Source: a virus. From it: a DNA stretch of 64,000 nt. The first letter of the stretch is position 1. Each line of letters begins with the position of its first letter. Where the stretch lies: positions 1-64,000 of the IMG/VR virus record IMGVR_UViG_3300011113_000621. One strand, written 5' to 3'. This document shows, piece after piece, positions 1 through 64,000 of the stretch. The notes beneath the pieces are model-generated. The model was given only the letters and a program-made list of their open reading frames with translations. It searched no databases and was not told the origin of the DNA. The position numbers and the translations under genes were made by a program.

Positions 1-2
1 GC

Positions 3-1040
3 ATTGACAATGTTTCAGAAAACAATGCAACTGCTGGACAACAAAATTTACAAGCAAGTCTATGGTCTAACAGTGCAGCAATTACTTCAATTCGTTTTGC
101 ATTATCTGGCGGAAACTATGCCCAATACTCAACCGCAACCTTGTATGGCGTGACATCTGCTGGCTATGGCGCAAAGGCTACTGGCGGAATCATCAGTCAA
201 GATGCTAATTATTTGTATCATACTTTCTTTAGCACAGGAACATTTACGCCAAGTGCTAATATCACTTGTGACTATCTAGTTGTAGCAGGTGGTGGTGGTG
301 CTGGAGATGACTACGCAGGTGGTGGAGGTGCAGGTGGACTTCGTTCAACTGTTGGTAATACTGGTGGTGGAGGTTCTTTAGAATCTGCCGTTGCTTTTAC
401 TAGCGGAACTGCATATACAATCACTGTTGGTGCAGGCGGTGCTGGAACAACAACAGGTGGAACAACAGGTAATGTTGGAAGCAACTCATCTATTTCTGGT
501 TCTGGTTTCACAACTATCACTTCTACTGGAGGAGGAGGTGGTGGTGGTATTGACAAAGCAGTATCTAATGGTGGTTCAGGTGGCGGTGCTGGTACTTCAA
601 ATACTTCTCCATACACAGTCGCAGGTGGTACTGGAACTGCTAATCAAGGCTATAATGGTGGTTCTGCTACAAAAGTTAGCGGTGGCTCTTATCCCGTTGA
701 AGGTGGCGGTGGTGGAGCAGGAGCCGTAGGTGGTAATGGTGGTGGAACCTCATCAGGTAATGGTGGCGCTGGTGTTTTACTTACAACTTGGGCAACAGTA
801 ACAGGTGCAGGAGTAAATAGTTACTTCGCAGGCGGCGGTGGTGGTGGTGGTTACGCACCATATGGAATTACTGCTGGCACAGGCGGTGCTGGTGGCGGTG
901 CTAATGGAACAAATGTTGATGGTGCCGCAGGAGCATCTGCATCTGCTAATACTGGCGGTGGTGGAGGTGGTGGAGGTGGAAACCAAGGTAATGGTGGTAA
1001 CGGTGGCTCTGGAATCGTAATAGTTAGATACGCAAAGTAA
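3..1040 (+). CDS. Glycine-rich tail/fibre protein, C-terminal part
   Basis: The reading frame is open from base 3, so the gene starts left of the window and only its last 345 or so residues are visible. About 65 residues precede the Gly-rich part and contain a YAQYSTATLYG stretch typical of phage receptor-binding or fibre proteins. From about residue 95 of the visible part the protein is dominated by runs of Gly with Ala, Ser and Thr, ending in a GGSGIVIVRY motif. That terminal motif and the VVAGGGG start are characteristic of the Gly-rich domain found at the tips of phage and bacterial surface proteins. Known family members act as adhesive tail tips; the host ligand cannot be read from sequence. 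It is followed 9 bp later by two small tail-associated genes, so it heads a plus-strand host-recognition cassette. The TTG at 141 is internal, not a start. Confidence 0.85.
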   Translation: MDNVSENNATAGQQNLQASLWSNSAAITSIRFALSGGNYAQYSTATLYGVTSAGYGAKATGGIISQDANYLYHTFFSTGTFTPSANITCDYLVVAGGGGAGDDYAGGGGAGGLRSTVGNTGGGGSLESAVAFTSGTAYTITVGAGGAGTTTGGTTGNVGSNSSISGSGFTTITSTGGGGGGGIDKAVSNGGSGGGAGTSNTSPYTVAGGTGTANQGYNGGSATKVSGGSYPVEGGGGGAGAVGGNGGGTSSGNGGAGVLLTTWATVTGAGVNSYFAGGGGGGGYAPYGITAGTGGAGGGANGTNVDGAAGASASANTGGGGGGGGGNQGNGGNGGSGIVIVRYAK

Positions 1041-1049
1041 AGGAAAACA

Positions 1050-1394
1050 ATGGCACATTTCGCTAAGATAGAAAATAATATAGTTCAGGAAGTATTAGTT
1101 GTTCCTGATCAAGAAGAACATCGTGGGCAAGAGTTCCTTGCTAACGACTTAGGACTAGGTGGGACTTGGATTCAAACAAGTTACAACCACAGAATCCGCA
1201 AGCAATATGCTGGCATTGGTTTCAAGTATGACGCTGATGCTGATGTCTTTATTGCACCACAGCCATTCCCTTCGTGGAGCCTAGATGCTAACCACGACTG
1301 GCAGGCACCAAAGGCTAAGCCTGAAGATGGCTTGGTCTATTTCTGGAACGAAGAGAAACTAGATTGGGAGGCGTTTGTCAATGACGCAATATAA
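1050..1394 (+). CDS. Small tail-associated protein (MAHFAKIENN family)
   Basis: This 114-aa protein starts with MAHFAKIENNIVQEV and carries the conserved core WIQTSYNHRIRKQYAGIG, then PSWSLD and a Trp-rich end. The same arrangement is common in marine and freshwater phages, where it sits beside tail-fibre genes; its exact biochemical role is not established. An AAGGAAA ribosome-binding site lies just before the ATG. The gene lies between the Gly-rich fibre protein and a second small Ala/Glu-rich protein whose start it overlaps by 14 bases, so the three are probably cotranscribed. A fibre-assembly or fibre-decorating role is inferred from context only. Confidence 0.7.
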   Translation: MAHFAKIENNIVQEVLVVPDQEEHRGQEFLANDLGLGGTWIQTSYNHRIRKQYAGIGFKYDADADVFIAPQPFPSWSLDANHDWQAPKAKPEDGLVYFWNEEKLDWEAFVNDAI

Positions 1395-1611
1395 ACTCGT
1401 AGTTGATTGTGCTACAGGTAAGCAAGAGTACATTGCCCTTACCCCTGCTGAGATTGCAGAGCGTGACCAGGCTGCAGCCGCGGCTGCACAGGAGCAGCAA
1501 GCTCGTGAAGAAGCCGCAGCTGCAAAGGAAGCTCTTAAGGCGTCCGCACGTGCTAAACTTGTTTCAGGACAAACTCTTACAGAGGAAGAAGCAGCAGCAA
1601 TAGTTTTATAA
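1381..1611 (+). CDS. Small Ala/Glu-rich tail-fibre-associated protein
   Basis: A 76-aa protein with an N-terminal strand-like part (QYKLVVDCATGKQEYIALT), then PAEIAERDQAA leading into a long Ala/Gln/Glu helix, and a LTEEEAAAIV end. This pattern is typical of short helical proteins encoded next to phage tail fibres, often annotated as fibre chaperones or XkdW-like. The ATG at 1381 is preferred over the TTG at 1375 because GGGAGG sits 9-10 bases upstream of it. It overlaps the end of the preceding gene. Function is not established; the predicted coiled coil suggests a trimerisation or assembly role, which is inference. Confidence 0.65.
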   Translation: MTQYKLVVDCATGKQEYIALTPAEIAERDQAAAAAAQEQQAREEAAAAKEALKASARAKLVSGQTLTEEEAAAIVL

Positions 1612-1644
1612 CGCTTTTAAGGGGAGACAGGATATAGTGACACC

Positions 1645-2712
1645 ATGAAAGTCGCTGCCTACTGCGTTGCCTTAAACGAGGAAAAACACGTCGAGCGCTG
1701 GGTCGAAACAACCGCAGGTGCGGACTATCGTCTTGTGTGTGACACTGGATCAACAGACGGAACTGTAGAAAAATTACGCTCGTTAGGTGTAACTGTATTT
1801 GAGATACGAGTTAAGCCGTGGCGTTTTGACGTTGCCCGCAACACTGCACAGTCGCTGTTACCTGATGATATAGATGTATGTCACGTGATTGACATGGACG
1901 AAACAGTTGACGCGGACTTCTATGACAAGGTTCGTGAAAATTGGCAGGAGGGTGCAAACAAAGGCTGGCACGAGTTTGACACAGGTCATGTGTGGATGGG
2001 AGCCCGTTTACACGCGCGGCATGGAATTTATTGGCGTTGGCCAGTTCATGAGGCTTTTGTTCCCTCACTTAATACGCCGTTGCGCAGCGTGACAATTCCT
2101 GCAAAGATGTATCACAAGCCAGATAACACAAAATCACGCAGTCAATATCTTTCGATGTTAATCAACGCGTCAAAGGAATTTCCAAAGGATCACCGCATCT
2201 GGGTGTACCTATGTCGCGAGTACACATTTAATCAGATGTGGGAAGCTGTCATTGACGCTGCAGAGCAGGTAACTAAATACAGTGACGACTGGTATGTTGA
2301 AAGAGCTGCAGTGTGCCGTTGGGCAAGCGAGGCTAATCGTGCTCTAGGAAACGTTGAGGAGGCGCATCGCTGGATTGACAAGGCGATCGAGATAGATCCT
2401 TGCGGTGAAAATTACTTTGAAAAAGTTAGATGTTATTACGCAAAATCTAACTGGGGTGCGATGTGGGAGACATGTAAGAAGGTTTCCACGTGCGAGCCAA
2501 CAAAACATTACCTATCAAGTGAGGCGTTGTGGAGATGGCAGCTTCATGATATGAAGGCTCTTGCCGCACACTACCTTGGAGATCAACGCAAGGCAATCAA
2601 GTACGGAGAACTTGCACTTGAGGGAAGTCCTACCGACCAGCGTTTGAAAAATAACATGGAGTGGTATAAGAAGGGAATTCTTGCTCAAATAGAGGCAAAC
2701 AGTGGCAAGTAA
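1645..2712 (+). CDS. Family-2-type glycosyltransferase with TPR tail
   Basis: 355 aa. The N-terminus (about 1-180) is a GT-A glycosyltransferase of the GT2 type: MKVAAYCVALNEE, a DTGSTDGT nucleotide-binding motif at 33-40, the FDVARN motif near 61-66 and a DMDE metal-binding (DXD) motif at 83-86. From about residue 190 to the end the sequence reads as helical TPR-like repeats (for example NVEEAHRWIDKAIEIDP). Such enzymes transfer a sugar from a nucleotide donor to a protein or glycan acceptor; the TPRs may hold the acceptor. It overlaps the next glycosyltransferase by 11 bases and follows the fibre cassette. The donor could be the sugar made by the enzymes encoded at 3599-6178, but that link is inference. 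Confidence 0.85.
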   Translation: MKVAAYCVALNEEKHVERWVETTAGADYRLVCDTGSTDGTVEKLRSLGVTVFEIRVKPWRFDVARNTAQSLLPDDIDVCHVIDMDETVDADFYDKVRENWQEGANKGWHEFDTGHVWMGARLHARHGIYWRWPVHEAFVPSLNTPLRSVTIPAKMYHKPDNTKSRSQYLSMLINASKEFPKDHRIWVYLCREYTFNQMWEAVIDAAEQVTKYSDDWYVERAAVCRWASEANRALGNVEEAHRWIDKAIEIDPCGENYFEKVRCYYAKSNWGAMWETCKKVSTCEPTKHYLSSEALWRWQLHDMKALAAHYLGDQRKAIKYGELALEGSPTDQRLKNNMEWYKKGILAQIEANSGK

Positions 2713-3610
2713 GGTATTTATCGCTATCCTTGCAAAGCAAAAGGAAAAGGTACTTCCATTATTCTTGCGCTCGCTTTATGATCTTGACTACCCTAAGGAA
2801 GACATTGCGCTATACGTGAGAACAAACAACAACACGGATAACACGCAACAGATTTTAGATGACTGGCTAAAAGAGCATCGCGCGGAGTATCACTACGTGC
2901 ACTATGATAACAGCGACATCGCAGATAACGTCGAGCAATACGGAGTTCACGAGTGGAACGGCGTGCGTTTTCGTGCGCTCGCAAAGATACGTCAGGCAAG
3001 TCTTGACGCGTTTCTAAGAAGTGACTGTGACTACTACTTTGTCATTGACGTTGACAACTTCCTGTTTCCTGAGACCCTAAAGGATCTTATTGAGGCTAGT
3101 AAGCCAATCATTGCTCCTTTATTGAGATACGCGGTCGCGACAGACGAATTTCCAGACTCTCCAGAGGACCAGGAGCGCGTAGGAAGTCACAAGTGTAGAT
3201 ATTACTCAAACTACCACCACATGGTAGATGACTACGGCTCGATACTAAATGAGCCAGTGTACTATCAACTTCTTCACCGCGTTGAAGGATATAAAGGTAT
3301 ATGGGACGTTGACTGTGTTCACTGCACGTATCTCATCAAGCGAGAACATGTAGATAAGCTTAGCTACCTTGAGGACTCAGATCGTTGGGAGTATATGGTC
3401 TTCTCGGAGTCTGCGCGTAAAGCTCGCATCAACCAATATTTGGACAACCGTAAGATCTACGGAATTCTTACTCTTACTGAGAACGGTCCAATGTGCGAGT
3501 GGTTGTTTGATCACCTAAAGGATCCGGCAACGCGCGACGAGCGCTACCAACAACATAATCCGCAGGACATCTTTTATACGCCTGAGAGGGCAGTAATACT
3601 AAGCGAGTAA
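2702..3610 (+). CDS. Putative glycosyltransferase, COLGALT/GT25-like
   Basis: 302 aa starting at a GTG inside the end of the preceding gene. The opening VFIAILAKQKEKVLPLFL, then LDYPKEDIALYVRTNNNTDNT, closely resembles the N-terminal domain of procollagen galactosyltransferases and related GT25-type enzymes. A VIDVDNF segment at 114-120 (D116, D118) is the likely metal-binding DXD. Related proteins occur in giant viruses and large phages. In eukaryotes the family glycosylates hydroxylysine; the acceptor here is unknown and could be a virion protein. It ends convergently with the oxidoreductase gene on the other strand, overlapping it by 12 bases, and this is where the coding strand switches. 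Confidence 0.7.
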   Translation: MASKVFIAILAKQKEKVLPLFLRSLYDLDYPKEDIALYVRTNNNTDNTQQILDDWLKEHRAEYHYVHYDNSDIADNVEQYGVHEWNGVRFRALAKIRQASLDAFLRSDCDYYFVIDVDNFLFPETLKDLIEASKPIIAPLLRYAVATDEFPDSPEDQERVGSHKCRYYSNYHHMVDDYGSILNEPVYYQLLHRVEGYKGIWDVDCVHCTYLIKREHVDKLSYLEDSDRWEYMVFSESARKARINQYLDNRKIYGILTLTENGPMCEWLFDHLKDPATRDERYQQHNPQDIFYTPERAVILSE

Positions 3611-4579
3611 CTCGATACTTGTCTTTACCTTGGCGCTTACCAATATTGCCTCGGCAACCTTTAGGGTTTCAATTCCTGACTCAATTGACGTGACATTCTC
3701 AGATAGACCTAATACGTAGTCGCGGAATGCCTCGTGCTCTGCGAGTAAAGGTTCCTTACGGTTTAGTGAATATCGTGTAACGTCACCTTCCATAACACCT
3801 CTAAAGTTGTCTACGTCATATAAGGAGTTTGGATAATATGTCAACTGTGCATTTAGGGTATCCGCAACGAGCGCGCCTTTTTCACCAAGTATCGTAGTCT
3901 CACGTACCTTAAATGGACTCAGCCAGTCAATCATGTGCGTTGCAACGATACCTCCGTTGAGTTGTCCAATAATTGAGACGATGTCCTCGTGCTCTTTGCC
4001 TGAGTGATACGCGGTATGCGCGGTTACAGTTTCATATTTTCTCTGCGCGATCCACGAGGTAAGATCAATATCGTGCGTTCCTAGATCCTTTACGACACCA
4101 ACGTCCGCAATACGTGTCGGGTGCCAGCCTTGCCTTCTTGTGTAGATCTGGTAGATCTTGCCAAGTTGGCCTGACTCGATACGTTTCTTTGCCTCAATAA
4201 GCGCGGGGTTATAGCGCTCGATTTGCCCAACAGCTCCAACAAGATGCGCGTTTGTAAGCGCGTAGGATATTCTTTGCGCTGAGTCTACGGAGTGTGCAAG
4301 TGGCTTTTCAATGAGAACGTTTGCTCCCATGTCAATGATCTCAAGCGCAACCTCCTCGTGAAGTACGGTAGGAACTGCAACTACACAGTAATCAATGTCT
4401 TTCTTAATAAGATCACTTATCTGGCTAAGCAGTATTTCCTTTTTAACTGCGTTTGTTGGGTCGCCAGCTGGGTCATACACACCCACGAGATCAACGCCAG
4501 AGAGGTTAGAGAGGACACGTGCGTGATTTCTGCCCATCACACCTAAGCCAATAAGTGCGGCCTTTAGATTGGCTCCCAC
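3599..4579 (-). CDS. Gfo/Idh/MocA sugar-nucleotide 3-dehydrogenase (WlbA/GnnA-like)
   Basis: 326 aa, GTG start overlapping the aminotransferase stop (TAGTG). The NAD(P)-binding Rossmann motif GLGVMG is at 11-16, the family EKP motif with Lys92 at 91-93, and the DLGTHDID segment at 165-172. Those elements define the Gfo/Idh/MocA family. Next to a DegT-type aminotransferase and a hexapeptide acetyltransferase, the best matching role is oxidation of C3 of a UDP-GlcNAc-type sugar (WlbA/WbpB acting on the uronic acid form, or GnnA acting on UDP-GlcNAc). A UDP-GlcNAc 6-dehydrogenase (WbpA) is not in the window, so the exact substrate is uncertain. It is the last gene of the WhiB-led operon. Confidence 0.85.
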   Translation of the reverse strand: MGANLKAALIGLGVMGRNHARVLSNLSGVDLVGVYDPAGDPTNAVKKEILLSQISDLIKKDIDYCVVAVPTVLHEEVALEIIDMGANVLIEKPLAHSVDSAQRISYALTNAHLVGAVGQIERYNPALIEAKKRIESGQLGKIYQIYTRRQGWHPTRIADVGVVKDLGTHDIDLTSWIAQRKYETVTAHTAYHSGKEHEDIVSIIGQLNGGIVATHMIDWLSPFKVRETTILGEKGALVADTLNAQLTYYPNSLYDVDNFRGVMEGDVTRYSLNRKEPLLAEHEAFRDYVLGLSENVTSIESGIETLKVAEAILVSAKVKTSIELLA

Positions 4580-5664
4580 TAGCTTCCAGCCTTTGCTACC
4601 TTATTAACTGCGTTGACGATCTTGTGAAGATCGCCCATGCTAAGCTTAGGGTGAACAGGAAGAGATAGAACCTGCTTACATGCGGTCTTTGTTTTCTTAA
4701 GATCAAAGTCCTTGTTAAACGAAGGAAGCTTATGAACTGGTGTTGGATAATACACACCTGAGCCAATGCCAAGTTTTTCAAGCTCCTGGGCAAATTGATC
4801 TCTGTCATGATCAACTACACGTATCGTGTATTGGTGATACACGTGCGTATAGCCAAACTCCTCAACAGGGACAATTACTCCTTCAAGGTTCTCGCTAAGA
4901 TACTTTGCGTTCTCGCGACGTAACAGGTTAGCGCGGTGAAGCTTACGTAGTTGAACTCGGCCAATTGCCGCGTGAATATCTGTCATGCGTAGGTTAAATC
5001 CAACAACCTCGTTTGCATATCGTTTTTCCATGCCTTGGTTGCGAAGAAGACGTGCGTATCTTTCTACATTTTCATCTAGGGTAACAACCATGCCGCCCTC
5101 ACCGCTGGTCATGTTCTTTGTTGGATAAAACGAAAACGCAGCCGCGTCGCCAAATGATCCAACGTTTTGTCCAAGAATTTGAGCTCCGTGAGCTTGAGCC
5201 GCGTCTTCAATGACAAGTAGGTTGTGCTTCTCCGCGATGGCAAGAATTTTTTCCATGTTTGCGGGGTGTCCGTAGAGATGAACTACCTGTATCGCGCGTG
5301 TCTTCTTTGTTATTGCAGCCTCAATAGCCTTAGGATCAATGTTAAACGTGTCAAGCTCGATGTCAACAAACACAGGCGTCGCGCCAGTTAGAGCAACTGA
5401 GTTTGCAGTTGCGGCAAACGTAAAGCTTGGAACGATGACCTCGTCGCCCTGCTTTATACCAAGCGATAACAATGCGACGTGTAGAGCTGAGGTTCCGGAG
5501 TTGACGGCAACGCAACGTCGTCCGTCTACCCAGTTAGAGAATTCTTTTTCAAAGGCAAGTACCTGTGGTCCTTGTGCCATGCCGCCTGAGCGTAAAACCT
5601 TGTCAACCGCTTTTCTTTCACCGCGACCAATGTCAGGACTTGCTACGGATATAAACTTACTCAT
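4579..5664 (-). CDS. DegT/DnrJ/EryC1/StrS sugar aminotransferase (WlbC/WbpE/GnnB-like)
   Basis: 361 aa, a full-length PLP-dependent sugar aminotransferase. Visible hallmarks are NSGTSALH (55-62, phosphate binding), VIEDAAQAHGA (151-161, with Asp154 and Gln157 contacting PLP) and FSFYPTKNMTSGEGG (177-191, Lys183 forming the Schiff base). The reaction expected is transfer of an amino group, usually from glutamate, to the 3-keto sugar produced by the neighbouring oxidoreductase. The ATG overlaps the end of the acetyltransferase gene by 8 bases, indicating translational coupling. All catalytic residues are present, so it is likely active. The choice between the WbpE and GnnB role depends on whether the substrate is oxidised at C6. 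Confidence 0.9.
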   Translation of the reverse strand: MSKFISVASPDIGRGERKAVDKVLRSGGMAQGPQVLAFEKEFSNWVDGRRCVAVNSGTSALHVALLSLGIKQGDEVIVPSFTFAATANSVALTGATPVFVDIELDTFNIDPKAIEAAITKKTRAIQVVHLYGHPANMEKILAIAEKHNLLVIEDAAQAHGAQILGQNVGSFGDAAAFSFYPTKNMTSGEGGMVVTLDENVERYARLLRNQGMEKRYANEVVGFNLRMTDIHAAIGRVQLRKLHRANLLRRENAKYLSENLEGVIVPVEEFGYTHVYHQYTIRVVDHDRDQFAQELEKLGIGSGVYYPTPVHKLPSFNKDFDLKKTKTACKQVLSLPVHPKLSMGDLHKIVNAVNKVAKAGS

Positions 5665-6178
5665 GCCAGTATTCTACCTTACCTTCTGCAGTTACAGTTG
5701 CGACAACGCGTGCTGGAACACCCATCACGAGTGAAAATGGCGGAACATCCTTGGTCACAACGGCGCCTGCTGCAACGACTGCCCAGCGACCAATTTTAAC
5801 TGGCGCTACACATATTGCGCCTGCGCCGATTGATGCGCCTTCCTCAACCTCAACTCCGACAGCATGCCAGTCGCTTGAATCTTTTTGCGTCATGTCTGCG
5901 TTGACTGCTCGCGGATAGTGATCATTTGTAAAGATAACTCCTGGACCTATAAAAACTCCGTCGTGCACCTTTGCAGGTTCATAGATCATCGCGCCGTTTT
6001 GGATTTTTGAATTGTCACCAATATGCACGTCAGTTCCAACGTATGCACCTTTTCCAACTATAACGTTTTTTCCAAGATGCGCACCTTTGCGGACTTGAGC
6101 ATGATGCCAGACACGCACACCGTCTTGTAAAGATACACTATCCTCAACACTAGCAGAAGCTTCTACGTGTATTGTCAT
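5657..6178 (-). CDS. Left-handed beta-helix N-acetyltransferase (WlbB/WbpD-like)
   Basis: 173 aa made of hexapeptide repeats (GVRVWHHAQV, GKGAYVGTDVHIGDNSKI, GAMIYEPAKV) that build a left-handed beta-helix. FTNDHYPRA near 83-91 corresponds to the FTNxxxPRA signature of WbpD/WlbB, the enzymes that acetylate the 3-amino group of UDP-GlcNAc3NA with acetyl-CoA. The C-terminal GVPARVV motif is typical of the family. Its ATG overlaps the WhiB stop (ATGA). With the two downstream genes it completes a three-step oxidation, amination and acetylation module giving a 2,3-diacetamido sugar nucleotide. The product name is family knowledge; its phage use is inferred. Confidence 0.87.
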   Translation of the reverse strand: MTIHVEASASVEDSVSLQDGVRVWHHAQVRKGAHLGKNVIVGKGAYVGTDVHIGDNSKIQNGAMIYEPAKVHDGVFIGPGVIFTNDHYPRAVNADMTQKDSSDWHAVGVEVEEGASIGAGAICVAPVKIGRWAVVAAGAVVTKDVPPFSLVMGVPARVVATVTAEGKVEYWHE

Positions 6179-6681
6179 ACCTTGTCCTTTTTCTTCTTTG
6201 TCTTTTTCTTACGTGGCTTTACTTTCTTTTCCTTTTTTTGAGCGTGATATGCATCTACCGCGTTAGCGCTCGTTCGCGAGCGCCAGGTAAAGTCACAGGC
6301 CTCGCACTTAACAAGCTTCATCGTGTTCCAACGTCCACCACCAGGAACGTCGACTACCAACGTATGTAATTTATTAGGTCGAGCGTTGCAATATGGACAC
6401 TGTGGAAAACGTTGACGTCGTGATTCCTGACCGTTCCATGAGACAGATAGTGTTCTTCTTATCTCACCTTCGTCTTTTCCACCCCAGATTCCCCAGATCT
6501 GTCTGTGCTCTAACGCCCACTTTAAGCATTCCTGTCTTGCAGGGCAAAGAAAACAAAGATTTTTTGCTTGGTATTTTTCAAAAGGTTGAGTTGAGAAAAA
6601 ATATTCACGTATCTTTTGATTTTCTGACTTAGCACACAAGGCTTCCTTTTGCCAGTCTAAACTTTTAGGAGTTACACTCAT
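6175..6681 (-). CDS. WhiB-family regulator fused to a zinc ribbon
   Basis: 168 aa. The N-terminal half has the WhiB four-cysteine [4Fe-4S] pattern, C16 then C43-x2-C46-x5-C52, followed by GIWGG at 64-68. WhiB proteins are found only in actinobacteria and their phages; they bind the main sigma factor and tune transcription. Unusually, the C-terminal half carries a second metal site, C95-x2-C98 and C126-x2-C129, then a Lys-rich tail (about 148-168) that could contact nucleic acid. It overlaps both neighbours by ATGA, so it is cotranscribed with a small hypothetical protein upstream and the three sugar enzymes downstream. Control of this operon or of host genes is inferred. Confidence 0.88.
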   Translation of the reverse strand: MSVTPKSLDWQKEALCAKSENQKIREYFFSTQPFEKYQAKNLCFLCPARQECLKWALEHRQIWGIWGGKDEGEIRRTLSVSWNGQESRRQRFPQCPYCNARPNKLHTLVVDVPGGGRWNTMKLVKCEACDFTWRSRTSANAVDAYHAQKKEKKVKPRKKKTKKKKDKV

Positions 6682-7055
6682 GTAAGTAGCACCTCAACCC
6701 AGGTAACCGGAGTTACATTATCAACTACATCTCCGTATGGTGTTTCTCCGTTTTCATCGCAAACTGAAAGATCGATGTCTCCGTCTACCTCTCCAGCGTA
6801 TCCAATTGAGATCTTTGCATTTTCTAAAGATTGAAAACCATTTCCTAATGAAATTGATATTCCATCACGCTGCAGTGCGGATGCAAGTGCGCGGCGTATT
6901 AACTCGTTCTCGAGGTCAACGTGCTCATCGGTAAAGAAAACTATGCTTTCATCAAGTAGCGGATCAAAGCCGTCACCTGTCCACTCTTTCCATAAAAGTT
7001 CGCCTACGCGTGAGTCCTTCACGATATTCCTCATCTGGGGAGATGGATAGATCAT
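6678..7055 (-). CDS. Hypothetical protein heading the WhiB operon
   Basis: 125 aa, acidic, no signal peptide, membrane segment or cysteine cluster. It begins MIYPSPQMRNIVKDSRVGELLWKEW and ends NVTPVTWVEVLLT. I do not recognise the family. Its stop overlaps the WhiB start by four bases, so it is the first gene of the WhiB and sugar operon and is probably translated together with it. The GDVVDNVTPVTWVEV end resembles the hydrophobic strand endings of small phage regulatory proteins, but this is not enough for a call. Confidence 0.7.
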   Translation of the reverse strand: MIYPSPQMRNIVKDSRVGELLWKEWTGDGFDPLLDESIVFFTDEHVDLENELIRRALASALQRDGISISLGNGFQSLENAKISIGYAGEVDGDIDLSVCDENGETPYGDVVDNVTPVTWVEVLLT

Positions 7056-7113
7056 ATATCGAGTGGAGTATTCTCGCGATAAGAATCACCGATTATTTTT
7101 TACACGTGAGATT

Positions 7114-7137
7114 ACCCTAGACCTGTAGAGATAGGGT
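7114..7137. repeat. Short inverted repeat in WhiB-operon leader
   Basis: ACCCTA (7114-7119) and TAGGGT (7132-7137) form a 6-bp stem with a 12-base loop in the 105-bp gap between the MSMEG_6728-type gene and the WhiB operon. There is no U-tract after it on the minus strand. It could be an operator or a weak terminator. Confidence 0.3.
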
Positions 7138-7160
7138 CTTAAAGAGGCAGTGAGTGACTA

Positions 7161-7688
7161 TTAAGCGGCGTTATAAGTGCCAAGATAGAGTTCGCCTTGG
7201 GCATTAGGCCATAGGTATTGATAGTACTCTGGGCGATAACCTTTATCCTCTGGCCAGCCAAACTGTGAGTACCAAGGATAATCTTTACGTAGAAGCGCTA
7301 TACGATGAGTCGATGCAAGCTGTTCATACTTTTCAATATCCTGCATCCAGGATGGAAACTTAAGATCGTCGTCTATACGGCCTATCTTTACCGCATGGTC
7401 ATAGGTAGAAAATATCTTAGGTAGCATTGTTGAGTTAAAGCCGCGGCTAACCCACTCGTTGTAGCAGGCAAGCGTGTATGCGACTAGAGCAGTTTCGTAA
7501 CCGCGCCACATATTTGCCGCAGGGTGATTTGCCCAGCCTTTTGGGTCACGGTTGTTATTGTTAGGGTCAAGACGGCTGATGGTTAAAAGTAATTGCCATG
7601 CCTCAAGTACTTGCTTGTTTAGGCGCTTATTATCAAGCTCGCGAGCAATGTGCTCAAACGAATCAGTATGAGGTAAGAATGTTTGCAT
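7161..7688 (-). CDS. MSMEG_6728-family protein (putative pyrimidine-dimer glycosylase type)
   Basis: 175 aa. MQTFLP, then LDNKRLNKQVLEAWQLL, a middle WANHPAANMWRGYETAL and the C-terminal THRIALLRKDYPWY followed by YLWP are the hallmarks of the MSMEG_6728 family. Databases relate that family to T4 endonuclease V-like pyrimidine-dimer DNA glycosylases; direct biochemical proof for this branch is limited. Length fits the family. It is preceded by an extended -10 promoter at 7714-7719 and an SD of the AAAGGA type, so it likely has its own transcript. A DNA repair role against UV damage, sensible for a surface-water phage, is inference. Confidence 0.75.
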   Translation of the reverse strand: MQTFLPHTDSFEHIARELDNKRLNKQVLEAWQLLLTISRLDPNNNNRDPKGWANHPAANMWRGYETALVAYTLACYNEWVSRGFNSTMLPKIFSTYDHAVKIGRIDDDLKFPSWMQDIEKYEQLASTHRIALLRKDYPWYSQFGWPEDKGYRPEYYQYLWPNAQGELYLGTYNAA

Positions 7689-7713
7689 GGTCGTCCTTTG
7701 TCATTAGGGGTTT

Positions 7714-7719
7714 ATTATA
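7714..7719 (-). promoter_or_regulatory. Extended -10 promoter (TGATATAAT)
   Basis: The minus strand reads CCTGATATAATAAACC, a perfect TATAAT with an upstream TGA giving an extended -10. It lies 26 bp before the MSMEG_6728-type gene and overlaps the stop codon of the zinc-ribbon gene. No good -35 is visible. Four other copies occur at 61293, 62842, 63453 and 63606. Confidence 0.55.
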
Positions 7720-7995
7720 TCAGGAACCTTGGTCGTAGTCCTCCTGATTTCCTGGGTCCTCATATTCATCAATTTGGTCAATTGGGACATATATACCTAC
7801 CACCGTTACACGTCCACAGGCGGTACACTCGTTGACGGCGCCTGGAGATAGTTGAATTGGCACGTTTACACTTACCAGGCGCGTGATGATATTACCTCTT
7901 TCATCAACGCTATCTGGCTCCCAAACTGAGTTTTCGTCAATCCAACAACGCTCACATATTGGGACAAGTTCCTCCTCGCCGCCGCGAATACTCAT
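7720..7995 (-). CDS. Small zinc-ribbon protein
   Basis: 91 aa with two CxxC pairs, ICERCW near residues 13-18 and ECTACG near 56-61, which together form a likely zinc ribbon. The C-terminus is strongly acidic (DQIDEYEDPGNQEDYDQ). It follows the C5-methyltransferase with a 4-base ATGA overlap, so the two are translationally coupled. Small zinc-ribbon proteins like this are frequent in actinophages and have no assigned role; binding of nucleic acid or a protein partner is possible. Confidence 0.65.
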   Translation of the reverse strand: MSIRGGEEELVPICERCWIDENSVWEPDSVDERGNIITRLVSVNVPIQLSPGAVNECTACGRVTVVGIYVPIDQIDEYEDPGNQEDYDQGS

Positions 7996-9230
7996 GTGTA
8001 CATCTTCTTTGCAGCTTGACGTGAGAAACCGCGATCTGTATCAATTAAAAATTCTCTATCACCAATTTTTTGTGCATCGCCTTGTTGTGGATTTCCCTCT
8101 AGTGATTCCTTAAGTGCCTTTGCAATCCATGAGGCTGCTTGCACTGGAACTGCCTTTCCCCACGTTGCCGCGAGCGCAGAGTAATCCTTTGATCCTTCAA
8201 TGTCCCAATCATCAGGAAGTCCCTGCATGCGTGCGCACTCTCTATGAGTTATAAGTCTTGGCTGTGTCGGGTGAATAACATGCTCTAACGCAGAGCCAGT
8301 TAACACGTTACACCAGTGATCTTCCTTCCATCGATAAGGTTGACTAAAGCCTAGCTTAAACTCTCTACGCTTAATACGTGGAGCCACATCAATCCACGTT
8401 TGAGGAAACGTATTATCGTTCATTTCCACTGCAAGCTTTACAGCCTTTCCAAGATCTCCGTTTCCTGGCCAGTTTTCGTTTCCTATTATGTCGAATACAT
8501 CTTTTATTCTTTGAACATGTATGTTGTTTTTTCCAATGTGCCCATCTACCTTTTGACTTTTAGATCTAAGATGTTTAACATGCTTTGATGGCGCAGGCTC
8601 AGTGTAAGGTTGTTTACTCCAACTTTGTGGCATTTCTGCAAGATCACCAATGATGTCCATAATCCTTGGAAGCTCTTTAGTCTTTGGCGTTGTAACGTCG
8701 AACTTAAGTCCTTTTCTTACAGCAACCCAAAAGTATCTTGGACGATAAGAAAATCCACCAAGTTGTAGGTTATTGTGTTTAACGTGATAAAGATCATACT
8801 TTTTACCAGAAACTTCCTCGACCATATCGCGATACTTAAGCATTACATCTCTACCTTGAGTATAGGCTTGTTGAACACACTCAAAGACGACCGCTTGAGG
8901 TTTTACGCGTCCTGCGTATTTCATAAATGCCCTTGTGTGTTCATGCGCCTTTGCATCAATTCCTCTATTACTCGGCCCTGACCATACCGACCATCCTGAG
9001 CATGGCGGACAACCAAGAACTATGTCTGTCTTCTTTGTTTCCCACTCGCTTGCATCATCTGAGAAGTTTGCTATCCAATTGTTTCCCATATGAGTTCTGT
9101 TGTTTTCAACTACCTGGTTTCCAAAGTTTAATGTCCCTGTGCGATGAATCATTTCCATTTCATTTTGCACAAAGCCAAGACTCATAAAGCCAGCAAGACC
9201 ATTGCAGTCAACAAACGTCATTTGTGACAT
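7992..9230 (-). CDS. DNA cytosine C5-methyltransferase family protein
   Basis: 412 aa. Motif I is degenerate (FVDCNGLAGFMSLGF, 7-20), motif IV is GCPPCSGWS with the nucleophile Cys77, motif VI is FECV (116-119; ECV instead of the usual ENV), motif VIII is in the SYRPRYFWVAV stretch, and motifs IX-X appear as RLITHRECARMQGLP and ATWGKAVPVQAASWIAKAL. The order and length fit a single-chain 5-methylcytosine methyltransferase. It may protect phage DNA from host restriction; the target cannot be read from sequence. No cognate endonuclease is adjacent. The Asn-to-Cys change in motif VI is unusual and could alter activity. Its leader has the ACGAGAGGG ribosome-binding motif. Confidence 0.85.
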   Translation of the reverse strand: MSQMTFVDCNGLAGFMSLGFVQNEMEMIHRTGTLNFGNQVVENNRTHMGNNWIANFSDDASEWETKKTDIVLGCPPCSGWSVWSGPSNRGIDAKAHEHTRAFMKYAGRVKPQAVVFECVQQAYTQGRDVMLKYRDMVEEVSGKKYDLYHVKHNNLQLGGFSYRPRYFWVAVRKGLKFDVTTPKTKELPRIMDIIGDLAEMPQSWSKQPYTEPAPSKHVKHLRSKSQKVDGHIGKNNIHVQRIKDVFDIIGNENWPGNGDLGKAVKLAVEMNDNTFPQTWIDVAPRIKRREFKLGFSQPYRWKEDHWCNVLTGSALEHVIHPTQPRLITHRECARMQGLPDDWDIEGSKDYSALAATWGKAVPVQAASWIAKALKESLEGNPQQGDAQKIGDREFLIDTDRGFSRQAAKKMYT

Positions 9231-9307
9231 TTTTCCCTCTCGTAACTAAGTCCTACGGATGGACTGTATACTGAGAGGAAAGATGCGACCTGTCTAAATC
9301 ACTTTAT

Positions 9308-9610
9308 TTAGCTAGTTTTTTCTGCCTGGGTTCTTCCTACCTCATACCCGCAACCAGCGTATCCTGCAATATCAATCCAGGTATCAGGTTGAAACCCAGA
9401 CTTATTTGCGTATCGCGCGATCTTTAACCCAATCATTAACATTCCCACGTCCTCCTGGGTAATGTTTATCCCAAGAATCACTGACCATATTCTTGCAATG
9501 CGATCAAAGTTTTCCTCAGGACCTCCATATTGAATGTCACGGTCACCTACAATGATGCGCGCAGCTTCACGCAATGCCTCTACTCGATATAAAGATTTCT
9601 CATCACTCAT
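9308..9610 (-). CDS. DUF6378 domain protein
   Basis: 100 aa. The sequence LREAARIIVGDRDIQYGGPEEN followed by FDRIARIWSVILG, ITQEDVGMLMIGLKIARYAN and DTWIDIAGYAGCGYEV matches the DUF6378 pattern, a small helical protein widespread in phages, usually in DNA-metabolism regions. No function is established. It closes the run of small genes that starts at the dUTPase-like gene and lies two bases after the next small gene, so it is cotranscribed with it. Confidence 0.8.
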   Translation of the reverse strand: MSDEKSLYRVEALREAARIIVGDRDIQYGGPEENFDRIARIWSVILGINITQEDVGMLMIGLKIARYANKSGFQPDTWIDIAGYAGCGYEVGRTQAEKTS

Positions 9611-9611
9611 A

Positions 9612-9812
9612 TTATTCCTCTATCTTTGTCTTTACAATTACATATGCCATGTATCTTTTATCATTTTCTGTAGATGCAAGCATGCGCACCTCAGCGCCTA
9701 ATGGAAGTTTTGCGTCTTCATCTTCATTTATTCTCTTCCACTCAGCTAGTACTTTTTCCTTTACCTGTGAAATAGTTTCACCTGACACATAAAATTCAAT
9801 AGACGATCTCAT
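9612..9812 (-). CDS. Hypothetical 66-aa protein
   Basis: A short alpha/beta protein beginning MRSSIEFYVSGETISQVKEKV and ending AYVIVKTKIEE. No motif, membrane segment or cysteine is seen. It overlaps the preceding gene by ATGA and is followed two bases later by DUF6378, so it is a real member of this tightly packed operon. Function unknown. Confidence 0.65.
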   Translation of the reverse strand: MRSSIEFYVSGETISQVKEKVLAEWKRINEDEDAKLPLGAEVRMLASTENDKRYMAYVIVKTKIEE

Positions 9813-10228
9813 TGAATTCGTTTCTGCAGTTGATAAGGAGCGTAGTGAGCGCCATCAAGAATTGGTTCCTTGTCATCAGTTGACTTAAACACAATATCTC
9901 CGTAGCGCACGGCAACAACGCGTCCTCTTCTTCCATTGTGAATAACTCCTGTACTACCGTCATAGGCATCAGCCTTTACGCGAACCTCATCACCTACGGT
10001 AATTGATCCAGGTTGAGCATCAATCCATTTTTCAGTTGGCGGCTCAGGAACAATTGAGTGTGTAAGCGCAAGTTGTGGAAACAACGCAACGACCTCCTTT
10101 ACTTGTGGATTAGAAAGATCAAGCGTTTCCCACGTCTTTAGTAACTTTAAGATGGCGTTTCCAACACCAACCTTTACACGTGCACCTTGCATTTGTTGGC
10201 GCACCCAGTCATAATTTACCTCAGGCAT
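9809..10228 (-). CDS. Hypothetical protein with KOW-like segment
   Basis: 139 aa. The N-terminus (about 1-60) is helical; residues about 75-125 read SITVGDEVRVKADAYDGSTG then GRRGRVVAVRYGDIVFK, which resembles a small beta-barrel of the KOW/SH3 type often used for RNA, DNA or protein contact. It overlaps the dUTPase-like gene by 8 bases and the next gene by 4. I do not recognise the family; the KOW comparison is by pattern only. Confidence 0.6.
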   Translation of the reverse strand: MPEVNYDWVRQQMQGARVKVGVGNAILKLLKTWETLDLSNPQVKEVVALFPQLALTHSIVPEPPTEKWIDAQPGSITVGDEVRVKADAYDGSTGVIHNGRRGRVVAVRYGDIVFKSTDDKEPILDGAHYAPYQLQKRIQ

Positions 10229-10706
10229 TTCCGTCTACCTCCTTTGGGAGACATTTTGCACACATATCTGGTGATGCGCCTCGACCAACGTCGTCAATTG
10301 CACGGGCGCAGAGCGCACACTTGACGCCAATATCTTTAATCTTGTATCCGTCTAACTGCCTTTGTTTGTTTCGTTCCATCTTTTCAATGTAAAACTTATC
10401 AAGCATTTCATCTGTTCCACCAGCGGCAACAATTATGTTTGCGACAAAGTGTAGAACGTCAACGGCCTCCTTGATAATTTCCTCGCGGTCTGCGTATGGC
10501 TTATCGTGTTGCCAAGGCTTCCATGATATTGCCTGGCGCATCTCTGCAAGTTCATCGTCAATGGCAAGCATATTCCAACGCATGTACTCAATGAGACGAC
10601 GAATATTAGCGTCCTTGTCGCCTGACATATCCTCAAAGTTTATGTAATAAACGTTTGTTTGTAGATCCTTTGTGCGTTTAATCCAGTTATTAAACAATAT
10701 TCCCAT
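10221..10706 (-). CDS. All-alpha dUTPase/dCTPase-like NTP pyrophosphatase with zinc tail
   Basis: 161 aa. Helical core with the MazG/dimeric-dUTPase signature ExxE...ExxD: E52-L-A-E55 and E80-A-V-D83, plus EYMRWNMLAIDDEL before and FYIEKMERNKQRQLDGY after. Members hydrolyse dUTP (some phage ones, such as T4 gp56, dCTP) to the monophosphate. The C-terminal 35 residues add two CxxC pairs (C130/C133 and C149/C152), a zinc-binding extension not part of the core family. It lies directly upstream of small genes and downstream of two putative glycosyltransferases. In a hydroxymethylcytosine pathway a dCTPase would remove unmodified dCTP and feed dCMP to the hydroxymethylase; that role is inferred. 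Confidence 0.8.
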   Translation of the reverse strand: MGILFNNWIKRTKDLQTNVYYINFEDMSGDKDANIRRLIEYMRWNMLAIDDELAEMRQAISWKPWQHDKPYADREEIIKEAVDVLHFVANIIVAAGGTDEMLDKFYIEKMERNKQRQLDGYKIKDIGVKCALCARAIDDVGRGASPDMCAKCLPKEVDGNA

Positions 10707-10711
10707 GACTA

Positions 10712-11737
10712 CTATTTTCCTTTCGTTGCGTATAGGTTTAATGCGTCAGATACAGTCACCGCAGCATCTCTACGAGACGGAATTGACTTAGCATATTCTT
10801 CTCTTTGTGCGTGAGCGACTTCCACGCGTTTGTCAATGGGAAGAGTTTCAATGTGAGATGCAAGATATGTCCATGAATCTCCAATGGCTTGACTCTCTCG
10901 CCAATCTGTAGCTACGGGAGTAGAGGCATTAAGCGACTGTATTAGTCGATATGACCACCAAGTACCTCCTGTTTGATACGGACTAATTAAGGAGCCAATG
11001 CCAGAGCTTATTTGTGAGAATACCTGCTCGTCGTTCCAACCTTTATGCCACTTCATTGGAACTGACTGATAAGCAAGCATTCCAGTAACTTCCTTTATCC
11101 AGCTTGTGTTGTAATTTTCTACTACCCATTTATCACGCTTTTCAACTTCAATTGAGTCCTGCGTAGATAGTATGTATGAGTCCAGGTTTATTGCACACAA
11201 AGACTCAGCTGCACCTGCAGGTAATTGAGAAATTATCTTGCCTGTCCCAGACCAAGGAAGTGCTGGATACAAGGTAGTTGGCCACTCATCATTAAGAAGT
11301 CGATTTACAACCGCAAGTAAGTTTGATGCCATACCTGGAACTGTTGCATACATAAAACCTTTACGATACGAGTAAAAAGGCTTTGTTAAGTTATCTGGAG
11401 TTTTTACGATTGCACGTAAGCTCGCAGTTATGCGCGTTGGCTCTGGCGCATCAATAAAAAAGCGCAGTTTAGACGACTCTTGTAAAAGATCTATTAAGTT
11501 AAGTGCGCCATATACACGATTTGCACTTAAACTAGTTAATGGGCTAAGTCCAATAAGCACAAGATCGTATTGATCAAGGTCATTTATGTTCCATGAAATA
11601 TCAGGATCATCTTGAACTACCTCATGCCCGAGCTGAGAAAGAACATTACAAATAAGTCCAGCAAAAGATAGCGAGCGTTTATTGGCCTCGGCTGATGCGT
11701 GAGGCGCACTCATTCCTGTAATAAGTATCTTACTCAT
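10712..11737 (-). CDS. Putative GT-B glycosyltransferase (paralogue 2)
   Basis: 341 aa. N-terminal Rossmann-like region (KILITGMSAPH, then LGHEVVQDD and DQYDLVLIGLSPLTSL), C-terminal LISPYQTGGTWWSYRLIQSL followed by STPVATDW. That last region is laid out like the donor-binding half of a GT-B glycosyltransferase, where a Ser/Pro-rich loop and a following acidic position hold the nucleotide sugar. It shares its order of motifs with the next protein, so the two are tandem paralogues. The family is not one I can name with certainty. Given its position in the DNA-metabolism operon beside nucleotide-modifying enzymes, a DNA-base glycosyltransferase is the working guess. Confidence 0.55.
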   Translation of the reverse strand: MSKILITGMSAPHASAEANKRSLSFAGLICNVLSQLGHEVVQDDPDISWNINDLDQYDLVLIGLSPLTSLSANRVYGALNLIDLLQESSKLRFFIDAPEPTRITASLRAIVKTPDNLTKPFYSYRKGFMYATVPGMASNLLAVVNRLLNDEWPTTLYPALPWSGTGKIISQLPAGAAESLCAINLDSYILSTQDSIEVEKRDKWVVENYNTSWIKEVTGMLAYQSVPMKWHKGWNDEQVFSQISSGIGSLISPYQTGGTWWSYRLIQSLNASTPVATDWRESQAIGDSWTYLASHIETLPIDKRVEVAHAQREEYAKSIPSRRDAAVTVSDALNLYATKGK

Positions 11738-12954
11738 GCAAGTGTACCATCAGCATTTCTTTTTAGTCCTTTGTCCTCTTGTAGTGCGCGATTTATGATG
11801 CGACTGCAGTGTTCTACAAACGATGAGTATTGAGGAACAAACGGAGTAAACGCGTCACGTTGCGCCTGAGCTGCCTCGATAAGTTGAGCATCACTCATCT
11901 TTTCAACATCTGCAATTTTAAGTTTATACGCGTCACCTAATGGATCACCTTCACCTTTGTCAGTTACAAGAATTGATCCTACGTGCGCGGTGTAAAGAAA
12001 GCGACTGCGCCACCAGCCAGATCCAGCGTGCGGATATGGTGGAGAAAGAATTCCCCAATGTTGATTGTAAAACTCCAACACGTCCTTCTCTGTGTCAAAT
12101 CTTTGTCCGCCAAGTTTGCGTATTAACTTGCGACTGCCAACAATTTCAACTGGCCAAGTTAGATTTTTCTTTTCAAGCCAAGTATCATGTGGCATTAACG
12201 CACCTAAAACCCATGCGCGTTTCTTAAGTGACTGATTTAGTGGGACTACAGGACTTAGCGTTGGGACTATTGTTGATGTCGGGTCTAATGCCTCAATTGG
12301 ACCAAGTTCCTTTGGCATACGTTTACGCACAATAGATCTATCACCAAACGAGTACATAGGACAAACTGGAACCATACCAGCGGACCAACGCTCAATTAAA
12401 AGATCCTCGGCAGCTTGAACAAGCCTTTTCTCCCAGGGTTTAATTGTTTCATCGTTATCCATCATGTAATAGCGTTCAATGTAGCACTTCTTTGCCGCAT
12501 CTGGACTTACTGCACGCACTCTTTCAAGTGCAGCCTCAATGTCTGCACGACTAAAATATGTTGCGCCTTCATCACCGCGATGTTCAGTTCCAACAAGCAG
12601 ATGTTTGTACAACATCTCAGGTTTGCGAACTAGTGCCTTTGCTCCGTTGAACACAGTATTAAACTGCCAATCATCAAAAAATCCAACACAAGGTAGTCCA
12701 GATGACAGTGTGTAAAGTGCACCCATTGCGCCTTGTCTGCCGTTAAGCGAGTTTAATGGTGCAAGATTGACCCAGGCAACATCATATGAAGACAAGTCCT
12801 CGCCGGGAGTTACCTTACGCCAATCAACTTCATGACCTAACTCACGCAACGCCTGTGCAATAGACGCAGGCACGTCAATTTTTTGTATCGTCCTTTTTTC
12901 AGTGTTTATCTGCAGTGCAGTAAACCCTGTCATTAAGACAGATAACTTTTTCAT
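11734..12954 (-). CDS. Putative GT-B glycosyltransferase (paralogue 1)
   Basis: 406 aa. Shares with its neighbour the N-terminal layout (LSVLMTGFTALQ, LRELGHEVDW, SSYDVAWVNLAPLNSLNGRQ) and the C-terminal ILSPPYPHAGSGWWRSRFLY then GSILVTDKGEGDPLGD. These look like the two halves of a GT-B fold, with the second motif at the donor site. It is longer by about 65 residues, mostly in the middle. The gene is preceded by an unusual long inverted repeat and by an AGAGGAG ribosome-binding site, and its stop overlaps the start of the paralogue by four bases. Glycosylation of modified DNA bases is inferred from context; glycosylation of another phage product is the alternative. Confidence 0.55.
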   Translation of the reverse strand: MKKLSVLMTGFTALQINTEKRTIQKIDVPASIAQALRELGHEVDWRKVTPGEDLSSYDVAWVNLAPLNSLNGRQGAMGALYTLSSGLPCVGFFDDWQFNTVFNGAKALVRKPEMLYKHLLVGTEHRGDEGATYFSRADIEAALERVRAVSPDAAKKCYIERYYMMDNDETIKPWEKRLVQAAEDLLIERWSAGMVPVCPMYSFGDRSIVRKRMPKELGPIEALDPTSTIVPTLSPVVPLNQSLKKRAWVLGALMPHDTWLEKKNLTWPVEIVGSRKLIRKLGGQRFDTEKDVLEFYNQHWGILSPPYPHAGSGWWRSRFLYTAHVGSILVTDKGEGDPLGDAYKLKIADVEKMSDAQLIEAAQAQRDAFTPFVPQYSSFVEHCSRIINRALQEDKGLKRNADGTLA

Positions 12955-12970
12955 AGTACTCCTCTCGTGC

Positions 12971-13030
12971 TAAGTGTGTTTAGCGCGTCACCTACGCATA
13001 ATATACATAGGTGACGACTAAACGCACTTA
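12971..13030. repeat. Long imperfect inverted repeat with TATATTAT in the loop
   Basis: The left arm (12971-12994) and right arm (13008-13030) pair over about 23 bp with one mismatch and one extra base; the arms begin TAAGTG and end at TCACCTA on each side of a 13-base spacer. The right arm includes the stop codon of the DUF669 gene. On the minus strand the loop contains TATATTATG, which could serve as a -10. No U-tract follows. Terminator, operator and replication-origin roles are all possible. Confidence 0.8.
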
Positions 13031-13552
13031 GAACGGAGAGGCAGGTGCCGCCGCTACTGGTGCAGGAGCTGCTGCTGGTGCAGGTGCGGGTGCGGGTGCA
13101 GGCGCTGGTGCAGGAGCTGCTGCTGGTGCAGCAGATGCTGCTGCCGCTGCAGCCGCGTAGTACATCTTGATTTCATTTTTCTTGTTACCTTGCCAGGTAC
13201 GTGAACCTACCTGTGCACGGAACGAGCGTCCTTTTAATGCTGCTTCAATTTGAGCATTTGAAGGATTAGATGCAAAGAACTCGCGGCCAAGACCAAGAGC
13301 TCCCATCTTGCGGAAGAACATTCCGAGAGCCGCAGAGTTATCCGGTGTAACTACTAAGTTATCCCAGATTAGTCTCTTTGCGTGAGCGCCAGTTGTTACC
13401 TGCGCCTTAACTGCAAACATAGTCTTGCCTGATTGCGAGACCTTTGCTGTAGCCTCTACGATGGTTAGATCATAATCGCCATCGGGTAGAGGTTCATAAC
13501 TTGCTGATTCACCTGCGTCTTTAACGAGGTCGCCCCAGTTGAGAGTACTCAC
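13028..13552 (-). CDS. DUF669-like ssDNA-binding protein with Pro/Ala tail
   Basis: 174 aa. Residues 1-130 follow the DUF669 pattern: LPDGDYDLTIVEATAKVSQSGKTMF, then KRLIWDNLVVTPDN, a middle FFRKMGALGLG and RSFRAQVGSRTWQGNKKNEI. DUF669 proteins occur beside Sak4-type recombinases and are thought to be ssDNA-binding. The tail from about 132 is almost wholly Ala and Pro in PAPA repeats, an extended linker-like end instead of the acidic tip typical of SSB. It lies three bases from the ATPase gene, supporting a recombination or replication partnership. Confidence 0.75.
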   Translation of the reverse strand: MSTLNWGDLVKDAGESASYEPLPDGDYDLTIVEATAKVSQSGKTMFAVKAQVTTGAHAKRLIWDNLVVTPDNSAALGMFFRKMGALGLGREFFASNPSNAQIEAALKGRSFRAQVGSRTWQGNKKNEIKMYYAAAAAAASAAPAAAPAPAPAPAPAPAPAAAPAPVAAAPASPF

Positions 13553-13555
13553 TGA

Positions 13556-14326
13556 TTAGCCTTTCTGTTCTGTTGGTTGTGGTTGTATTGGTGTCTTTGG
13601 ACCAAACACGACATCAAGCATACGCTCAATGCCGAGATTCTCTTGTTCTACGATTGCGCCAAGACGACCTTGAACGCGCTCGCCAGCTTCGTACTCATTG
13701 GTACGTTCTACATACATGCGTCGCACTTTATACGGAGGTTGCAGTGGATCTGGGTTTGGTAAAGATTCGACTGTCAACGCTCCAAGAATATCATAAAAGT
13801 ATGGTGCTTGGATTGCTAACTGTCCTTGTAGGTATGGACGAGCACGTCCATCACTTGAGCGTGCCATTGCAGTTAATACAACAGCTTCGAGTGCGTTAGT
13901 TGGATGCATAGTTAAGTCACGTAGGTCGCGTAGTAGCGCACCCATGTGGCGAAGTAGTTCACCCCACTGTTGCATTTTCATTTGTTCATTGCCTGCAATT
14001 GAGTCCATACACTTAACCTGCAACTCAGATATTGAGTCAATGATTAAGCTTTTGAACTGGTGTTTACCTAGTTGCAGCCATTGATACGTCTTTAGAACTG
14101 TATCGTAATCACGAACGGTGACAACACACGTATCCCAGGTACCATCTGCGACAGGCGGTTCCTCGCGCAGTGGGTCCCAATACTTAACTATGATTGGCAG
14201 AAATCGATGTCCGCCTTCAACGTCGAGCATTAGTCGGGGATACGGTGCTGTGACAGCAAAGGTGGACTTTCCAACTTTAGACTCTCCATACACCATCATC
14301 GTGAGGGATCGTTGTACTTGTGACAT
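13556..14326 (-). CDS. Sak4-like AAA ATPase / recombinase
   Basis: 256 aa. Walker A GESKVGKS at 14-21, an LMLDVEGGHRFL segment, Walker B-like FKSLIIDSISEL and a TAMARSS sensor-like stretch, all in the order of AAA_24/Sak4 proteins. Sak4 is a RecA-core ATPase that helps anneal and recombine phage ssDNA, usually with an SSB-like partner encoded next door, which here is the DUF669 gene. It follows the Cas4/RecB-like nuclease by three bases. All motifs needed for ATP hydrolysis are present. Confidence 0.82.
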   Translation of the reverse strand: MSQVQRSLTMMVYGESKVGKSTFAVTAPYPRLMLDVEGGHRFLPIIVKYWDPLREEPPVADGTWDTCVVTVRDYDTVLKTYQWLQLGKHQFKSLIIDSISELQVKCMDSIAGNEQMKMQQWGELLRHMGALLRDLRDLTMHPTNALEAVVLTAMARSSDGRARPYLQGQLAIQAPYFYDILGALTVESLPNPDPLQPPYKVRRMYVERTNEYEAGERVQGRLGAIVEQENLGIERMLDVVFGPKTPIQPQPTEQKG

Positions 14327-14329
14327 GCG

Positions 14330-15259
14330 TCACTCACTTCCTTTCTTCTCTTCTGTTCCGTAGTATCCATATGGATCTCCTACATCGAACATTTCACTGA
14401 TTGCTTGTTCGGCGGCGCTTCCGTCGTCTAACAGTGGGCATACAGTGAAAAACTGGCATTTCCATTTGCAGTCGCGACTTGGGCGCGGATATGCAACGTA
14501 GCGATGATCTGCACCTGCGTCAAGGTCATCGCGTGTTTTCATTAGGTCAGTTAAAACTCCATTTACTCTTTGCCAAAATGAACGTAAGGCAAAGACATTG
14601 TGACGTACCTCAATTTGATCAAAAAATGGTGGACGTGCATTTGCGCTTCTTTTTACCTTTTTTAACAAGGTAAATATTCCGCCTTCGCTTCTTTCACCGT
14701 CTTTATTTTGTGCTGTCTCAAGTAACATATATGTAAGTATCTGCTCATTCATGTGCGCCATTGCACCAAAGTCTGTAAATGATCCACCGACAGTCTTAAA
14801 GTCGCGGAACATACGCACACCATCAGCCTTACGACGAACACGCATATCAATCTTTCCTTGAAGCTCTACGCGTCCCTCAAGCATTGGCATTGAAATAATT
14901 TCCTCGGTAGAGATCATCTCTAGCTCTGAGTCAATTCCGTTTTCCTCAACCCATTGCAGATAACCTTCAAGCATGATGCGTCCAAGCTCTGCCTCAGAGT
15001 CAAGGTCGTAAGTATCACGAAATGAATCCTCTAATGCCTTGCGGTCCGTTGCAACTAATATAGAGTGCGCCTCTAAAAGTGGAATACCTTTCGAGTAGTA
15101 GTCATCAAGTGCCTGGTGAATGCGGCTTCCAAGTGCGAGCGCGCCTGTCATCTGTTGTGTTTTAGGTTGTAAACGTCTGTAGTAACTTAGCCACCACTTA
15201 CGCTTGCAGTCCTTATAGGTTTGAACTTCAGAGTTGGAAATCTTTATAGGCTCTGTCAT
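14330..15259 (-). CDS. PD-(D/E)XK nuclease, Cas4/RecB-like with Fe-S cysteines
   Basis: 309 aa. ISNSEVQTYKDCKRKWW near the start supplies the first cysteine (Cys18) and the opening helix of the RecB/Cas4 family; GALALGSRIHQALDDY supplies the motif-I His. The catalytic core is LQGKIDMRV (Asp) then FRDFKT (the D-x-K). The C-terminal SRDCKWKCQFFTVC has the remaining three cysteines for a 4Fe-4S cluster. Such nucleases resect DNA ends in recombination. Its gene overlaps the SNF2 helicase gene by 4 bases and precedes Sak4 and DUF669, forming a recombination set. Confidence 0.85.
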   Translation of the reverse strand: MTEPIKISNSEVQTYKDCKRKWWLSYYRRLQPKTQQMTGALALGSRIHQALDDYYSKGIPLLEAHSILVATDRKALEDSFRDTYDLDSEAELGRIMLEGYLQWVEENGIDSELEMISTEEIISMPMLEGRVELQGKIDMRVRRKADGVRMFRDFKTVGGSFTDFGAMAHMNEQILTYMLLETAQNKDGERSEGGIFTLLKKVKRSANARPPFFDQIEVRHNVFALRSFWQRVNGVLTDLMKTRDDLDAGADHRYVAYPRPSRDCKWKCQFFTVCPLLDDGSAAEQAISEMFDVGDPYGYYGTEEKKGSE

Positions 15260-17061
15260 AGTTTTCCTGCCTTATCATCTTTAAGTAAGCTAAGTAGCTT
15301 GTCTTTGTCACGAACAATTTGTTCGAAGTTGTCTGCCTTGGTTTCAAGAACTTGAATCACCCGTTCCTCAATAGTTCCCTCAGTAACATAGTCTGTCACA
15401 ATAATTGAGTCATGAATTTCTGATCCAATACGGTGTACACGATCCAAGGCCTGCTTGTGATCAACAAGTGACCATGGACGTTGCAACATGATTAGGCGAC
15501 GTGCGGCAGTTAGTGTAATACCAACTCCACCTGCCTGGGCTGTAAAAAGAATCCACTTGATCTTGCCTGCTTGAAAATCATCAACCGCTTGTTGACGTTC
15601 GTCCTCGCTTTGAGATCCAGTGATAAGACCGTGTCGTATATCTTCCTTAGTCAGTGCAGCGCTTAAAAGATAGATTAACTGTCTTGAGACTGCACATACG
15701 GCGACTGAGTCATTTCCAAAGTCACCATTTTTTATATCGTCCATCAATGCCTCAACCTTACAAGATGGATCTGCAAGAACAGCTTTAATCTCGCCTGTAG
15801 TTTCGTTTGTTGCCATTTCGGCGTATGAACTTGCAAACTGTAAAAGACGAATTGTTTGTGTAAGCGCAGATGGTGCGGTAAGCGCCTCTCCGCCTTCTAG
15901 CTCTGCAATCATCATGTCACGCATTTGGTCATAAGCTTTCTTTTGCTTAGTTGACATCTCTACATCACGACGTTCAAACATCATCTCTGGTAGCCATGGA
16001 AGTACCTTTGCCTTAAGCATACGACGCATACGTGGATTTATTGCTGCATAAAATTCTTGTTCCATGTGAGGCTTAACACCTAAAACCATCATGCCGCCAA
16101 AGGCATTAAGCATGGTGTTAATCATTCTGTCAACCCAACGTGTTTTACTTGGCCACTCATTTGGGCTTAGCCAGTGAAGAATTGACCACAGATCTAAAAC
16201 ATCGTTTGCAATTGGTGTTCCTGTAAGTGCAAATCTAATATCCGCATCACCTGTGGCAGCCCAAAGCGCACGAGTCTGCTTTGACTTTGCTTCCTTGGAC
16301 CTGTGAATTTCGTCAGCTATAACTGCCTTAAAATCAATGTTGTTTAGCTCACGCGGGTGAACTTCGCAGCGATTTTCCGACACCTTTTCATCGTGTCCGC
16401 CGCAGGACTGACACCTTGCTAGAGCAATGGACCCATAACCTGCCAGGCGTGAATGTGTTCTTAAACCTTCCCAGTTAATTACGTAAACATCCGCTGGTTC
16501 TTCAAATTGCTTACGGCGTTGACCTGCGCTTCCTTTGATGACTTGCACGTTTACGTCTGGCCACCACTTTACAAACTCACGCTTCCAATTTTTCTTTAGG
16601 GTATTAGGGCAAACTACCAAGGCAGGGAATATATCCTCACCTGAGTCCTTAAATGCCTTTAATGCGCGTATTGCCTGGGCAGTCTTACCAAGGCCAGGCT
16701 CGTCGGCAAGTAGGGCACGTCGCGCAGTCTTCAAAAATGCAACGCCAGCTCTCTGGTGGGGAAATAGGTCCGCGTTAGAGAGGTCCTCTAGGGTCTCTAG
16801 GTCACGTAGAGTATTCGCTGGGGTAATCCGATTGGCAAGCTCATTGGTGGCCCAGTCGGTCAATTTAGGGCCAATAATTAGGTCATTTCTAAAGGTAGAT
16901 CTCAACGCGAGACACGTTGCCCAGCTCAATGGGACTGTCCACACGCTCAGCTTTGTGTCCCACTTTGCACCAGGTAAGCTTTTACAAAGTTCCTTAAAGC
17001 GCCACTCAGCATTGATTACTACGTGCTTGTTTGTATCGTCAAGCTCTACGTTCACAGACAC
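15256..17061 (-). CDS. SNF2-family helicase/translocase
   Basis: 601 aa, GTG start at 17061. A HARP-like N-terminal segment (15-45, FKELCKSLPGAKWDTKLSVW), then Walker A EPGLGKT at 121-127, a four-ligand C/C/C/H insertion (ARCQSCGG...NRCEVH) that could bind zinc, Walker B DEIH, LTGTP, and in the second lobe MLQRPWSLVDHKQALDRVHRIG. It is a complete two-lobed SF2 translocase of the SNF2/SMARCAL1 type, which remodels or reverses branched DNA. It heads the recombination set and has its own promoter-like sequence (TATAAC at 17089-17094) and an ACGAAAGGA leader. Confidence 0.9.
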   Translation of the reverse strand: MSVNVELDDTNKHVVINAEWRFKELCKSLPGAKWDTKLSVWTVPLSWATCLALRSTFRNDLIIGPKLTDWATNELANRITPANTLRDLETLEDLSNADLFPHQRAGVAFLKTARRALLADEPGLGKTAQAIRALKAFKDSGEDIFPALVVCPNTLKKNWKREFVKWWPDVNVQVIKGSAGQRRKQFEEPADVYVINWEGLRTHSRLAGYGSIALARCQSCGGHDEKVSENRCEVHPRELNNIDFKAVIADEIHRSKEAKSKQTRALWAATGDADIRFALTGTPIANDVLDLWSILHWLSPNEWPSKTRWVDRMINTMLNAFGGMMVLGVKPHMEQEFYAAINPRMRRMLKAKVLPWLPEMMFERRDVEMSTKQKKAYDQMRDMMIAELEGGEALTAPSALTQTIRLLQFASSYAEMATNETTGEIKAVLADPSCKVEALMDDIKNGDFGNDSVAVCAVSRQLIYLLSAALTKEDIRHGLITGSQSEDERQQAVDDFQAGKIKWILFTAQAGGVGITLTAARRLIMLQRPWSLVDHKQALDRVHRIGSEIHDSIIVTDYVTEGTIEERVIQVLETKADNFEQIVRDKDKLLSLLKDDKAGKL

Positions 17062-17088
17062 CTAAAAGGTTCCTTTCGTCATTAAGTC

Positions 17089-17094
17089 GTTATA
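17089..17094 (-). promoter_or_regulatory. Promoter -10 (TATAAC) and ACGAAAGGA leader of the SNF2 gene
   Basis: On the minus strand TTAGTATAACG precedes ATGACGAAAGGAAC (17071-17083), which ends about 10 bases before the GTG. The -35 is weak. The ACGARAGGR ribosome-binding form recurs at 9234, 12961, 21954, 62618 and 62808. Confidence 0.5.
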
Positions 17095-17108
17095 CTAACA
17101 GGTTTTGA

Positions 17109-17142
17109 TAAAAAAGTAACTACATTTTGACCTAGTATGTAG
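17109..17142 (-). terminator. Weak intrinsic terminator after the RuvC-like gene
   Basis: CTACAT and ATGTAG (17120-17125 and 17137-17142) form a 6-bp stem with an 11-base loop, followed on the minus strand by TTACTTTTTTATC. Only five bases separate it from the RuvC-like stop. The stem is short, so read-through is likely. Confidence 0.45.
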
Positions 17143-17146
17143 ATTT

Positions 17147-17611
17147 TTATTGGAGCAGGCGCAAGGGCTTCCATCCTAACTTTACACAGCGCAAAAGACC
17201 GTGGCGAATCGCATCTAACGCGTGTCCGTCACCGCCCTTATGCCAATATTCCAACTTTTTCAACTTAGGATTATCAAACATTGCCTTGGCGTCCGCTGGA
17301 GACTGGAAGATAATTGAATCAGGATCTAATCCACTATCTAGCATTATCTGTTTTAGAACGCCAATTTGCTCAAGGCTATAAGGTGCCTGTGAGTTGCGCA
17401 CCGTTTGTGCGTTTATGATAAACCTTTCGCAAACTACTTGTATTGCTATGTTACCTACCTTTGCGGTATTTAGTGCCTCACGTATTGGCTGAGCGTATTC
17501 TTTCATTTGATACTCGCCAGACATTATAATTTTTGGCTCGTCTCCAAGGTTTAAGGAAATCAACGCAATTCCACTTGCCTTGCCAGGGTCAACTGCTAGT
17601 ATATGCATCAC
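17147..17611 (-). CDS. RuvC-like Holliday-junction resolvase
   Basis: 154 aa with an RNase-H-fold layout: ILAVDPGKASGIALI at the start with Asp8, VVCERFI with Glu62, and GDGHALDAIRHGLLR at 127-141 with Asp133. Those acidic positions match the catalytic triad of RuvC-type phage nucleases. Its expected role is to resolve branched DNA before packaging. Length is typical. The gene overlaps the DNA polymerase stop by four bases, so it is translated with the replication enzymes. Confidence 0.8.
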   Translation of the reverse strand: MMHILAVDPGKASGIALISLNLGDEPKIIMSGEYQMKEYAQPIREALNTAKVGNIAIQVVCERFIINAQTVRNSQAPYSLEQIGVLKQIMLDSGLDPDSIIFQSPADAKAMFDNPKLKKLEYWHKGGDGHALDAIRHGLLRCVKLGWKPLRLLQ

Positions 17612-19434
17612 TTATATTTTTCTCCCCAGTTTTCCATAGGCCCGTCTATTCCTGCAGTAAGAGGAACATCCCAGCCTTGCGTAGTTGTCATGCACTGCTT
17701 AACAATGTTTTTAATTTCTTCAACGTCCTTCCTTGGCGCGTTAAGAACAATTTCATCGTGTACTGGAACTATGAGAAGTTCAGTTAAGTCAGCTTGATCT
17801 AACTTAACAAGGTTTGCCTTAAATACCTCGGCAGCGCCTCCTTGGATTAAATAATTCACCAGTGTGTAAACTCGGTCTTCATCGCACGGAAGGCGTCTGC
17901 CTGTCCATGTATATACATACCCTTGACCTTCTGCCTTTAGGCGACGCATTCCAGCATCTTCAATTTGGCGTTGAAAGTGCGACATTCCAGGAAACCTTGT
18001 ATCAAAAGCATCTGATACAGATCTCATTTGCCCTTCTTGTACTCCAGCTGTAATTGCTTGCTTCGCGACTCCAGCTCCATAAAGACGACCGTATACCGTT
18101 CCTTTAATAAGGTTACGACGCTTATCTGAGCGTTGCATATTTGGATCGTTGTAGATTTCTCTACCAATTTCCGTAAACGGATCTGACCCAGTAGCATCAG
18201 CTCTATTGAATAGGTTGATGAGATTTGGATCTTGCGAGAGCGAGGCAAACATTCTGAACTCGACTTGGTCAAGGTCGCTGGTAACAATGACATGTTCATC
18301 GTCCTTTGGGATAAATGCCGTGCGAACAGTGTCATCACCCTTAGGCAATGTCTGCAAGGCTGGATTTTGTATGCTCATACGACTCGTGCGAGCGCCAAGT
18401 GTTTTTACGGAAGGGTGAACTACTCCGTTTACGTTATCACTTAAGAAGTTTGAAAAATAAGTGTTTGCAAGCTTGTCTGCCTTACGTTGTTTTAACACGA
18501 TTTCGGCAAGATTTTTTACCTCGTCGTTTCCGTTAATGGTAAGTAGCTTTAATTGGTCCTTTGTTGCAGATTTTTGTCCTGTAGGTGTAAATTCTGTAAT
18601 TTCCGCGCCAAGTTTTTCAAAAAGACGCACTAGTTGAATGTTACTTGATATGGAAGTGCCGTTGTAGGTCTGCTTAGCCCAGTCTTTTACCGACTGACTG
18701 TAATCATTTAGCTCGTCATACTTTCTTTTAGAGTACTCAAGGTCTACGCGTGCTCCATTGATCTCCATGCGCGTAACGATCTTGCGTGCAGCCATTTCAA
18801 GTTCGTAAGCGCGGTTATATGGACCCGTAGGACCGCACTTTTCATAAAACATCTCCCACAGACGCATTGTAAGCACTGTATCAAGTGCTCCGTATGCCCA
18901 AAACGGTTCAAAGTTTACTGGAACTGTTCCCCATGTCCAACCATTTTCAATAAGCTTAAGGTCTAAGGTATCTTGCAACGCAACTGCGCGGCCATCAACG
19001 TGTAGTGCGGCAAGTTGCTTTAACGCACCAGATCCTAAAGGGTCAATTATGTGTGCCATAATCATAGTGTCGTGTGACCTATGCCATGGAATGTCCCAGC
19101 GTGATTGAACTGCAAACCAACGAGCCTCAAATGCTATGTTGTGACACACTAAAGGTCCATCAAACTTGTCCATAGCCTCGTAGAAAACACCAGCCCACTC
19201 TTGCCAAGGAATAGACCAACCTTGTTGGCCATCTCCGACTTGAACAAGACGTAGTTGACCGTGCCATGGAGATAGCGCATCACTGCGTTGACCACCTGGA
19301 CGCTCACCAGTTTCTGTATCAACTGCAATTGCGTTGTGTGGGCGTCTTTCACCGAGCCAACGTATAAAGGCATTAGCCTTTTCTACGCTGTCTACAAGGT
19401 GAAGCTTGACGTCGCCTAGTCCGCTATCTGTCAT
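17608..19434 (-). CDS. Family A DNA polymerase with 3'-5' exonuclease
   Basis: 608 aa. The exonuclease domain has VDTETG (Asp39, Glu41), CHNIAFEARWF (97-107) and YGALDTVLT (181-189, Asp185). The polymerase has motif A SDLDQVEFR (Asp387), O-helix RRNLIKGTVYGRLYG (Lys444, Tyr448) and motif C PVHDEIV (Asp560). The 5' nuclease of bacterial Pol I is absent, as usual for phage replicases. It would copy phage DNA; incorporation of modified dCTP would be tolerated at the primer terminus by design if hypermodification is real. No primase or DnaB helicase is in the window. Confidence 0.93.
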   Translation of the reverse strand: MTDSGLGDVKLHLVDSVEKANAFIRWLGERRPHNAIAVDTETGERPGGQRSDALSPWHGQLRLVQVGDGQQGWSIPWQEWAGVFYEAMDKFDGPLVCHNIAFEARWFAVQSRWDIPWHRSHDTMIMAHIIDPLGSGALKQLAALHVDGRAVALQDTLDLKLIENGWTWGTVPVNFEPFWAYGALDTVLTMRLWEMFYEKCGPTGPYNRAYELEMAARKIVTRMEINGARVDLEYSKRKYDELNDYSQSVKDWAKQTYNGTSISSNIQLVRLFEKLGAEITEFTPTGQKSATKDQLKLLTINGNDEVKNLAEIVLKQRKADKLANTYFSNFLSDNVNGVVHPSVKTLGARTSRMSIQNPALQTLPKGDDTVRTAFIPKDDEHVIVTSDLDQVEFRMFASLSQDPNLINLFNRADATGSDPFTEIGREIYNDPNMQRSDKRRNLIKGTVYGRLYGAGVAKQAITAGVQEGQMRSVSDAFDTRFPGMSHFQRQIEDAGMRRLKAEGQGYVYTWTGRRLPCDEDRVYTLVNYLIQGGAAEVFKANLVKLDQADLTELLIVPVHDEIVLNAPRKDVEEIKNIVKQCMTTTQGWDVPLTAGIDGPMENWGEKYK

Positions 19435-19924
19435 TTACGTCCTTTGTTATTGTTACTTCTATATTACACTGTAAAAAGTACTCTACGGTCTCATCAGGAA
19501 GGCGATGAGACGCACGAGTGCCAATTCTCATAACAACACGACGTATTCCAGCGTTTGATATTAACTTTGCGCATTGATAACATGCTGCATCAGTTATGTA
19601 TATGGTTCCACCTTCAACGCGCGAGCGATCTACATATAAAAGTGCATTTGCCTCCGCATGTATTGACGGGCAGGAATCATACGTATTTGTCAAAGGAACT
19701 ACTCCTTGAGCGCGTGGGCACCATTCAATACAGTCACCTTCAACCGCAAGTGTCGCAGCGGGTCCGTTGTATCCTGTAGATGAGATACGTTGACTCTTTG
19801 AGACAACAACTGCACCTATTTGCGCACGACTACAGCGTGAACGTTTGGCAATTGAGTCTGCCACCGACATCCACGTTTCATCCCAGGAGGGTCTAGTTAG
19901 ATGATTCAGGTGGTCCTCCAACAA
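19424..19924 (-). CDS. dCMP/CMP deaminase family enzyme
   Basis: 166 aa. Zinc site HAE at 89-91 (His89, Glu91) with C115-x2-C118, the WDETWMSVADSIAKRSRC opening and GYNGP, all typical of phage dCMP deaminases. It converts dCMP to dUMP for thymidylate synthesis. The reading frame's TTG at 19924 is used as start; an RBS-like GGAGGA lies inside the first codons, so a slightly later start is possible but the conserved RPSWDE must be kept. It overlaps the polymerase and the upstream small gene, so it belongs to the nucleotide-metabolism operon. Confidence 0.85.
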   Translation of the reverse strand: MLEDHLNHLTRPSWDETWMSVADSIAKRSRCSRAQIGAVVVSKSQRISSTGYNGPAATLAVEGDCIEWCPRAQGVVPLTNTYDSCPSIHAEANALLYVDRSRVEGGTIYITDAACYQCAKLISNAGIRRVVMRIGTRASHRLPDETVEYFLQCNIEVTITKDVNDR

Positions 19925-20093
19925 TCATGCTGTTAAAAAGCTTGCTAATTAAAAACATAGCTTCCCTACGAGTAAACCCAGCCGCCTGCAGTTCAGTGTA
20001 CATCTCATGAAGTTGAACCATGGCAGCCTTCATTGGGCTTTCATACATGTCTTCAATTTCACGTTTTAATTTTTTCATCTTCTCTTCATCCAT
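19893..20093 (-). CDS. Small helical hypothetical protein
   Basis: 66 aa from the ATG at 20093, chosen over an upstream start at 20117 because AAGGAA lies about six bases before it and the ATGGATGA overlap with the upstream gene is tight. The protein is helical, rich in Lys, Glu and Met (EEKMKKLKREIEDMYESPMK), with FTRREAMFLISKLFNSM and no known domain. It bridges the hydroxymethylase-like gene and the deaminase, overlapping both, so it is part of that operon. Function unknown. Confidence 0.65.
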   Translation of the reverse strand: MDEEKMKKLKREIEDMYESPMKAAMVQLHEMYTELQAAGFTRREAMFLISKLFNSMIVGGPPESSN

Positions 20094-20952
20094 TTGATTT
20101 TTCCTTATTCTTCTCAATGGCGCGTATCATTGCACTAGCATACCATCCTTCAAAGGGGTGAAGTCTATACCGTAACATTGTCTCTTCTATATGCTGAGCG
20201 GCAGTTAACGCGCTTAAGGCATATGATGAAACTTGCTGCCAAGTTAATCCAGTGATGGCTGGAATATCCTCATACTTGTCTGTGTACTTTAACTTATCAG
20301 CCATATCATAGTGTTGCTCGTAGATATGAAGAGATCCAACGTGGTGTGTGTAGTTTCCAGGCTCAATACCTAACACAGACGCAATTGCAAGTTGAACACG
20401 CGTAAATTGAAAGAAGTCATACGCGGCTCCAAGCCACACATCGTTCGAGCGCATAAATACAGTCATGTTTAACTTATTGTCACGTATTCTAAATTGGTGA
20501 AGTATCGTGCAGGGGTAGTCACGTTTCTTTGGAAGTAGATCGAGTTCAGGATTCCATATCGTAACAACTGCCTGTCTTGTGTCTGGGTCCTGCCTTAGTC
20601 TTTCAATAACCTTTTCATATTGGCCATTAGTTCTTAGACCATATGCGCCATGAAACAGTCCGTTGTCCTCAGCGTAGTTCTTAAATTGCGGGCCAACTGC
20701 AATGACAAGTTTTGGCGTTGATACTCCAGCGAGAAGTTGACACGCCTCAACCGCACCAATACCTGGAACAGTTCCGCGTCCTACACCTAATGGTAAGGTG
20801 TTCTTTACGTCATCAATGCGAATTACCGCGTCCTCGATCTCACGGGTCTTCATTCCGCGCGGAGCGGTTTCTCGACCGTGCTCTAAGACGTGTTTAACAA
20901 GATCAACGTATCCGTTAACTCCGTCTGGTATATTTATTATCGCAGTATCCAC
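20086..20952 (-). CDS. Thymidylate-synthase-fold dCMP hydroxymethylase (putative)
   Basis: 288 aa, GTG start with AGGGAGAG upstream. LFHGAYGLR (99-107) and DTRQAVVTIWNP carry the phosphate-binding arginines, YPCTILHQF holds the nucleophile Cys148, RSNDVWLG (168-175) and HHVGSLHIYEQH (203-214) complete the TS fold. The key difference is Asp179 in LGAAYDFF, where thymidylate synthases have Asn (E. coli Asn177, also 31 residues after the Cys). Asp at this position is what lets T4 gp42 (Cys148, Asp179) bind dCMP, and Asn-to-Asp changes in TS shift preference to dCMP. I therefore call a dCMP hydroxymethylase or methylase, folate dependent. A TS with odd specificity is the alternative. It overlaps the kinase fusion gene. 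Confidence 0.8.
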   Translation of the reverse strand: MDTAIINIPDGVNGYVDLVKHVLEHGRETAPRGMKTREIEDAVIRIDDVKNTLPLGVGRGTVPGIGAVEACQLLAGVSTPKLVIAVGPQFKNYAEDNGLFHGAYGLRTNGQYEKVIERLRQDPDTRQAVVTIWNPELDLLPKKRDYPCTILHQFRIRDNKLNMTVFMRSNDVWLGAAYDFFQFTRVQLAIASVLGIEPGNYTHHVGSLHIYEQHYDMADKLKYTDKYEDIPAITGLTWQQVSSYALSALTAAQHIEETMLRYRLHPFEGWYASAMIRAIEKNKEKSNG

Positions 20953-21950
20953 TGGCTCTCCCTGTCATATCGTAGTGATTGCTTAAATATCTCGTGCCCG
21001 TAATCTAGCTTGCGTGCGTTAGAGAAACGCCTTACATATTGCGGATGAGGAAGAACAACGTATTGGTGTTCCTTAAATCCATGAGCCTTTAGTCCTTTTT
21101 CTGCTTGGCTCCCAAGTGCAATTATTCTTGGTCTTCTTAATACCTGCCACAACTCGTCAACCTGCGTAACGTGCTCATCATTTACATTTATAATTCCCAT
21201 GGTCTTCCAAGAGTTACCTGGAAGAGATGATAACAAGAAATCACCAGAGTTTCCATCAACAGGCATAAATGGTAGTATTGTCTCCTTACCGTAAGCTTCC
21301 TTTATATTTTGTCTATCTCCAACAAGTAGTACCTGCGCGTCATAACGTCCAATGTACCAAGGAAATTGCTTAAGACTAGCTGCCTTAGTTTCCGCGTAGT
21401 ATGAGTTACTTATTATTTTTTCTGCAAGCATGGGAATATCATGTAGAGATTCGCTTGACGGGTTTAACATCTCGAACTCAGTGGCAACCTCGTCTGCCGC
21501 AAGTCGATATTGACCAAGGATCTTGCCAAGCTCATCACTAGTTACGTAATCGTCACCGCGAGATGAAAGACGACGTTGAATCACGTCTAAAGGTTGATAG
21601 AGCCAAAATTGATGAACACCGCGAGAGGCAAGAAAGAGTTCAACCCAACGCCAGCCCGCGACACCAAGTAGACCGTATCCGTCTTTATTATACTCGGGGC
21701 GTTTTAATGGAGAATATGTTTTTTCACCCCAGTGCCAACGGTCCGCGATCACGTTAGTAGCAGTAAAGTTACAGTTTTCTACAGATGTAACATAGTCTTG
21801 TAAAACCCAGCGACGGGTCATTTCTTGCGGCTTACTTTTATGAAAAAATTCTAGTTTCTTGTTAGGCTGAATTAAAAGTAGACCTTCTTTTATAGCGTCT
21901 ACAAGAGTAGATTTGCCAGAAGCATCTGTGCCCTCTATTATTATAAACAT
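20937..21950 (-). CDS. dNMP kinase fused to a uracil-DNA-glycosylase-like domain
   Basis: 337 aa. Residues 1-185 are a thymidylate-kinase-like P-loop kinase: FIIIEGTDASGKST (P-loop at 7-14), ADRWHWGEKTYS (69-80) in place of the dTMP-kinase DRW/Y motif and a lid-like LSSRGDD. Residues about 205-312 look like the UDG superfamily: VLLVGDRQN, NSGDFLLSS, GIINVND, RIIALGSQAEKGL and the LPHPQY motif. Such dNMP kinases in hypermodifying phages phosphorylate the unusual dNMP (T4 gp1 acts on hydroxymethyl-dCMP). The UDG-like half may bind or process the base instead of cutting DNA. It starts after a promoter-like TATAAT and an ACGAGAGGG leader, as first gene of the modification operon. Confidence 0.75.
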   Translation of the reverse strand: MFIIIEGTDASGKSTLVDAIKEGLLLIQPNKKLEFFHKSKPQEMTRRWVLQDYVTSVENCNFTATNVIADRWHWGEKTYSPLKRPEYNKDGYGLLGVAGWRWVELFLASRGVHQFWLYQPLDVIQRRLSSRGDDYVTSDELGKILGQYRLAADEVATEFEMLNPSSESLHDIPMLAEKIISNSYYAETKAASLKQFPWYIGRYDAQVLLVGDRQNIKEAYGKETILPFMPVDGNSGDFLLSSLPGNSWKTMGIINVNDEHVTQVDELWQVLRRPRIIALGSQAEKGLKAHGFKEHQYVVLPHPQYVRRFSNARKLDYGHEIFKQSLRYDRESQWILR

Positions 21951-21979
21951 TAGCCCTCTCGTCGTTCTGTCTTTTAACT

Positions 21980-21985
21980 ATTATA
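21980..21985 (-). promoter_or_regulatory. Promoter -10 before the kinase fusion gene
   Basis: The minus strand reads CTATTGTATAATAGTT, a perfect TATAAT in the 43-bp gap after the GIY-YIG gene. ACGACGAGAGGG (21954-21965) follows it as ribosome-binding site. A -35 is not obvious. It would drive the kinase, hydroxymethylase, deaminase, polymerase and nuclease genes. Confidence 0.5.
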
Positions 21986-21993
21986 CAATAGTA

Positions 21994-22548
21994 TCATAAG
22001 TTTTCTTTTTTATGCCTATTTTTTTGATAAAAACTTCGCGGTTTGCCTTTCTGCCACTCTGACATTTTCTTACGTGTTTCTTCTGAAACTATTCTGCCTC
22101 TAGACTTGTCCCCTATCTTCCTTTTGTGCTCTTCAGATAATCGTTTTCCAGTATGAGCTGCGGCTATTTTACGTCTAGTCTCTGCAGAATGGACTCTTCC
22201 TCTTTGCCCTTCAGATACTGCGCGTCTGGCTTCTTCTGTGAATACGTACCCAGTTATTCCATCTCCGCCATCAGTTGCATTGAGAAGCTTATATCCTTCT
22301 TTCCTGTAGTTAGCAATATACTTTACTTCTAAGTCTAAAGCTTCTTCAAGTGTTAAATTGTCGTCTAAAATAGTAAAAGTTACATTGTCATAGTGCTTTG
22401 CTATCCACAAATGAATAGGGTATTTTTTATCGTATTTTGAAGATTTTTTGTGCCTATACAGTCTTTCTTCTGCCGAATGCGTAGTTACGCCAATGTACCT
22501 ATACTCTTTAGGCGCATCTTTTAGATGTAAAACGTATACACACGCCAT
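21994..22548 (-). CDS. GIY-YIG homing endonuclease with NUMOD3 motifs
   Basis: 184 aa. The GIY-YIG core is CVYVLHLKDA then YRYIGVTTHSAEERLYRHKK, with Glu in LEVKYIANYRKEGYKLLNATDGG. From about residue 95 come repeated SEETRRKI/SEEHKRKIGDKS-type NUMOD3 motifs (three or four copies) that contact DNA. Free-standing members such as T4 SegA-type enzymes move their own gene between phages. Here it sits as an intruder between structural-type small genes and the DNA-modification operon, overlapping its upstream neighbour by one base. Not part of the phage's core pathway. Confidence 0.9.
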   Translation of the reverse strand: MACVYVLHLKDAPKEYRYIGVTTHSAEERLYRHKKSSKYDKKYPIHLWIAKHYDNVTFTILDDNLTLEEALDLEVKYIANYRKEGYKLLNATDGGDGITGYVFTEEARRAVSEGQRGRVHSAETRRKIAAAHTGKRLSEEHKRKIGDKSRGRIVSEETRKKMSEWQKGKPRSFYQKNRHKKENL

Positions 22549-23018
22549 TATGGAATAAGCTCTACCCTATAAACAGACTCGATTCCTTTATCAATATCTG
22601 AGGCGTCCTCTAACAATCTTTGAGCCACGTTGGTTAAATATCGGGCTCCACCTTGGTCATATTTATATAAGGCATCTAAGACTGGAGTAGGTTCCTCAGA
22701 TACCTGTGCCCAGTAGCGATGCTTTTCAGGAAATATCATAGCTACATTGCGAGTTGGAAAACACTGCTCGCAAGGGACTGCGTCACTATCTAAGGTTAAG
22801 GAAGGCATCTCATTTAATCCATATCTTTTAACCAATGGACACGCTGCTCCGTGGAATATTAGTGAAACTCCAACACGAGAAAGAATGTAAGATCCATTGT
22901 CAGTTTTATACAGCTTAAACTCAATCCAGCGATATGAACCTTGTCTCCACGAAGAAGACTCCGCAAGAAGCTTACCGCTAAATTGAAGCGTGCGTGATCC
23001 GTCCTTGACCTCATGCAT
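22548..23018 (-). CDS. Hypothetical protein (common in actinophages)
   Basis: 156 aa. MHEVKDGSRTLQFSGKLLAESSSWRQG, a YRWIEFKLYKTDNGSYILSRVG strand region, VPCEQCFPTRNV and a C-terminal GGARYLTNVAQRLLEDASDIDKGI. The layout resembles a small beta-rich domain followed by helices. The CEQC pair could bind metal with other ligands. I do not recognise a named family; no function is claimed. It overlaps the upstream 57-aa gene (TAATG) and touches the GIY-YIG gene. Confidence 0.7.
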   Translation of the reverse strand: MHEVKDGSRTLQFSGKLLAESSSWRQGSYRWIEFKLYKTDNGSYILSRVGVSLIFHGAACPLVKRYGLNEMPSLTLDSDAVPCEQCFPTRNVAMIFPEKHRYWAQVSEEPTPVLDALYKYDQGGARYLTNVAQRLLEDASDIDKGIESVYRVELIP

Positions 23019-23191
23019 TATTTTTTATCCGCCAAGTCTACATTGCCATTTGCAATGTCATTTACACGAGATAAAAGTGTGACGTCAGCACGCAAAGACG
23101 CAATTTGAGCTTCGTACATCATGACAAGCTCGCCAATGCGTTGCTGCAACGCCACTGCTATTAGTTCGTACTTTTCCTTTGGCTGTTCCAT
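23018..23191 (-). CDS. Small coiled-coil protein (57 aa)
   Basis: A short gene I read directly in the gap: ATG at 23191 to TAA at 23018. It translates as MEQPKEKYELIAVALQQRIGEL, then a helix with VMMYEAQIASLRADVTLLS and an end of LADKK. It overlaps the next gene (TAATG) and starts four bases after the upstream stop, so it fits an operon of short helical proteins. It is likely a coiled-coil accessory protein of the tail region. Confidence 0.65.
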   Translation of the reverse strand: MEQPKEKYELIAVALQQRIGELVMMYEAQIASLRADVTLLSRVNDIANGNVDLADKK

Positions 23192-23193
23192 AA

Positions 23194-23415
23194 CTACGCG
23201 CCTAAGGCATCAATCTCTGCCTGTAAGGCAGCAAGTTGCAAATCAGCCTTGGCAACTACCTCACTTGCAGATGCAACTTTATCAGCGTCTGGAGTCTCTA
23301 GCGCGTTTTCTGCAACTAAAGATATCTGGGCATTGTACTTTGAGTATTGCACATTTTTAATGTGCGAATTTATGACCGCGATCTTTTCCTCGGTTGTTAG
23401 CTCTACGGTTGACAC
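23194..23415 (-). CDS. Small helical tail-region protein (MSTVELTTEEK family)
   Basis: 73 aa, helical: STVELTTEEKIAVINSHIKNV, YSKYNAQISLVAENAL and a long Ala/Asp/Leu helix to the end. This short family occurs in many marine and freshwater phages beside tail-fibre genes and has no assigned activity. A 9-bp hairpin and an AAGGAG ribosome-binding site precede it. With the neighbouring 57- and 69-aa genes it forms a set of short coiled-coil proteins downstream of the tail-tip genes. Confidence 0.65.
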   Translation of the reverse strand: MSTVELTTEEKIAVINSHIKNVQYSKYNAQISLVAENALETPDADKVASASEVVAKADLQLAALQAEIDALGA

Positions 23416-23434
23416 CGTTTGTCTCCTTTGTCAA

Positions 23435-23457
23435 TTTAACGTCCCTGTGACGTTAAA
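23435..23457. repeat. 9-bp perfect inverted repeat before the 73-aa gene
   Basis: TTTAACGTC (23435-23443) and GACGTTAAA (23449-23457) pair perfectly around a 5-base loop. TTGACAAA occurs on the minus strand on both sides of it. It sits just before the ribosome-binding site of the 73-aa gene, so it could be an operator or an RNA hairpin that limits translation. Confidence 0.55.
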
Positions 23458-23480
23458 ATCCTATACTGTTTTTTGTCAAT

Positions 23481-23690
23481 TTATTGCTCTTGTTGCACAC
23501 TGTTTTTAAAGTTAATAAGAGCGTCTTTCTTTAGCTCTTCTTGACTAATAAGACTTTCATAGGAAGGTGCATAGTCCTTGTTTAGTTCACCTGAATCAAC
23601 CTTTGCCTGCATAAGGTCTATTCTTCTTTGGCTAAGTGATATTCTTTCGTCTATTAGCTGTAACTTTATCTGTTTATCTAGTTCTTCCAT
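23481..23690 (-). CDS. Small coiled-coil hypothetical protein
   Basis: 69 aa, almost wholly helical: MEELDKQIKLQLIDERISLSQ, RRIDLMQAKVDSG, then YESLISQEELKKDALINF. No domain is recognised. It lies 7 bases after the fibronectin-type tail gene and is cotranscribed with it. A minor tail, fibre-assembly or tail-chaperone-like role is possible; no evidence decides. Confidence 0.6.
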   Translation of the reverse strand: MEELDKQIKLQLIDERISLSQRRIDLMQAKVDSGELNKDYAPSYESLISQEELKKDALINFKNSVQQEQ

Positions 23691-23697
23691 ATATCAC

Positions 23698-25368
23698 CTA
23701 TGCCCAGTTCGAGTATGCAGAATAGCTTGACCATGTGCTTCCACCGTTGTTAGTAGCACGTGCTCTTACACGCCAGTAGGTATAAGTTCTTGAGAGTAGA
23801 ACATTTTGCATTTCTTGTAGACCGCCTACAATATTTGTAGCATAGAAACCAGAGCTTGGTCTTGTGGCGGTAGATAAAATTGTTGACTGGTTATTACTTG
23901 CTTGGCAGTCAAGTTGATACTGTATAGTTCCGCTTCCCGACGAAGGAGTAAACGTTACGTCATATGCCCAGTTAGTTGCTGTACTGTTCGCAGAGTCATA
24001 TACTAAAGTTGGAGTACCTGGAGTTGAAGGTGCAGCAAGGCTAGAAAGGACAACTCCTGACCCAACCTCAGAAGATGTTCCTGCAGAGTTTGTTGCAGTC
24101 GCAAACGCCTTAAAGTAATATGGAGGAGGGCTTGCATCAAACGTAGTCACTGTGTACGAGACAGAGGAAGACGATGAGCTTGCCTTAAGAGTGTCAGACG
24201 TAGTTGGAGGGTTAGATGTAGAGGCATATATTCTTACGCTATAACTTGTGGGAGAATTTGACCAGCCAGAGGTTGTTGCAGTTAAAGTCGTGCCTTCAAC
24301 TCCCGTACCTGAAAGAGAAACCGTTCCGCCGCTTGGTGGAGACAGAGGAGCTGCAACTGTGGCGGTGTTTGAGAAAGCCTGGTTTGATCCACCTGCGTTT
24401 GACGCGGTGACACGGCAACGGATAGGGCTAAAGTATCCTAAGCTAAAGAAGTTAGAAGGAGGAGAGTAAGTAGAACTTGTTGCTCCAGATATATTTAAGT
24501 ATAAAGAGCCGCTATCATTGTATTGCCACTGATATGCGTAGGACGTTGGCGAGTTAGTCCACGTTCCAGTGGTACAAGAATATGTAGTTGTTCCTGCAGT
24601 TCCTGAAGAAGGAGTAACAACGGGTGCAACTGTGTTTACTGGAGCAGACACGACGTTTGGTGTTACTGAGTTAGACGCAGCAGAGGTTCCTGATGTTCCA
24701 TTTGCGTTAGTCGCGGACATCGTAAATGTATACGCTTGATTTGCAGCATACGAGCCAGTTACTGTAATTGGACTTGATGTTCCAGTGTAGCTCAAAGATA
24801 TTGAAGGGCTAGAGGTAATAGTTAAAGAAGAAAGCGCCTTTCCACCAGTCGCACCAGAGAAACTTAGCGATACCTGAGTAGAGCTTACAACGCTAGCACT
24901 TACAGTTGGAGTCTGTGGCACAGTGGTAGCGGTTGCGCTAGCAGCGGAGGACGCTGTCCCAGTTCCTACTGCATTTATTGCAGATACACGATAATAATAA
25001 ATTTGAGCGCTTGTAAGACCTGTGTCAGTGTAAGTTGTAGATGTTGTAAAGGTATTTGCCACAAGTGTAGAGTACGTGACGCCATTTAACGAGCGCTCGA
25101 TGAAGTAGCCCGTGATTGCAGATCCACCGTCACTTGGCGCAGTCCATGAAAGATCTATGCGACCGCTGTTGTAAGAGCGAGACGTTCCAAAGTCTGTGGC
25201 GGTAAGACCAGTAACTTGACCTGGAGCAGTTACTCCTCCAAAGAATGTTCTCCAGGTTCCAGACACCTTTACGTAGCCGTCAGTTACATTTCTCCAGGTG
25301 CCAGAAACTTTTACATATAAATTTGTAAGAGTGTTCCATGATCCACTTGACTTAACGTGCGCAGTCAT
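23698..25368 (-). CDS. Tail-tip protein with fibronectin type III and Ig-like domains
   Basis: 556 aa. The N-terminus has repeated VSGTWR units (three between about residues 10 and 45: [22 protein letters not shown]). Then come a fibronectin III domain (about 50-150, [14 protein letters not shown] to STTYTDTGL), Ig-like beta domains with TNxxGTSxxS ends, and a second FN3-like end (about 455-555). Such arrays are typical of phage tail-tip and fibre proteins that bind carbohydrates on the host surface. It is the last gene of the long tail operon, downstream of two other tail-tip genes. Confidence 0.8.
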
Positions 25369-25369
25369 C

Positions 25370-26524
25370 TTATGCCCACCTTAGCCAAACATCTCCGTTG
25401 ACTCCGTCACCAGACGTAGGTGCCGCAGATGATGCGAATGTGTTTCTTAGTGAGCCATACGCACCGGAAGTATTAGCTCCACTCGTATTTAAGAATGGGG
25501 CTGTTGCTAAAGTTATTGAGTTATTTAAGCTAGAAAGAATTACCGCTCCCGCTGCAGTCATAGTTAGTTGAGCAGAGCCTGAAGTGATAACAAGACCAGT
25601 AGATACTGTTGTTATGTCTGCAATTTGACTTCCACTTACATTGAAAAGGATAGAGTTTCCAGAGCCCGAAGGAGCTAATGCTAAGCCTGTTCCACTAGTG
25701 TAATTAGTAGAAGTAAATGTAGAACCGGTAATACCAGCACCAGTTATAGTACTTCCGCTTTGGATACTGCCCTTAAATATAGCAGCTCCCGTAGTTGCGC
25801 TAATTGAAAACGTTGAGCCATTGCCAGAGCCAGTACTTGTTGAGTCAAAACCAGCAAGACCTAATGAATTCATAACTATGCGTGCACCTGTAGTCGGTGA
25901 AGATCCAGAGTAAACTGTGATTCCATTAGTATTTACCGCAGTTATTTGATTGCTAGCATTAACAATAGTGCTTGCGCTTGGTTGAAGTGAGGCTAATGCT
26001 GCGTTATAAGCAGTCTGCGCGGCAGATGCAGCAGACGCGGAGTCCTGTGTTAAAGACCAAGCTGTTCCGTCCCAAGTGTAAAGCTTATCGTTATCATTGG
26101 TGTCAATCCACATATCACCAACTTGGTATGTACCCCCTGTCGGTGCGTTATCTTGATAGTAGGTAGCGTTCTTAGACTCTGCAGTGCTCTGCGCAACTGG
26201 GTCTGTAATATCTACGTAGTCTAAAAGATTACTGCTGTATACTTTTTGTGCCCCAGTATCTGGATCAACAACCGTTGTTCCTTCTTTTACAATGCTTGGA
26301 TCTGTGTCTGAAACTACAGTTACACCAAACTCGGCCTCGTTTGCAGTTACCGCGTCTGTAGCAATTTTCTTTGTGACAATAGCACGCGGAAGAATTTTTT
26401 CAGTTGTAACTACGTTTCTTTTTAGCCTCTTTGCACCAGGACGTTTTTCAATGCGACGAACCTTACGCTCAACGCTTGTAAGAACCTTTCCTATGCCTTT
26501 ACGACGTCTTCTTCTACTCGCCAA
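25370..26524 (-). CDS. Minor tail / tail-fibre protein
   Basis: 384 aa. A very basic start ([15 protein letters not shown]) leads to KATDAV-type helix and strand stretches, a [28 protein letters not shown] carbohydrate-interaction-like motif near 130-160, and a long Ser/Thr/Gly beta-helix-like tail (residues about 200-370) ending GDVWLRW. This layout is typical of phage fibre proteins with a trimeric beta-helix. It overlaps the preceding tail-tip gene by 11 bases and lies one base before the FN3 tail-tip gene. Host-receptor binding is inferred. Confidence 0.7.
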
Positions 26525-28481
26525 TCTTGTCCACCTCCGGCTCTGTAACTAGGGTGAGCTCTACTTCCTCGCCAAAACTTGGAGAGTCAGGAACAGAAAC
26601 TTTATATCCATCTATCTTTCTTACAATTACGGTGTCGCGCGGCTCAAGGTCTGTCTCAAGGCGCATGCGAACAAACTCATCATTTACGATTATTGAGCAC
26701 CAGTCTCCAGGAAGGTACTCTCCTATTCTTGGACTAAGTGAGCCATTTACACGCACACGTATATCTGAAATCGGTGGACGAGACTCGGCTAAGTATCTTT
26801 CCGCGTGCGCGTATAAGGCGTCTTCCTCAGATACCTCGTTGCGTGTTTCCTCCGCGTCTAAAAGTGGCCAGCCATCTTGCAATAAATCAGTCGCAGTTGC
26901 AACTGCATAAGGCTGAGACGCCTCATCTCCAAGATCTGGTATGTTTCCAACAACAAAGAAGCGTGTTGCTGCGTCCTCTGCATTTTCTTCCATGGTTACA
27001 TCAATGATGTTTCCAGGATACTCAAAAACAATCTCGTCTGCACCATATCTGCTTGGAGGTGCTGCCTGTCCTGTAGCAGGAGGATCTGGATAGTCGATAG
27101 CTATAAGAACAAATGTGCGAGTAAACACAGGAATACCTGCCACATACTCAAGATCACAGTCTATGCGAAACTCAAAGCCGTCTACTGTGTCTGCGTACTC
27201 ATCGAGCTCTTCTCCAACTGAACGCAACTCGTATCCGCGATACGTAGTGTTAGGAACATTTTTTCCACTGTAATCTTCAGTTGAGTACTCTATGTCTAAG
27301 TCAGAGTTTCCAGGATACGGTCCGTATGTCCCAATGCTTACAGTAGGTTGAACTACGGCAGTTCCAGCGGGCACTGCGGTTTGTATCATGTCGCTGTCAG
27401 CTACTTCTATAGTAAAAGTTGTAGAAGTAGGTGTAGCAAGTATTTCGTATTGCCCATCAAATAATAGGTCTATTGCAGAGGTATCATCTACACCAGAAAG
27501 AGTTACAGTCTGCCCTGCGCTAAATCCGTGGGCCGCAGACGTTGTTATAGTCCCTATAAAGTCTTCTATTTTCTTAAAGGTTACAGTTCTTGTTATCGTA
27601 GATACGGATGTAGATGACGATGAATCAATTGTAAATGTAGTAGAACTAGGAGTGGCTACTACATCCCAAACGCCATTAAAGGTAGAGTTAACATTGTATA
27701 TTTCTACCGACTGAGTGGGAATTAACTCGTGAGCGGAAGCTGTAGTTATAGTTGTAACTCCACCTGGAGCAGTGATAGACGTAATTTGCAAATCGTTAGT
27801 CTGCGCAGGCTCAATATCTGTGTTAGGAAATGAGATACCACTAAAGTCAACAAGAATCTCGTCAAGAAGCTGACGCACGTAATCATATGTATCTACACGA
27901 ACGTTGACTGTTACACCCTCATAAGTTCCATTTGGTATCGACGTTCCAGTTATCGTAAACGAGTCAGCGGTAGGAGCGCTTGCCACAGTGTAGTATCCAG
28001 TGTATTGAAAATCTCCAACCTCTGGAAAGGATAGGCGAACACTTGATCCAACAGGAAATCCATACTCAAACGCGTCTAGCGTTGCAGTAACTGTTCCACT
28101 AGATACAACAAGAGTGGCTCCAAAATCATGCGTCCAGGTCTTCCATATATTTCTATGATACAGATAGCTGGTAAACTCAGATGCATTAACGCTTAATATT
28201 CTGTCTACAACGTTATATGAGCGACTCCATATGATTCCGCCCCAGATGCAAACTCCATCACGCACTACATATAGTCCTGTCTTACCAGGCATTGTGCTGT
28301 TATACAAGTCCATTCCAGTGTTACTTGGTAAAACTGGAATTGTGCCTGAAAAACTACCTGCTGAATTTAGCACTCGCTCAAATGATACACCTTTGAACGG
28401 AATTTCTGCGAGTATATCGTTAGATAGAAGATTGGTTGTAAAATAGCGATAGTCAGCCGAAATTGTGTCTGTAGCTACCAT
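26514..28481 (-). CDS. Tail-tip hub (minor tail) protein
   Basis: 655 aa. The beginning (TISADYRYFTTNLL, LAEIPFKGVSFERVLNSAGSFSGTIPV, GLYVVRDGVCIWGGIIWSR) matches the N-terminal ring-forming domain of actinophage tail-tip hub proteins. Near residues 235-365 it carries two copies of an inserted beta domain (AHELIPTQSVEIYN and AHGFSAGQTVTLSG followed by FNG/FDG and TTFTI) that also occurs in the tail tube and connector proteins. The C-terminal half has GDWCSIIVND and LEPRDTVIVRKIDGYKV. It follows the distal tail protein gene and is followed by the fibre genes. Confidence 0.7.
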   Translation of the reverse strand: MVATDTISADYRYFTTNLLSNDILAEIPFKGVSFERVLNSAGSFSGTIPVLPSNTGMDLYNSTMPGKTGLYVVRDGVCIWGGIIWSRSYNVVDRILSVNASEFTSYLYHRNIWKTWTHDFGATLVVSSGTVTATLDAFEYGFPVGSSVRLSFPEVGDFQYTGYYTVASAPTADSFTITGTSIPNGTYEGVTVNVRVDTYDYVRQLLDEILVDFSGISFPNTDIEPAQTNDLQITSITAPGGVTTITTASAHELIPTQSVEIYNVNSTFNGVWDVVATPSSTTFTIDSSSSTSVSTITRTVTFKKIEDFIGTITTSAAHGFSAGQTVTLSGVDDTSAIDLLFDGQYEILATPTSTTFTIEVADSDMIQTAVPAGTAVVQPTVSIGTYGPYPGNSDLDIEYSTEDYSGKNVPNTTYRGYELRSVGEELDEYADTVDGFEFRIDCDLEYVAGIPVFTRTFVLIAIDYPDPPATGQAAPPSRYGADEIVFEYPGNIIDVTMEENAEDAATRFFVVGNIPDLGDEASQPYAVATATDLLQDGWPLLDAEETRNEVSEEDALYAHAERYLAESRPPISDIRVRVNGSLSPRIGEYLPGDWCSIIVNDEFVRMRLETDLEPRDTVIVRKIDGYKVSVPDSPSFGEEVELTLVTEPEVDKIGE

Positions 28482-28526
28482 GTTACACCTCGCTGAGTAA
28501 ATTCGTCATTACAAAACATTTAGTAT

Positions 28527-29939
28527 CTATCCTAGCCAAGCTGAGCGATAATACACCGTAAGTACCGCCTCGCTTGTCGCATCTCCGTCATCCTCGAAAG
28601 ATATTACATTATCTCCAGGCGCAAGAAGAATCCACTCTGCAAGAACATCAATTAAGTTGCGCTTACCTACCGCGTCACCATCAAGTGATACCTCGTGCTC
28701 TAAGGTATCAATCTCTAAAATTTCACCTGCGCCTATTGATTCGATGATAGTTATAGACTCATTTGTTGTCTCGTTAATTATTTCAGCAGGGCCAGTAACA
28801 GGTCCCGCAATTGAAAGAACAACTGGAGCATAGGCATTACCGGTGTTTGTTATTGTAGCCTTTCCGGTAGCTGAAGTAGACGTATTCTTTCCTGGAATTA
28901 TCGTTGAGCGATAACCAAGCTCGTGACCTGCAAACCACTCATACTTTAAGGGGTCTGGTGCCCTTAATCCGATAGAGAACTCTGTGCGACCGCGTTCGTT
29001 TACCGTGTTTATCTCTGGGCGCCCTGAAAGTCGAACGTAGGACGCCTTAGTGGGGTCCTCGTTTGTCTTTAACCAGTCACCCACGTAAACAAGATCGGTG
29101 TTTGTGATTAACTTGTCACGCGCTATCTTTACGTAACTTGGACTTGGTGGCAAGAAGACTCCATTAAGTGTAATTTGTCTTGCCGCATATCTTCCGCGTA
29201 CATCATATGAGCCGTCTCCCCAGCCGCGAGGAATATCCTCAATATCTGGCTCTGGATGATTCCACCAGCCTTCAATGTCGGTGCAAATCCAAACTACGCC
29301 GTCCTCGTCAATGGTGTTAAGAACAAGTGAGCCAATGCTTACGTCCGCACTTAACTTTAGCCCCGTGATCTTTGGATACGGAACAGGACGAAAGGCTTGA
29401 TTTACCTTTTGAGTTTCCTGAGCTTGATTTGGCTCATCTACGTACTCGTTAAGATACGTTGCCTGCTCAAATAACACGGCATCTACTAAGAATTTTTGCC
29501 CCGCTGAGCCAGATGTAGGTTGAACAATTCTAACGAGCGCACTTAACGCACCGGAAGGCGCGGTAAATACTCCGGTAAGTCTTACCCAATCATCTCCGCC
29601 AATAACCTCAAGTTGAACTGAGTTTGATGTTGATATTACTGATCCTGCGGTAGCAGAGTCGTACCAAATAACGTCAGCTGATAAAGTTCCTGTTTGAGCT
29701 GCAGCAGGTATCTTTACATACGCTCCTAAGGCGTATGAAAGTCCTGCGGTAACAAGAATACGACTTGCAGTTACCACTCCTGAGTTTGAGGCTGCTGCTT
29801 TAGTAACCTCTAAACAAGATGATCCGTAAAAATACTCAGTTGTCATACGTGTGATTGTGCTTGAACCTGTAGCAGACCAGCCTGTCGTATCAGTCTTAAA
29901 TGACGGATTTACAATTAAGTTATTTCTTTGTGCCATCAT
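28527..29939 (-). CDS. Distal tail protein (Dit-like) with N-terminal carbohydrate-binding module
   Basis: 470 aa. Residues about 5-160 are a jelly-roll carbohydrate-binding module (NLIVNPSFKTDTTGW, SCLEVTKAA, DDWVRLTGVF). The remainder is Dit-like: GLKLSADVSIGSLVLNTIDEDGVVW, RQITLNGVFLPPS and GAGEILEIDTLEHEV. Dit proteins form the ring joining the tail tube to the tip; added CBMs are known to bind the host wall. The start is at ATGATG overlapping the tape-measure stop. It sits between tape measure and hub, the usual order. Confidence 0.78.
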   Translation of the reverse strand: MMAQRNNLIVNPSFKTDTTGWSATGSSTITRMTTEYFYGSSCLEVTKAAASNSGVVTASRILVTAGLSYALGAYVKIPAAAQTGTLSADVIWYDSATAGSVISTSNSVQLEVIGGDDWVRLTGVFTAPSGALSALVRIVQPTSGSAGQKFLVDAVLFEQATYLNEYVDEPNQAQETQKVNQAFRPVPYPKITGLKLSADVSIGSLVLNTIDEDGVVWICTDIEGWWNHPEPDIEDIPRGWGDGSYDVRGRYAARQITLNGVFLPPSPSYVKIARDKLITNTDLVYVGDWLKTNEDPTKASYVRLSGRPEINTVNERGRTEFSIGLRAPDPLKYEWFAGHELGYRSTIIPGKNTSTSATGKATITNTGNAYAPVVLSIAGPVTGPAEIINETTNESITIIESIGAGEILEIDTLEHEVSLDGDAVGKRNLIDVLAEWILLAPGDNVISFEDDGDATSEAVLTVYYRSAWLG

Positions 29940-32900
29940 GCGCCTCCGCGACGTAGTCTAAATGCAAGTGTGCGGTCAATCATCGCCGCAAGTTCTGTCT
30001 CGTTCATTCCAGCAGATGGATACACATTTATAATATTTGCAGGGCCACCGTTTCCTGCTAGTTGAGCTACGATTGCGCGGTCACGGCGCGATAAACCTTG
30101 ACTATCAAGTGGCTCAATACGCTCAGGGCGACCAGCCTCAGCGACACGAACTATTGCTCCTCCTGGTTGAGGTTGAATGACTCCGCCTTCTGCAAAACCA
30201 GGGATTGGAGGAATAGCAAAACCTCTACCGCCAAATTTTGGTACCCAGTCAGGAACTGTAAACTTGATCTTTGCAAAGGTAGCGTTCCATAGTCTTGCTA
30301 TAGATGAAAACACGCGCTCGGCGCCGCTTAGTATCGAGTTAAATAGCGGGATCTTACTTAGTGCGTCCTTTGCTGCGTTGAATATACCTACCCATCCGTT
30401 GACAATAAACTTACCAAGAGCAGAGAATATCGTCTTAAGACCTTCAATCGGGTTTCCTGTGAGGATCTGCCAAAAGCCTTTAAGAACTCTTACACCAAGT
30501 GCGATGTACTCAGCAAACACCTTTATTGCTGCTACAAACACAAACTGGAATAATGGAACTATGTATGTTCCGATAAAGTCACCAATCTTCTTAAATACTT
30601 CTCCAATACCTTCTAGTCCTGGCTTTAACTCTTCAAACGCTGCCTTGATTGTATCAAATGCCTCTTTTAGTGCTGTTCCTACAGCGTCAATTAACTTTGC
30701 AACGGATTCTCTAAATATCTCGCTTTTAGTGTAGGCAATAACTATCACCGCAACAACTGCGGCTATTGCAGCAGCTATTGCAATTAAAGGAGCAAGTCCA
30801 ATGTTAAGTATGATTGTCAGTGCACCAAATGTACCTTTAATAAGCTGTATCGCTAAACCTAGTTTCTTGAACACTCCAACTACTGTAAGTATTGTTCCAC
30901 TAACTATAAAGAATCCAAGCTTTACTACACCTATGATAAGACCTAACGCGGAGAAGAACGCAAGAATGCGAGCGCCAGTGTCAAATAACTTCTTTATGGC
31001 AGGATCAGATAGTATGTTAACTACTGCACTAAGAGCGGTGTTAAGAGTATTAAAGAACGTTTGTATTGCACCGGAAGATAGCGTCACCTCTAGGAACTTT
31101 GTTAACGTGACAAGAAATTCTGCAAAGGCAGGACCTGCTGAGTTTAGTCCAGTAAGAATATTGCCAAATGAAGGAGCTGCCTGTTTTAAGGTGTCCCAAA
31201 ACTTGCCTACGTTTGGATCTGCTCCTGCCTTTAGGATCTCCTTGATAAAGGCTCCTATTGAGGAAAGCGCCTTTGTTGCATTTATCGTAGTCTCTCTTAG
31301 CCAGTCGGCTCCTGCTGGTTTTTCAAAGAATTTCTCAAACCCTGCGGTAACCTCAGTCAACCAATCAATGATTAGATATCCGCCACCTCCTGGCGTAAAC
31401 GCTGCACTAATTAGATTAACTATACCACTTACAGCATTTCCAAATATTCCACCGATACTTGCAGCTATGTCACCATACTTCTTAAAGAAGGCATCAAGTT
31501 CTCCAGATGCCTGTTTTGTATCTAGGAACTTGGCAAACTCGCCTGTCTTCTTCTCAAGGAAGTCAACAAACCTTCTCGTTTGAGAGTCTGCTCCAACAAG
31601 AAGTGAAAGAATAGAGTCGTATACGTTTCCAAAAATCTTTCCAAATCCTTCAACAACATACCCTGCTGTATCAAACACTTTAGCAAGATCTAGTTTATTT
31701 TCAAGATCTAGTATCGAGTCAACAATGCTATTAAACGCCTTTGCAACACTTTGTGCAAGATTAAAGAATAATGGCTCAAGTTGAGGGAAAAGCTCGTCTT
31801 TTAGTCTTCTTAGTCCATCTTCAAGACCTGGAAAAAGGCCTGCCGCTGCCGCGTCTCTTAATCTTTTTAACGCAGGCGCAAATTCATTTACTATAAACTT
31901 TACAAAGTCCTGCGCTGCCTTTGAGAGACCGCTGAGCGCATCGGCATAAGCGTCTGCACCAGCTGCACCAGACCCTGCGTCCTTAGCCTCCTCCTGAGCG
32001 CGTAACGCATCTCGCTCTGCACGTGCCTTTGCCTTTGCCGCCTGTTGAACGCTCTTAAATGCATCTTGCGCGGTGTCTGTTGCTGAGATAAGACGCAGTA
32101 ACCCTTCGTCTTGCACATCTGGAAAAGTTGCCTTTGCAACATCTAGAAGCTCGTCACTAACACTCTTGCTTTTTTCTACAAGGTCACTTTGTTGCTGTTG
32201 CAAGTCTTTGTTGCGGTCCTTAGACTTTCTGTAGTTTAACTCTGCCTCAGCAAATGCAAGTTGTGCCTCTCGACGAGCACGTGAGTTTGGTGGCAGGTCT
32301 TGAACACGCGCTAAGGTTTCGCGTGCCTTTTCAAGCTCAATTGCAGCTTTCTTTTCATTGATTGCTGCATCCTCTGCGTCAAATCCAAGTTGCTGCAGCT
32401 CTTCACGACCATCTTTAAGAGCTTCATTAAGATCTTTTTGTGCCTCAGTAAGTCTTTCATCTGCGTCTACAAGATTTTCTTGCGCTGCCTCTAGTCTACG
32501 TAGCGCTGCAATCTTAGCAGTGGCATCCGCTTTTGCGCCAGCTGATGATTTTTTAAGTCCTGCAGATATGGCATTACTTACACCTGAGAATGCAGCAGCA
32601 GTCACAAGTGCAGCCAGTCCTAAGGAGGTGAATATGCCAAGAAGAGAAGTTAATGAAGGTATTAGTGCTCCCGCTGCTGCGACTAAAGATAAGAATCCAC
32701 CAGCCAATGAACCAACAGAGGACACAAGTATAGATAGGGCAGGTCCTAAAGTATATCCAGTTCTAATAAGACTTTGAAAACTTCTTCGCGCAGCTAGTGC
32801 CTTTGAAGAAAAATCAGAAAAAGATCTTATTAAATTCTTTCCCATACCATCAGAGAAGCCATTAGAAAAAGTTTGTCCGATTCTGCGTCCATCACGATCT

Positions 32901-32992
32901 AAGTTTATGTTTTTAGCCGCATCGCGAACTTCTTTTTCAAATCCTGTTGTAATTGCACGAACAACAACGTAAGCATCACCTACTATTGCCAT
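29936..32992 (-). CDS. Tape measure protein
   Basis: 1018 aa. The protein is long and mostly helical, with Ala/Glu/Lys coiled coils (about 155-345), several hydrophobic stretches (around 80-145 and 675-760, such as TILTVVGVFKKLGL and IAIAAAIAAVVAVIVIA) and a Gly/Pro-rich C-terminal end. That composition and its place between the tail chaperones and Dit identify the tape measure protein, which sets tail length and may insert in the host membrane during DNA entry. Tail length would be about 1.5 Å per residue, so around 150 nm; that is a general rule applied here, not a measurement. Confidence 0.92.
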   Translation of the reverse strand: MAIVGDAYVVVRAITTGFEKEVRDAAKNINLDRDGRRIGQTFSNGFSDGMGKNLIRSFSDFSSKALAARRSFQSLIRTGYTLGPALSILVSSVGSLAGGFLSLVAAAGALIPSLTSLLGIFTSLGLAALVTAAAFSGVSNAISAGLKKSSAGAKADATAKIAALRRLEAAQENLVDADERLTEAQKDLNEALKDGREELQQLGFDAEDAAINEKKAAIELEKARETLARVQDLPPNSRARREAQLAFAEAELNYRKSKDRNKDLQQQQSDLVEKSKSVSDELLDVAKATFPDVQDEGLLRLISATDTAQDAFKSVQQAAKAKARAERDALRAQEEAKDAGSGAAGADAYADALSGLSKAAQDFVKFIVNEFAPALKRLRDAAAAGLFPGLEDGLRRLKDELFPQLEPLFFNLAQSVAKAFNSIVDSILDLENKLDLAKVFDTAGYVVEGFGKIFGNVYDSILSLLVGADSQTRRFVDFLEKKTGEFAKFLDTKQASGELDAFFKKYGDIAASIGGIFGNAVSGIVNLISAAFTPGGGGYLIIDWLTEVTAGFEKFFEKPAGADWLRETTINATKALSSIGAFIKEILKAGADPNVGKFWDTLKQAAPSFGNILTGLNSAGPAFAEFLVTLTKFLEVTLSSGAIQTFFNTLNTALSAVVNILSDPAIKKLFDTGARILAFFSALGLIIGVVKLGFFIVSGTILTVVGVFKKLGLAIQLIKGTFGALTIILNIGLAPLIAIAAAIAAVVAVIVIAYTKSEIFRESVAKLIDAVGTALKEAFDTIKAAFEELKPGLEGIGEVFKKIGDFIGTYIVPLFQFVFVAAIKVFAEYIALGVRVLKGFWQILTGNPIEGLKTIFSALGKFIVNGWVGIFNAAKDALSKIPLFNSILSGAERVFSSIARLWNATFAKIKFTVPDWVPKFGGRGFAIPPIPGFAEGGVIQPQPGGAIVRVAEAGRPERIEPLDSQGLSRRDRAIVAQLAGNGGPANIINVYPSAGMNETELAAMIDRTLAFRLRRGGA

Positions 32993-33026
32993 ATATTCAC
33001 CTCCCTTCTTTTAATTTTCATTGCTT

Positions 33027-33383
33027 TTAGCCTAACGGTCCTTCTAATGCAGAGCCAAATGGTAAAGTTGATTTAGCATTAACTGGCGTTGGCGGTACGA
33101 AAGGCTTGGTTGGTTTGCTCTTTTGAAGTGGATCAAAAGGAACAATCGCCTCTTCAGCTATATCAAAATTCTTTGAGGTCACTCCAGATGAGCTTGCAGA
33201 ATTTCCAGTTGCAACTGCATACGCGTATTCTGACTCATAGAATTGTTGATATATCTGTTGACGTGCACGGTCACGTCCCTCCGCCTGCTCTGCAGACGAA
33301 TAGAACATGTCCTCTTCAAAGAAGTAGTGAATCACATCAAGCATGTCACGTGATTCCATCTCTGAGAGTCTGATTCCGTTCAC
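33027..33383 (-). CDS. Tail assembly chaperone, downstream frameshift part (gpT-like)
   Basis: 118 aa if started at the GTG at 33383. The frame is open upstream without a stop to about 33463, overlapping the end of the preceding chaperone gene in the -1 frame. Reading through gives GRxSLLHWCVDLWPYVNGKAI before NGIRLSEMESRDMLDVIHYFFEED, a natural continuation. The last part is Pro/Lys-rich (SKPTKPFVPPTPVNA). In most long-tailed phages this segment is made only by -1 frameshifting from the upstream gene. It sits just before the tape measure gene, the expected place. Confidence 0.75.
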   Translation of the reverse strand: MNGIRLSEMESRDMLDVIHYFFEEDMFYSSAEQAEGRDRARQQIYQQFYESEYAYAVATGNSASSSGVTSKNFDIAEEAIVPFDPLQKSKPTKPFVPPTPVNAKSTLPFGSALEGPLG

Positions 33384-33415
33384 GATAGCCTTTCCATTAA
33401 CATAGGGCCAGAGAT

Positions 33416-33766
33416 CTACGCACCAGTGGAGGAGACTTCTGGCCCCTCGGTAGGGCGCGCTGTATACACCTCAACAAGCCAGGCGCTAATTTGCCCAAGA
33501 GTATCAACTGAAACAATCTTGTCTGGGTCTGTTAAAAGTGTATTAAAGCGTGAGTAGCTTTCATCAACTAGAACATTTTTAAAGAAGTCGCTAATTGTTT
33601 TTGCCGCGTCAGCTGGATCATCTCCACTTGAACGAGCAACTAAGTCTAAAAGTACCTTACCTTGCAACTCTGGACGACAATTAAATGTCTCTCCATAGAT
33701 CATAAACTCTACTGGTTCTTTTTCTCCAGCTTGTGTTCCTGAACCGAAGTCCTTGAACTTTGCCAT
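33416..33766 (-). CDS. Tail assembly chaperone (gpG-like)
   Basis: 116 aa. MAKFKDFGSGT, then FMIYGETFNCRPELQGKVLLDLVARSS, ADAAKTISDFFKNVLVDESYSRFNTLLTDP and DTLGQISAWLVEVY. The size, the FNCRPELQGK segment and the position before the tape measure fit the upstream tail chaperone of the G/GT pair. It guides tape measure folding while the tail tube assembles. A slippery GGGG at 33443-33446 near its end can shift ribosomes into the -1 frame. Confidence 0.8.
   Translation of the reverse strand: MAKFKDFGSGTQAGEKEPVEFMIYGETFNCRPELQGKVLLDLVARSSGDDPADAAKTISDFFKNVLVDESYSRFNTLLTDPDKIVSVDTLGQISAWLVEVYTARPTEGPEVSSTGA
33443..33446 (-). other. Probable -1 frameshift site (GAG GGG CCA)
   Basis: On the minus strand the gpG codons ACC GAG GGG CCA contain four Gs, so a tRNA on GGG can re-pair perfectly one base back. 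The -1 frame is closed by TGA just upstream (around 33464-33466) and then stays open through the gpT-like frame, so slippage must occur between there and the gpG stop at 33416. GGGG is the only homopolymeric site in that stretch. Confidence 0.55.
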
Positions 33767-33824
33767 ATCTTTCTTCCTCCGTATTATGTTAGTGTCTTTA
33801 TTAAGACGTGTGCCTTAACTCTAG

Positions 33825-34355
33825 TTATCTTATCAAGTAAAGATTATCGGTGAGGTACTTATTAGGTTTTGTTCCAGGGTGTCTTACTACGCGAGTATAC
33901 ACGATCCTTCCCCTTGCAGAAAAACGAAGTGTCTCTGCTCTACGAGGAACTATTATGTGCGGGCGTGCTCCTTCGTGATGTACTAAAGCGTAGTTTAGAG
34001 GTGACCCTATCTTTACCTGTTGCCCAGGACCTCTACGACTATGCTCTATTTCAAGTGAAGCTTTTAATTTTCCAGTTTTTACGCCTACTTGAGATCTTGC
34101 AGCTATAAGAACTCGTAGTCCACGTCCGTATAGATATCTTCCTACAGGTCCAGAAGGACTATTTAAGAATTTATCTAATACTGGACGACGAAAAACTATT
34201 CCTGCAAATGATAAGCTAATGCGAGTCCCTGCGCGTCCACCACCACCAAAGGCAGAGCGAAATTGCCTTGGACTATTTAATCTTCTTCCTCTACGAGCAA
34301 TCCTTTGTCCAAAATAAAGTATAGGACTGTCATTTATTAGCCCGAATAGTGGCAT
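33825..34355 (-). CDS. HK97-gp10-like head-tail connector
   Basis: 176 aa. MPLFGLINDSPILYFGQRIARRGRR opens the protein, a basic Arg/Gly-rich part follows, then LIAARSQVGVKTGKLKASLEIEHSR and YALVHHEGARPHIIVPRRAETLRF. The TGKLKASL and HHEGARPHIIVPR region is the signature of HK97 gp10-type proteins, which complete the neck between connector and tail tube. It overlaps its upstream neighbour by one base. Its first residues are strikingly shared with the small protein encoded at 61064-61261. Confidence 0.8.
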   Translation of the reverse strand: MPLFGLINDSPILYFGQRIARRGRRLNSPRQFRSAFGGGGRAGTRISLSFAGIVFRRPVLDKFLNSPSGPVGRYLYGRGLRVLIAARSQVGVKTGKLKASLEIEHSRRGPGQQVKIGSPLNYALVHHEGARPHIIVPRRAETLRFSARGRIVYTRVVRHPGTKPNKYLTDNLYLIR

Positions 34356-34867
34356 TATGGCACCGCTATCGTAAGTTGCATTGCAGTTGTTTGAAAACCA
34401 CCATCAAAACCTGTAGAGTCAGCTGTTGCAATTACGCCAAGGCCAAAGTCTCCCTCTTCTTCCTTCCACTGATCTAACTTGTTAATAAGTTCCATAAACA
34501 TCCATGCGTCAACCGCTGCAATCTCAGATGCTTCTTGAATCTTTTCTCCGGTCGGAGCTTTTCCATTTACTCCAACTACAGGGATCTCTCTTGATATTGA
34601 AATTGTTAAAACTGCTGAGCGTGGCATTTGGCAGCGTTGCGGCTCACTTGCCTCATCTCCAGGCCGACCAAGATACACTTGAATAAATGAAACTACAAGT
34701 TGCTCACAGTCAATCGCAGGCTCACCCATCGTCCAAAACTGTCTGCTTGGCAAAGGTACGTTGTATTCCTCGTAGACCTCTATGACCTTTTCAAGAACTT
34801 TGTCAAGAAGTGTTTTTAGATTTAATGCCCTTGAGTCTACTGTCGATACGTCTATTAGTCTTCCCAC
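34355..34867 (-). CDS. Head-tail connector / tail terminator-like protein
   Basis: 170 aa. VDSRALNLKTLLDKVLEKVIEVYEEYNV, FWTMGEPAIDCEQLVVSFIQVYLG, then RSAVLTISISREIPVV, and a C-terminal FQTTAMQLTIAVP. The helix-then-sheet pattern and its place between the connector adaptor and HK97-gp10-like protein fit the tail terminator or stopper of actinophages. Residues around 90-120 contain PTGEKIQEASEIAAVDAWMFME, a typical amphipathic helix. Family assignment is by synteny more than motif. Confidence 0.6.
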   Translation of the reverse strand: MGRLIDVSTVDSRALNLKTLLDKVLEKVIEVYEEYNVPLPSRQFWTMGEPAIDCEQLVVSFIQVYLGRPGDEASEPQRCQMPRSAVLTISISREIPVVGVNGKAPTGEKIQEASEIAAVDAWMFMELINKLDQWKEEEGDFGLGVIATADSTGFDGGFQTTAMQLTIAVP

Positions 34868-34869
34868 GT

Positions 34870-36264
34870 CTATTCTCCGATGTTATAGGTAGGAATAACT
34901 TCTTTACCAAGACGAAGTGCAAGGTTTCCTGAGGCAATATACACTGTCTCGATCTCTCCCGCGTTTAATGGATCTGGCCGTGATGCGTATAGGTCCCATG
35001 TACCAGGATCAACAAATCCTACGTATGCATAGGCATCATCATATGAGACAGTTAAGGTGATACTGTCGCGAGTTTCATTGGTAACTGTAGCAGTTCCGGT
35101 GTCAGCGCCATATGCAACGTCATCATATCCTTGACGTGCATAGGTAAAGGCCGTAGACGAAGGAACGTCAACTATGTAGTAGCTGCCATTAAACGTAGAG
35201 TTAATGCCTGCAACAGTAACAAGATCACCCTCTACAAATCCGTGAGCGGCAGTGGTTGTAATCGTAACAATACCATCGGTAAGTTGCTTATAAGCTACGT
35301 TTCTTGTAACGTCACTCACTATTGGATCATTTAGTTGAACCGCTCCAGTAGAAAGTTCCTTTGTCTTTGTTCCTGTGTAGTTTGCAATCTTAAGCATTGG
35401 AACCCACGTATCATCGCTTGCAAGAAATCCTGCGTTGATGTAGTCAAGGTTAACGTCTAACGCGCCTCCCTCTGCTCCTGTGATATACATGTCTAAGACG
35501 CTTTGTCCAAGCGGTAAAGGCTTTGGCACCGTGCGACGAGCGCGTGGTACGTCTGGACTAAATACGCGTGCCTTAGCGCGAGCGCGATCTGGGTTTACGG
35601 ACTTAAGAAATAGATCAACGACATAAAGACCAGTTCTCATCTCTTCAATGAAGTCCTGGTTATCTAAAATTGTATAGTTAACACCTTGTCGTGAAACTGA
35701 CGTTACACGTTGAGGAAGAGCGCAGTCATCATCTCCAGACCATAGCTTTATAAACTCTGTAGCTAAAACACGAGCTGCTGCCTTACCTGACGCAGGAGGC
35801 GGAGCTCCATATGTATACGTAACCTCGATGTTGCAAGGAGCCCAGGAGGTTCCAGCCTTTGCTTGAATGGTAGAGTGATCAACTAGGTAGTAGTTAGCAG
35901 GATCAACGATCTTGCCTGCTCTATCACGTACTGAATGAATACGAACAACGGGTCTGCCACGAAGGCGAAGACGCGTTGACGGAGACATGCCGTCTGTAGT
36001 TATTTCTGCATAATCGTCAAACTCATCAAAAGGAATGTTATACACGTCTCCACCAACAAGCTCAGGTGTGTAATTTCGTGAAGATGCTCCAAGACGATAC
36101 GCACGAGACGCGCAGACGTAGCGCTCTGTTACAGTAGTTATTCCATTAAACTTACGACCAGACATGGACCAAAGAAGCTGAGATGCAACCTTAACGGCAT
36201 CATACGCATACTCGTCATCAGCGTAGCTATCGAGCTCATCTACTGTTACCCAAAGATTTGACAC
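34870..36264 (-). CDS. Head-tail adaptor (connector) with inserted beta domain
   Basis: 464 aa. The N-terminal 220 residues look like a gp6-type adaptor: VTVDELDSYADDEYAYDAVKVASQLLWSMSG with Arg/Lys-rich binding segments, then VIRHSVRDRAG and TYTYGAPPPASGKAAARVLATEF. Residues about 320-390 hold an extra beta domain (AHGFVEGDLVTVAGINSTFNG then STAFTY) that also appears in the tail tube and tip proteins. Adaptors attach below the portal. The insert is unusual for an adaptor and may decorate the neck. It precedes the tail-terminator-like gene. Confidence 0.72.
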   Translation of the reverse strand: MSNLWVTVDELDSYADDEYAYDAVKVASQLLWSMSGRKFNGITTVTERYVCASRAYRLGASSRNYTPELVGGDVYNIPFDEFDDYAEITTDGMSPSTRLRLRGRPVVRIHSVRDRAGKIVDPANYYLVDHSTIQAKAGTSWAPCNIEVTYTYGAPPPASGKAAARVLATEFIKLWSGDDDCALPQRVTSVSRQGVNYTILDNQDFIEEMRTGLYVVDLFLKSVNPDRARAKARVFSPDVPRARRTVPKPLPLGQSVLDMYITGAEGGALDVNLDYINAGFLASDDTWVPMLKIANYTGTKTKELSTGAVQLNDPIVSDVTRNVAYKQLTDGIVTITTTAAHGFVEGDLVTVAGINSTFNGSYYIVDVPSSTAFTYARQGYDDVAYGADTGTATVTNETRDSITLTVSYDDAYAYVGFVDPGTWDLYASRPDPLNAGEIETVYIASGNLALRLGKEVIPTYNIGE

Positions 36265-36300
36265 TCGTTATCCCGTCTACTCGTCATTATTATGAAGACG

Positions 36301-36342
36301 AGCGACATGCCTGTGTAGGTGGTTACACGTTGGCATGTCGCT
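36301..36342 (-). terminator. Strong hairpin after the major tail protein gene
   Basis: AGCGACATGCC (36301-36311) and GGCATGTCGCT (36332-36342) pair perfectly over 11 bp, and an inner GTGTA/TACAC lengthens the stem. It lies 12 bases after the major tail protein stop. No U-tract follows, so it may stabilise that abundant mRNA's 3' end or act as a weak terminator. Confidence 0.7.
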
Positions 36343-36354
36343 CTCTTGTTCTTA

Positions 36355-37401
36355 TTAGGAGGTTGGATCCTCTGTTGACGCGATGATAAAGTCAGTCGCG
36401 TTATCAGCGTTGTAGTTCTCGTTACCAGGGACGTTGTAAGCTGTTGTTGAGCCTTCGCTTGCAAAGTCGGTTACCGCACGGCCATTTGCAGAAACATCAG
36501 CTGTTCCTGAATCTGCCGTTGAGGCAATGGTTCCACTTGTTGACGTTGTATAGGTAAACGTTGTTGTTGTTGGAACAGACGCGATGGTGTATGTACCATT
36601 AAGCGCAGTTGTGGTAAGACCTGCCACGACGACCTCGTCTCCTGCCTCAAAGTTATGAGCAGCTGATGTAGTAAGTGTAGCAGTCGAGCTTGTGCGAGCA
36701 ACGTTATTAACAGATGCTGAGAGATCTCCATGCCATCTGTAGAAGCCTTTACGACCTGTTGGTGCCCAGCTTGAACGTGCATATGAGTATGGACGCTCTG
36801 TAGCTACTGGGAACTCCCAGCGCTCATCAAGACCATCACTAAAGTTAGTGTTTCCAAGGCCGTAACCTTCGAATGTAGTTGCAAGCATTCCGTTTTCAAT
36901 TACGCGATCTCCGCTTTGGCGAAGCTTTGCGTATGGGAATACCCAGTGGAAGTAAGGAAGTGTTGCAGCCTTCTTTCCATCAATGATTGCAAAGGACCAG
37001 CACTCAATCGCAACGCCGTTTCCAGCTGGGTCGTCGCCAGTTGCAGGAGAAGACCAACCGATTGACTTGCGATCTGGTGAAGCATATGTTCCGAGGTTCT
37101 TGCGAAGTAGTAAACCGCCAGAAATTAGCTGAGTAAGTTCTGGATCTGGTTCACAGATTGCAAGTTCCATTGTGATACGCTTTAGCGTATCAGGTGACTT
37201 GTAGGTAACGCAGACTGTTCCATCTGCGCCCTTCTCTGTCATTTCATCGCCTTCTTCGTACTCAGGCGTAAATGAAAGGCGTAAAAAGCCTGATGTGGTG
37301 TAGCTGTCACCGGCCGCGTTCAGGAGGTTACCAGACGCATCAAGACGAGTTACTCGAATTGACACGCCCTGAATGCTGGCGGCGTATTCTTGAGTTGCCA
37401 T
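36355..37401 (-). CDS. Major tail (tube) protein with extra beta domain
   Basis: 348 aa. MATQEYAASIQGVSIRVTRLDASGN, then RLSFTPEYEEGDEMTEKGADGTVCVTYK, SPDTLKRITMELAICEPDPELTQLISGG and GVAIECWSFA match major tail proteins of actinophages. From about 230 to 300 there is an inserted beta domain (SAAHNFEAGDEVVVAGLTTTALNGTYTI and TTTFTYT) that projects from such tubes. The strong hairpin behind it, and the surrounding tail order, support an abundant structural protein. It would stack in rings around the DNA path. Confidence 0.88.
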   Translation of the reverse strand: MATQEYAASIQGVSIRVTRLDASGNLLNAAGDSYTTSGFLRLSFTPEYEEGDEMTEKGADGTVCVTYKSPDTLKRITMELAICEPDPELTQLISGGLLLRKNLGTYASPDRKSIGWSSPATGDDPAGNGVAIECWSFAIIDGKKAATLPYFHWVFPYAKLRQSGDRVIENGMLATTFEGYGLGNTNFSDGLDERWEFPVATERPYSYARSSWAPTGRKGFYRWHGDLSASVNNVARTSSTATLTTSAAHNFEAGDEVVVAGLTTTALNGTYTIASVPTTTTFTYTTSTSGTIASTADSGTADVSANGRAVTDFASEGSTTAYNVPGNENYNADNATDFIIASTEDPTS

Positions 37402-37446
37402 GTTTTTTATTTTCTCCTTGTTTAGAAGCGGCTATCTAGAGCTATT

Positions 37447-38313
37447 CTATGCCGTTAGATCAACTCTGACTGCGAGATGAATGGACGGATCAAAGTATAC
37501 CGCAGCTGGGCGGATAGCCTTGAGACGTACACTATTTGCATTGTTCGACACGTCATAGCCCTGTGCTAGATTGTCGTTTACGACATCTGGCTTGCCAAGG
37601 TATACCTTGACTGTTCCAGTGGCGTACATCCATTTGTTTGCAGCTGTTGCGCTTTCTCCTGTAGCTCCGGTTGGGCCACTTCCTGGGTAGCCTGATCCAA
37701 TAATTACTGGAGTTCCTCCAACAGTCTGTAGGTGATCTCTATCACGAGTGTGATAGAAAAGGGCACCATCAGCAGCAAGAAGAGCTGCTACGTCGCGTGT
37801 CATGTGAATAACACCCTGCTCTCCCGCAGGCGAGTCAGTTCCAATTGTATGTTCAAGAAGGGCAATTGCACGGCGCGCAGATAAAGCAGTTCCTGAATTT
37901 AGAATTGTTGCAGAGGCATCAACCAATGCCTTATTGTCATGTGACTCACCGATTCTAATGGCTCCAGCCCATAATTCTTTTTCAAGTGCCTTCTGTGTTA
38001 CTCCTTCAAGTTGGCGAGTAATGCGGGCAATGCGATCAATTCCAGAAAAACCTAGTGTTGAGCGGGTCTCATCTACCTCAATAAAAAATGGTTTAATCTC
38101 GTCAAAATAGTTGACGGTAGGAGCAGAAATCTGCTCGCTTGTGCTGTCTGTATCATCGTAATTTGTAATAAATTGAGGTGTAGTTTCCCATTCCTGCGAG
38201 AAACCTCGTACCCATTTGTCCTCATCAACTGAGGTATCTGGCTTTACTACTGTGAGTAGGCCAAACATCGAAGGGATAATCTTCGGCGCCTCAAAAACTC
38301 CTGTGTAAGCCAT
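37447..38313 (-). CDS. Second HK97-fold-like capsid protein
   Basis: 288 aa. An E-loop-like KWVRGFSQEWETTPQFI, then VDETRSTLGFSGIDRIARITRQLEGVTQKALEKELW, then VIHMTRDVAALL and RLKAIRPAAVYFDPSIHLAVRVDLTA, laid out as the P and A domains of the HK97 fold. The terminal LAVRVDLTA is common to capsid-type proteins. It follows the larger major capsid gene, from which it is separated by a strong hairpin. Two HK97-type proteins in tandem suggest hexamer and pentamer (vertex) subunits, but a minor or connector-like role is also possible. Confidence 0.55.
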   Translation of the reverse strand: MAYTGVFEAPKIIPSMFGLLTVVKPDTSVDEDKWVRGFSQEWETTPQFITNYDDTDSTSEQISAPTVNYFDEIKPFFIEVDETRSTLGFSGIDRIARITRQLEGVTQKALEKELWAGAIRIGESHDNKALVDASATILNSGTALSARRAIALLEHTIGTDSPAGEQGVIHMTRDVAALLAADGALFYHTRDRDHLQTVGGTPVIIGSGYPGSGPTGATGESATAANKWMYATGTVKVYLGKPDVVNDNLAQGYDVSNNANSVRLKAIRPAAVYFDPSIHLAVRVDLTA

Positions 38314-38359
38314 TATTGCTTTCCTAATCTAACTCTCGTTTTAATTACCTTTTCGTATT

Positions 38360-38385
38360 GGAGGCGCCCGCAAGCGAGCGCCTCC
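38360..38385 (-). terminator. GC-rich hairpin after the major capsid gene
   Basis: GGAGGCGC (38360-38367) and GCGCCTCC (38378-38385) pair perfectly, with an inner CGC/GCG closing the loop. It lies 18 bases after the capsid stop on the minus strand. AATACG follows, not a U-tract, so it is more likely an mRNA-stabilising or attenuating hairpin between two capsid genes than a full terminator. Confidence 0.65.
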
Positions 38386-38403
38386 TCAACGAAGTATCGA
38401 ATT

Positions 38404-40401
38404 TTAGTATTCGATTGTAGCTGCTGTTGCGCCACCGTTGGTGTCGCGTAGAGCTGCTGCTGTACCGTTGACTGCGATTGTTGATGCGACCTTGAGAGAC
38501 TCAACGCCGACCTTTGCAACGCCTTCGAAGGTTTCAACGAACATCTTGTAATCGTTGGTTCCAACAAGGGTGGAGTCACGGATAATTCCGAGATCCAAGG
38601 TACCGCCATCGAGGAACAAGAATGTTCCTTCTGCGAACATGTACCAGGTCAAGGTGTCTCCGAACTCATTCATTGCACCTGCACCTTGTGCGCCTGTTGG
38701 CTCTTCAAGGTGGTAGCAGATGTTTACGTTGCGTGCTGCAAGGTATCCATCAATTTCTCCGTATGCGTTAAGCATGTTATCGCCAGGAGCTGCAAGTACT
38801 AGGTCTGCTGCCATTGCGTCCTTGATCCATGCTGGAGCAATTACACGAAGTGGAGCATTAGGCTCTAGACGGTGACGACCGCGGTAAGCGGAAGCAGCGC
38901 GTCCAACCTGAACTAGGAAGTCACGAGCAACACCAATGATTGATGCTGATGTGACTGCAGTTGACAAGCTTGTCAAGCGAGAAAGGATTTGACCTTCTGC
39001 TTCACGAGCATGCTGAATAAGACCAAGCTCGTTGTGACGAGCGATCAATTCAGGATACGCGCGAGTTAGAAGGTTACCAAACTGTAGCTGTAGGGTTACA
39101 GCGTCAGTTGCAACAGTGTTTTCAGTTGCAGCGGTAACAGTCAAGCTGAGCTTTGAAGCAGGTGATGGTGTTTCAGCTGAATCGTTTGCAGCAGTCCATA
39201 CACCGACAGCGTTAGCGTAGTCGGAAAGGACTGGTGGAACGATGTAGCGGATACCGCCACGATCTGCTTGGAAGCGAGGTAGGCAGTCACGTACTGGACG
39301 TGCTGTTGTTCCGATTCCGAAGATGTCGTACTTGACTTCAAATGGAGCCTGGTGGCCACCAGCAGCAACAAGTGCCTCTGGGCCGACTACATTTTGGATT
39401 TTCTTCCAGTTAGATTCTGCATCTGTTGAAAGAGTGCGCTCTTCTGGATATTGAGTTGTAATAGATGCAACGATGTGCTGTTCACCGTCTCCACCGTTTA
39501 CACGGCGTAGACCATGAAGACGCTTGGACATTGCCTCTGCGACTTCAGACATGTTGTTGATTGTGCTGCCCGCTGTGTATCCAGGAATGTCAGCGCCAGC
39601 CGTAATAGCTACGGTAGCCGCTGAAGTCTGGAGTGATGGGCGGCGATCCGCTGGAGCTTCAATTACTTCAGTAACTGTAGCTTCAGTCTCGTTTGCGGCG
39701 GCGGTCACTGGTGCCTCCTGCTCCTTCTGCTCAGTTTGAGCAACTTGGGTTGTTTCTGGGGTAGCTGAAACTTCGATTTCAGCTGAGGCTGCAACAGGTT
39801 CTGTCGCAACTTCTGCAGCTGGTGCCTCTACGTTTTCAGTTGGTTCTGCTGAAAGTTCGGCTTCTGGAGTTACCTCGGCCGCTGCTTCCGCAGGAGTTTC
39901 TTCTGCAACAGCAGCTTCTGCAGCTGGTGTTACTTCAGTAGTAGCAACTTCTTGTGTTGCTACGGGTGTTTCTGCTGGGGTTGAAAGCTCAGATGCCTCT
40001 TCCACAGTAGTTGACGCTTCGGCCATTGGCTTATCCTCTTCTTTTTCTTCTTTGATGACTGGAGCAGCAGGAGCCTCTTCAGGCATTTCCTTCTCCTCTT
40101 TATCATCGTCAGAATCGGTTTCGCCTTCAGGCATTTCTTCCTTCATTTCGTCACCCTTAACACGCATTGCGGCTTCAGCGGCGCGTGCAGCAAGCTCTTG
40201 AGCTTGTGCCTCACGACGTGAAATTTCACCACGTACTGTGTCAAGCATGTCTGCCAATGAGGTCATGGCGTCTACTGTCTGCGGAGTTGGATCCTCCTTT
40301 TCAACCGTTTCGAATTCGCTGACGATAGCACTCTGTAACTCAACAAGCTTTTCAGCGTCGAGTTCAGAAAGCTGGTCTAGCATTTCTTTTATACGGTCCA
40401 C
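38404..40401 (-). CDS. Major capsid protein with long acidic scaffold-like domain
   Basis: 665 aa. Residues 1-90 are a helical leader, about 95-260 are extremely Glu/Ala/Pro/Thr-rich (scaffold or linker-like), and the HK97-type shell domain follows from about 265: SLQTSAATVAITAGADIPG, GIRYIVPPVLSDYANAVGVW, an LAAPGDNMLNAYGEIDGYLAARNV spine and LVGTNDYKMFVETFEGVAKVG. Leader and acidic segment are probably removed or act as a delta domain during maturation, a pattern seen in HK97-like phages. It is the gene after the maturation polyprotein and has its own promoter-like sequence. Confidence 0.85.
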   Translation of the reverse strand: MDRIKEMLDQLSELDAEKLVELQSAIVSEFETVEKEDPTPQTVDAMTSLADMLDTVRGEISRREAQAQELAARAAEAAMRVKGDEMKEEMPEGETDSDDDKEEKEMPEEAPAAPVIKEEKEEDKPMAEASTTVEEASELSTPAETPVATQEVATTEVTPAAEAAVAEETPAEAAAEVTPEAELSAEPTENVEAPAAEVATEPVAASAEIEVSATPETTQVAQTEQKEQEAPVTAAANETEATVTEVIEAPADRRPSLQTSAATVAITAGADIPGYTAGSTINNMSEVAEAMSKRLHGLRRVNGGDGEQHIVASITTQYPEERTLSTDAESNWKKIQNVVGPEALVAAGGHQAPFEVKYDIFGIGTTARPVRDCLPRFQADRGGIRYIVPPVLSDYANAVGVWTAANDSAETPSPASKLSLTVTAATENTVATDAVTLQLQFGNLLTRAYPELIARHNELGLIQHAREAEGQILSRLTSLSTAVTSASIIGVARDFLVQVGRAASAYRGRHRLEPNAPLRVIAPAWIKDAMAADLVLAAPGDNMLNAYGEIDGYLAARNVNICYHLEEPTGAQGAGAMNEFGDTLTWYMFAEGTFLFLDGGTLDLGIIRDSTLVGTNDYKMFVETFEGVAKVGVESLKVASTIAVNGTAAALRDTNGGATAATIEY

Positions 40402-40521
40402 TGTCCCTCCTCCGGGCCAGTCATGATGAACAAGATTTGTTAGTTCATCTCGCTAATCAGTCCAAGGCCGAGGGACTCTACGCGGTTTGCGTGGAGGCAC
40501 TCTACCTGGATTGAATAATAC

Positions 40522-40527
40522 ATTATA
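40522..40527 (-). promoter_or_regulatory. Promoter -10 in the leader of the major capsid gene
   Basis: TATAAT on the minus strand lies in AACTTAAAATATAATG within the 128-bp leader between the polyprotein and capsid genes. There is no obvious -35. The leader carries no ORF of length and ends with a GGAGGAGGG ribosome-binding site. It may boost capsid expression. Confidence 0.4.
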
Positions 40528-40529
40528 TT

Positions 40530-43500
40530 TTAAGTTAGGAGTCGGAGAAGTTTACTCAATTCTGAGGAAATCTCAGCTTGAGAGAAGTAATCTCCACCTG
40601 ACATAAACGACTTGAGTCCTGTCGTCGCCTTATCAGCCTCATCCTTTCCTATCTTTTCTTCCACCCTTGGGATCATATCTTCGATAAGACCTTTTAAGGC
40701 CGGAGGAAGATCACTATAACGGATCTTCTCCGTGTCGCTTCCAAACGGCAATGGGAGGTTTGCAATGGTCTCTCCTAAGGCTCGTGCCGAGGTGCGAATA
40801 TTTTCTAGTGCATCTGGGTTAAGTGCACGGGTATCAATTCTGTCAACTATGGAGATAACATCGCCTGCGGCGCGTGCTGCCTCGATATAGTTTCCAGCAT
40901 CATCAAGGTTTTCTGCTTCCTCGATTTTTTCAATTGCTCGATCTAGTCCACTGTCGCCAAGGTCCTGCTTTATACGAGCTAGAACCTGACGAAACTTACC
41001 TTTTGCATCACGCGGCTGAGTCTTGCCAGGCACGTACTTACCTGCCTGAACGTCTGTTACTTCTCCGAACTCAGCCGCTGATGCTTTTCCCAAATCGTTT
41101 GACTCCTCGTTGGAGTAAGCCATTCCACCATGGCATCTTGCGCACGGGCAACCTGGTGGACACTGGCACTGTTGACCAGCGTATCCAGGGCAAATGCAAC
41201 CATAGTCCTTGCACATTCCGCAGTCAAATCCAGCGGTCTCAGGAGATGCAACCATCGCGATACGCTCACGTAGGTAGGCAACCTCTTCACCAAGCTCTTG
41301 GCTTGATAAAGATTTCCACTTATCTGGAATTAAGTCTGGACGGTCAAGTTGACGAGCGCGCTTCATGATGTGGCGTCTAACAGCCGCACGCTTGCCTGGC
41401 TTTGATCTTCCGTAAGCTTGAATTGAGTCCTTCAAGGAGTCGATGTTTGTAATCGGGTATGAACCATCTTTAAGAGCATAGCCCTTCTTAGCAAGTTGCT
41501 GACGCTTCTCGCGGGAGATGTAACCAAACTCGTCGTCAAACTTTTGTACTCCAAAAACTCTAGAATACAGAGCATCTGCACGAGCGGAAAGCTCTGCGGC
41601 GTGCGCCTCCTTTAATGCTGTAAAGCGCTCACGAGCGGCGTCCGCTTTAGATGAAAGTTCAGCTTGTTCTAACTGCTCCAGTTTTTGTACACGAGAGACC
41701 AAATCTGCGATTGGATCCGCCTTCATGCGTGCAAGAACTCCTGCGCCAGCCGCAACAAGTGCCATAACCGCGCCTGAGGCTACACGAGCACGGGCAATAG
41801 GGAACCCTGGAACGTTTACCTGGCAAACCGCTACAAGCTCAAGTTTACCGTTAATTGGACGCCAGTCACCAGAAGGTGCAGACGCGCGAACTGCGCGAAC
41901 CTGCTCTGGTGTAGTTCCTGGACGTAAAGCTCCAGATACCCAAATACCAAAGGAATCTTCTCCAGCGTGAACGTCCGCGAAGGCAGATGCTGTATCGTCA
42001 TAGTGACGTACCGCCTCTTGTGCGGAAGCTTCAAGTGAGGCGTGTCCGCCTGCTAAAGTTAGTTGTCCAACAGGAACGTCTGTTCCGTCGTCAGTGCGAA
42101 CTACACCTGTGTGAAAGTACGCGTAGTTGCTTCTTGAACGTGGTGGCTTTGTGCCAAATGACATTCCGATGTGATCTACGTGCCACGCCGCGATATGACC
42201 AAATACACGACCTTCATCGTCCACGGTCAATGGAGTTGGCTTGTCGAGCTGCGGATTGTCAAACCACGAACGCGGTGGTACGACTGGGATTGATCCTGCC
42301 ACTAAGCCACAAGCGACAAGCGCTGAAGCCTCTACAGGATCCATTTCGTCGACGTATATGCCGTCCGGGATCACTGTTTCCTCCTGATTCTCGTCTTCGA
42401 CGAGGTAGATTTGGCACTCTTGGAATGCCGGTTTTGGTACAATTGTTACTGCCATAACTCGTGCATGCGAGATCACGAGTTTATCAGTTCCAATCTTACC
42501 ACTGTCTTTTTCGGCCAGTTCAGGAACTTCTTGACTTGCCTCAAACTGATCGAGGTCCGCAGAAACTCCACGGATAAAACCATTACGTATTAAACGCTCG
42601 GCTTCCTTACCATATTCGCCAGAGTCAAACACGCCGTGCGCGTTGCCAATACCGCCTTCTACGCGTTCCATATGATCAATACGTCCAACTACAACTGATC
42701 CGTTGTGTCCTTCACCAGTTTCAATTTGCCACATCAATGGCAAAGGCAGTTCACGAATTTCTATCGCACCTTTCTTAAAGGTACGTCCATCACCAGTCTC
42801 AATCTCCTCTGGAATTACAAGAGGAATCTTAAACTTTGCACCTTCTGCTGTTGTCATCTCTTCTTCAAGATGCCCTGCTGCAGTAAGAACCCGTCTGCGA
42901 GCATCTGCTGCTCTAGCTGAAAGAGTCGCCTTATCTATGATCTCTTGCGAGCTTAGTATTTCATCTACTGCAAAGTTTCCACGACCGCGCTTCATTCCCG
43001 GGTTGCGACGATCTCCTGGCCACATGCCAGTCATCTCCTTGTGACGAAGCGAGCAGTATCCTTTAGCTCTTGGTCCCATGTACTTCTTAAGGTTGCGGTA
43101 ACAGCGCGTCCAGTCACCTGGAGTATTCCAACGAATCTTTATAACTCCGCCTTTACCGATTGTCCAGTAGCGACGTAAGTTCTCTGCATTTCCTCGATTA
43201 CGATCTAGTCCACCAGCCGCAGTTAGGAACATTCCATTTTTACCATTCCAAAGAACTGTAATAAACTCGAGGTCCTTTACAGATGCAGTTACTGGAGTTA
43301 TTCCATCAACTTGCTCGATAACTGTTTTGAGAGATGCGCCATCAAGAGGAACTACAGGAGGTGGAGTTGCAGACTTCATATCAGCAAGTATTTGCTCGTC
43401 ACGCACCCACTTCTTATCCTTACGAGTATACGTCATCGCATCAGTTGATGTAGAGCTAGCTGGGACTAGCGACACTAACTCATAGACAGCGCTAGGGTCT

Positions 43501-45284
43501 GTGTCCGAAACGATTGCAAAAAATACAGGCTGAACGTCTGAGGTTTCAGGTGACATCTCCTTAGACTCGCCTGGAGAAGCAGCGCTGGTTATAGGCTGGT
43601 AGTACATTTTGTTTGGATAGTAGTACTCGCCGTCTGAGCCTTTAACTTTCTTGTTTAAGAAACTTGCAAGAGCTGGGTGTTTATATGGGTCAAGCTTAAG
43701 CTTAACGCCAGTTAACTTTTCTAGCTCTTTAAGGTAAGGACTCTTTGAAACTTTTTCTATCTGATTTTTTCCAGTAATAACCTTTGGGCCAGATCCGTCC
43801 GAGCGAGACTCGAACCCTTCTGTTTTATTTGCATCAAATGCGTCCCGTTGAGATTTTACCCAGCCTGGCCAATCACCAAGTACCTTTCCCATATCTTCAG
43901 AAGTCATTGCTGGAAGAGTTCCGGGAATCTTAGCTCCAGGACGATCAATTGGAACGCGAGGTTCAGCAAGAATACCTGATGTATCAAGAGGAGTTATATC
44001 CATGGGCGCAGTTTTTTGTGCGCTAACTGAAGACTCTGGTTCTGTTGCAGTTGCAGGAACGTCTACTATATCTCCTGAATCAAGTTTTACTCTAACACTT
44101 TGCTTTTCAGGATCAATTGCTACTATGCTACCAGACCCACGTTCGGCATCTCCACCGATAACTACTCGCGATCCTTGCTTTGAAAATCTGCCAGTTTTGT
44201 CGCGTACTTGCTTTGCAGCTTTTTCAGATCTTTCCTCGGGAGTATAATCTCCGTCTCCTTCGGTTTCGCCTTCAGCGGCAGCGGCTACAAGTGAATCTAT
44301 AAACTCTAAGTCTAGCTCGCTAGCGGCAGCTGCAAATAACTCGGCTTCCTCTTCATCAATCTCAAAGATTGAAACTGGTCTAAATGGATCTTCTTGGAAG
44401 CAGGCGCTTAAAAAGAATGCAGACTCTGCGTCAATTTCAATGTGAACCTTTTCTACTGAAAGGTCTTGCTCATCGTCTAATGCCATGTCATAGCTAGTAA
44501 GGTCTTGGTTTACGTCGTCTAGTGTGTTCCAAGTTCCACCATCCCAAACCTTAACGTCGTAGTTCTCATCAATCTTGTATAGGCGATCAATTCCAGAGCC
44601 GTCCATGCGCATACGAGCAATGAACTCAACTGCTTCTAAATTATGCTCAAATGCACCTAAGTCCGTAGGGTATTGAGTGTTAACTGCATAATCAAATTCG
44701 TCCTCGTGGTATGAGCTGTCTGCGTATCCATCTGCCCTTAATGACTTTTTGTTTTCTCTTTCAACGATGGCACGCGCCCAACGCCACGCGGTGTCGCCAC
44801 CCCAGAGAGCCCACGCAATACGCCCATTTGACGGAAAACCGTCTTCTCCTGGCGAGTAGCCTTTTGCCTTCTTATCAACCTCATGACGAGGGAAATACTT
44901 TGCAATATGACGGACCTTTTCAATTCCAATTTGTCCTCCTCTTGAAAGAGTGCGGGCCGTATTAAGACCTACTGGAGTTCCTCCGCGCTTGTGCTCCTTA
45001 CGCCACTCAAGAGCTCTCTTTGCCTCCTCTTGAGCGCCTTTAGGAATCGTGTATAAACGACGAGCGCCACCTACTATGCTTACGTCTAGCGTGGTAAGCG
45101 CAGCACTTGCTAATTCAAGTTGTGATTCGGTAACATCTAGATCTTCGTCGCTCCATGTAACAGAGGCAGTTAGCGAAGATAAGACTCCTTGATTAACAAC
45201 TAAGTTTTCCTCAGAGTTAATTACAACACCCTGGGTGTCGTTTGAAAAAAGAACAAGAGGTCCGCTTTTTCCTACTACATTCAT
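40530..45284 (-). CDS. Giant capsid-maturation protease polyprotein (1584 aa)
   Basis: 1584 aa. About 1-160 is a phage ParB/HTH-like region (KEEAKRALEWRKEHKRGG, GIEKVRHIAKYFPRHEV, GRIAWALWGGDTAWRWARAI). About 380-420 is a KOW/SH3-like barrel (DKTGRFSKQGSRVVIGGDAE). At 815-960 comes a herpes-type capsid protease domain (FKIPLVIPEEIETGDGRTF, HNGSVVVGRIDHMERVEGG, IRGVSADLDQ, SHARVMAVTIVPKPAF), then the actinophage C-terminal domain (YFHTGVVRTDDGTDVPVGQ). A nine-cysteine cluster lies at about 1353-1387 and the end is helical. The protease would cut itself and the capsid. The order portal, protease, capsid is kept. The N-terminal and central parts are unusual and unassigned. Confidence 0.75.
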   Translation of the reverse strand: MNVVGKSGPLVLFSNDTQGVVINSEENLVVNQGVLSSLTASVTWSDEDLDVTESQLELASAALTTLDVSIVGGARRLYTIPKGAQEEAKRALEWRKEHKRGGTPVGLNTARTLSRGGQIGIEKVRHIAKYFPRHEVDKKAKGYSPGEDGFPSNGRIAWALWGGDTAWRWARAIVERENKKSLRADGYADSSYHEDEFDYAVNTQYPTDLGAFEHNLEAVEFIARMRMDGSGIDRLYKIDENYDVKVWDGGTWNTLDDVNQDLTSYDMALDDEQDLSVEKVHIEIDAESAFFLSACFQEDPFRPVSIFEIDEEEAELFAAAASELDLEFIDSLVAAAAEGETEGDGDYTPEERSEKAAKQVRDKTGRFSKQGSRVVIGGDAERGSGSIVAIDPEKQSVRVKLDSGDIVDVPATATEPESSVSAQKTAPMDITPLDTSGILAEPRVPIDRPGAKIPGTLPAMTSEDMGKVLGDWPGWVKSQRDAFDANKTEGFESRSDGSGPKVITGKNQIEKVSKSPYLKELEKLTGVKLKLDPYKHPALASFLNKKVKGSDGEYYYPNKMYYQPITSAASPGESKEMSPETSDVQPVFFAIVSDTDPSAVYELVSLVPASSTSTDAMTYTRKDKKWVRDEQILADMKSATPPPVVPLDGASLKTVIEQVDGITPVTASVKDLEFITVLWNGKNGMFLTAAGGLDRNRGNAENLRRYWTIGKGGVIKIRWNTPGDWTRCYRNLKKYMGPRAKGYCSLRHKEMTGMWPGDRRNPGMKRGRGNFAVDEILSSQEIIDKATLSARAADARRRVLTAAGHLEEEMTTAEGAKFKIPLVIPEEIETGDGRTFKKGAIEIRELPLPLMWQIETGEGHNGSVVVGRIDHMERVEGGIGNAHGVFDSGEYGKEAERLIRNGFIRGVSADLDQFEASQEVPELAEKDSGKIGTDKLVISHARVMAVTIVPKPAFQECQIYLVEDENQEETVIPDGIYVDEMDPVEASALVACGLVAGSIPVVPPRSWFDNPQLDKPTPLTVDDEGRVFGHIAAWHVDHIGMSFGTKPPRSRSNYAYFHTGVVRTDDGTDVPVGQLTLAGGHASLEASAQEAVRHYDDTASAFADVHAGEDSFGIWVSGALRPGTTPEQVRAVRASAPSGDWRPINGKLELVAVCQVNVPGFPIARARVASGAVMALVAAGAGVLARMKADPIADLVSRVQKLEQLEQAELSSKADAARERFTALKEAHAAELSARADALYSRVFGVQKFDDEFGYISREKRQQLAKKGYALKDGSYPITNIDSLKDSIQAYGRSKPGKRAAVRRHIMKRARQLDRPDLIPDKWKSLSSQELGEEVAYLRERIAMVASPETAGFDCGMCKDYGCICPGYAGQQCQCPPGCPCARCHGGMAYSNEESNDLGKASAAEFGEVTDVQAGKYVPGKTQPRDAKGKFRQVLARIKQDLGDSGLDRAIEKIEEAENLDDAGNYIEAARAAGDVISIVDRIDTRALNPDALENIRTSARALGETIANLPLPFGSDTEKIRYSDLPPALKGLIEDMIPRVEEKIGKDEADKATTGLKSFMSGGDYFSQAEISSELSKLLRLLT

Positions 45285-46231
45285 GCCTGCTCTTTTCCTG
45301 TCTCATCAGTGACTGGTCCGCCCGCAATCCATGCATCGCACGTGCGCGAAGCGGCACACTTAAAGTCAAGGGCCTCGCAATATCCTAATTCGCCTTGAAC
45401 CACCACGTCATAGGAATCTTCAACGTTTCCGTCCCCTTGTTGTAGGCCCTGAGCAATGCAGTCCTTCATCTTAGAGGTGACGATAAATGCAGCACAGTTA
45501 CCACATCTGCTTGTTTTGGCGTCCTCACTGGACACATTCCAACGAGTTGCCTTTTCCTTCCAAAACTCGTCGTTAGGTTCCTGTGGATTTAGTGGACCAT
45601 ACCCAACGTTGTCAATTGCATTTTGGCGGTTCTTAAGATTTAGTTGAATATCCTGAGTTGCAGGAGGGCAGGCGTCTCCCTCTGCCGCCGCAACGACTGG
45701 CTCTTCAGCTGTCTGCTTATCAAGATATCTAACAATGTGACCATAAGGGCCGTTAGGATCAATAGGCCCTAGTGCAGCAAAGACAAGCTCCAACATACCT
45801 GGAGCAGTTATCTTTTGGTCCGGATCGTCACTTGAAAGCTGGTCATACAAGTCAGGATAGTCAAAGAATACTTGGTCAATGTCATCATAGGTACCAACAT
45901 CAATTTGCTGGCTGTTATCATTGTATGTAGCTTCACGAGAACGTCTTAGCTGCACCTTCTCAGAGGAAACTGCTAACTTTATATTTGACTCTTCAAATGC
46001 CTCAGAAAATCTAAAGGTGCTTAAGTTAACTGTTGCTATTGAAAGAAGATCTTCTACCTTTAGCTTACGGTCTTTTACAATCTTTTCCATAAGCATCTTT
46101 ACTCGCCTGGTTGGGTTAAAAATCTCTGCATCTTTGTCTTCAAAGACGTATACAAACTTTTTATCATCTGCAACTATAGAAAAAACATGGTTGTTACTAA
46201 CTAACTCATACGCTCTAATTACCTTTACCAT
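45281..46231 (-). CDS. Virion-region protein with C-terminal Cys cluster
   Basis: 316 aa. Beta-rich N-terminus (VKVIRAYELVSNNHVFSIVAD, KKFVYVFEDKDAEIF), an acidic helical middle with ATRQDIQL-type sequence, and a C-terminal cysteine module: RCGNCAAFIVTSKMKDC, GELGYCEALDFKC and SRTCDAW. The seven or so cysteines with this spacing are a small iron-sulphur or zinc-binding domain known from phage virion proteins next to portals. Its stop overlaps the polyprotein start by four bases, so the two are cotranslated. No enzymatic motif is seen. Confidence 0.6.
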   Translation of the reverse strand: MVKVIRAYELVSNNHVFSIVADDKKFVYVFEDKDAEIFNPTRRVKMLMEKIVKDRKLKVEDLLSIATVNLSTFRFSEAFEESNIKLAVSSEKVQLRRSREATYNDNSQQIDVGTYDDIDQVFFDYPDLYDQLSSDDPDQKITAPGMLELVFAALGPIDPNGPYGHIVRYLDKQTAEEPVVAAAEGDACPPATQDIQLNLKNRQNAIDNVGYGPLNPQEPNDEFWKEKATRWNVSSEDAKTSRCGNCAAFIVTSKMKDCIAQGLQQGDGNVEDSYDVVVQGELGYCEALDFKCAASRTCDAWIAGGPVTDETGKEQA

Positions 46232-46242
46232 AGTGTCTCTCC

Positions 46243-49200
46243 TTAGTTCCAGTATCCTAGTCGCAAGGCATTTTCAAGTGCCTTGTACTCTTGGCTGTTC
46301 TTAGATATTAAATTATTTAATCGCGAGGATACAGCGTCCTTAAACGCATCATAGGTTCCCCACTTTTCAATGATCTTATCCATCTCAAAACCTTTAGGTT
46401 GGTATAAAGGATTTGAAAGATTATCTGTAATATTCTTGATTTGATGCCTATAGATCTTTAGTAAATCTCCCGTTCCGATTTTGTTTATAAGAATAGGCAT
46501 GTAGTTTTGGTATGCGTCTGACCCCGCGAAACTATCAGAGTCAATTAAAAAGTCTTCAATGCGTGTTTCATCTTTTTTAATTTCACCTAAAGTATTGTCA
46601 ACTGGAAACACGCGTAATTTTCCGGTAGACTTATCAAAAGCTATCATGTAATTTCCGTCGTGACGGTCTACATTGTTTGAAAGAATATCGAATATAGACA
46701 TTCTTATGATGTCCTCAGGATTGTCTAATAGTTCTACAAATCTTTGTGGATCATACTGTAGTCTAGTTATTGTCCCGCTAGCGTCTGGTATACCGTTTCT
46801 AGCGCCTGGTCCAGCGTTAACTGCTCTACTAACCAAAGGTACATTTGACCCGGCTTCACTCATAACAACAAGATTTTGCTGATTCTTTGCAGCACGAACG
46901 TCGTGAATTCCTTGCATACCAGCGGCTCTAAAGATTATTGATGCTTCTAACTCGGTGATTCCAGCAGGAGTTTCTGAGTAGTCTGCAGCGTACTCATCGT
47001 TTTTTACGTAGAATTTTTGTCCGCTTGCAATATGTGTAACCTCGAACATACCATATTGATCATTTACTCCAAGACCATTAAGTCTCTTCACTTCAAAACC
47101 TGCTTCTGCTATTTTTGAAGTTCCTCCACTGGCTGCGGCACTAAAATCGTCAACAGTAAATTCTGACAACACGTTTGCAGAGTTAAACGGATCTGAGTAT
47201 CCATGATCTGCACGATACTCGTTTGAAAGGCCATCACGTAGACGAAATACATCATCGAGTGAAAGACTTCTATTCTTGTTCAGCATCTGCCTAGACACGT
47301 AATCATTTAAGGCGTTTTTAGCATCTACAGAAAGAACCGCTAGTGACCTGTTATTTCGCAGTGCATCTTTGATTTGACTGTAGTACGGAGAAATTACTCC
47401 ATCGTTTCTAAACTCGTCTGACTCTATAACAGAAAGACCTTGAGATGAAACGCTAGGGATATTCTGCTTTGACAAAACGCGTTTACGCGCATTTTTTATT
47501 TGGTTGTAGTTTATAGCTTGTATCTGTTCGCGCGCCGTGGGATTAAGATGCTTTACCCCTGACCAGCCAGTGTCCATCATTACAGTTTTACCAAGCCATT
47601 TTCCTTTTTCAGGGTCCTTTTCTGGATCCCATCCAACAAGAGCAAACTCTAAAGGTGTTGGCAGAATAGAAAGATTATAGCTACCATCATTAAGTTTGGC
47701 TCTGTCCACGCGATACTTAAGTACATCTAGCTGCACATTTTCTAAGTCTGTTCGTGCCTGGCGACGCAGTTTTTGCATAATATTTACCACGTCTGTAGAG
47801 TTAGTCCAAGTGTATCCTGTAAGTGCCCAAACAAATCCACCTTGATATTCTCCACCGCCAGCAGCACCAACGTAAACTTTTTCTATTCCATTTGCAGCAT
47901 ACCAGTTTTCTACCCAGCGATTGTACGCAGATCCAAATCCTTTTTGCTTTAATTCCTTGTTGTACAGAGCCATAAATTCTGCATAACCTGACTTAGAAAC
48001 TTCAGTAACGTTACCGTCTCTGTCAAGTTTACGTTTTATTTTTATAGATCTTTTAGCTCTACCTATAGGTCTTCCATTAACATCACGTATGTCAAGAGCA
48101 ATACCAAAAGATACACTTGCCTTTCCATTATCCATATCTTCTTTACTTGGATTATTGTATGAATTTTCTAAATCAACATCAATACTAACGTCTCTTACTT
48201 TAAGAGTATAAAAGTCGCCTCCAAAAGATATACCAGAGCGGTCACCATAAGCATCACCAATAAGTCTTTTAATTTCATCTTTTATTTCGTTTACTTCTTT
48301 AGCCGAGCCGTCTTGATCAGCAAGAGAGTACTTATAGGCCAGTTGCTCTAATACATCAAGACTAACTCTGTCTTTTCCAGCCTTTGCAATTTCTGCGTCG
48401 CGATCTTTCCATGCCGAGAAATTTGACTGCACTGAATCTTCTCTTGTTTTTCCTTCTAAAAAGTCTGGACGAGTACTTTCATCGTTGACTCCTATAGTGT
48501 CACCTGAACGCGCAATTCTTGGAGCTGGAAGAAGTGGTCTGTCAAGACGTTGTTGTACATCAGTGGATGGCAACATTTCTTCTCGGGTAACAACAGTTGA
48601 AGCTCCGCCTGAATCAGTTGATATTGCGCGAACTTTACTTGCTGATCTTACCTGAGTCGTTCCATCATCAAACTTTATGCGCAGATATTCTGGATTATTT
48701 TGTATCGCAGTGACAGTTCCAAGCTTTCCGTCCTTGATGGCTTGAACACGCGCTCCCTTACCCACCACAACTCCGTCACGAACTATTGTTGTGTTATTAG
48801 GTGAGTATCCCGCTTCTTCTGGGCCTGGATACTGATACTGTGGTGTTACAGGCGCTGGCTCAGAAGTCTCTGTTTCATCCTCTTCTGGCTCAGAAGACGT
48901 GTCATATATGCTAGCTCGTTCCTGAGGAGTAAGATCTCTCCATCCAGCCTGGCCAGCTCCTCTTGGGTCCGAAAACCATTCAGGCGAAACGGTAACTTGT
49001 GTAATTGAACCATTACGTGCAACATAAAGGTCTTCCCACGGGTCAATGTATGCGAGTGACCCATCGGAAGGCAGGTACGAAATCACCTTAACTCCGCTTG
49101 GAAATAAGTCGTCGTCAACGTCATAAAAATCCTTAATTGCATCAATGTTTTCATTAAACATATTTGCTACTTGAGCAGGCTCGGGTACTTGAGCAGGCTC

Positions 49201-52200
49201 GGGCGCTTCTTCAAAATTATTTGACTCGCTAAGGATACGCTCAATTACAGCGTTTGTATTTACATTTAGACGTTGAAGAGCATCACGAACAGCTTCTACT
49301 CTAACTTCATAAAGTCCTTCGTTAGAAGGAGCGTCTGGGTTAAAGTTAAGTAGTGCAGATCCAGATCCATTAACTATTGCCTTTTCAAATTGTTCCAAAA
49401 GGTCTGCCTCTTCAAACTTAGTTGCTATGTATCTTGGATTATCTGAATATCCATTCTCATCTGGTTCTTCTGTTGTCCAATTGTATGAATTAGTATCAAT
49501 GTCATAGTAGTCAGGATTCTTTTCAGTATCCACTGGTATGTTGTAGAGTAGCTCGCCTTGAGGAGCGGCATCACGCTGTTCATCAGACGCGTTAGCCGCT
49601 TTTTCCTCAGTCTCTTTAGGAGTAGAAGCTTCTTTAATTTGAGAAATTTCTTCAAATATGTCATCGATTAGTGCTTCTTCGTCTGGGTCTGGCGTCCCAC
49701 CCGCTGCATCATGTAACTTGTTTAGGTTGTTGCGATTTCCGTTAACTGCGTCATAGGCATTTGCAATAACACGGTTGGGATCTCCACCTGCTAAGAATAT
49801 TGCGTTATACAAAGCTTCGGCTGGAACAAATTCATCACCTTTATTAAACTCTAGCTGCCCTGCCCCGCTGCCATTTGCTCTGCCTGCCGCAGGGGAGGGG
49901 GAATCAACAACATCATCTATTTCCTCGAGATCTAATAACTCGCCATCGTCACCAATACTTGACTCGATGATTTCATTAAAGATTGCATCGTCTTTGTCAC
50001 CAATTAAAGCTTGAGTAAGCGCGACGCTTAGTTGTGGAAGTGTGTACTTAACCGCTAAGCGCTCTGGATCATCTGTAAAGTCTGTCGATTCTTCATCCAC
50101 GCGACCATCTGGCTCGTAGTCGATAGTGCGTAGTTGAAATGCCCCAGCAGGAACGTCAAAATCTCTAAAAAGTGAAGGAGTTGACGGAGTGCTAGGGCTT
50201 GGTACTTTTGGGGGTGTTCCTCCGCCTCCGTCTGGCGGAGTTGGTGATTCGTCTGGGCCTTCATCTCTTCCATCCCAAAGATCAGAAAGAAGCTCTCTAT
50301 ACTTTTTCTCAGCGGCGTCCATAAACGCATCTTCGTCAAAGTCAATTTCAAGCTCGTCGTCGTCTTCTAAGTCACGGCGTTCCTTGTAGGCTCCTTCTAA
50401 TATATCTGAAAGTTGATTTTTTAATGAATCAACGGCAGCTTGAATAAAGTCTTCCTTATTAGCTGTTGCAGAAAAATTATTATTAAATTGATCTTGTATG
50501 TCAAAGCGCGAGTCAGCTGCATCCCACATCTGCTCGACAATGCTTTCACCGACGTCACTTGCATCATTGTCAAGAACTTCTTCAAGTTCCTTTGACATAT
50601 CGAACTCAGACTCGGCTCCGTCTACAACTGTATTAGTGATGTCTTTACCAAAGTCATCAGAGTTCGAGAATGGTCCAGTGTACCTACTCGGTGGAGTTGG
50701 TGGAACTGCACCACCACCTTCGTCGTCTTCCCACTTGGCAAGTTTACTTTCTAGCTCTTTAATCAATTCATCTACTTGCTCTTTTGCTTCTTCTATATCT
50801 CTGTCTAGTGAATTGTCCTTGTCGTCGCCAGTGTCGATTTCATCTAGCTTCTCTTTTAACTCTTCTAATGGAGATAGCGCTCGTTCAACCGCTTCGATCA
50901 CGCCTAATGGCGGATTGTCTAAGTCTGTCCACGTGCCTGCTGCAGGACCATTACCATTATCAGTGTACTCACGTGCGTCAGATAGTGGGCTGTATGCGTC
51001 GTTTAGTGCGTCCTCTAACTTAGTTGCGTCTGAACCATTTAGTTCTCCACCGTTAATAAGGTCTTGTACATTGTATAAGTTTACTGTCTCGTTTGACCAG
51101 TTTTCTACGTCGGTAACACCAGTAAATGCTGTAGGCGGTTTGTTGTCTGAGTCATCGCCGTCTGATGAAGGAGTTGGTGGTTCGTCTGGGCCTTCGCCAG
51201 TATCGTTTCCAATTTCCATTTCTTTTTGGCGAGCGTTGTCAATAAATCCACCGCGATAGTATGGAAGTCCATCTAACTCAAAAAGTCCACTAAGGAACTC
51301 ATCATTATTTTCTGCATCTAACTCATTAACATTGTCAGCAGGTATCAGATCGTTTTCATCTGTCGCACCTGTGTCTATATGGTGATACGTGCCATCTGGG
51401 AATCTGACAATTAGGCTCTGGCCATCGCCATCTGCAAAGACAACTTCTGCACCCTTAGGGATGGAAGGGTCTAATGTATTTGGATCTATACCTGGCATGT
51501 CCGGTAAAGGCTTTGCAGCATATTTTCTAAGATCTCTGCCTTCTGCACCGTCAAAGACTGCAGCGTGACGTTCTTGAGCTGACTTACTACTGTCAAGAGC
51601 AATTGCCTTAGCAGAATTGTAGTCAAACGTGGTAGGCTCTCTGTCCGGTGAGGCAGCAGACTTATCTTTAGTTCCGATCTTCTCATCAAGCATATCAATA
51701 GCTTTGCCAAGAAGATCTTTAGCCTTCTCTATACGAGGGCCGCCAGGAAATCCAGGTCTTTCAACTTCATCAAAGAAACTTTTAATGGCGCTACGCGCAT
51801 TCTTACGATCATCTTGATTATTTGGAATGTCATTCTTTAAGCTGTTACCAAATCCTACGTTAGCATCTTTTAATGCTTCTCTAGCATCATAATATCTATT
51901 TGAGGCAGCCTCATTTGGAATGTCACCACTACGTCCATGCTCGAGAACTTCATTGTATGCCTCTTGAATAACTGCTGCAATCTCATTGTTGTCACCAGCA
52001 AATCTTGGAACTTCTCCTCCACCAATACCATCAAGCTGCTCTTTGATAGCATCAACACTGTTTTGGTGACCGAATAAGGTACTCTTAAGGAAGTTTTTAT
52101 TCCAGATTTTTTCTGCGTTATTCCACTTAAATCCAAGTCTCTTTATCAACTCTCTTTGAGGATATGTGTTTCCAGAAAGCTTTACCTGAACGCCATCAAC

Positions 52201-53739
52201 ATTTCCTGGCTCACGGCCAGGGAAAACTCCAACTGGTATTTTCTTACTTTCTGCAGTGTAGTTTACGCCGTTAGGAAGTGCTCCTGACTCACTAACGCCT
52301 TCGGGAAGAAGTTTATCGTCAGTGCTTTCTTTTCTACGCGCCTTGTCTGGGTTTTTACGAGCGTAGTCTGCCTCAATTCTGCGAACCTGCTCGCGAGTCA
52401 TATTAAGGTCTTCTGCTACTTCCTCGAGAGACTCGCCGTCCATACGTCTACTAAAAATTGATTCAGCAAGACGCTCTTGTTGCGCATCGCGAGCAGCCTG
52501 TATACCTTTTGCGTTCTCTTCGTCACCGCGGTCTTGGACTCCAACACTTTCCTTAAACTTGTCATAATCAGGCGAGTCCTTCTCTGCAAGAGATTGCGCC
52601 TCTGCCCATGATTTAACATTTCCAACGTTATCGCCAGTGTTTCCGTCTTTATCAAGACGATGAAGCGCGAAGCCAGACTCGTTTGGAATTAGCTTATAGT
52701 CATCGTCAGACATAAACGATCCATCATCTTGCTTTGTCCAACCAGAAGGAGCATCAACTCTTGTCTTAAGAAGGTCTGCAAGATTTGGAATATTAGCAGA
52801 TGATAATTCCTTGGCGGTTGGTTTACGTGCGCCTGTATCTCTTTTTATTCCAGCTCGTTTTAGTGCTTTTCCAGGAATGCGAGCTTTTATAGGTGTTGCA
52901 TTTGCACTTTCAATCGAGTAAATTCCATCAGGTAACGAGTTATTTCCACGAATTTCAACAAGACCAGCGTTTGCAACTGGCTTGCCGTTCTCTGTCGAGT
53001 AACCACGTGCGGCGTTAACGCCAACGTAAGTTCCACCAGCGCTTCCAATGTCTCCATTGGGAAGTCTAAAGTTAAAATCAATTCCACGTCCCATCTCAAC
53101 CCAACGTCCCCTACGGTCACGCCACTGCAATGCAACACGAGCGCGACGGGCAGCACTTGAATTTCCTCCACCAAAACCAAATGCAGCTAATAAAGTTTTG
53201 ATTGGAGACTCATCAATCTTAAAAAATAAAGGAATGGCCGATGCCAATGTGACGCGCAAACGCGCAAATGCATGGCGACGTTGGATTGATCCTGGCTCAA
53301 GCGAGTGAGCAGTTGCAATTAAAGGACGAATTGAGTTATCAATAGATGGATCTGACGAAAGCCATTGAGCATATCTTTCTCGAGCAACGTCACTTGACGC
53401 AGTCAAATTTAATGATGATCTAGGGTGGCCAATTGGTAGTAGGTCAGTGTTAGATGAATACTCATATGCCTTAAAGGTGTCTTGATGTGCCGTGATAAAC
53501 TTTGCAACCTCGCGAAGTACACCAAGCTCACGGGACTCATTTGACAACGATGAAAGACTGGCGTTTGCGCGATTCATGACTGTAAGCGCACTACGAGGAA
53601 TAACTCTACGCTCAATTGGAGCGTTCTTGTTTGCCTCTACTACAAGAGATAAAACTTTTTCACGAAGAGATAAAGGTTTGTAGCCTTTTGGGTAGATTGC
53701 CTTACGATCTACCATCTTGCTTACTAATTCTTCGTACAT
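46243..53739 (-). CDS. Giant multidomain virion-type protein with kinase-like C-terminus (2498 aa)
   Basis: The largest gene here. Recognisable parts by approximate residue: 60-200 helical; 430-460 a sigma-region-4-like helix-turn-helix (SLEEVAEDLNMTREQVRRIE); 510-550 a HARP-like RELIKRLGFKWNNAEKIW; 800-1500 acidic disordered stretches with Pro-rich linkers; 1655-1705 a KOW-like barrel; about 1920-1975 a GNAT-like LKQKGFGSAYNRWVENWYA with AAGGGEYQGGFVWAL; and 2200-2460 a kinase-like fold with FYVKND (Lys), NNVDRHDGN (near 2355) and FPVDNTLGE (Asp near 2377), like HipA or PI3/4-kinase relatives. It lies between portal-proximal genes and is probably packaged or injected. No full-length family is recognised. 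Confidence 0.6.
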   Translation of the reverse strand: MYEELVSKMVDRKAIYPKGYKPLSLREKVLSLVVEANKNAPIERRVIPRSALTVMNRANASLSSLSNESRELGVLREVAKFITAHQDTFKAYEYSSNTDLLPIGHPRSSLNLTASSDVARERYAQWLSSDPSIDNSIRPLIATAHSLEPGSIQRRHAFARLRVTLASAIPLFFKIDESPIKTLLAAFGFGGGNSSAARRARVALQWRDRRGRWVEMGRGIDFNFRLPNGDIGSAGGTYVGVNAARGYSTENGKPVANAGLVEIRGNNSLPDGIYSIESANATPIKARIPGKALKRAGIKRDTGARKPTAKELSSANIPNLADLLKTRVDAPSGWTKQDDGSFMSDDDYKLIPNESGFALHRLDKDGNTGDNVGNVKSWAEAQSLAEKDSPDYDKFKESVGVQDRGDEENAKGIQAARDAQQERLAESIFSRRMDGESLEEVAEDLNMTREQVRRIEADYARKNPDKARRKESTDDKLLPEGVSESGALPNGVNYTAESKKIPVGVFPGREPGNVDGVQVKLSGNTYPQRELIKRLGFKWNNAEKIWNKNFLKSTLFGHQNSVDAIKEQLDGIGGGEVPRFAGDNNEIAAVIQEAYNEVLEHGRSGDIPNEAASNRYYDAREALKDANVGFGNSLKNDIPNNQDDRKNARSAIKSFFDEVERPGFPGGPRIEKAKDLLGKAIDMLDEKIGTKDKSAASPDREPTTFDYNSAKAIALDSSKSAQERHAAVFDGAEGRDLRKYAAKPLPDMPGIDPNTLDPSIPKGAEVVFADGDGQSLIVRFPDGTYHHIDTGATDENDLIPADNVNELDAENNDEFLSGLFELDGLPYYRGGFIDNARQKEMEIGNDTGEGPDEPPTPSSDGDDSDNKPPTAFTGVTDVENWSNETVNLYNVQDLINGGELNGSDATKLEDALNDAYSPLSDAREYTDNGNGPAAGTWTDLDNPPLGVIEAVERALSPLEELKEKLDEIDTGDDKDNSLDRDIEEAKEQVDELIKELESKLAKWEDDEGGGAVPPTPPSRYTGPFSNSDDFGKDITNTVVDGAESEFDMSKELEEVLDNDASDVGESIVEQMWDAADSRFDIQDQFNNNFSATANKEDFIQAAVDSLKNQLSDILEGAYKERRDLEDDDELEIDFDEDAFMDAAEKKYRELLSDLWDGRDEGPDESPTPPDGGGGTPPKVPSPSTPSTPSLFRDFDVPAGAFQLRTIDYEPDGRVDEESTDFTDDPERLAVKYTLPQLSVALTQALIGDKDDAIFNEIIESSIGDDGELLDLEEIDDVVDSPSPAAGRANGSGAGQLEFNKGDEFVPAEALYNAIFLAGGDPNRVIANAYDAVNGNRNNLNKLHDAAGGTPDPDEEALIDDIFEEISQIKEASTPKETEEKAANASDEQRDAAPQGELLYNIPVDTEKNPDYYDIDTNSYNWTTEEPDENGYSDNPRYIATKFEEADLLEQFEKAIVNGSGSALLNFNPDAPSNEGLYEVRVEAVRDALQRLNVNTNAVIERILSESNNFEEAPEPAQVPEPAQVANMFNENIDAIKDFYDVDDDLFPSGVKVISYLPSDGSLAYIDPWEDLYVARNGSITQVTVSPEWFSDPRGAGQAGWRDLTPQERASIYDTSSEPEEDETETSEPAPVTPQYQYPGPEEAGYSPNNTTIVRDGVVVGKGARVQAIKDGKLGTVTAIQNNPEYLRIKFDDGTTQVRSASKVRAISTDSGGASTVVTREEMLPSTDVQQRLDRPLLPAPRIARSGDTIGVNDESTRPDFLEGKTREDSVQSNFSAWKDRDAEIAKAGKDRVSLDVLEQLAYKYSLADQDGSAKEVNEIKDEIKRLIGDAYGDRSGISFGGDFYTLKVRDVSIDVDLENSYNNPSKEDMDNGKASVSFGIALDIRDVNGRPIGRAKRSIKIKRKLDRDGNVTEVSKSGYAEFMALYNKELKQKGFGSAYNRWVENWYAANGIEKVYVGAAGGGEYQGGFVWALTGYTWTNSTDVVNIMQKLRRQARTDLENVQLDVLKYRVDRAKLNDGSYNLSILPTPLEFALVGWDPEKDPEKGKWLGKTVMMDTGWSGVKHLNPTAREQIQAINYNQIKNARKRVLSKQNIPSVSSQGLSVIESDEFRNDGVISPYYSQIKDALRNNRSLAVLSVDAKNALNDYVSRQMLNKNRSLSLDDVFRLRDGLSNEYRADHGYSDPFNSANVLSEFTVDDFSAAASGGTSKIAEAGFEVKRLNGLGVNDQYGMFEVTHIASGQKFYVKNDEYAADYSETPAGITELEASIIFRAAGMQGIHDVRAAKNQQNLVVMSEAGSNVPLVSRAVNAGPGARNGIPDASGTITRLQYDPQRFVELLDNPEDIIRMSIFDILSNNVDRHDGNYMIAFDKSTGKLRVFPVDNTLGEIKKDETRIEDFLIDSDSFAGSDAYQNYMPILINKIGTGDLLKIYRHQIKNITDNLSNPLYQPKGFEMDKIIEKWGTYDAFKDAVSSRLNNLISKNSQEYKALENALRLGYWN

Positions 53740-55061
53740 TATCTATTTCGCCCTTTCGGGAGTAGGTCTGCATCATTTGAAGCATAAAGTTTAGTTGCAA
53801 GTTGATATGCTCGATCAAACGGAACGTCTCCGTCACGGACACCACGTAACCATGCACCGCGTAATGCTGGAATGATCTCGTAGCCAAGACCTGAGTACTC
53901 TGCCATCGAGTAAATTGCATGCTCTGGAGAACCATATTCATCAAGTGACTTTAATGCAACCTGCATAAGCTCATGCTGCATCATTGAAGCCTCTGCTCTT
54001 GAGGACTTTGGATGTGCCTTTGGCAAGAGATCGTTGTCCTGCTTGTAATTTGGATTTGCAGGAGACCCTGAGCGCAACAGCTTTAGAAACGCGTTAACGC
54101 GAGCCATTGCCCACTGATCACGAGTCTTGCCTGGTCTATGGCTAGATGAAAATGCGCCTGACCCTCTACGATACACTGCCTTTAACATTGGTAACGTTGC
54201 CTTGCGTCCTGGCTTTGCGTTCTTGTTATGCTCTACTACCTTTTTACGAAGTGAATTTTCTGTTTTTTGTGAGAATACAATTTTCTTTCCACCTGAGGCT
54301 GATCCCTTTGGATTTTTCTTTGATCCGTAGATGCGATCCTTCTTTGGAGCTTTGCGTGATGCGGCAAACTCTTGAGCTGCAGATGAGTCCTTAGGAACAC
54401 AGTTAGGAACCATTCTGCCATTTTTCTTTTTCATTCCAACTTGAACGTATCCGTCCCAACATGGACCAGCGGCTGCAGTTACGACGCCATCTGGGATAAG
54501 TGCAAAGCGGCAGTAACCTTCAGGCTCTACCTGTGCATCAATGATCTTGCACTCACTGCCACCAACATATAAAATGCAGTTGGCACACTTAACACCAATG
54601 TCCTTAATATCATTTTTCTCCGCAGGTTCATATCCTGCCCAAACGCCCGTGTCATCAGAGTTAAACTTTCCGTATTTTTGAGTAATTTCAATAAGCGCGT
54701 CGGCAAGATCTTGTTCCTCGGCAACGACAATTCCTGCAGCTAAGAGAGCGTCCTCCTGCTCGATTTGAAATGTCTCATACATCTCATCGTGCGCGTGATC
54801 ATCATAGTCTTCACTGTCAACGTTAATTGAGTTTATGCGCATTGGGCACATGCAGGTAATCGGGCAAGGGCACTGACTTGATGGGCAGTTCTCGCAAGAG
54901 CAGGAATTTTCGTAACAGTAAGGGCAGTCATTTACTTCTGCTTCTACTGGAAGATTTGCTGGCTCTTCTTGCTTGTGTGACTTACCATTTATCTTTGAGT
55001 ATAGATCCGCCATGCGTAGCAGAAGCTCAGCTGCTTCTTGCTTGGTGTTATCGTCATGCAT
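53739..55061 (-). CDS. Cys-rich portal-proximal virion protein (440 aa)
   Basis: 440 aa. A nine-cysteine cluster (DCPYCYENSCSCENCPSS then QCPCPITCMCP, about 47-76), an acidic helical part, a second metal-like site (VKCANCILYVGGSECKII) and from about 275 a domain (LPMLKAVYRRGSGAFSSS, RDQWAMARVNAFLKLL) found in several phage virion proteins just after portals. It overlaps the portal stop and the giant kinase-like gene, so the three are translated together. It may be an internal head or injected protein. Confidence 0.65.
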   Translation of the reverse strand: MHDDNTKQEAAELLLRMADLYSKINGKSHKQEEPANLPVEAEVNDCPYCYENSCSCENCPSSQCPCPITCMCPMRINSINVDSEDYDDHAHDEMYETFQIEQEDALLAAGIVVAEEQDLADALIEITQKYGKFNSDDTGVWAGYEPAEKNDIKDIGVKCANCILYVGGSECKIIDAQVEPEGYCRFALIPDGVVTAAAGPCWDGYVQVGMKKKNGRMVPNCVPKDSSAAQEFAASRKAPKKDRIYGSKKNPKGSASGGKKIVFSQKTENSLRKKVVEHNKNAKPGRKATLPMLKAVYRRGSGAFSSSHRPGKTRDQWAMARVNAFLKLLRSGSPANPNYKQDNDLLPKAHPKSSRAEASMMQHELMQVALKSLDEYGSPEHAIYSMAEYSGLGYEIIPALRGAWLRGVRDGDVPFDRAYQLATKLYASNDADLLPKGRNR

Positions 55062-56736
55062 TTGGAGGTACCTCGTCTTGGGGAGTTACTTGCTCTGGTG
55101 TTGCTGGTGGTTGTTGTGCGGCCTGCTCTAAGATTTGTTCAATCTCTGGTGGAACTGGCGCTACGGACTGTGCCTGTTGAACCTCGCGAAGCTTATTCAT
55201 AAGTTCAGGTGATATTGCACCTATCATCTGCTCGGTAAGTTCTGGTGATATTGAACCCTTTTCTATCAAAAGACGAAGTGCTAGTTCCTTTGACTCTGGA
55301 GCATCAGAGCTTGAGAAACCGTGAGCGCGTCTCCAGGCATCAAATGAAACTGCCATGCGATCAAATCCAGAGTCTGCGTCTGCAGCTCTATCATTACGTG
55401 TTGCTACTTGAGATGGGTCATACCAGAGACAGACGCGCTTAACGTCTTCCTCTCTAAAACCTGCAGAGAGAAGCGCAGGACGAAGATACATAACTGTCAA
55501 CGCGTCAACGATGATAAGCATCAACGGTTCAATGTGTGCCTTGTAAAGCGCCTCGTCAATTTGTAGCGCGTTCGAGTATTTAACGTTGGCTAAACCTGTA
55601 ACAACATCCTTTGGCACGTCTAGACCTTGAAGGATACGCTCTAACACGCGGTCAGCGCGTTGTGCAAGCGATGGGTCAAACGATCTTTCAAACTTAAATT
55701 GCTTGATTCTGTCGCCAAGCTCTGCAGGACCACGAATGATAAGAGGAACAACTGCAGATGCAGAATCCTCGTCACGAATCGGAGTCGTCATTGCATCAAT
55801 GAGTTGATCTTCAAACTCGTCGGCTGCCTCCTCGGCAGTCATGCCAGGACTTAACTCGTTCTCATCATCATAAGGATAGTCTGGGTCTGGACTTGCTGCA
55901 ACTGAAAGTCCGTCTGGCAAATAAAGTGCACCAGCGTTGAGTCGCGAGCGCGCGGTTGCTCTAAACGTGCGATTTAGAAGTAGAAGCTCTGCGCATAGAT
56001 CTAAGAGACCGCGCATGCTCGAATCTGCTTCCTCGGAGTAACGTGGGTGAGCTCTCCAAATTCGTCCAACAAAACTTGTGTTGGGAAGCTTTAATGCGGC
56101 AGCTGCGTTTTTGCCGCCTGACGTGACAACGTCACGACGTGGAATTATTAGATACTGGTTGCGTGCATCAACTTGAAGCTCGTCTGTTGAGCGAATATCC
56201 CAGCTTTCAGGAACGCCCGTTCCTTTACGCTCAGGGAATTGCACAAGATAGCACTCACCTGAAACCGATAGGTTTAGGGCTGCATCTCGTAATAGTCCAG
56301 CCTGTCCGCCGTATGCAGAGTCTAATCGCGCTAACGCACGCTCTGCAGCAGCAGCTAATCTCTGGTCAACAACATCGCTGTTGTTAACAGGGACAGGCGA
56401 CTCCGCGGGATTATCAACCGCGGCTGCATAAAGACGAATACGTGAAACAACTGATGCAACAAGGTTAAATGCATACTTAACTTCGCCAATTGCATCATAG
56501 TACTCCCAGGCTTCACTCTGCCAATCAGAGGATCCGCCTGTTCTACGTTGCTTAAATCTTTCAACCTCGCCCTTATCATTTATGGCGATTTGTACTGCCG
56601 CTGCAGTTATAGGTCGCGGAGCAGAGTAAGGTAGTGATTGCGCATATGAGATATCTGAAATGACAACTGGAGTTGTTACATTACGTTGTGGTCTTTGATT
56701 GCGAGGAGGAAATTCCTCGCGACGAAAAATTGCCAC
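55054..56736 (-). CDS. Portal protein
   Basis: 560 aa. EAWEYYDAIGEVKYAFNLVASVVSRIRLYAA, GLLRDAALNLSVSGECYLVQFPE, NTSFVGRIWRAHPRYSEEADS, SNALQIDEALYKAHIEPLMLIIVDALTVMYLRPALL and a Pro/Gln-rich end match actinophage portals. The portal is the dodecameric ring through which DNA is pumped and to which the neck binds. It sits downstream of the terminase genes and upstream of the Cys-rich virion protein, the standard order, and overlaps the latter by 8 bases. Confidence 0.87.
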   Translation of the reverse strand: MAIFRREEFPPRNQRPQRNVTTPVVISDISYAQSLPYSAPRPITAAAVQIAINDKGEVERFKQRRTGGSSDWQSEAWEYYDAIGEVKYAFNLVASVVSRIRLYAAAVDNPAESPVPVNNSDVVDQRLAAAAERALARLDSAYGGQAGLLRDAALNLSVSGECYLVQFPERKGTGVPESWDIRSTDELQVDARNQYLIIPRRDVVTSGGKNAAAALKLPNTSFVGRIWRAHPRYSEEADSSMRGLLDLCAELLLLNRTFRATARSRLNAGALYLPDGLSVAASPDPDYPYDDENELSPGMTAEEAADEFEDQLIDAMTTPIRDEDSASAVVPLIIRGPAELGDRIKQFKFERSFDPSLAQRADRVLERILQGLDVPKDVVTGLANVKYSNALQIDEALYKAHIEPLMLIIVDALTVMYLRPALLSAGFREEDVKRVCLWYDPSQVATRNDRAADADSGFDRMAVSFDAWRRAHGFSSSDAPESKELALRLLIEKGSISPELTEQMIGAISPELMNKLREVQQAQSVAPVPPEIEQILEQAAQQPPATPEQVTPQDEVPPNA

Positions 56737-56774
56737 TTAAACTCCTGTCATTAAGATAACGGAACGCATTAACA

Positions 56775-57086
56775 TTACCTGTCAAGTCGTGCGGTTATTA
56801 AGCCTGCTATCGCAGACAGGGCAAATATACACCCAATTAGGAATACCGTACTTGGAAAAAATGCATAAAGAAACATGGTTGGAAGCGCGATCCAAAGGGA
56901 CATACACCACTCACAGGTAAACAGGTATCCGATTGAACTCGTGTGAGAGGGCTTCCTGCTAAAGACCCAGTCACGCACGGGCTCAAATATTGTGTCAACT
57001 ATTACCAGGCGCGTTAGGCGATAAACCATAAGCGCAAGTACAACGAAGTGAAGGGCTGATATGTTTTCTATCTCGTATAGGTTCAT
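56775..57086 (-). CDS. DUF1360-type membrane protein
   Basis: 103 aa with two or three hydrophobic segments (LHFVVLALMVYRLTRLVI, GYLFTCEWCMSLWIALPTMFLYAFF and VFLIGCIFALSAIAGLIT). YRLTRLVIVDTIFEP, then a CEWCxSLW motif match DUF1360 membrane proteins, common in bacteria and actinophages with no known activity. It overlaps the upstream small gene by four bases and sits between terminase-type genes and the portal. Confidence 0.8.
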   Translation of the reverse strand: MNLYEIENISALHFVVLALMVYRLTRLVIVDTIFEPVRDWVFSRKPSHTSSIGYLFTCEWCMSLWIALPTMFLYAFFPSTVFLIGCIFALSAIAGLITARLDR

Positions 57087-57466
57087 GATGTTGGGTCCTT
57101 TACTGAGTCCATTGTTTTATAAGGGCTAAATGACCGTAGGCGACTGCCACAGGTACATCCTTGCACATGCTTAAATGCAACTATCTTCCCAGATAAGGTA
57201 AGTGCCTGGGAGTCAAGCTTTTTATCTCCGGACCAGTTTAGGTCCGCGAGTCGTTCTGAGAATATAAGGCGAGGTCCTCCTGAGGCATCTGCCGCAACAA
57301 CAAGGACCAAGCTTGAATCATCCTGCATAACTATAGTTCTTACCCTCTCAAGATAGCGGCCTCCGTCTGGAACCTTACTTGAGGTTGTTGCTTCCTTAAA
57401 GTCCTCCATTACGTTTGCGGGGATTGCAACTATAGTGGATGGAAAGAAGTCATGGATAATCTTCAT
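57083..57466 (-). CDS. Hypothetical protein (127 aa)
   Basis: Alpha/beta protein starting MKIIHDFFPSTIVAIPANV, then RYLERVRTIVMQDDSSLVLVVAADASGG, with a C-terminal VQGCTCGSRLRSFSPY. The CTCGS pair may bind metal. I do not recognise a family, though short proteins in this slot are common in actinophages. It overlaps both neighbours by four bases and is part of the packaging operon. Confidence 0.6.
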   Translation of the reverse strand: MKIIHDFFPSTIVAIPANVMEDFKEATTSSKVPDGGRYLERVRTIVMQDDSSLVLVVAADASGGPRLIFSERLADLNWSGDKKLDSQALTLSGKIVAFKHVQGCTCGSRLRSFSPYKTMDSVKDPTS

Positions 57467-57951
57467 ACTGTAAGCGCCCGATCTACTCTACGTTTCATTG
57501 CTCGATAGGTAACGCCTGAGACGCGGGCGAGCTCTGAGACCGTGACTCCCTTTAGATATAGGTTCTTGGCGATGTCTGAAAGTTCATGGTTGGCATTAAA
57601 TGAGGCTGAGGCTGGTGACGTGCGGGAACGATAACGTCTTGCCAGCGGTGATAATCTTGCGATGCGTAACTGCTCGTCAATTGGGATTCCTGGGCTTTTA
57701 GGACGAACTCTTCTTAGGCGCGGTGACTTTATGGGAGGGCGAGGAACGGGCGAGATGGACGCTTGCTCCTTGACCTTACGAACTGTCCAGGCGCGAATTG
57801 TTGAGCGCGTCTTTACGGGAGTAAAGGCATTTGCAATTGATTGATATGACCAGCCTACTGCAACAAGCTCCTGAACTCTAAAGCACAAGGCGTCCTTTGT
57901 AAGTGTAACGAGCAGATCTCTCTCGCTCTTAGGCAGTAGCGGTGCGGCCAT
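57463..57951 (-). CDS. Helix-turn-helix protein, small-terminase candidate
   Basis: 162 aa. The end (ELSDIAKNLYLKGVTVSELARVSGVTYRAMKRRVDRAL) and the early VAVGWSYQSIANAFTPVKTRSTIRAW each look like an HTH, and the middle is Pro/Arg-rich. The gene follows the large terminase, separated from it by 58 bp, and precedes the portal. Small terminases recognise the packaging site through HTHs, so this is the natural candidate, but the usual order (small before large) is not kept and no terminase-specific motif is visible. Confidence 0.5.
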   Translation of the reverse strand: MAAPLLPKSERDLLVTLTKDALCFRVQELVAVGWSYQSIANAFTPVKTRSTIRAWTVRKVKEQASISPVPRPPIKSPRLRRVRPKSPGIPIDEQLRIARLSPLARRYRSRTSPASASFNANHELSDIAKNLYLKGVTVSELARVSGVTYRAMKRRVDRALTV

Positions 57952-57982
57952 GGAGTTACCTTAACACGCGCTCGTCAAAGCG

Positions 57983-58008
57983 TGTACAAACTGCTCGGTG
58001 TTTTGTAC
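57983..58008. repeat. TGTACAAA inverted pair after the large terminase gene
   Basis: TGTACAAA (57983-57990) and TTTTGTAC (58001-58008) form an inverted repeat around a 10-base spacer; TCGTACAC follows within the end of the terminase gene. Copies of TGTACAAA also lie at 59416-59423 and 59453-59460 before the gene. They may be operator or terminase-binding sites. Confidence 0.5.
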
Positions 58009-58009
58009 T

Positions 58010-59416
58010 TTATCGTACACGAAACCCGCCTTTTCCTCCGCGAAAGGAGGGAAGCTTACGATGAGCAAGAGACTTTGCAGTTATATGTCCGCCAAGGAAT
58101 CCTGCAGGAGGCTTAATGAGAAGCGCTGTTAATGCGTGAACAAGTGCATCAACACGGTCTGGAGATCTTGATGTTTCACCAGGAATCCAACTTGTCATCT
58201 GACTTTCAAGCTCAGGAAGATAGTTTATGTGATGAACACGATTTTGCTCGTAGGCAAGGGTCACAGGCTCCGCGCGTAGTGCCTTGCCATACTTTGAGTG
58301 AACCTCTAATACCTTTACGTTTGGATCAATTGTATTTATTGCATTGCGAACTAAGGCGCCACCTTGATTTACTTCCGCTACGACAGGGCAACCCCACTTG
58401 CGTGCCATTTGCACAACCTTGTTTGCCCAAATATCAGGAGAACCATGAACTGTCGCATCCTCAAGGATCCAGGAGTTGCGCTTATATAAGTCGCGCTCGC
58501 CTGTTGATGCGCAAACAACAATTCCACACTCGTCGCGAGGATTCTCTGCAACCGATGGGTCAACGCCAATTACACGTAGTGGAGCTCCAATTGGAAGTTG
58601 CGTTTCACGACCGCGATCTATAAGTTCAATTGTCCAGAGAGCTCCTTCAATATCTGAAAGCATCTCTCCGTAGAGTTCCTGTTGTGCAAGACGCGTTCCT
58701 TCATATACACCCATAATTGCACTTATATATGACTCAGATAGGTTTCCACGGTTGTCCATGGTTGAGCCTTTGGTAATAATCACCTTGTCTGGCTGCTTCT
58801 TACTTTCATTTATAAGTTGATATAGAAGTGGAACTCGCTTAGGTGTCGTCGTGATTAAGATCTTTGGCTTTAGTCCAAGACGTGTACCAACGCGTAAGTT
58901 ATCAAACGCGGTCATACCCGCCGCGTCGGGAGTTTGACGCCAGGCGGCAACCTCATCACCCCAGGCATGCGTAAATTGAGGACCGCGAAGCGAGTCAGGC
59001 TCATCGGCTGTAAAGAGAGTTGCGGTGTTTCCATTAGGCCAAGTAAGACGACGCTTTGAAGGTTCGTAGTGTGGGCGCTCGCTTGGTGGCGTGATATTTA
59101 TGATTCCTGATTCGCCTTCTACGATAACGTCACGAACGTCTGCGGCGGTACGCGCAACGAGCGCAAAGCGAAGTTGTCCTTTATTCGTGTACCTTGCTTG
59201 TTCTCTTACCCACTCTGCGGCAAGTCTTGTCTTACCAAAACCGCGACCTGCAAGTACAAGCCAGATGTTCCAGTCATCGCCTGGCGGAGCCTGCTGCTCA
59301 GGACGGCCCCAAAACGACCAGTCCCAAGGAAGGATCTCTTGATCAAGTCCACTTAATATCGCATCACGTTCCTCCTCGGAAAGTATTGCGATTTGCTCGG
59401 CGATGCTTTTGCCCAT
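58010..59416 (-). CDS. terL: Terminase large subunit
   Basis: 468 aa from the ATG at 59416 (MGKSIAEQ); an in-frame TTG at 59431 is rejected because it lies within the TGTAC repeat. Walker A is GRGFGKT at 57-63, Walker B is THAWGDEVAAWR, and the C-terminal nuclease has VIGVDPSV, VVAEVNQGG and RSPDRVDALVHAL with the catalytic acids. It is the ATP-driven motor and headful or cos-cutting nuclease. It heads the long minus-strand head and tail operon and follows a regulatory region full of inverted repeats. Confidence 0.92.
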   Translation of the reverse strand: MGKSIAEQIAILSEEERDAILSGLDQEILPWDWSFWGRPEQQAPPGDDWNIWLVLAGRGFGKTRLAAEWVREQARYTNKGQLRFALVARTAADVRDVIVEGESGIINITPPSERPHYEPSKRRLTWPNGNTATLFTADEPDSLRGPQFTHAWGDEVAAWRQTPDAAGMTAFDNLRVGTRLGLKPKILITTTPKRVPLLYQLINESKKQPDKVIITKGSTMDNRGNLSESYISAIMGVYEGTRLAQQELYGEMLSDIEGALWTIELIDRGRETQLPIGAPLRVIGVDPSVAENPRDECGIVVCASTGERDLYKRNSWILEDATVHGSPDIWANKVVQMARKWGCPVVAEVNQGGALVRNAINTIDPNVKVLEVHSKYGKALRAEPVTLAYEQNRVHHINYLPELESQMTSWIPGETSRSPDRVDALVHALTALLIKPPAGFLGGHITAKSLAHRKLPSFRGGKGGFRVR

Positions 59417-59460
59417 GTACAAATAGTACAATAAGATGCGCTCGTTGATTTGTGTACAAA
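59416..59460. promoter_or_regulatory. TGTACAAA repeats before the large terminase gene
   Basis: TGTACAAATAGTACA (59416-59430) is an inverted repeat with 5-bp arms overlapping the start codon, and a second TGTACAAA lies at 59453-59460. With the pair after the gene there are four copies. A repressor or WhiB-type operator controlling the late operon, or a packaging site, are the main options. Confidence 0.45.
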
Positions 59461-59502
59461 AGCGCAGATGCAGTACCTTAAGGTTAATTGCCTTGGACGT
59501 GA

Positions 59503-59532
59503 GAAAGCGCCCTGCATTACGGGAGCGCTTTC
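59503..59532. repeat. GAAAGCGC inverted repeat
   Basis: GAAAGCGC (59503-59510) pairs with GCGCTTTC (59525-59532); CCC and GGG extend the stem past one bulged base, leaving a loop of TGCATTAC. No U-tract follows on the minus strand. Confidence 0.55.
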
Positions 59533-59605
59533 CTAAAGTGTCTCCAACATTTTTTACAATTCTTCATATTTTTCTGTTTTTTGTCAAGAGCATAAGGCAT
59601 TGCCT

Positions 59606-59626
59606 CTACAAAAAATTATTTTGTAG
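59606..59626. repeat. CTACAAAA/TTTTGTAG operator-like inverted repeat
   Basis: Perfect 8-bp arms (59606-59613 and 59619-59626) flank a 5-base AT spacer. The total of 21 bp is the size of a dimeric repressor site. It lies between the lysis-side terminator-like hairpin and the terminase gene. Confidence 0.5.
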
Positions 59627-59681
59627 ATTGTTGCAAAGGTATGGTTGCTTGCTTATTAGTTATTTGTCTTAGAAATACTTC

Positions 59682-59710
59682 AGGCTAGCACCTTTGTAAG
59701 ATGCTAGCCT
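59682..59710 (-). terminator. Hairpin after the peptidoglycan-binding gene
   Basis: AGGCTAGCA (59682-59690) and TGCTAGCCT (59702-59710) form a perfect 9-bp stem with an 11-base loop, 19 bases after the stop of the peptidoglycan-binding gene. The following minus-strand sequence is only moderately T-rich, so it is a probable but not certain terminator. Confidence 0.6.
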
Positions 59711-59728
59711 GTGACTAGTAGATGTATG

Positions 59729-60241
59729 TTAGTTCAAGTTAATCTCTACGTTGTTGTCGCCTTCAAACAACTTAGTGAAGGTGTCAGCGTCAACGTTGCC
59801 AGTTGCATTAAGTCCCTTGTCAACCTGGAACTTAGTGATTGCTAGTTTTGTAAGATCACCTAGCCAGCCATCACGATCTGCGTATGCTTCGTTGTAGCCA
59901 AGCTCAACGAGGCGGCGTTGTACGTGATGAACGGTTAAGCTCTTACGTGCGAACTTGTTCTTGTAGACGCAGTTGCTGAGGAACACTGAGTCCTTTTCAC
60001 CTGAGGAGACAACGTGGCGTGAACTTGCCTTAGGCTTATCAACCTTTGGTTGTTCAATAACTTCTACCGCAACCGCAGGTTCAGGCTGTGGTTCTGGTGT
60101 TGGTTCAGGTTCAGGAACTACAACTACAACAGGTTCAGGTTCAGGTTCAGGTACTACTTCTACTGGAGACTCTACCTCAACAGGAGCTGGTGCCGCAGCA
60201 TCAACTTCTAGCTCAGTAGGTTGAATGTTTTCTTCGCTCAT
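59729..60241 (-). CDS. Peptidoglycan-binding protein with Pro-Glu-Pro linker
   Basis: 170 aa. An acidic start leads to PEPEPEP repeats (about 28-60), a stretch rich in Val and Pro, and from about 100 a peptidoglycan-binding domain (LTVHHVQRRLVELGYNEAY, DRDGWLGDLTKLAITKFQVDKGL). It has no catalytic motif and no signal peptide. It lies beside the transglycosylase, so the two may form a split endolysin: a cell-wall-targeting subunit and a cutting subunit. Alternatively it could be a virion wall-binding protein. Confidence 0.75.
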   Translation of the reverse strand: MSEENIQPTELEVDAAAPAPVEVESPVEVVPEPEPEPVVVVVPEPEPTPEPQPEPAVAVEVIEQPKVDKPKASSRHVVSSGEKDSVFLSNCVYKNKFARKSLTVHHVQRRLVELGYNEAYADRDGWLGDLTKLAITKFQVDKGLNATGNVDADTFTKLFEGDNNVEINLN

Positions 60242-60267
60242 GGATTTAATATAATCCTATCTCGTGA

Positions 60268-60831
60268 CTATGACTTGGGGAACAGTGGCAGCCATTTGGT
60301 TATTGAAGGCTCCTCCGCACTACCATCATAGGCATTTGGTCCTAGTCCCCATGAGCCCCAGTCAGTTCCACCCTTTGTCATGTGGAATGTAATCTTTGCA
60401 TTAGTTACTGGGTCAAACAGGTCTGCGTTAGCCGCAAGGTTATATTTCTCACGACGGTCTGCACCAAGGCTTCCAATCATGTTAACTTGGAATATGCCAT
60501 ATGAGTTGTCGCCTGTTCTCACATTGTCATTGTGAGCTATAGGTCGACCATTACTCTCCCGCATGGCAACTGCCCATGCTAGCTTTAGGGCTTGGCCCTT
60601 GAAGCCTACTGCACGAAGTAGCTCTACGAGCTCGTCCTGCTTTAGCTTCCTTGCGCCCTCTAATCTTTCAAGAGGGTTTCCCTTTACAAGCTCATGTTTA
60701 TGAGCTGGTATTGGTGTTTGTATGTATTGTACCGCCGCATTGGACGACATGGTCGTCACCGCGAAGATACCAATTGTCAGTGCTGTTATATAGGCTACGG
60801 ACGTCATTGCTAGTCCACGTAATGTGAGCAA
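60268..60831 (-). CDS. Lytic transglycosylase-like endolysin with N-terminal anchor
   Basis: 187 aa starting at the TTG at 60831: a perfect AAGGAGG lies 10 bases upstream, whereas the internal ATG (60807) has none. Residues 9-27 are a hydrophobic signal-anchor (TSVAYITALTIGIFAVTT). The lysozyme-like domain has LAWAVAMRESNGRPIAH with the catalytic Glu92, then SYGIFQVNM (110-118), typical of soluble lytic transglycosylases and Rpf-type hydrolases. It would cleave peptidoglycan for release. Its long structured leader (60832-61012) suggests regulated expression. Confidence 0.82.
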   Translation of the reverse strand: MLTLRGLAMTSVAYITALTIGIFAVTTMSSNAAVQYIQTPIPAHKHELVKGNPLERLEGARKLKQDELVELLRAVGFKGQALKLAWAVAMRESNGRPIAHNDNVRTGDNSYGIFQVNMIGSLGADRREKYNLAANADLFDPVTNAKITFHMTKGGTDWGSWGLGPNAYDGSAEEPSITKWLPLFPKS

Positions 60832-61018
60832 CGCTAGTTCGCCTCCTTCTTAGGTTAGGGATGGGATAACTCAATGCAGCCACCGCATTAAGCTTCTTGC
60901 TACCCTGCAGCTTCTCAGATTTATGTCTGTCCTCTACCACTTGCACAGGGTTGGAGATATTAAGGGGCGTTAATAAAATAAACGTACCTCCGTCTCTCCG
61001 TATTGAACTTACTGGTAA
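60832..61018 (-). promoter_or_regulatory. Long structured 5' leader of the transglycosylase gene
   Basis: About 180 bases lie between the promoter at 61019 and the start. On the minus strand they contain possible stems: GGAGA with TCTCC, ACGTT with AACG, ACCCTG with CAGGGT enclosing CAGA/TCTG, and AATGC with GCATT just before the AAGGAGG. I could not match a known riboswitch, including the c-di-AMP (ydaO) core that controls actinobacterial wall hydrolases. Confidence 0.45.
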
Positions 61019-61024
61019 ACTATA
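61019..61024 (-). promoter_or_regulatory. Extended -10 promoter of the transglycosylase gene
   Basis: Minus strand ATTATGGTATAGTTTACC gives TATAGT with the upstream TGG. A -35 of GTAAAG lies 17 bases upstream. It sits 40 bp after the stop of the 65-aa gene and before the structured leader. Confidence 0.5.
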
Positions 61025-61063
61025 CCATAATGAAAGTAAAACTTTACCTAAAAGTAGGCAGTT

Positions 61064-61261
61064 TTACTTATTTTTATTCTTGGCCTTTTCTTCCTCGGCC
61101 TTTAGCATTTGAGCCTCGATTTTAAGAAGAAGAGGAGTAAATGCTCTCACTAGTAATTCAACGTCTCCTTGAGATTTTGCCTCGTGACGTTTCATACGAC
61201 GGACACCTTTTTGCGCCGCGGTAATGAGTGGGCTGTCATGTACTATTCCGTAGAGTGGCAC
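61064..61261 (-). CDS. Small protein with MPLYGIVHDSP start
   Basis: 65 aa from the GTG at 61261, which has a perfect AGGAGG 8 bases upstream; the upstream ATG (61354) would run through the promoter and the G/C hairpin and is rejected. It begins MPLYGIVHDSPLITAAQKGVRR, the same opening as the HK97-gp10-like connector (MPLFGLINDSPILYFGQR), then a Lys/Glu-rich helix to KNKNK. Role unknown; a shared assembly signal is possible. Confidence 0.7.
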   Translation of the reverse strand: MPLYGIVHDSPLITAAQKGVRRMKRHEAKSQGDVELLVRAFTPLLLKIEAQMLKAEEEKAKNKNK

Positions 61262-61292
61262 TATGACCACCTCCTCTCGTTCTGATGGGTTA

Positions 61293-61322
61293 ATTATATC
61301 ATCAGAAGGGGGGTCTTGTAAA
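61293..61322 (-). promoter_or_regulatory. TTTACA-18-TATAAT promoter
   Basis: TATAAT at 61293-61298 with TGA before it, and TTTACA at 61317-61322 with an 18-base spacer. It is one of the best sigma-70-like promoters in the window. It drives the 65-aa gene and probably the genes behind it. Confidence 0.75.
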
Positions 61323-61329
61323 CCCCCCT
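61307..61329 (-). terminator. G/C hairpin overlapping the promoter
   Basis: AGGGGGGT (61307-61314) and ACCCCCCT (61322-61329) pair perfectly with a 7-base loop. It lies 38 bp after the small membrane protein gene and overlaps the promoter at 61293-61322. No clear U-tract follows. It may end upstream transcripts. Confidence 0.5.
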
Positions 61330-61367
61330 CGAGAGGAGGCTGGTACCAACTCATAGGTAAGCCTACC

Positions 61368-61520
61368 TTAGCCCCTTTGGGACAGGCAGGCCATTGCGAC
61401 CGAGGTTAACCCTAGGGCTAGGACCAACGTGCCTTTAGAAGGGTCCAGAAGGGCAGTAAGAACCGCCAGAACAGAGCTGGCGGCTGATACCACGGCTGGC
61501 CACACGATATTGCGCAACAC
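61368..61520 (-). CDS. Small two-helix membrane protein, holin candidate (50 aa)
   Basis: Read directly in the 170-bp gap: GTG at 61520 to TAA at 61368. It translates as MLRNIVWPAVVSAASSVLAVLTALL, then DPSKG and LVLALGLTSVAMACLSQRG, that is, two hydrophobic segments joined by a short polar turn with a basic end. The size and layout fit a class II holin, and it lies upstream of the transglycosylase. Start is uncertain because the ribosome-binding site is weak. Confidence 0.5.
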   Translation of the reverse strand: MLRNIVWPAVVSAASSVLAVLTALLDPSKGTLVLALGLTSVAMACLSQRG

Positions 61521-61532
61521 GGGGTCTAGACC

Positions 61533-61712
61533 TTACTTGCTCTTTCGGGTCTTACCCTTAAGGCGATCTGAGGTGTTACGGATTGGGGTGCCTGAGTCTG
61601 CGATGAGCTTACGAGCCTTACCGTATGTAATGCCAAGCTCCTGGGCTACCTCAACTACGGACTTGCCAGCTGTATAAAGTGCAGCTGCCTGTTGTGATGA
61701 CGCTGTTGTCAT
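61533..61712 (-). CDS. Small helix-turn-helix protein
   Basis: 59 aa from the ATG at 61712, with AAAAGGA 7 bases upstream; a longer frame start at 61832 is not supported. The sequence AAALYTAGKSVVEVAQELGITYGKARKLI is a resolvase-like HTH, followed by a basic tail (KGKTRKSK). It probably binds DNA as a small phage regulator or partner of a nucleoid protein. It lies 12 bp before the holin-like gene. Confidence 0.65.
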   Translation of the reverse strand: MTTASSQQAAALYTAGKSVVEVAQELGITYGKARKLIADSGTPIRNTSDRLKGKTRKSK

Positions 61713-61828
61713 TTGTTTTCCTTTTCTCGTTCTCGTTTTTTCCTGTTTGTTTTTATTACCTTCGAGTGATAGTAATAAGACTCGCGACCGATCGATCAGA
61801 TCGCGTGCCTCGTTGAGCAGACTACTGC

Positions 61829-62281
61829 TCAAGATTTATTTTTCTTTTCTGGTTTTGGAGGAACCTTCCCATGCTTATTACATAGCATCTTTCCTCCCCA
61901 TGCGCTACGAGGTTTGACGTTTAGATCACAGTCAGTTCCATATCCTGCCGCATAGCAACGAACTCTGTCCTTGACAAGAATCGCATTGTTAATGGCAGCA
62001 ATTGCGCGTTTGACAACTGAGTTGTTAATGACAAATCCATTATCCTTATGACAGCTCCAACACAGGTATTCATTTCTTCGATGTGCTGGATCTCTAAGTG
62101 CGTTGGGCGCACCGCAGTTATCGCAATGTTGAATGTTCTTTCGAGTGAATACGATGTTGCGATAATCTGATGCACAAATCAACTTGTCATCAAGTTCATA
62201 GACGAGTACGTTTGTGTCACCGCACGAGGAACAGGTGTCATAAACGTAAATCTGTTCTCGTTGAACAGTACCTCTTGTCAT
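61829..62281 (-). CDS. Multi-zinc-ribbon protein
   Basis: 150 aa. Cysteine pairs at the start (DTCSSCGD), at HCDNCGAPNA with LCWSCHKD, and further cysteines around CYAAGYGTDCD and LCNKHGK suggest two to three zinc sites. The C-terminus is Lys/Pro-rich. GGAGGA precedes the ATG and a strong promoter lies at 62309-62337. Zinc-ribbon proteins of this kind recur in actinophages; roles as nucleases of the HNH type or as RNA-binding factors are conceivable, but no catalytic motif is certain. Confidence 0.65.
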   Translation of the reverse strand: MTRGTVQREQIYVYDTCSSCGDTNVLVYELDDKLICASDYRNIVFTRKNIQHCDNCGAPNALRDPAHRRNEYLCWSCHKDNGFVINNSVVKRAIAAINNAILVKDRVRCYAAGYGTDCDLNVKPRSAWGGKMLCNKHGKVPPKPEKKNKS

Positions 62282-62308
62282 TGATCCTCCGTAATCGTCC
62301 TTAGGAAA

Positions 62309-62337
62309 ACTATAATCCTTTTATCTGAACTTGTAAA
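62309..62337 (-). promoter_or_regulatory. TTTACA-17-TATAGT promoter
   Basis: TTTACA (62332-62337) and TATAGT (62309-62314) with a 17-base spacer, overlapping the stop codon of the membrane protein gene. It drives the zinc-ribbon gene. Confidence 0.7.
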
Positions 62338-62607
62338 CTATTCCTTAGGGTGAACTACTCCAAGCAAGGGAGTTGCCGCAGCCTTGACGAATTGCTTTTC
62401 AGCCATGTGGTCATAGGTAGATGCGATTAGTATTGAAGGAAGACAGAAGGCAATGAGGCCAGTCATTGCTGCAAAGAAATGAGTCCAGGTTCCTCCAATT
62501 GAAAGTGCAATCATTGAGATTGCCCATATTCCGGAGAGTACCTTAAGTGAGAAGGAGATGCGACGGTATTGAAAACCGCGTCTGCGAATTTCTTTTACTG
62601 ATTGCAT
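62338..62607 (-). CDS. Two-helix membrane protein, holin candidate (89 aa)
   Basis: 89 aa. A basic start (VKEIRRRGFQYRR) precedes two transmembrane segments, about 18-40 (SLKVLSGIWAISMIALSIGG) and 45-64 (FFAAMTGLIAFCLPSILIAS), and a short tail. The layout is compatible with a holin or antiholin. An ACGAAAGGAC ribosome-binding site precedes it. It lies between the zinc-ribbon gene and another tiny membrane protein. Confidence 0.6.
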   Translation of the reverse strand: MQSVKEIRRRGFQYRRISFSLKVLSGIWAISMIALSIGGTWTHFFAAMTGLIAFCLPSILIASTYDHMAEKQFVKAAATPLLGVVHPKE

Positions 62608-62642
62608 GGAGAAGTCCTTTCGTCATTCTGTAAGGTATTTCC

Positions 62643-62798
62643 TTACAGTGTTGCTATTCCTATGATTGTGCATAGTGCAATTGCAATAATTGCTGGAAGT
62701 GGAGCTGCATCTGGCAAGTTGTCACTTAGCCAATCAGTGATGTTTCCAAAGAAATCTACTGTTGAATCCATTGCGTCTCCAAAGAAGTCCATAATCAT
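62643..62798 (-). CDS. Small single-TM protein (51 aa)
   Basis: Read directly in the gap: ATG at 62798, TAA at 62643, with AAAGGGA seven bases before the start. It begins MIMDFFGDAMDSTVDFFGN with an amphipathic part, then PLPAIIAIALCTIIGIATL as one transmembrane segment at the end. A holin, spanin-like or membrane-signalling role is possible. An extended -10 promoter precedes it at 62842. Confidence 0.65.
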   Translation of the reverse strand: MIMDFFGDAMDSTVDFFGNITDWLSDNLPDAAPLPAIIAIALCTIIGIATL

Positions 62799-62841
62799 TT
62801 TAGTCCCTTTCGTCGTTACCCAGGTTCCTGGGCATAGGATA

Positions 62842-62847
62842 ATTATA
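62842..62847 (-). promoter_or_regulatory. Extended -10 promoter (TGATATAAT)
   Basis: Minus strand TTCCTGATATAATTATCC, with no good -35. It lies 44 bp before the small single-TM gene and just after the DUF6011-type gene. Confidence 0.55.
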
Positions 62848-62870
62848 TCAGGAAGGTCCCAGAAATTGGG

Positions 62871-63425
62871 TTAAAACCCAAATTTCTTTCTACATTCCGG
62901 TCCAAGCTGGAGGCTACGGCTGGTTGGGTCTGTGAGCTCCGCGCCGCATGACCCACAGCAAGAGTAGTGGACGCCAAAGAGCTTGGCGTACCCATATTGG
63001 TTGGACTTGATGACTCCAACAAGGTCAAGGACGTCCTGAACAGAAAGCTTGTGGCGTGTAAACCCACCAAGGCTTCCGGTGAGTCGGCGCATGTAAAGAG
63101 TACTCATAAACTCACGTACCTCAACGAAAAGGAGGTCGCCATGAATCTCGAAATCGAGGTCAAGGTGACTTAGGTCCGCAACAGGAATGGCGTACTTAGA
63201 CTTTTGAATGGTAGCCAATGGGACTTGGGTTGGGTTTACGCGAGGAGCCTTAGGAAGCTTAGGGAGGGCTAGCAGCCGCTTGATTAGATCTGATGCTTGA
63301 AGCTTATTTAACATCGGTAGGTTTTCGCGAAGCTCATCAGCCTCACCTGTTTCAATATCACGTTCTTTGAGAAGGCCAAGGATAAAATCAACCTGCTTCT
63401 CTGATGGTCCGATTAGTGTCGTCAT
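62871..63425 (-). CDS. DUF6011-like zinc-binding protein
   Basis: 184 aa. An N-terminal PSEKQVDFILGLLKERD helical part, a middle VHYSCCGSCGAEL and a C-terminal LTDPTSRSLQLGPECRKKFGF. The CxxC...GPEC pattern with TDPxSR matches the DUF6011 zinc module found in many actinophages. A role in protein or nucleic acid binding is plausible; no enzyme motif is seen. It has its own promoter at 63453. Confidence 0.75.
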   Translation of the reverse strand: MTTLIGPSEKQVDFILGLLKERDIETGEADELRENLPMLNKLQASDLIKRLLALPKLPKAPRVNPTQVPLATIQKSKYAIPVADLSHLDLDFEIHGDLLFVEVREFMSTLYMRRLTGSLGGFTRHKLSVQDVLDLVGVIKSNQYGYAKLFGVHYSCCGSCGAELTDPTSRSLQLGPECRKKFGF

Positions 63426-63452
63426 TTTGGCTCCTTTCCTGAGCTTGGTACT

Positions 63453-63458
63453 ATTATA
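63453..63458 (-). promoter_or_regulatory. Extended -10 promoter (TGATATAAT)
   Basis: Minus strand ACCTGATATAATAGTACC; no clear -35. It lies 27 bp before the DUF6011-type gene and directly after the terminator at 63482-63513. Confidence 0.55.
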
Positions 63459-63469
63459 TCAGGTAGGTC

Positions 63470-63513
63470 AGGAAAATAAAGGAAGCCAGGCGGGAATGGG
63501 ACCACCTGGCTTC
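63470..63513 (-). terminator. Intrinsic terminator after the deacetylase gene
   Basis: GAAGCCAGG (63482-63490) and CCTGGCTTC (63505-63513) form a perfect 9-bp stem with a 14-base loop, followed on the minus strand by CTTTATTTTCC. It is the most convincing rho-independent terminator in the window. Confidence 0.75.
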
Positions 63514-63605
63514 TTGGAAAGGGTGTCTACAACCTGAACGGATTGGAGGTACGTCCAGGGAGACCCTTGGCATAAGGTATGAACGGACCTTTACCAAGTA
63601 GGACA

Positions 63606-63611
63606 ATTATA
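63606..63611 (-). promoter_or_regulatory. Extended -10 promoter (TGATATAAT)
   Basis: Minus strand GCATGATATAATTGTCC, overlapping the stop of the deacetylase gene. The roughly 90 bp between it and the terminator have no convincing ORF, so it could make a short RNA. Confidence 0.45.
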
Positions 63612-64000
63612 TCATGCCCAGGAGAATAAACGAACCTCTTCATAGACCGTACCTACGACCTGACTCCAAATCTGTGGCGTGTGGTCAAACGGCTGATACC
63701 CACCGGCTCCTCCGATTAGGACTCGGCCTTGAGAATAGGTGTTGGCAATTTGGCCTACGACCTTAGCCGCATACTCATATCCAGGGTAATCGAAGTTAAG
63801 TGTTGACAACGGATCTGAAATGTGAGCATCAGCTCCAGTAGCTAACAGCACAACATCTGGTTGGATCTTGTGTGACAGCTCTGCAACTTGATCTACCGCA
63901 TCACGAAATACGTCATCACCGGAGCCTGGATCTAACGCCCAGTTATAAATACCGAACGAAGGTATATGCCCATCAAGACCTGTGCCTGGAAAAATTGCAG
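63612..64000 (-). CDS. Histone-deacetylase-superfamily protein, C-terminal part
   Basis: Cut by the right edge; about 129 residues are visible and the frame runs open to base 64000. FPGTGLDGH, then WALDPGSGDDVFRDAV, PDVVLLATGADAHISDPLSTL and LIGGAGGYQPFDHTPQIW are the later motifs of the AcuC/HDAC zinc-hydrolase fold: the zinc ligand Asp in GADAH and the catalytic Tyr in GGAGGY are present. Relatives remove acetyl groups from proteins, polyamines or small molecules. HDAC-like genes are rare in phages. The N-terminal half, with the other zinc ligands, lies outside the window. Confidence 0.85.
   Translation of the reverse strand, partial: AIFPGTGLDGHIPSFGIYNWALDPGSGDDVFRDAVDQVAELSHKIQPDVVLLATGADAHISDPLSTLNFDYPGYEYAAKVVGQIANTYSQGRVLIGGAGGYQPFDHTPQIWSQVVGTVYEEVRLFSWA

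Follow-up and report, generated by a model that had tools for sequence, protein, structure and literature searches.

The best-known examples of glycosylated cytosine come from T4-like phages that infect Gram-negative bacteria, and the locus described here raises the question of whether a virus of actinobacteria builds a comparable base into its DNA and, if so, how closely its enzymes resemble those of T4. The window analysed comprises 64,000 nucleotides (positions 1 to 64,000) of IMG/VR record IMGVR_UViG_3300011113_000621, a freshwater virus for which a preliminary description had proposed a T4-like hydroxymethylcytosine and glycosylation pathway in an actinobacterial siphovirus. Each of the module genes that it named proved to be an intact open reading frame on the minus strand, exactly where it had been placed, and the same strand carries the other module features located below. 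The proposed identity of the virus is also plausible: a WhiB gene and relatives that are actinobacterial or actinophage point to the host, and the tail genes found (tape measure, major tail and Dit) fit a siphovirus. Since the block is syntenic across dozens of viral contigs, and since dN/dS in its main genes is about 0.05-0.1 (one value, for the first glycosyltransferase GT406 against contig L077, was out of line, probably through a frameshift in the L077 contig, and was ignored), it is not a chance assembly. We consider it likely that the block directs a pre-replicative hypermodification of cytosine, in which hydroxymethyl-dC (hm-dC) is built into DNA and then glycosylated.

Several genes of the module would serve the nucleotide pool. 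An all-alpha dUTPase/dCTPase like gp56 had been proposed, and the protein encoded at 10221..10706 indeed belongs to this type (dUTPase_2; PF08761, E 1.1e-11), with 31% identity to T4 gp56 and the metal-motif residues E52, E55, E80 and D83 common to both. The dCMP deaminase at 19424..19924 was likewise confirmed (PF00383, E 6e-19; PHROG 174, E 1e-44). The gene at 20937..21950 encodes a P-loop nucleoside monophosphate kinase, predicted to act on hm-dCMP, which matches a PHROG named 'thymidylate kinase' (PHROG 761, E 3.8e-10) and whose profile matched the prophage kinase YorR (E 9e-10); it is fused to a C-terminal domain of about 150 aa with weak similarity to uracil-DNA-glycosylase (E 0.06). It had been likened to T4 gp1, and although it is a P-loop kinase, BLASTP detected no sequence similarity to gp1 (E 1.3), so that the likeness is one of analogy only. 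A family A DNA polymerase (PolA, 17608..19434; PF00476, E 3e-57) adjoins core replication and recombination genes at 13028..17611, which are syntenic in relatives; DUF669, AAA_24 and PD-(D/E)XK nuclease genes were assigned there by Pfam, and an SNF2-like helicase and a RuvC-like gene from sequence and the annotation of phage DSL-LC01.

From these genes we infer the following activities and their order. A TS-fold enzyme would place CH2OH on C5 of dCMP, with methylene-THF as the source, and the kinase, together with host NDP kinase, would convert hm-dCMP to hm-dCTP. The gp56-type NTPase would meanwhile deplete dCTP and dUTP, the deaminase would convert dCMP to dUMP, and PolA would incorporate hm-dC into DNA. 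After synthesis, GT406 would glycosylate the hydroxymethyl group, and the second glycosyltransferase, GT341, would probably add a second sugar or act at the sites that GT406 leaves.

How much of the cytosine would be replaced is a separate matter, on which the module itself bears. At 7992..9230 it encodes a C5-cytosine DNA methyltransferase (PF00145, E 1.5e-24) whose motifs IV, VI and VIII are intact (59 homologues) and which is under purifying selection (dN/dS 0.07-0.08). The gene accompanies all of the glycosyltransferase variants described below and is also present in the Gordonia phage relatives. An intact and conserved enzyme of this kind cautions against assuming full replacement and implies either that some cytosine is left unmodified or that the enzyme has another role, thereby raising the question of its substrate. 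We accordingly give slightly less than an even chance to partial replacement, with hm-C (glycosylated or not) lying beside normal cytosine, part of which would be methylated; this is a version of the hypermodification pathway, not a competitor to it, and the two estimates overlap. The Pfam name of the gp56-type NTPase, dUTPase, agrees with such an outcome, its preference for dCTP over dUTP being putative, whereas its alignment with T4 gp56, a dCTP remover, argues for fuller replacement. Between the methyltransferase and NTPase genes, the interval 9308..10228 holds a DUF6378 gene (9308-9610; PF19905, E 1e-27), a 66-aa ORF and a 139-aa ORF (9809-10228), all of them syntenic in relatives. An alternative route to hm-C, by TET and the C5-methyltransferase, was rejected because the record holds no Tet_JBP match, a weak argument given that the control also lacked one.

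The two tandem genes GT406 (11734..12954) and GT341 (10712..11737) had been described as putative glycosyltransferases like alpha- and beta-gt. Structure prediction with AF2 (pLDDT 85.7 for GT406 and 91.3 for GT341) gave a GT-B fold for both, so the guess that they are glycosyltransferases was right, and the two are paralogous (hhalign, E 4e-36). Among 350,542 chains, the top PDB match of the GT406 model is T4 beta-glucosyltransferase (BGT; 1qkj, E 8.5e-6), and the GT341 model matches the GT-B enzymes SenB, the SenB-type being best, a glycosyltransferase of phage HY126 and T4 AGT (E 5e-4); T4 alpha-glucosyltransferase is among the structure matches of both. This likeness to the T4 enzymes is at the level of fold only, with TM about 0.5, and does not extend to sequence similarity with beta-gt: hhalign of GT406 against T4 BGT gave a probability of 0.3% (alpha-gt was compared by fold only). 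Neither protein matched a family in Pfam or NCBIfam, and profile searches of the PDB by sequence returned no glycosyltransferase among their matches. Relatives of GT406 were found in T4-like phages, beside sugar genes; family members adjoin UDP-galactopyranose mutase in some phages, and the member in Morganella phage Rgz1 lies within a UDP-arabinose-type gene set. No relative was confirmed in bacteria or archaea (one genome each, 84,980 species), and a profile search with a broad GT406 alignment gained nothing.

The preliminary description had missed an exchange of glycosyltransferases among relatives. There, the contents of the slot for the first enzyme vary while the flanking genes are constant: it holds a GT406-type gene; a different glycosyltransferase, which may or may not be joined by UDP-galactopyranose mutase; or a third glycosyltransferase, either alone or with a set of kinase, HAD phosphatase and nucleotidyltransferase. 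Complete loci fall into five slot types (114, 15, 6, 5 and 3 loci), and GT341 is present alongside all five. On the core tree, labelled from complete loci with contigs cut inside the slot left out, the glycosyltransferase type changed at least seven times. Because the first glycosyltransferase is thus an exchangeable cassette, with or without sugar-nucleotide genes, it is the sugar that would vary, and the exchange is in keeping with an acceptor in DNA that stays the same. Repeated swaps of sugar genes at one site further suggest that phages alter their DNA coat to evade bacterial defences. For the fuller proposal we hold the balance even: a large group of freshwater actinophages may coat their DNA by building a glycan on hydroxymethylcytosine in two steps, and may keep changing its first sugar by swapping a cassette of one to four genes (the glycosyltransferase, to which UDP-galactopyranose mutase or the kinase/phosphatase/nucleotidyltransferase set may be added) at a fixed site of the replication operon, with furanose sugars on DNA in some lineages. 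Such an exchange would resemble serotype switching, carried over to DNA. The exchangeable cassette also supplies new candidate families of DNA glycosyltransferases and a natural swap set with which to study how DNA glycans evolve under defences that sense sugars, Type IV restriction enzymes among them.

DNA as the acceptor is likewise something we infer, and the glycosyltransferases might instead act on the cell wall, on a protein of the virion or on a target in host defence, in which case the hm-C of the DNA would stay bare. The GT-B fold is generic, being common to many non-DNA glycosyltransferases, and the SenB-type matches of GT341 and the seemingly DNA-unrelated sugar genes at 1645-6178 would suit this reading. 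The classical role of UDP-galactopyranose mutase, moreover, is in the cell wall, and its gene in DSL-LC01 was interpreted accordingly (PMC10611076). We nevertheless judge it unlikely, as the slot has the replication genes on one side and the gp56-type gene on the other in almost every locus seen, and all sufficiently long hydroxymethylase contigs have a glycosyltransferase in it (46 of the 49 that reach the DUF669 gene carry one behind it, and the other three stop at DUF669). The first rank of T4 BGT for GT406 and the sugar genes that adjoin its relatives in T4-like phages also speak for glycosylation of DNA.

The step on which the pathway turns is that of the TS-fold protein (20086..20952; PF00303, E 3.9e-29), whose best PDB match and closest solved homologue is MilA, the CMP hydroxymethylase of mildiomycin biosynthesis (E 5e-22). 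Its residues were aligned with those of MilA, T4 gp42, RB69 ORF048c and canonical thymidylate synthase (TS), and Rgz1 gp33 was also compared. Cys148 and Asp179, named in the preliminary description, are exactly as given there: the former is the nucleophile, with numbering that coincides with gp42, and the latter is the cytosine-recognising Asp of gp42 and MilA (Asp186), which is Asn in TS (Asn177 in E. coli). Three residues before Cys148 lies Asp145, assigned to water activation, where TS has Leu and MilA also has Asp; an Asp or Glu at this distance from the catalytic Cys is a hydroxymethylase signature (PMC6400193). The deoxyribose residues Arg126 and Ser169 stand in place of Lys133 and Ala176 of MilA, which account for its ribose preference (PMC5175136) and are absent from the aligned protein. 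The folate site Asn170/Asp171/Gly175 matches that of the folate-using gp42, Asp171 and Gly175 occurring in TS too. All of these residues are invariant across 63 distinct homologues, supporting the prediction of a dCMP hydroxymethylase, whose determinants of base, sugar and reaction the protein carries. The comparison with gp42 therefore holds for these residues, but the sequence is nearer to MilA, and at a further position of the T4 hydroxymethylase signature, Ser94-x-Tyr96 (Ser/Thr two before the active-site Tyr), the whole clade has Gly102-x-Tyr104, retaining the Tyr and not the Ser/Thr.

The same alignment bears on an RB69-type reaction, in which the enzyme would make 5-hydroxy-dCMP and sugars would be attached directly to O5. 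Arabinosyl-5-hydroxy-dC is found in RB69-type DNA (PMC13390438), and Rgz1, in which GT406 has relatives, encodes a TS homologue similar to the RB69 one. However, RB69 ORF048c and Rgz1 gp33 have Gln/Asn/Val at the Asn170/Asp171/Gly175 positions and Glu at that of Asp145, a comparison drawn in this analysis and not a published definition, and the U32-peptidase-like neighbour gene of RB69-type phages was not found in the 99.7-kb record; we regard this reaction as decidedly improbable. More improbable still is a thymidylate synthase or dCMP methylase within ordinary nucleotide metabolism, since, despite the name thymidylate synthase in Pfam, PHROG and Gordonia phage records and a record in which ThyX was not found, Asp179 for Asn and Asp145 for Leu are invariant in the 63 homologues.

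Set against known systems, the predicted hydroxymethylation pathway shares with that of T4 (gp42, gp56, gp1, cd, alpha-gt and beta-gt) the dCMP hydroxymethylase residues, the gp56-type NTPase, the dCMP deaminase and two GT-B enzymes, and differs in the extra domain fused to its kinase, the PolA-type polymerase, the added C5-methyltransferase and the exchangeable glycosyltransferase. The T4-like character proposed at the outset thus extends to chemistry and fold and not to descent, as the TS-fold enzyme is nearer MilA, the kinase is no gp1 homologue and the glycosyltransferases lack similarity to beta-gt. With RB69-type phages (Mosigvirus, Rgz1) it has in common a TS-superfamily enzyme on dCMP, two glycosyltransferases, one of which in Rgz1 is the GT406 relative, and sugar-activation genes; beyond the differing active site and the U32 gene, GT341 shows no similarity to RB69 ORF003c. 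Phages with 5-carbamoyloxymethyl-dC, found by MetaGPA, possess a TS-fold enzyme with the Asp177-equivalent, a deaminase and a pyrophosphohydrolase (PMC8670742), and have a carbamoyltransferase where this module has glycosyltransferases.

The Actinomycetia phage DSL-LC01 and the Gordonia phages GodonK, Phendrix, Forza and GMA2 share the methyltransferase, NTPase, glycosyltransferases and TS-fold enzyme (34-62%), and DSL-LC01 and Phendrix also the kinase, deaminase and polymerase. DSL-LC01 has a different first glycosyltransferase together with UDP-galactopyranose mutase, and the Gordonia phages have one or two extra glycosyltransferases; the literature searched reports no DNA modification for any of the five. 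The module would thus be a parallel, distantly related version of the T4 system in abundant freshwater actinobacterial phages and in Gordonia phages, and because the latter are culturable, it can be tested directly. Elsewhere in the window, the amino-sugar set at 3599-6178 was considered as a source of the DNA-sugar donor and rejected because it is confined to the nearest clade, whereas the glycosyltransferases are general. Together with two GT2-type genes, this amino-sugar nucleotide set occupies positions 1645-6178 and appears unrelated to DNA.

The conserved gene block that we examined in this actinophage is best explained as a constant set of enzymes making 5-hydroxymethyl-dCMP (hm-dCMP) joined to an exchangeable glycosyltransferase (GT), together glycosylating 5-hydroxymethylcytosine (hm-C) in DNA. 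The virus record is 99,753 bp long, and the window takes in its initial 64 kb. An actinobacterial host is indicated by a WhiB gene and by the closest relatives that bear a name, Actinomycetia phage DSL-LC01 and Gordonia phages. Also present are genes for the tape measure, Dit and portal proteins, the terminase, and the major capsid and major tail proteins. The preliminary description placed a T4-like pathway at 10221-21950, coordinates that coincide exactly with the stop of the gp56-like ORF at one end and the kinase ORF's start at the other, with every ORF on the minus strand.

The TS-fold enzyme (20086-20952, minus strand) is labelled thymidylate synthase (TS) by PHROG and Pfam, but among relatives with a solved structure it is closest to the CMP 5-hydroxymethylase MilA. 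Four residue tests were applied to a single alignment, using published rules (PMC5175136, PMC6400193, PMC8670742) and one comparison of our own. Cys148 and Asp179, previously noted as gp42-like, are both present; Asp179 lies at the position of TS Asn177, as does Asp in T4 gp42 and MilA, and predicts cytosine as the base. Asp145, three residues before Cys148, is shared with T4 gp42 and is Leu in TS, predicting water addition rather than methyl transfer, while Arg126 and Ser169, which differ from MilA Lys133 and Ala176, predict deoxyribose as the sugar. Asn170, Asp171 and Gly175 match T4 gp42, the Asp and Gly being common to TS too. Gln, Asn and Val occupy these positions in RB69 ORF048c and Rgz1 gp33, which are homologous to 5-hydroxy-dCMP synthases of the type described in PMC13390438; our own inference from this difference is based on these two sequences. 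One signature residue departs, with Gly at the position of T4 Ser94, and all tested positions, this Gly included, are invariant among 63 distinct homologues.

In line with the earlier assignments, the NTPase (10221-10706, minus strand) aligns with T4 gp56 at 31%, retaining the metal-binding Glu/Asp residues, and the dCMP deaminase (19424-19924, minus strand) is a clear Pfam match. The kinase (20937-21950, minus strand) is a thymidylate-kinase/YorR-like P-loop protein (PHROG, profile match) but no homologue of T4 gp1, to which it had been likened. Its C-terminal half is a conserved domain of ~150 aa with weak uracil-DNA-glycosylase similarity and an LPHPQY motif, a fusion preserved among aligned relatives. 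Immediately upstream lies a small GIY-YIG homing-endonuclease-like ORF (21994-22548), similar to a second one (L167, 12634-13176) and related to ORFs in some relatives.

GT406 (11734-12954) and GT341 (10712-11737), both on the minus strand, have no match in Pfam or NCBIfam and are paralogues by profile comparison (E 4e-36). Both AlphaFold2 models are confident: that of GT406 has T4 beta-glucosyltransferase as its rank-1 match among 350,542 PDB chains (E 8.5e-6, TM 0.48-0.54), and that of GT341 matches SenB, a glycosyltransferase of phage HY126 and, on DNA, T4 alpha-glucosyltransferase. The proposed likeness to the T4 enzymes thus holds for the modelled fold, but sequence profiles gave no link between GT406 and T4 beta-glucosyltransferase. 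A pattern-based scan that covered one genome from each of 84,980 species of bacteria and archaea, and can miss distant relatives, confirmed no relative of GT406.

Gene order is conserved in IMG/VR: kinase, TS-fold enzyme, deaminase, PolA, RuvC, SNF2, PD-(D/E)XK, AAA_24 and DUF669, then first GT, GT341, NTPase, DUF6378 and C5-methyltransferase. A GT follows DUF669 in 46 of the 49 TS-fold contigs reaching that gene, the other three stopping there. In 114 complete loci the first-GT slot holds GT406. Six loci, and DSL-LC01 too, have a different GT406 relative together with UDP-galactopyranose mutase, and five have that relative without the mutase. The remaining loci carry an unrelated GT, in 15 accompanied by an APH-like kinase, a HAD phosphatase and a nucleotidyltransferase and in three alone. 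Relatedness and partial redundancy among the loci mean that these counts are not independent. A tree built from two nearby core proteins requires at least seven changes of GT type, against a minimum of two, and exchange of the first GT between relatives is clear. GT341 is kept with all five variants.

Because a fixed hm-dCMP set accompanies an exchangeable GT, the sugar on hm-C would be the variable part, supplied by GTs with or without sugar-activation genes, and GT341 would add a second residue. For this role RB69-type phages, which have di-arabinosyl cytosine and two putative transferases (PMC13390438), provide only an analogy. In T4-like Rgz1, the genes on either side of a GT406 relative are homologues (74%, 50-54%) of genes that in RB69 have been proposed to supply UDP-arabinose; in T4-like IME13, one adjoins UDP-galactopyranose mutase. 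The mutase beside GT406-family genes (L164 32324-33421 and L166 3276-4340, in DSL-LC01 and IME13) suggests furanose sugars on DNA; that of DSL-LC01 has been taken as a cell-wall gene (PMC10611076). The 99,753-bp record has no such mutase, and GT406 in the window lacks an accompanying sugar-activation gene, making a host UDP-sugar the likely donor. The unrelated GT with its kinase, phosphatase and nucleotidyltransferase (contigs L055, L062, L064 and L199-L218) is possibly a novel sugar-activation route for DNA modification. The 'peptidase' of the RB69/Rgz1 modification cluster belongs to family U32 (L219 4493-5662, L165 8363-9523). This family also contains factors for the 5-hydroxylation of cytidine and uridine in RNA, and the cluster's member may assist 5-hydroxy-dC formation.

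Replacement of cytosine, as originally proposed, is not endorsed here as settled, since the C5-cytosine methyltransferase (7992-9230), whose motifs IV, VI and VIII are intact throughout 59 homologues, is under purifying selection and would lack a substrate under full replacement; this leaves partial replacement or another activity of the enzyme. The methyltransferase is found with the hm-C genes whichever variant fills the slot, and likewise in Gordonia phages.

Known modifications include T4 glucosyl-hm-C, RB69-type arabinosyl-5-hydroxy-C, carbamoyl-hm-C and Thanatos pentosyl-C, and what is new here lies in the distantly related enzymes, the actinophage setting and the swapped GT slot. The GT-B families are also new, though some are possibly covered by Lee et al. 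2025 or Mahler et al. 2025.

Adjoining the module is a conserved pyrimidine-dimer DNA glycosylase family protein (7161-7688, PF03013, the T4 endonuclease V family). The region 1645-6178 holds two GT2-type genes (plus strand) and a minus-strand set, shared with the nearest clade only, of UDP-GlcNAc 3-dehydrogenase-like, DegT aminotransferase and hexapeptide transferase genes, this amino-sugar set probably serving virion or surface glycans. Finally, a genome part outside the window (L168, 14169-16205) encodes a putative ribonucleotide-reductase-like protein, as read from its sequence.
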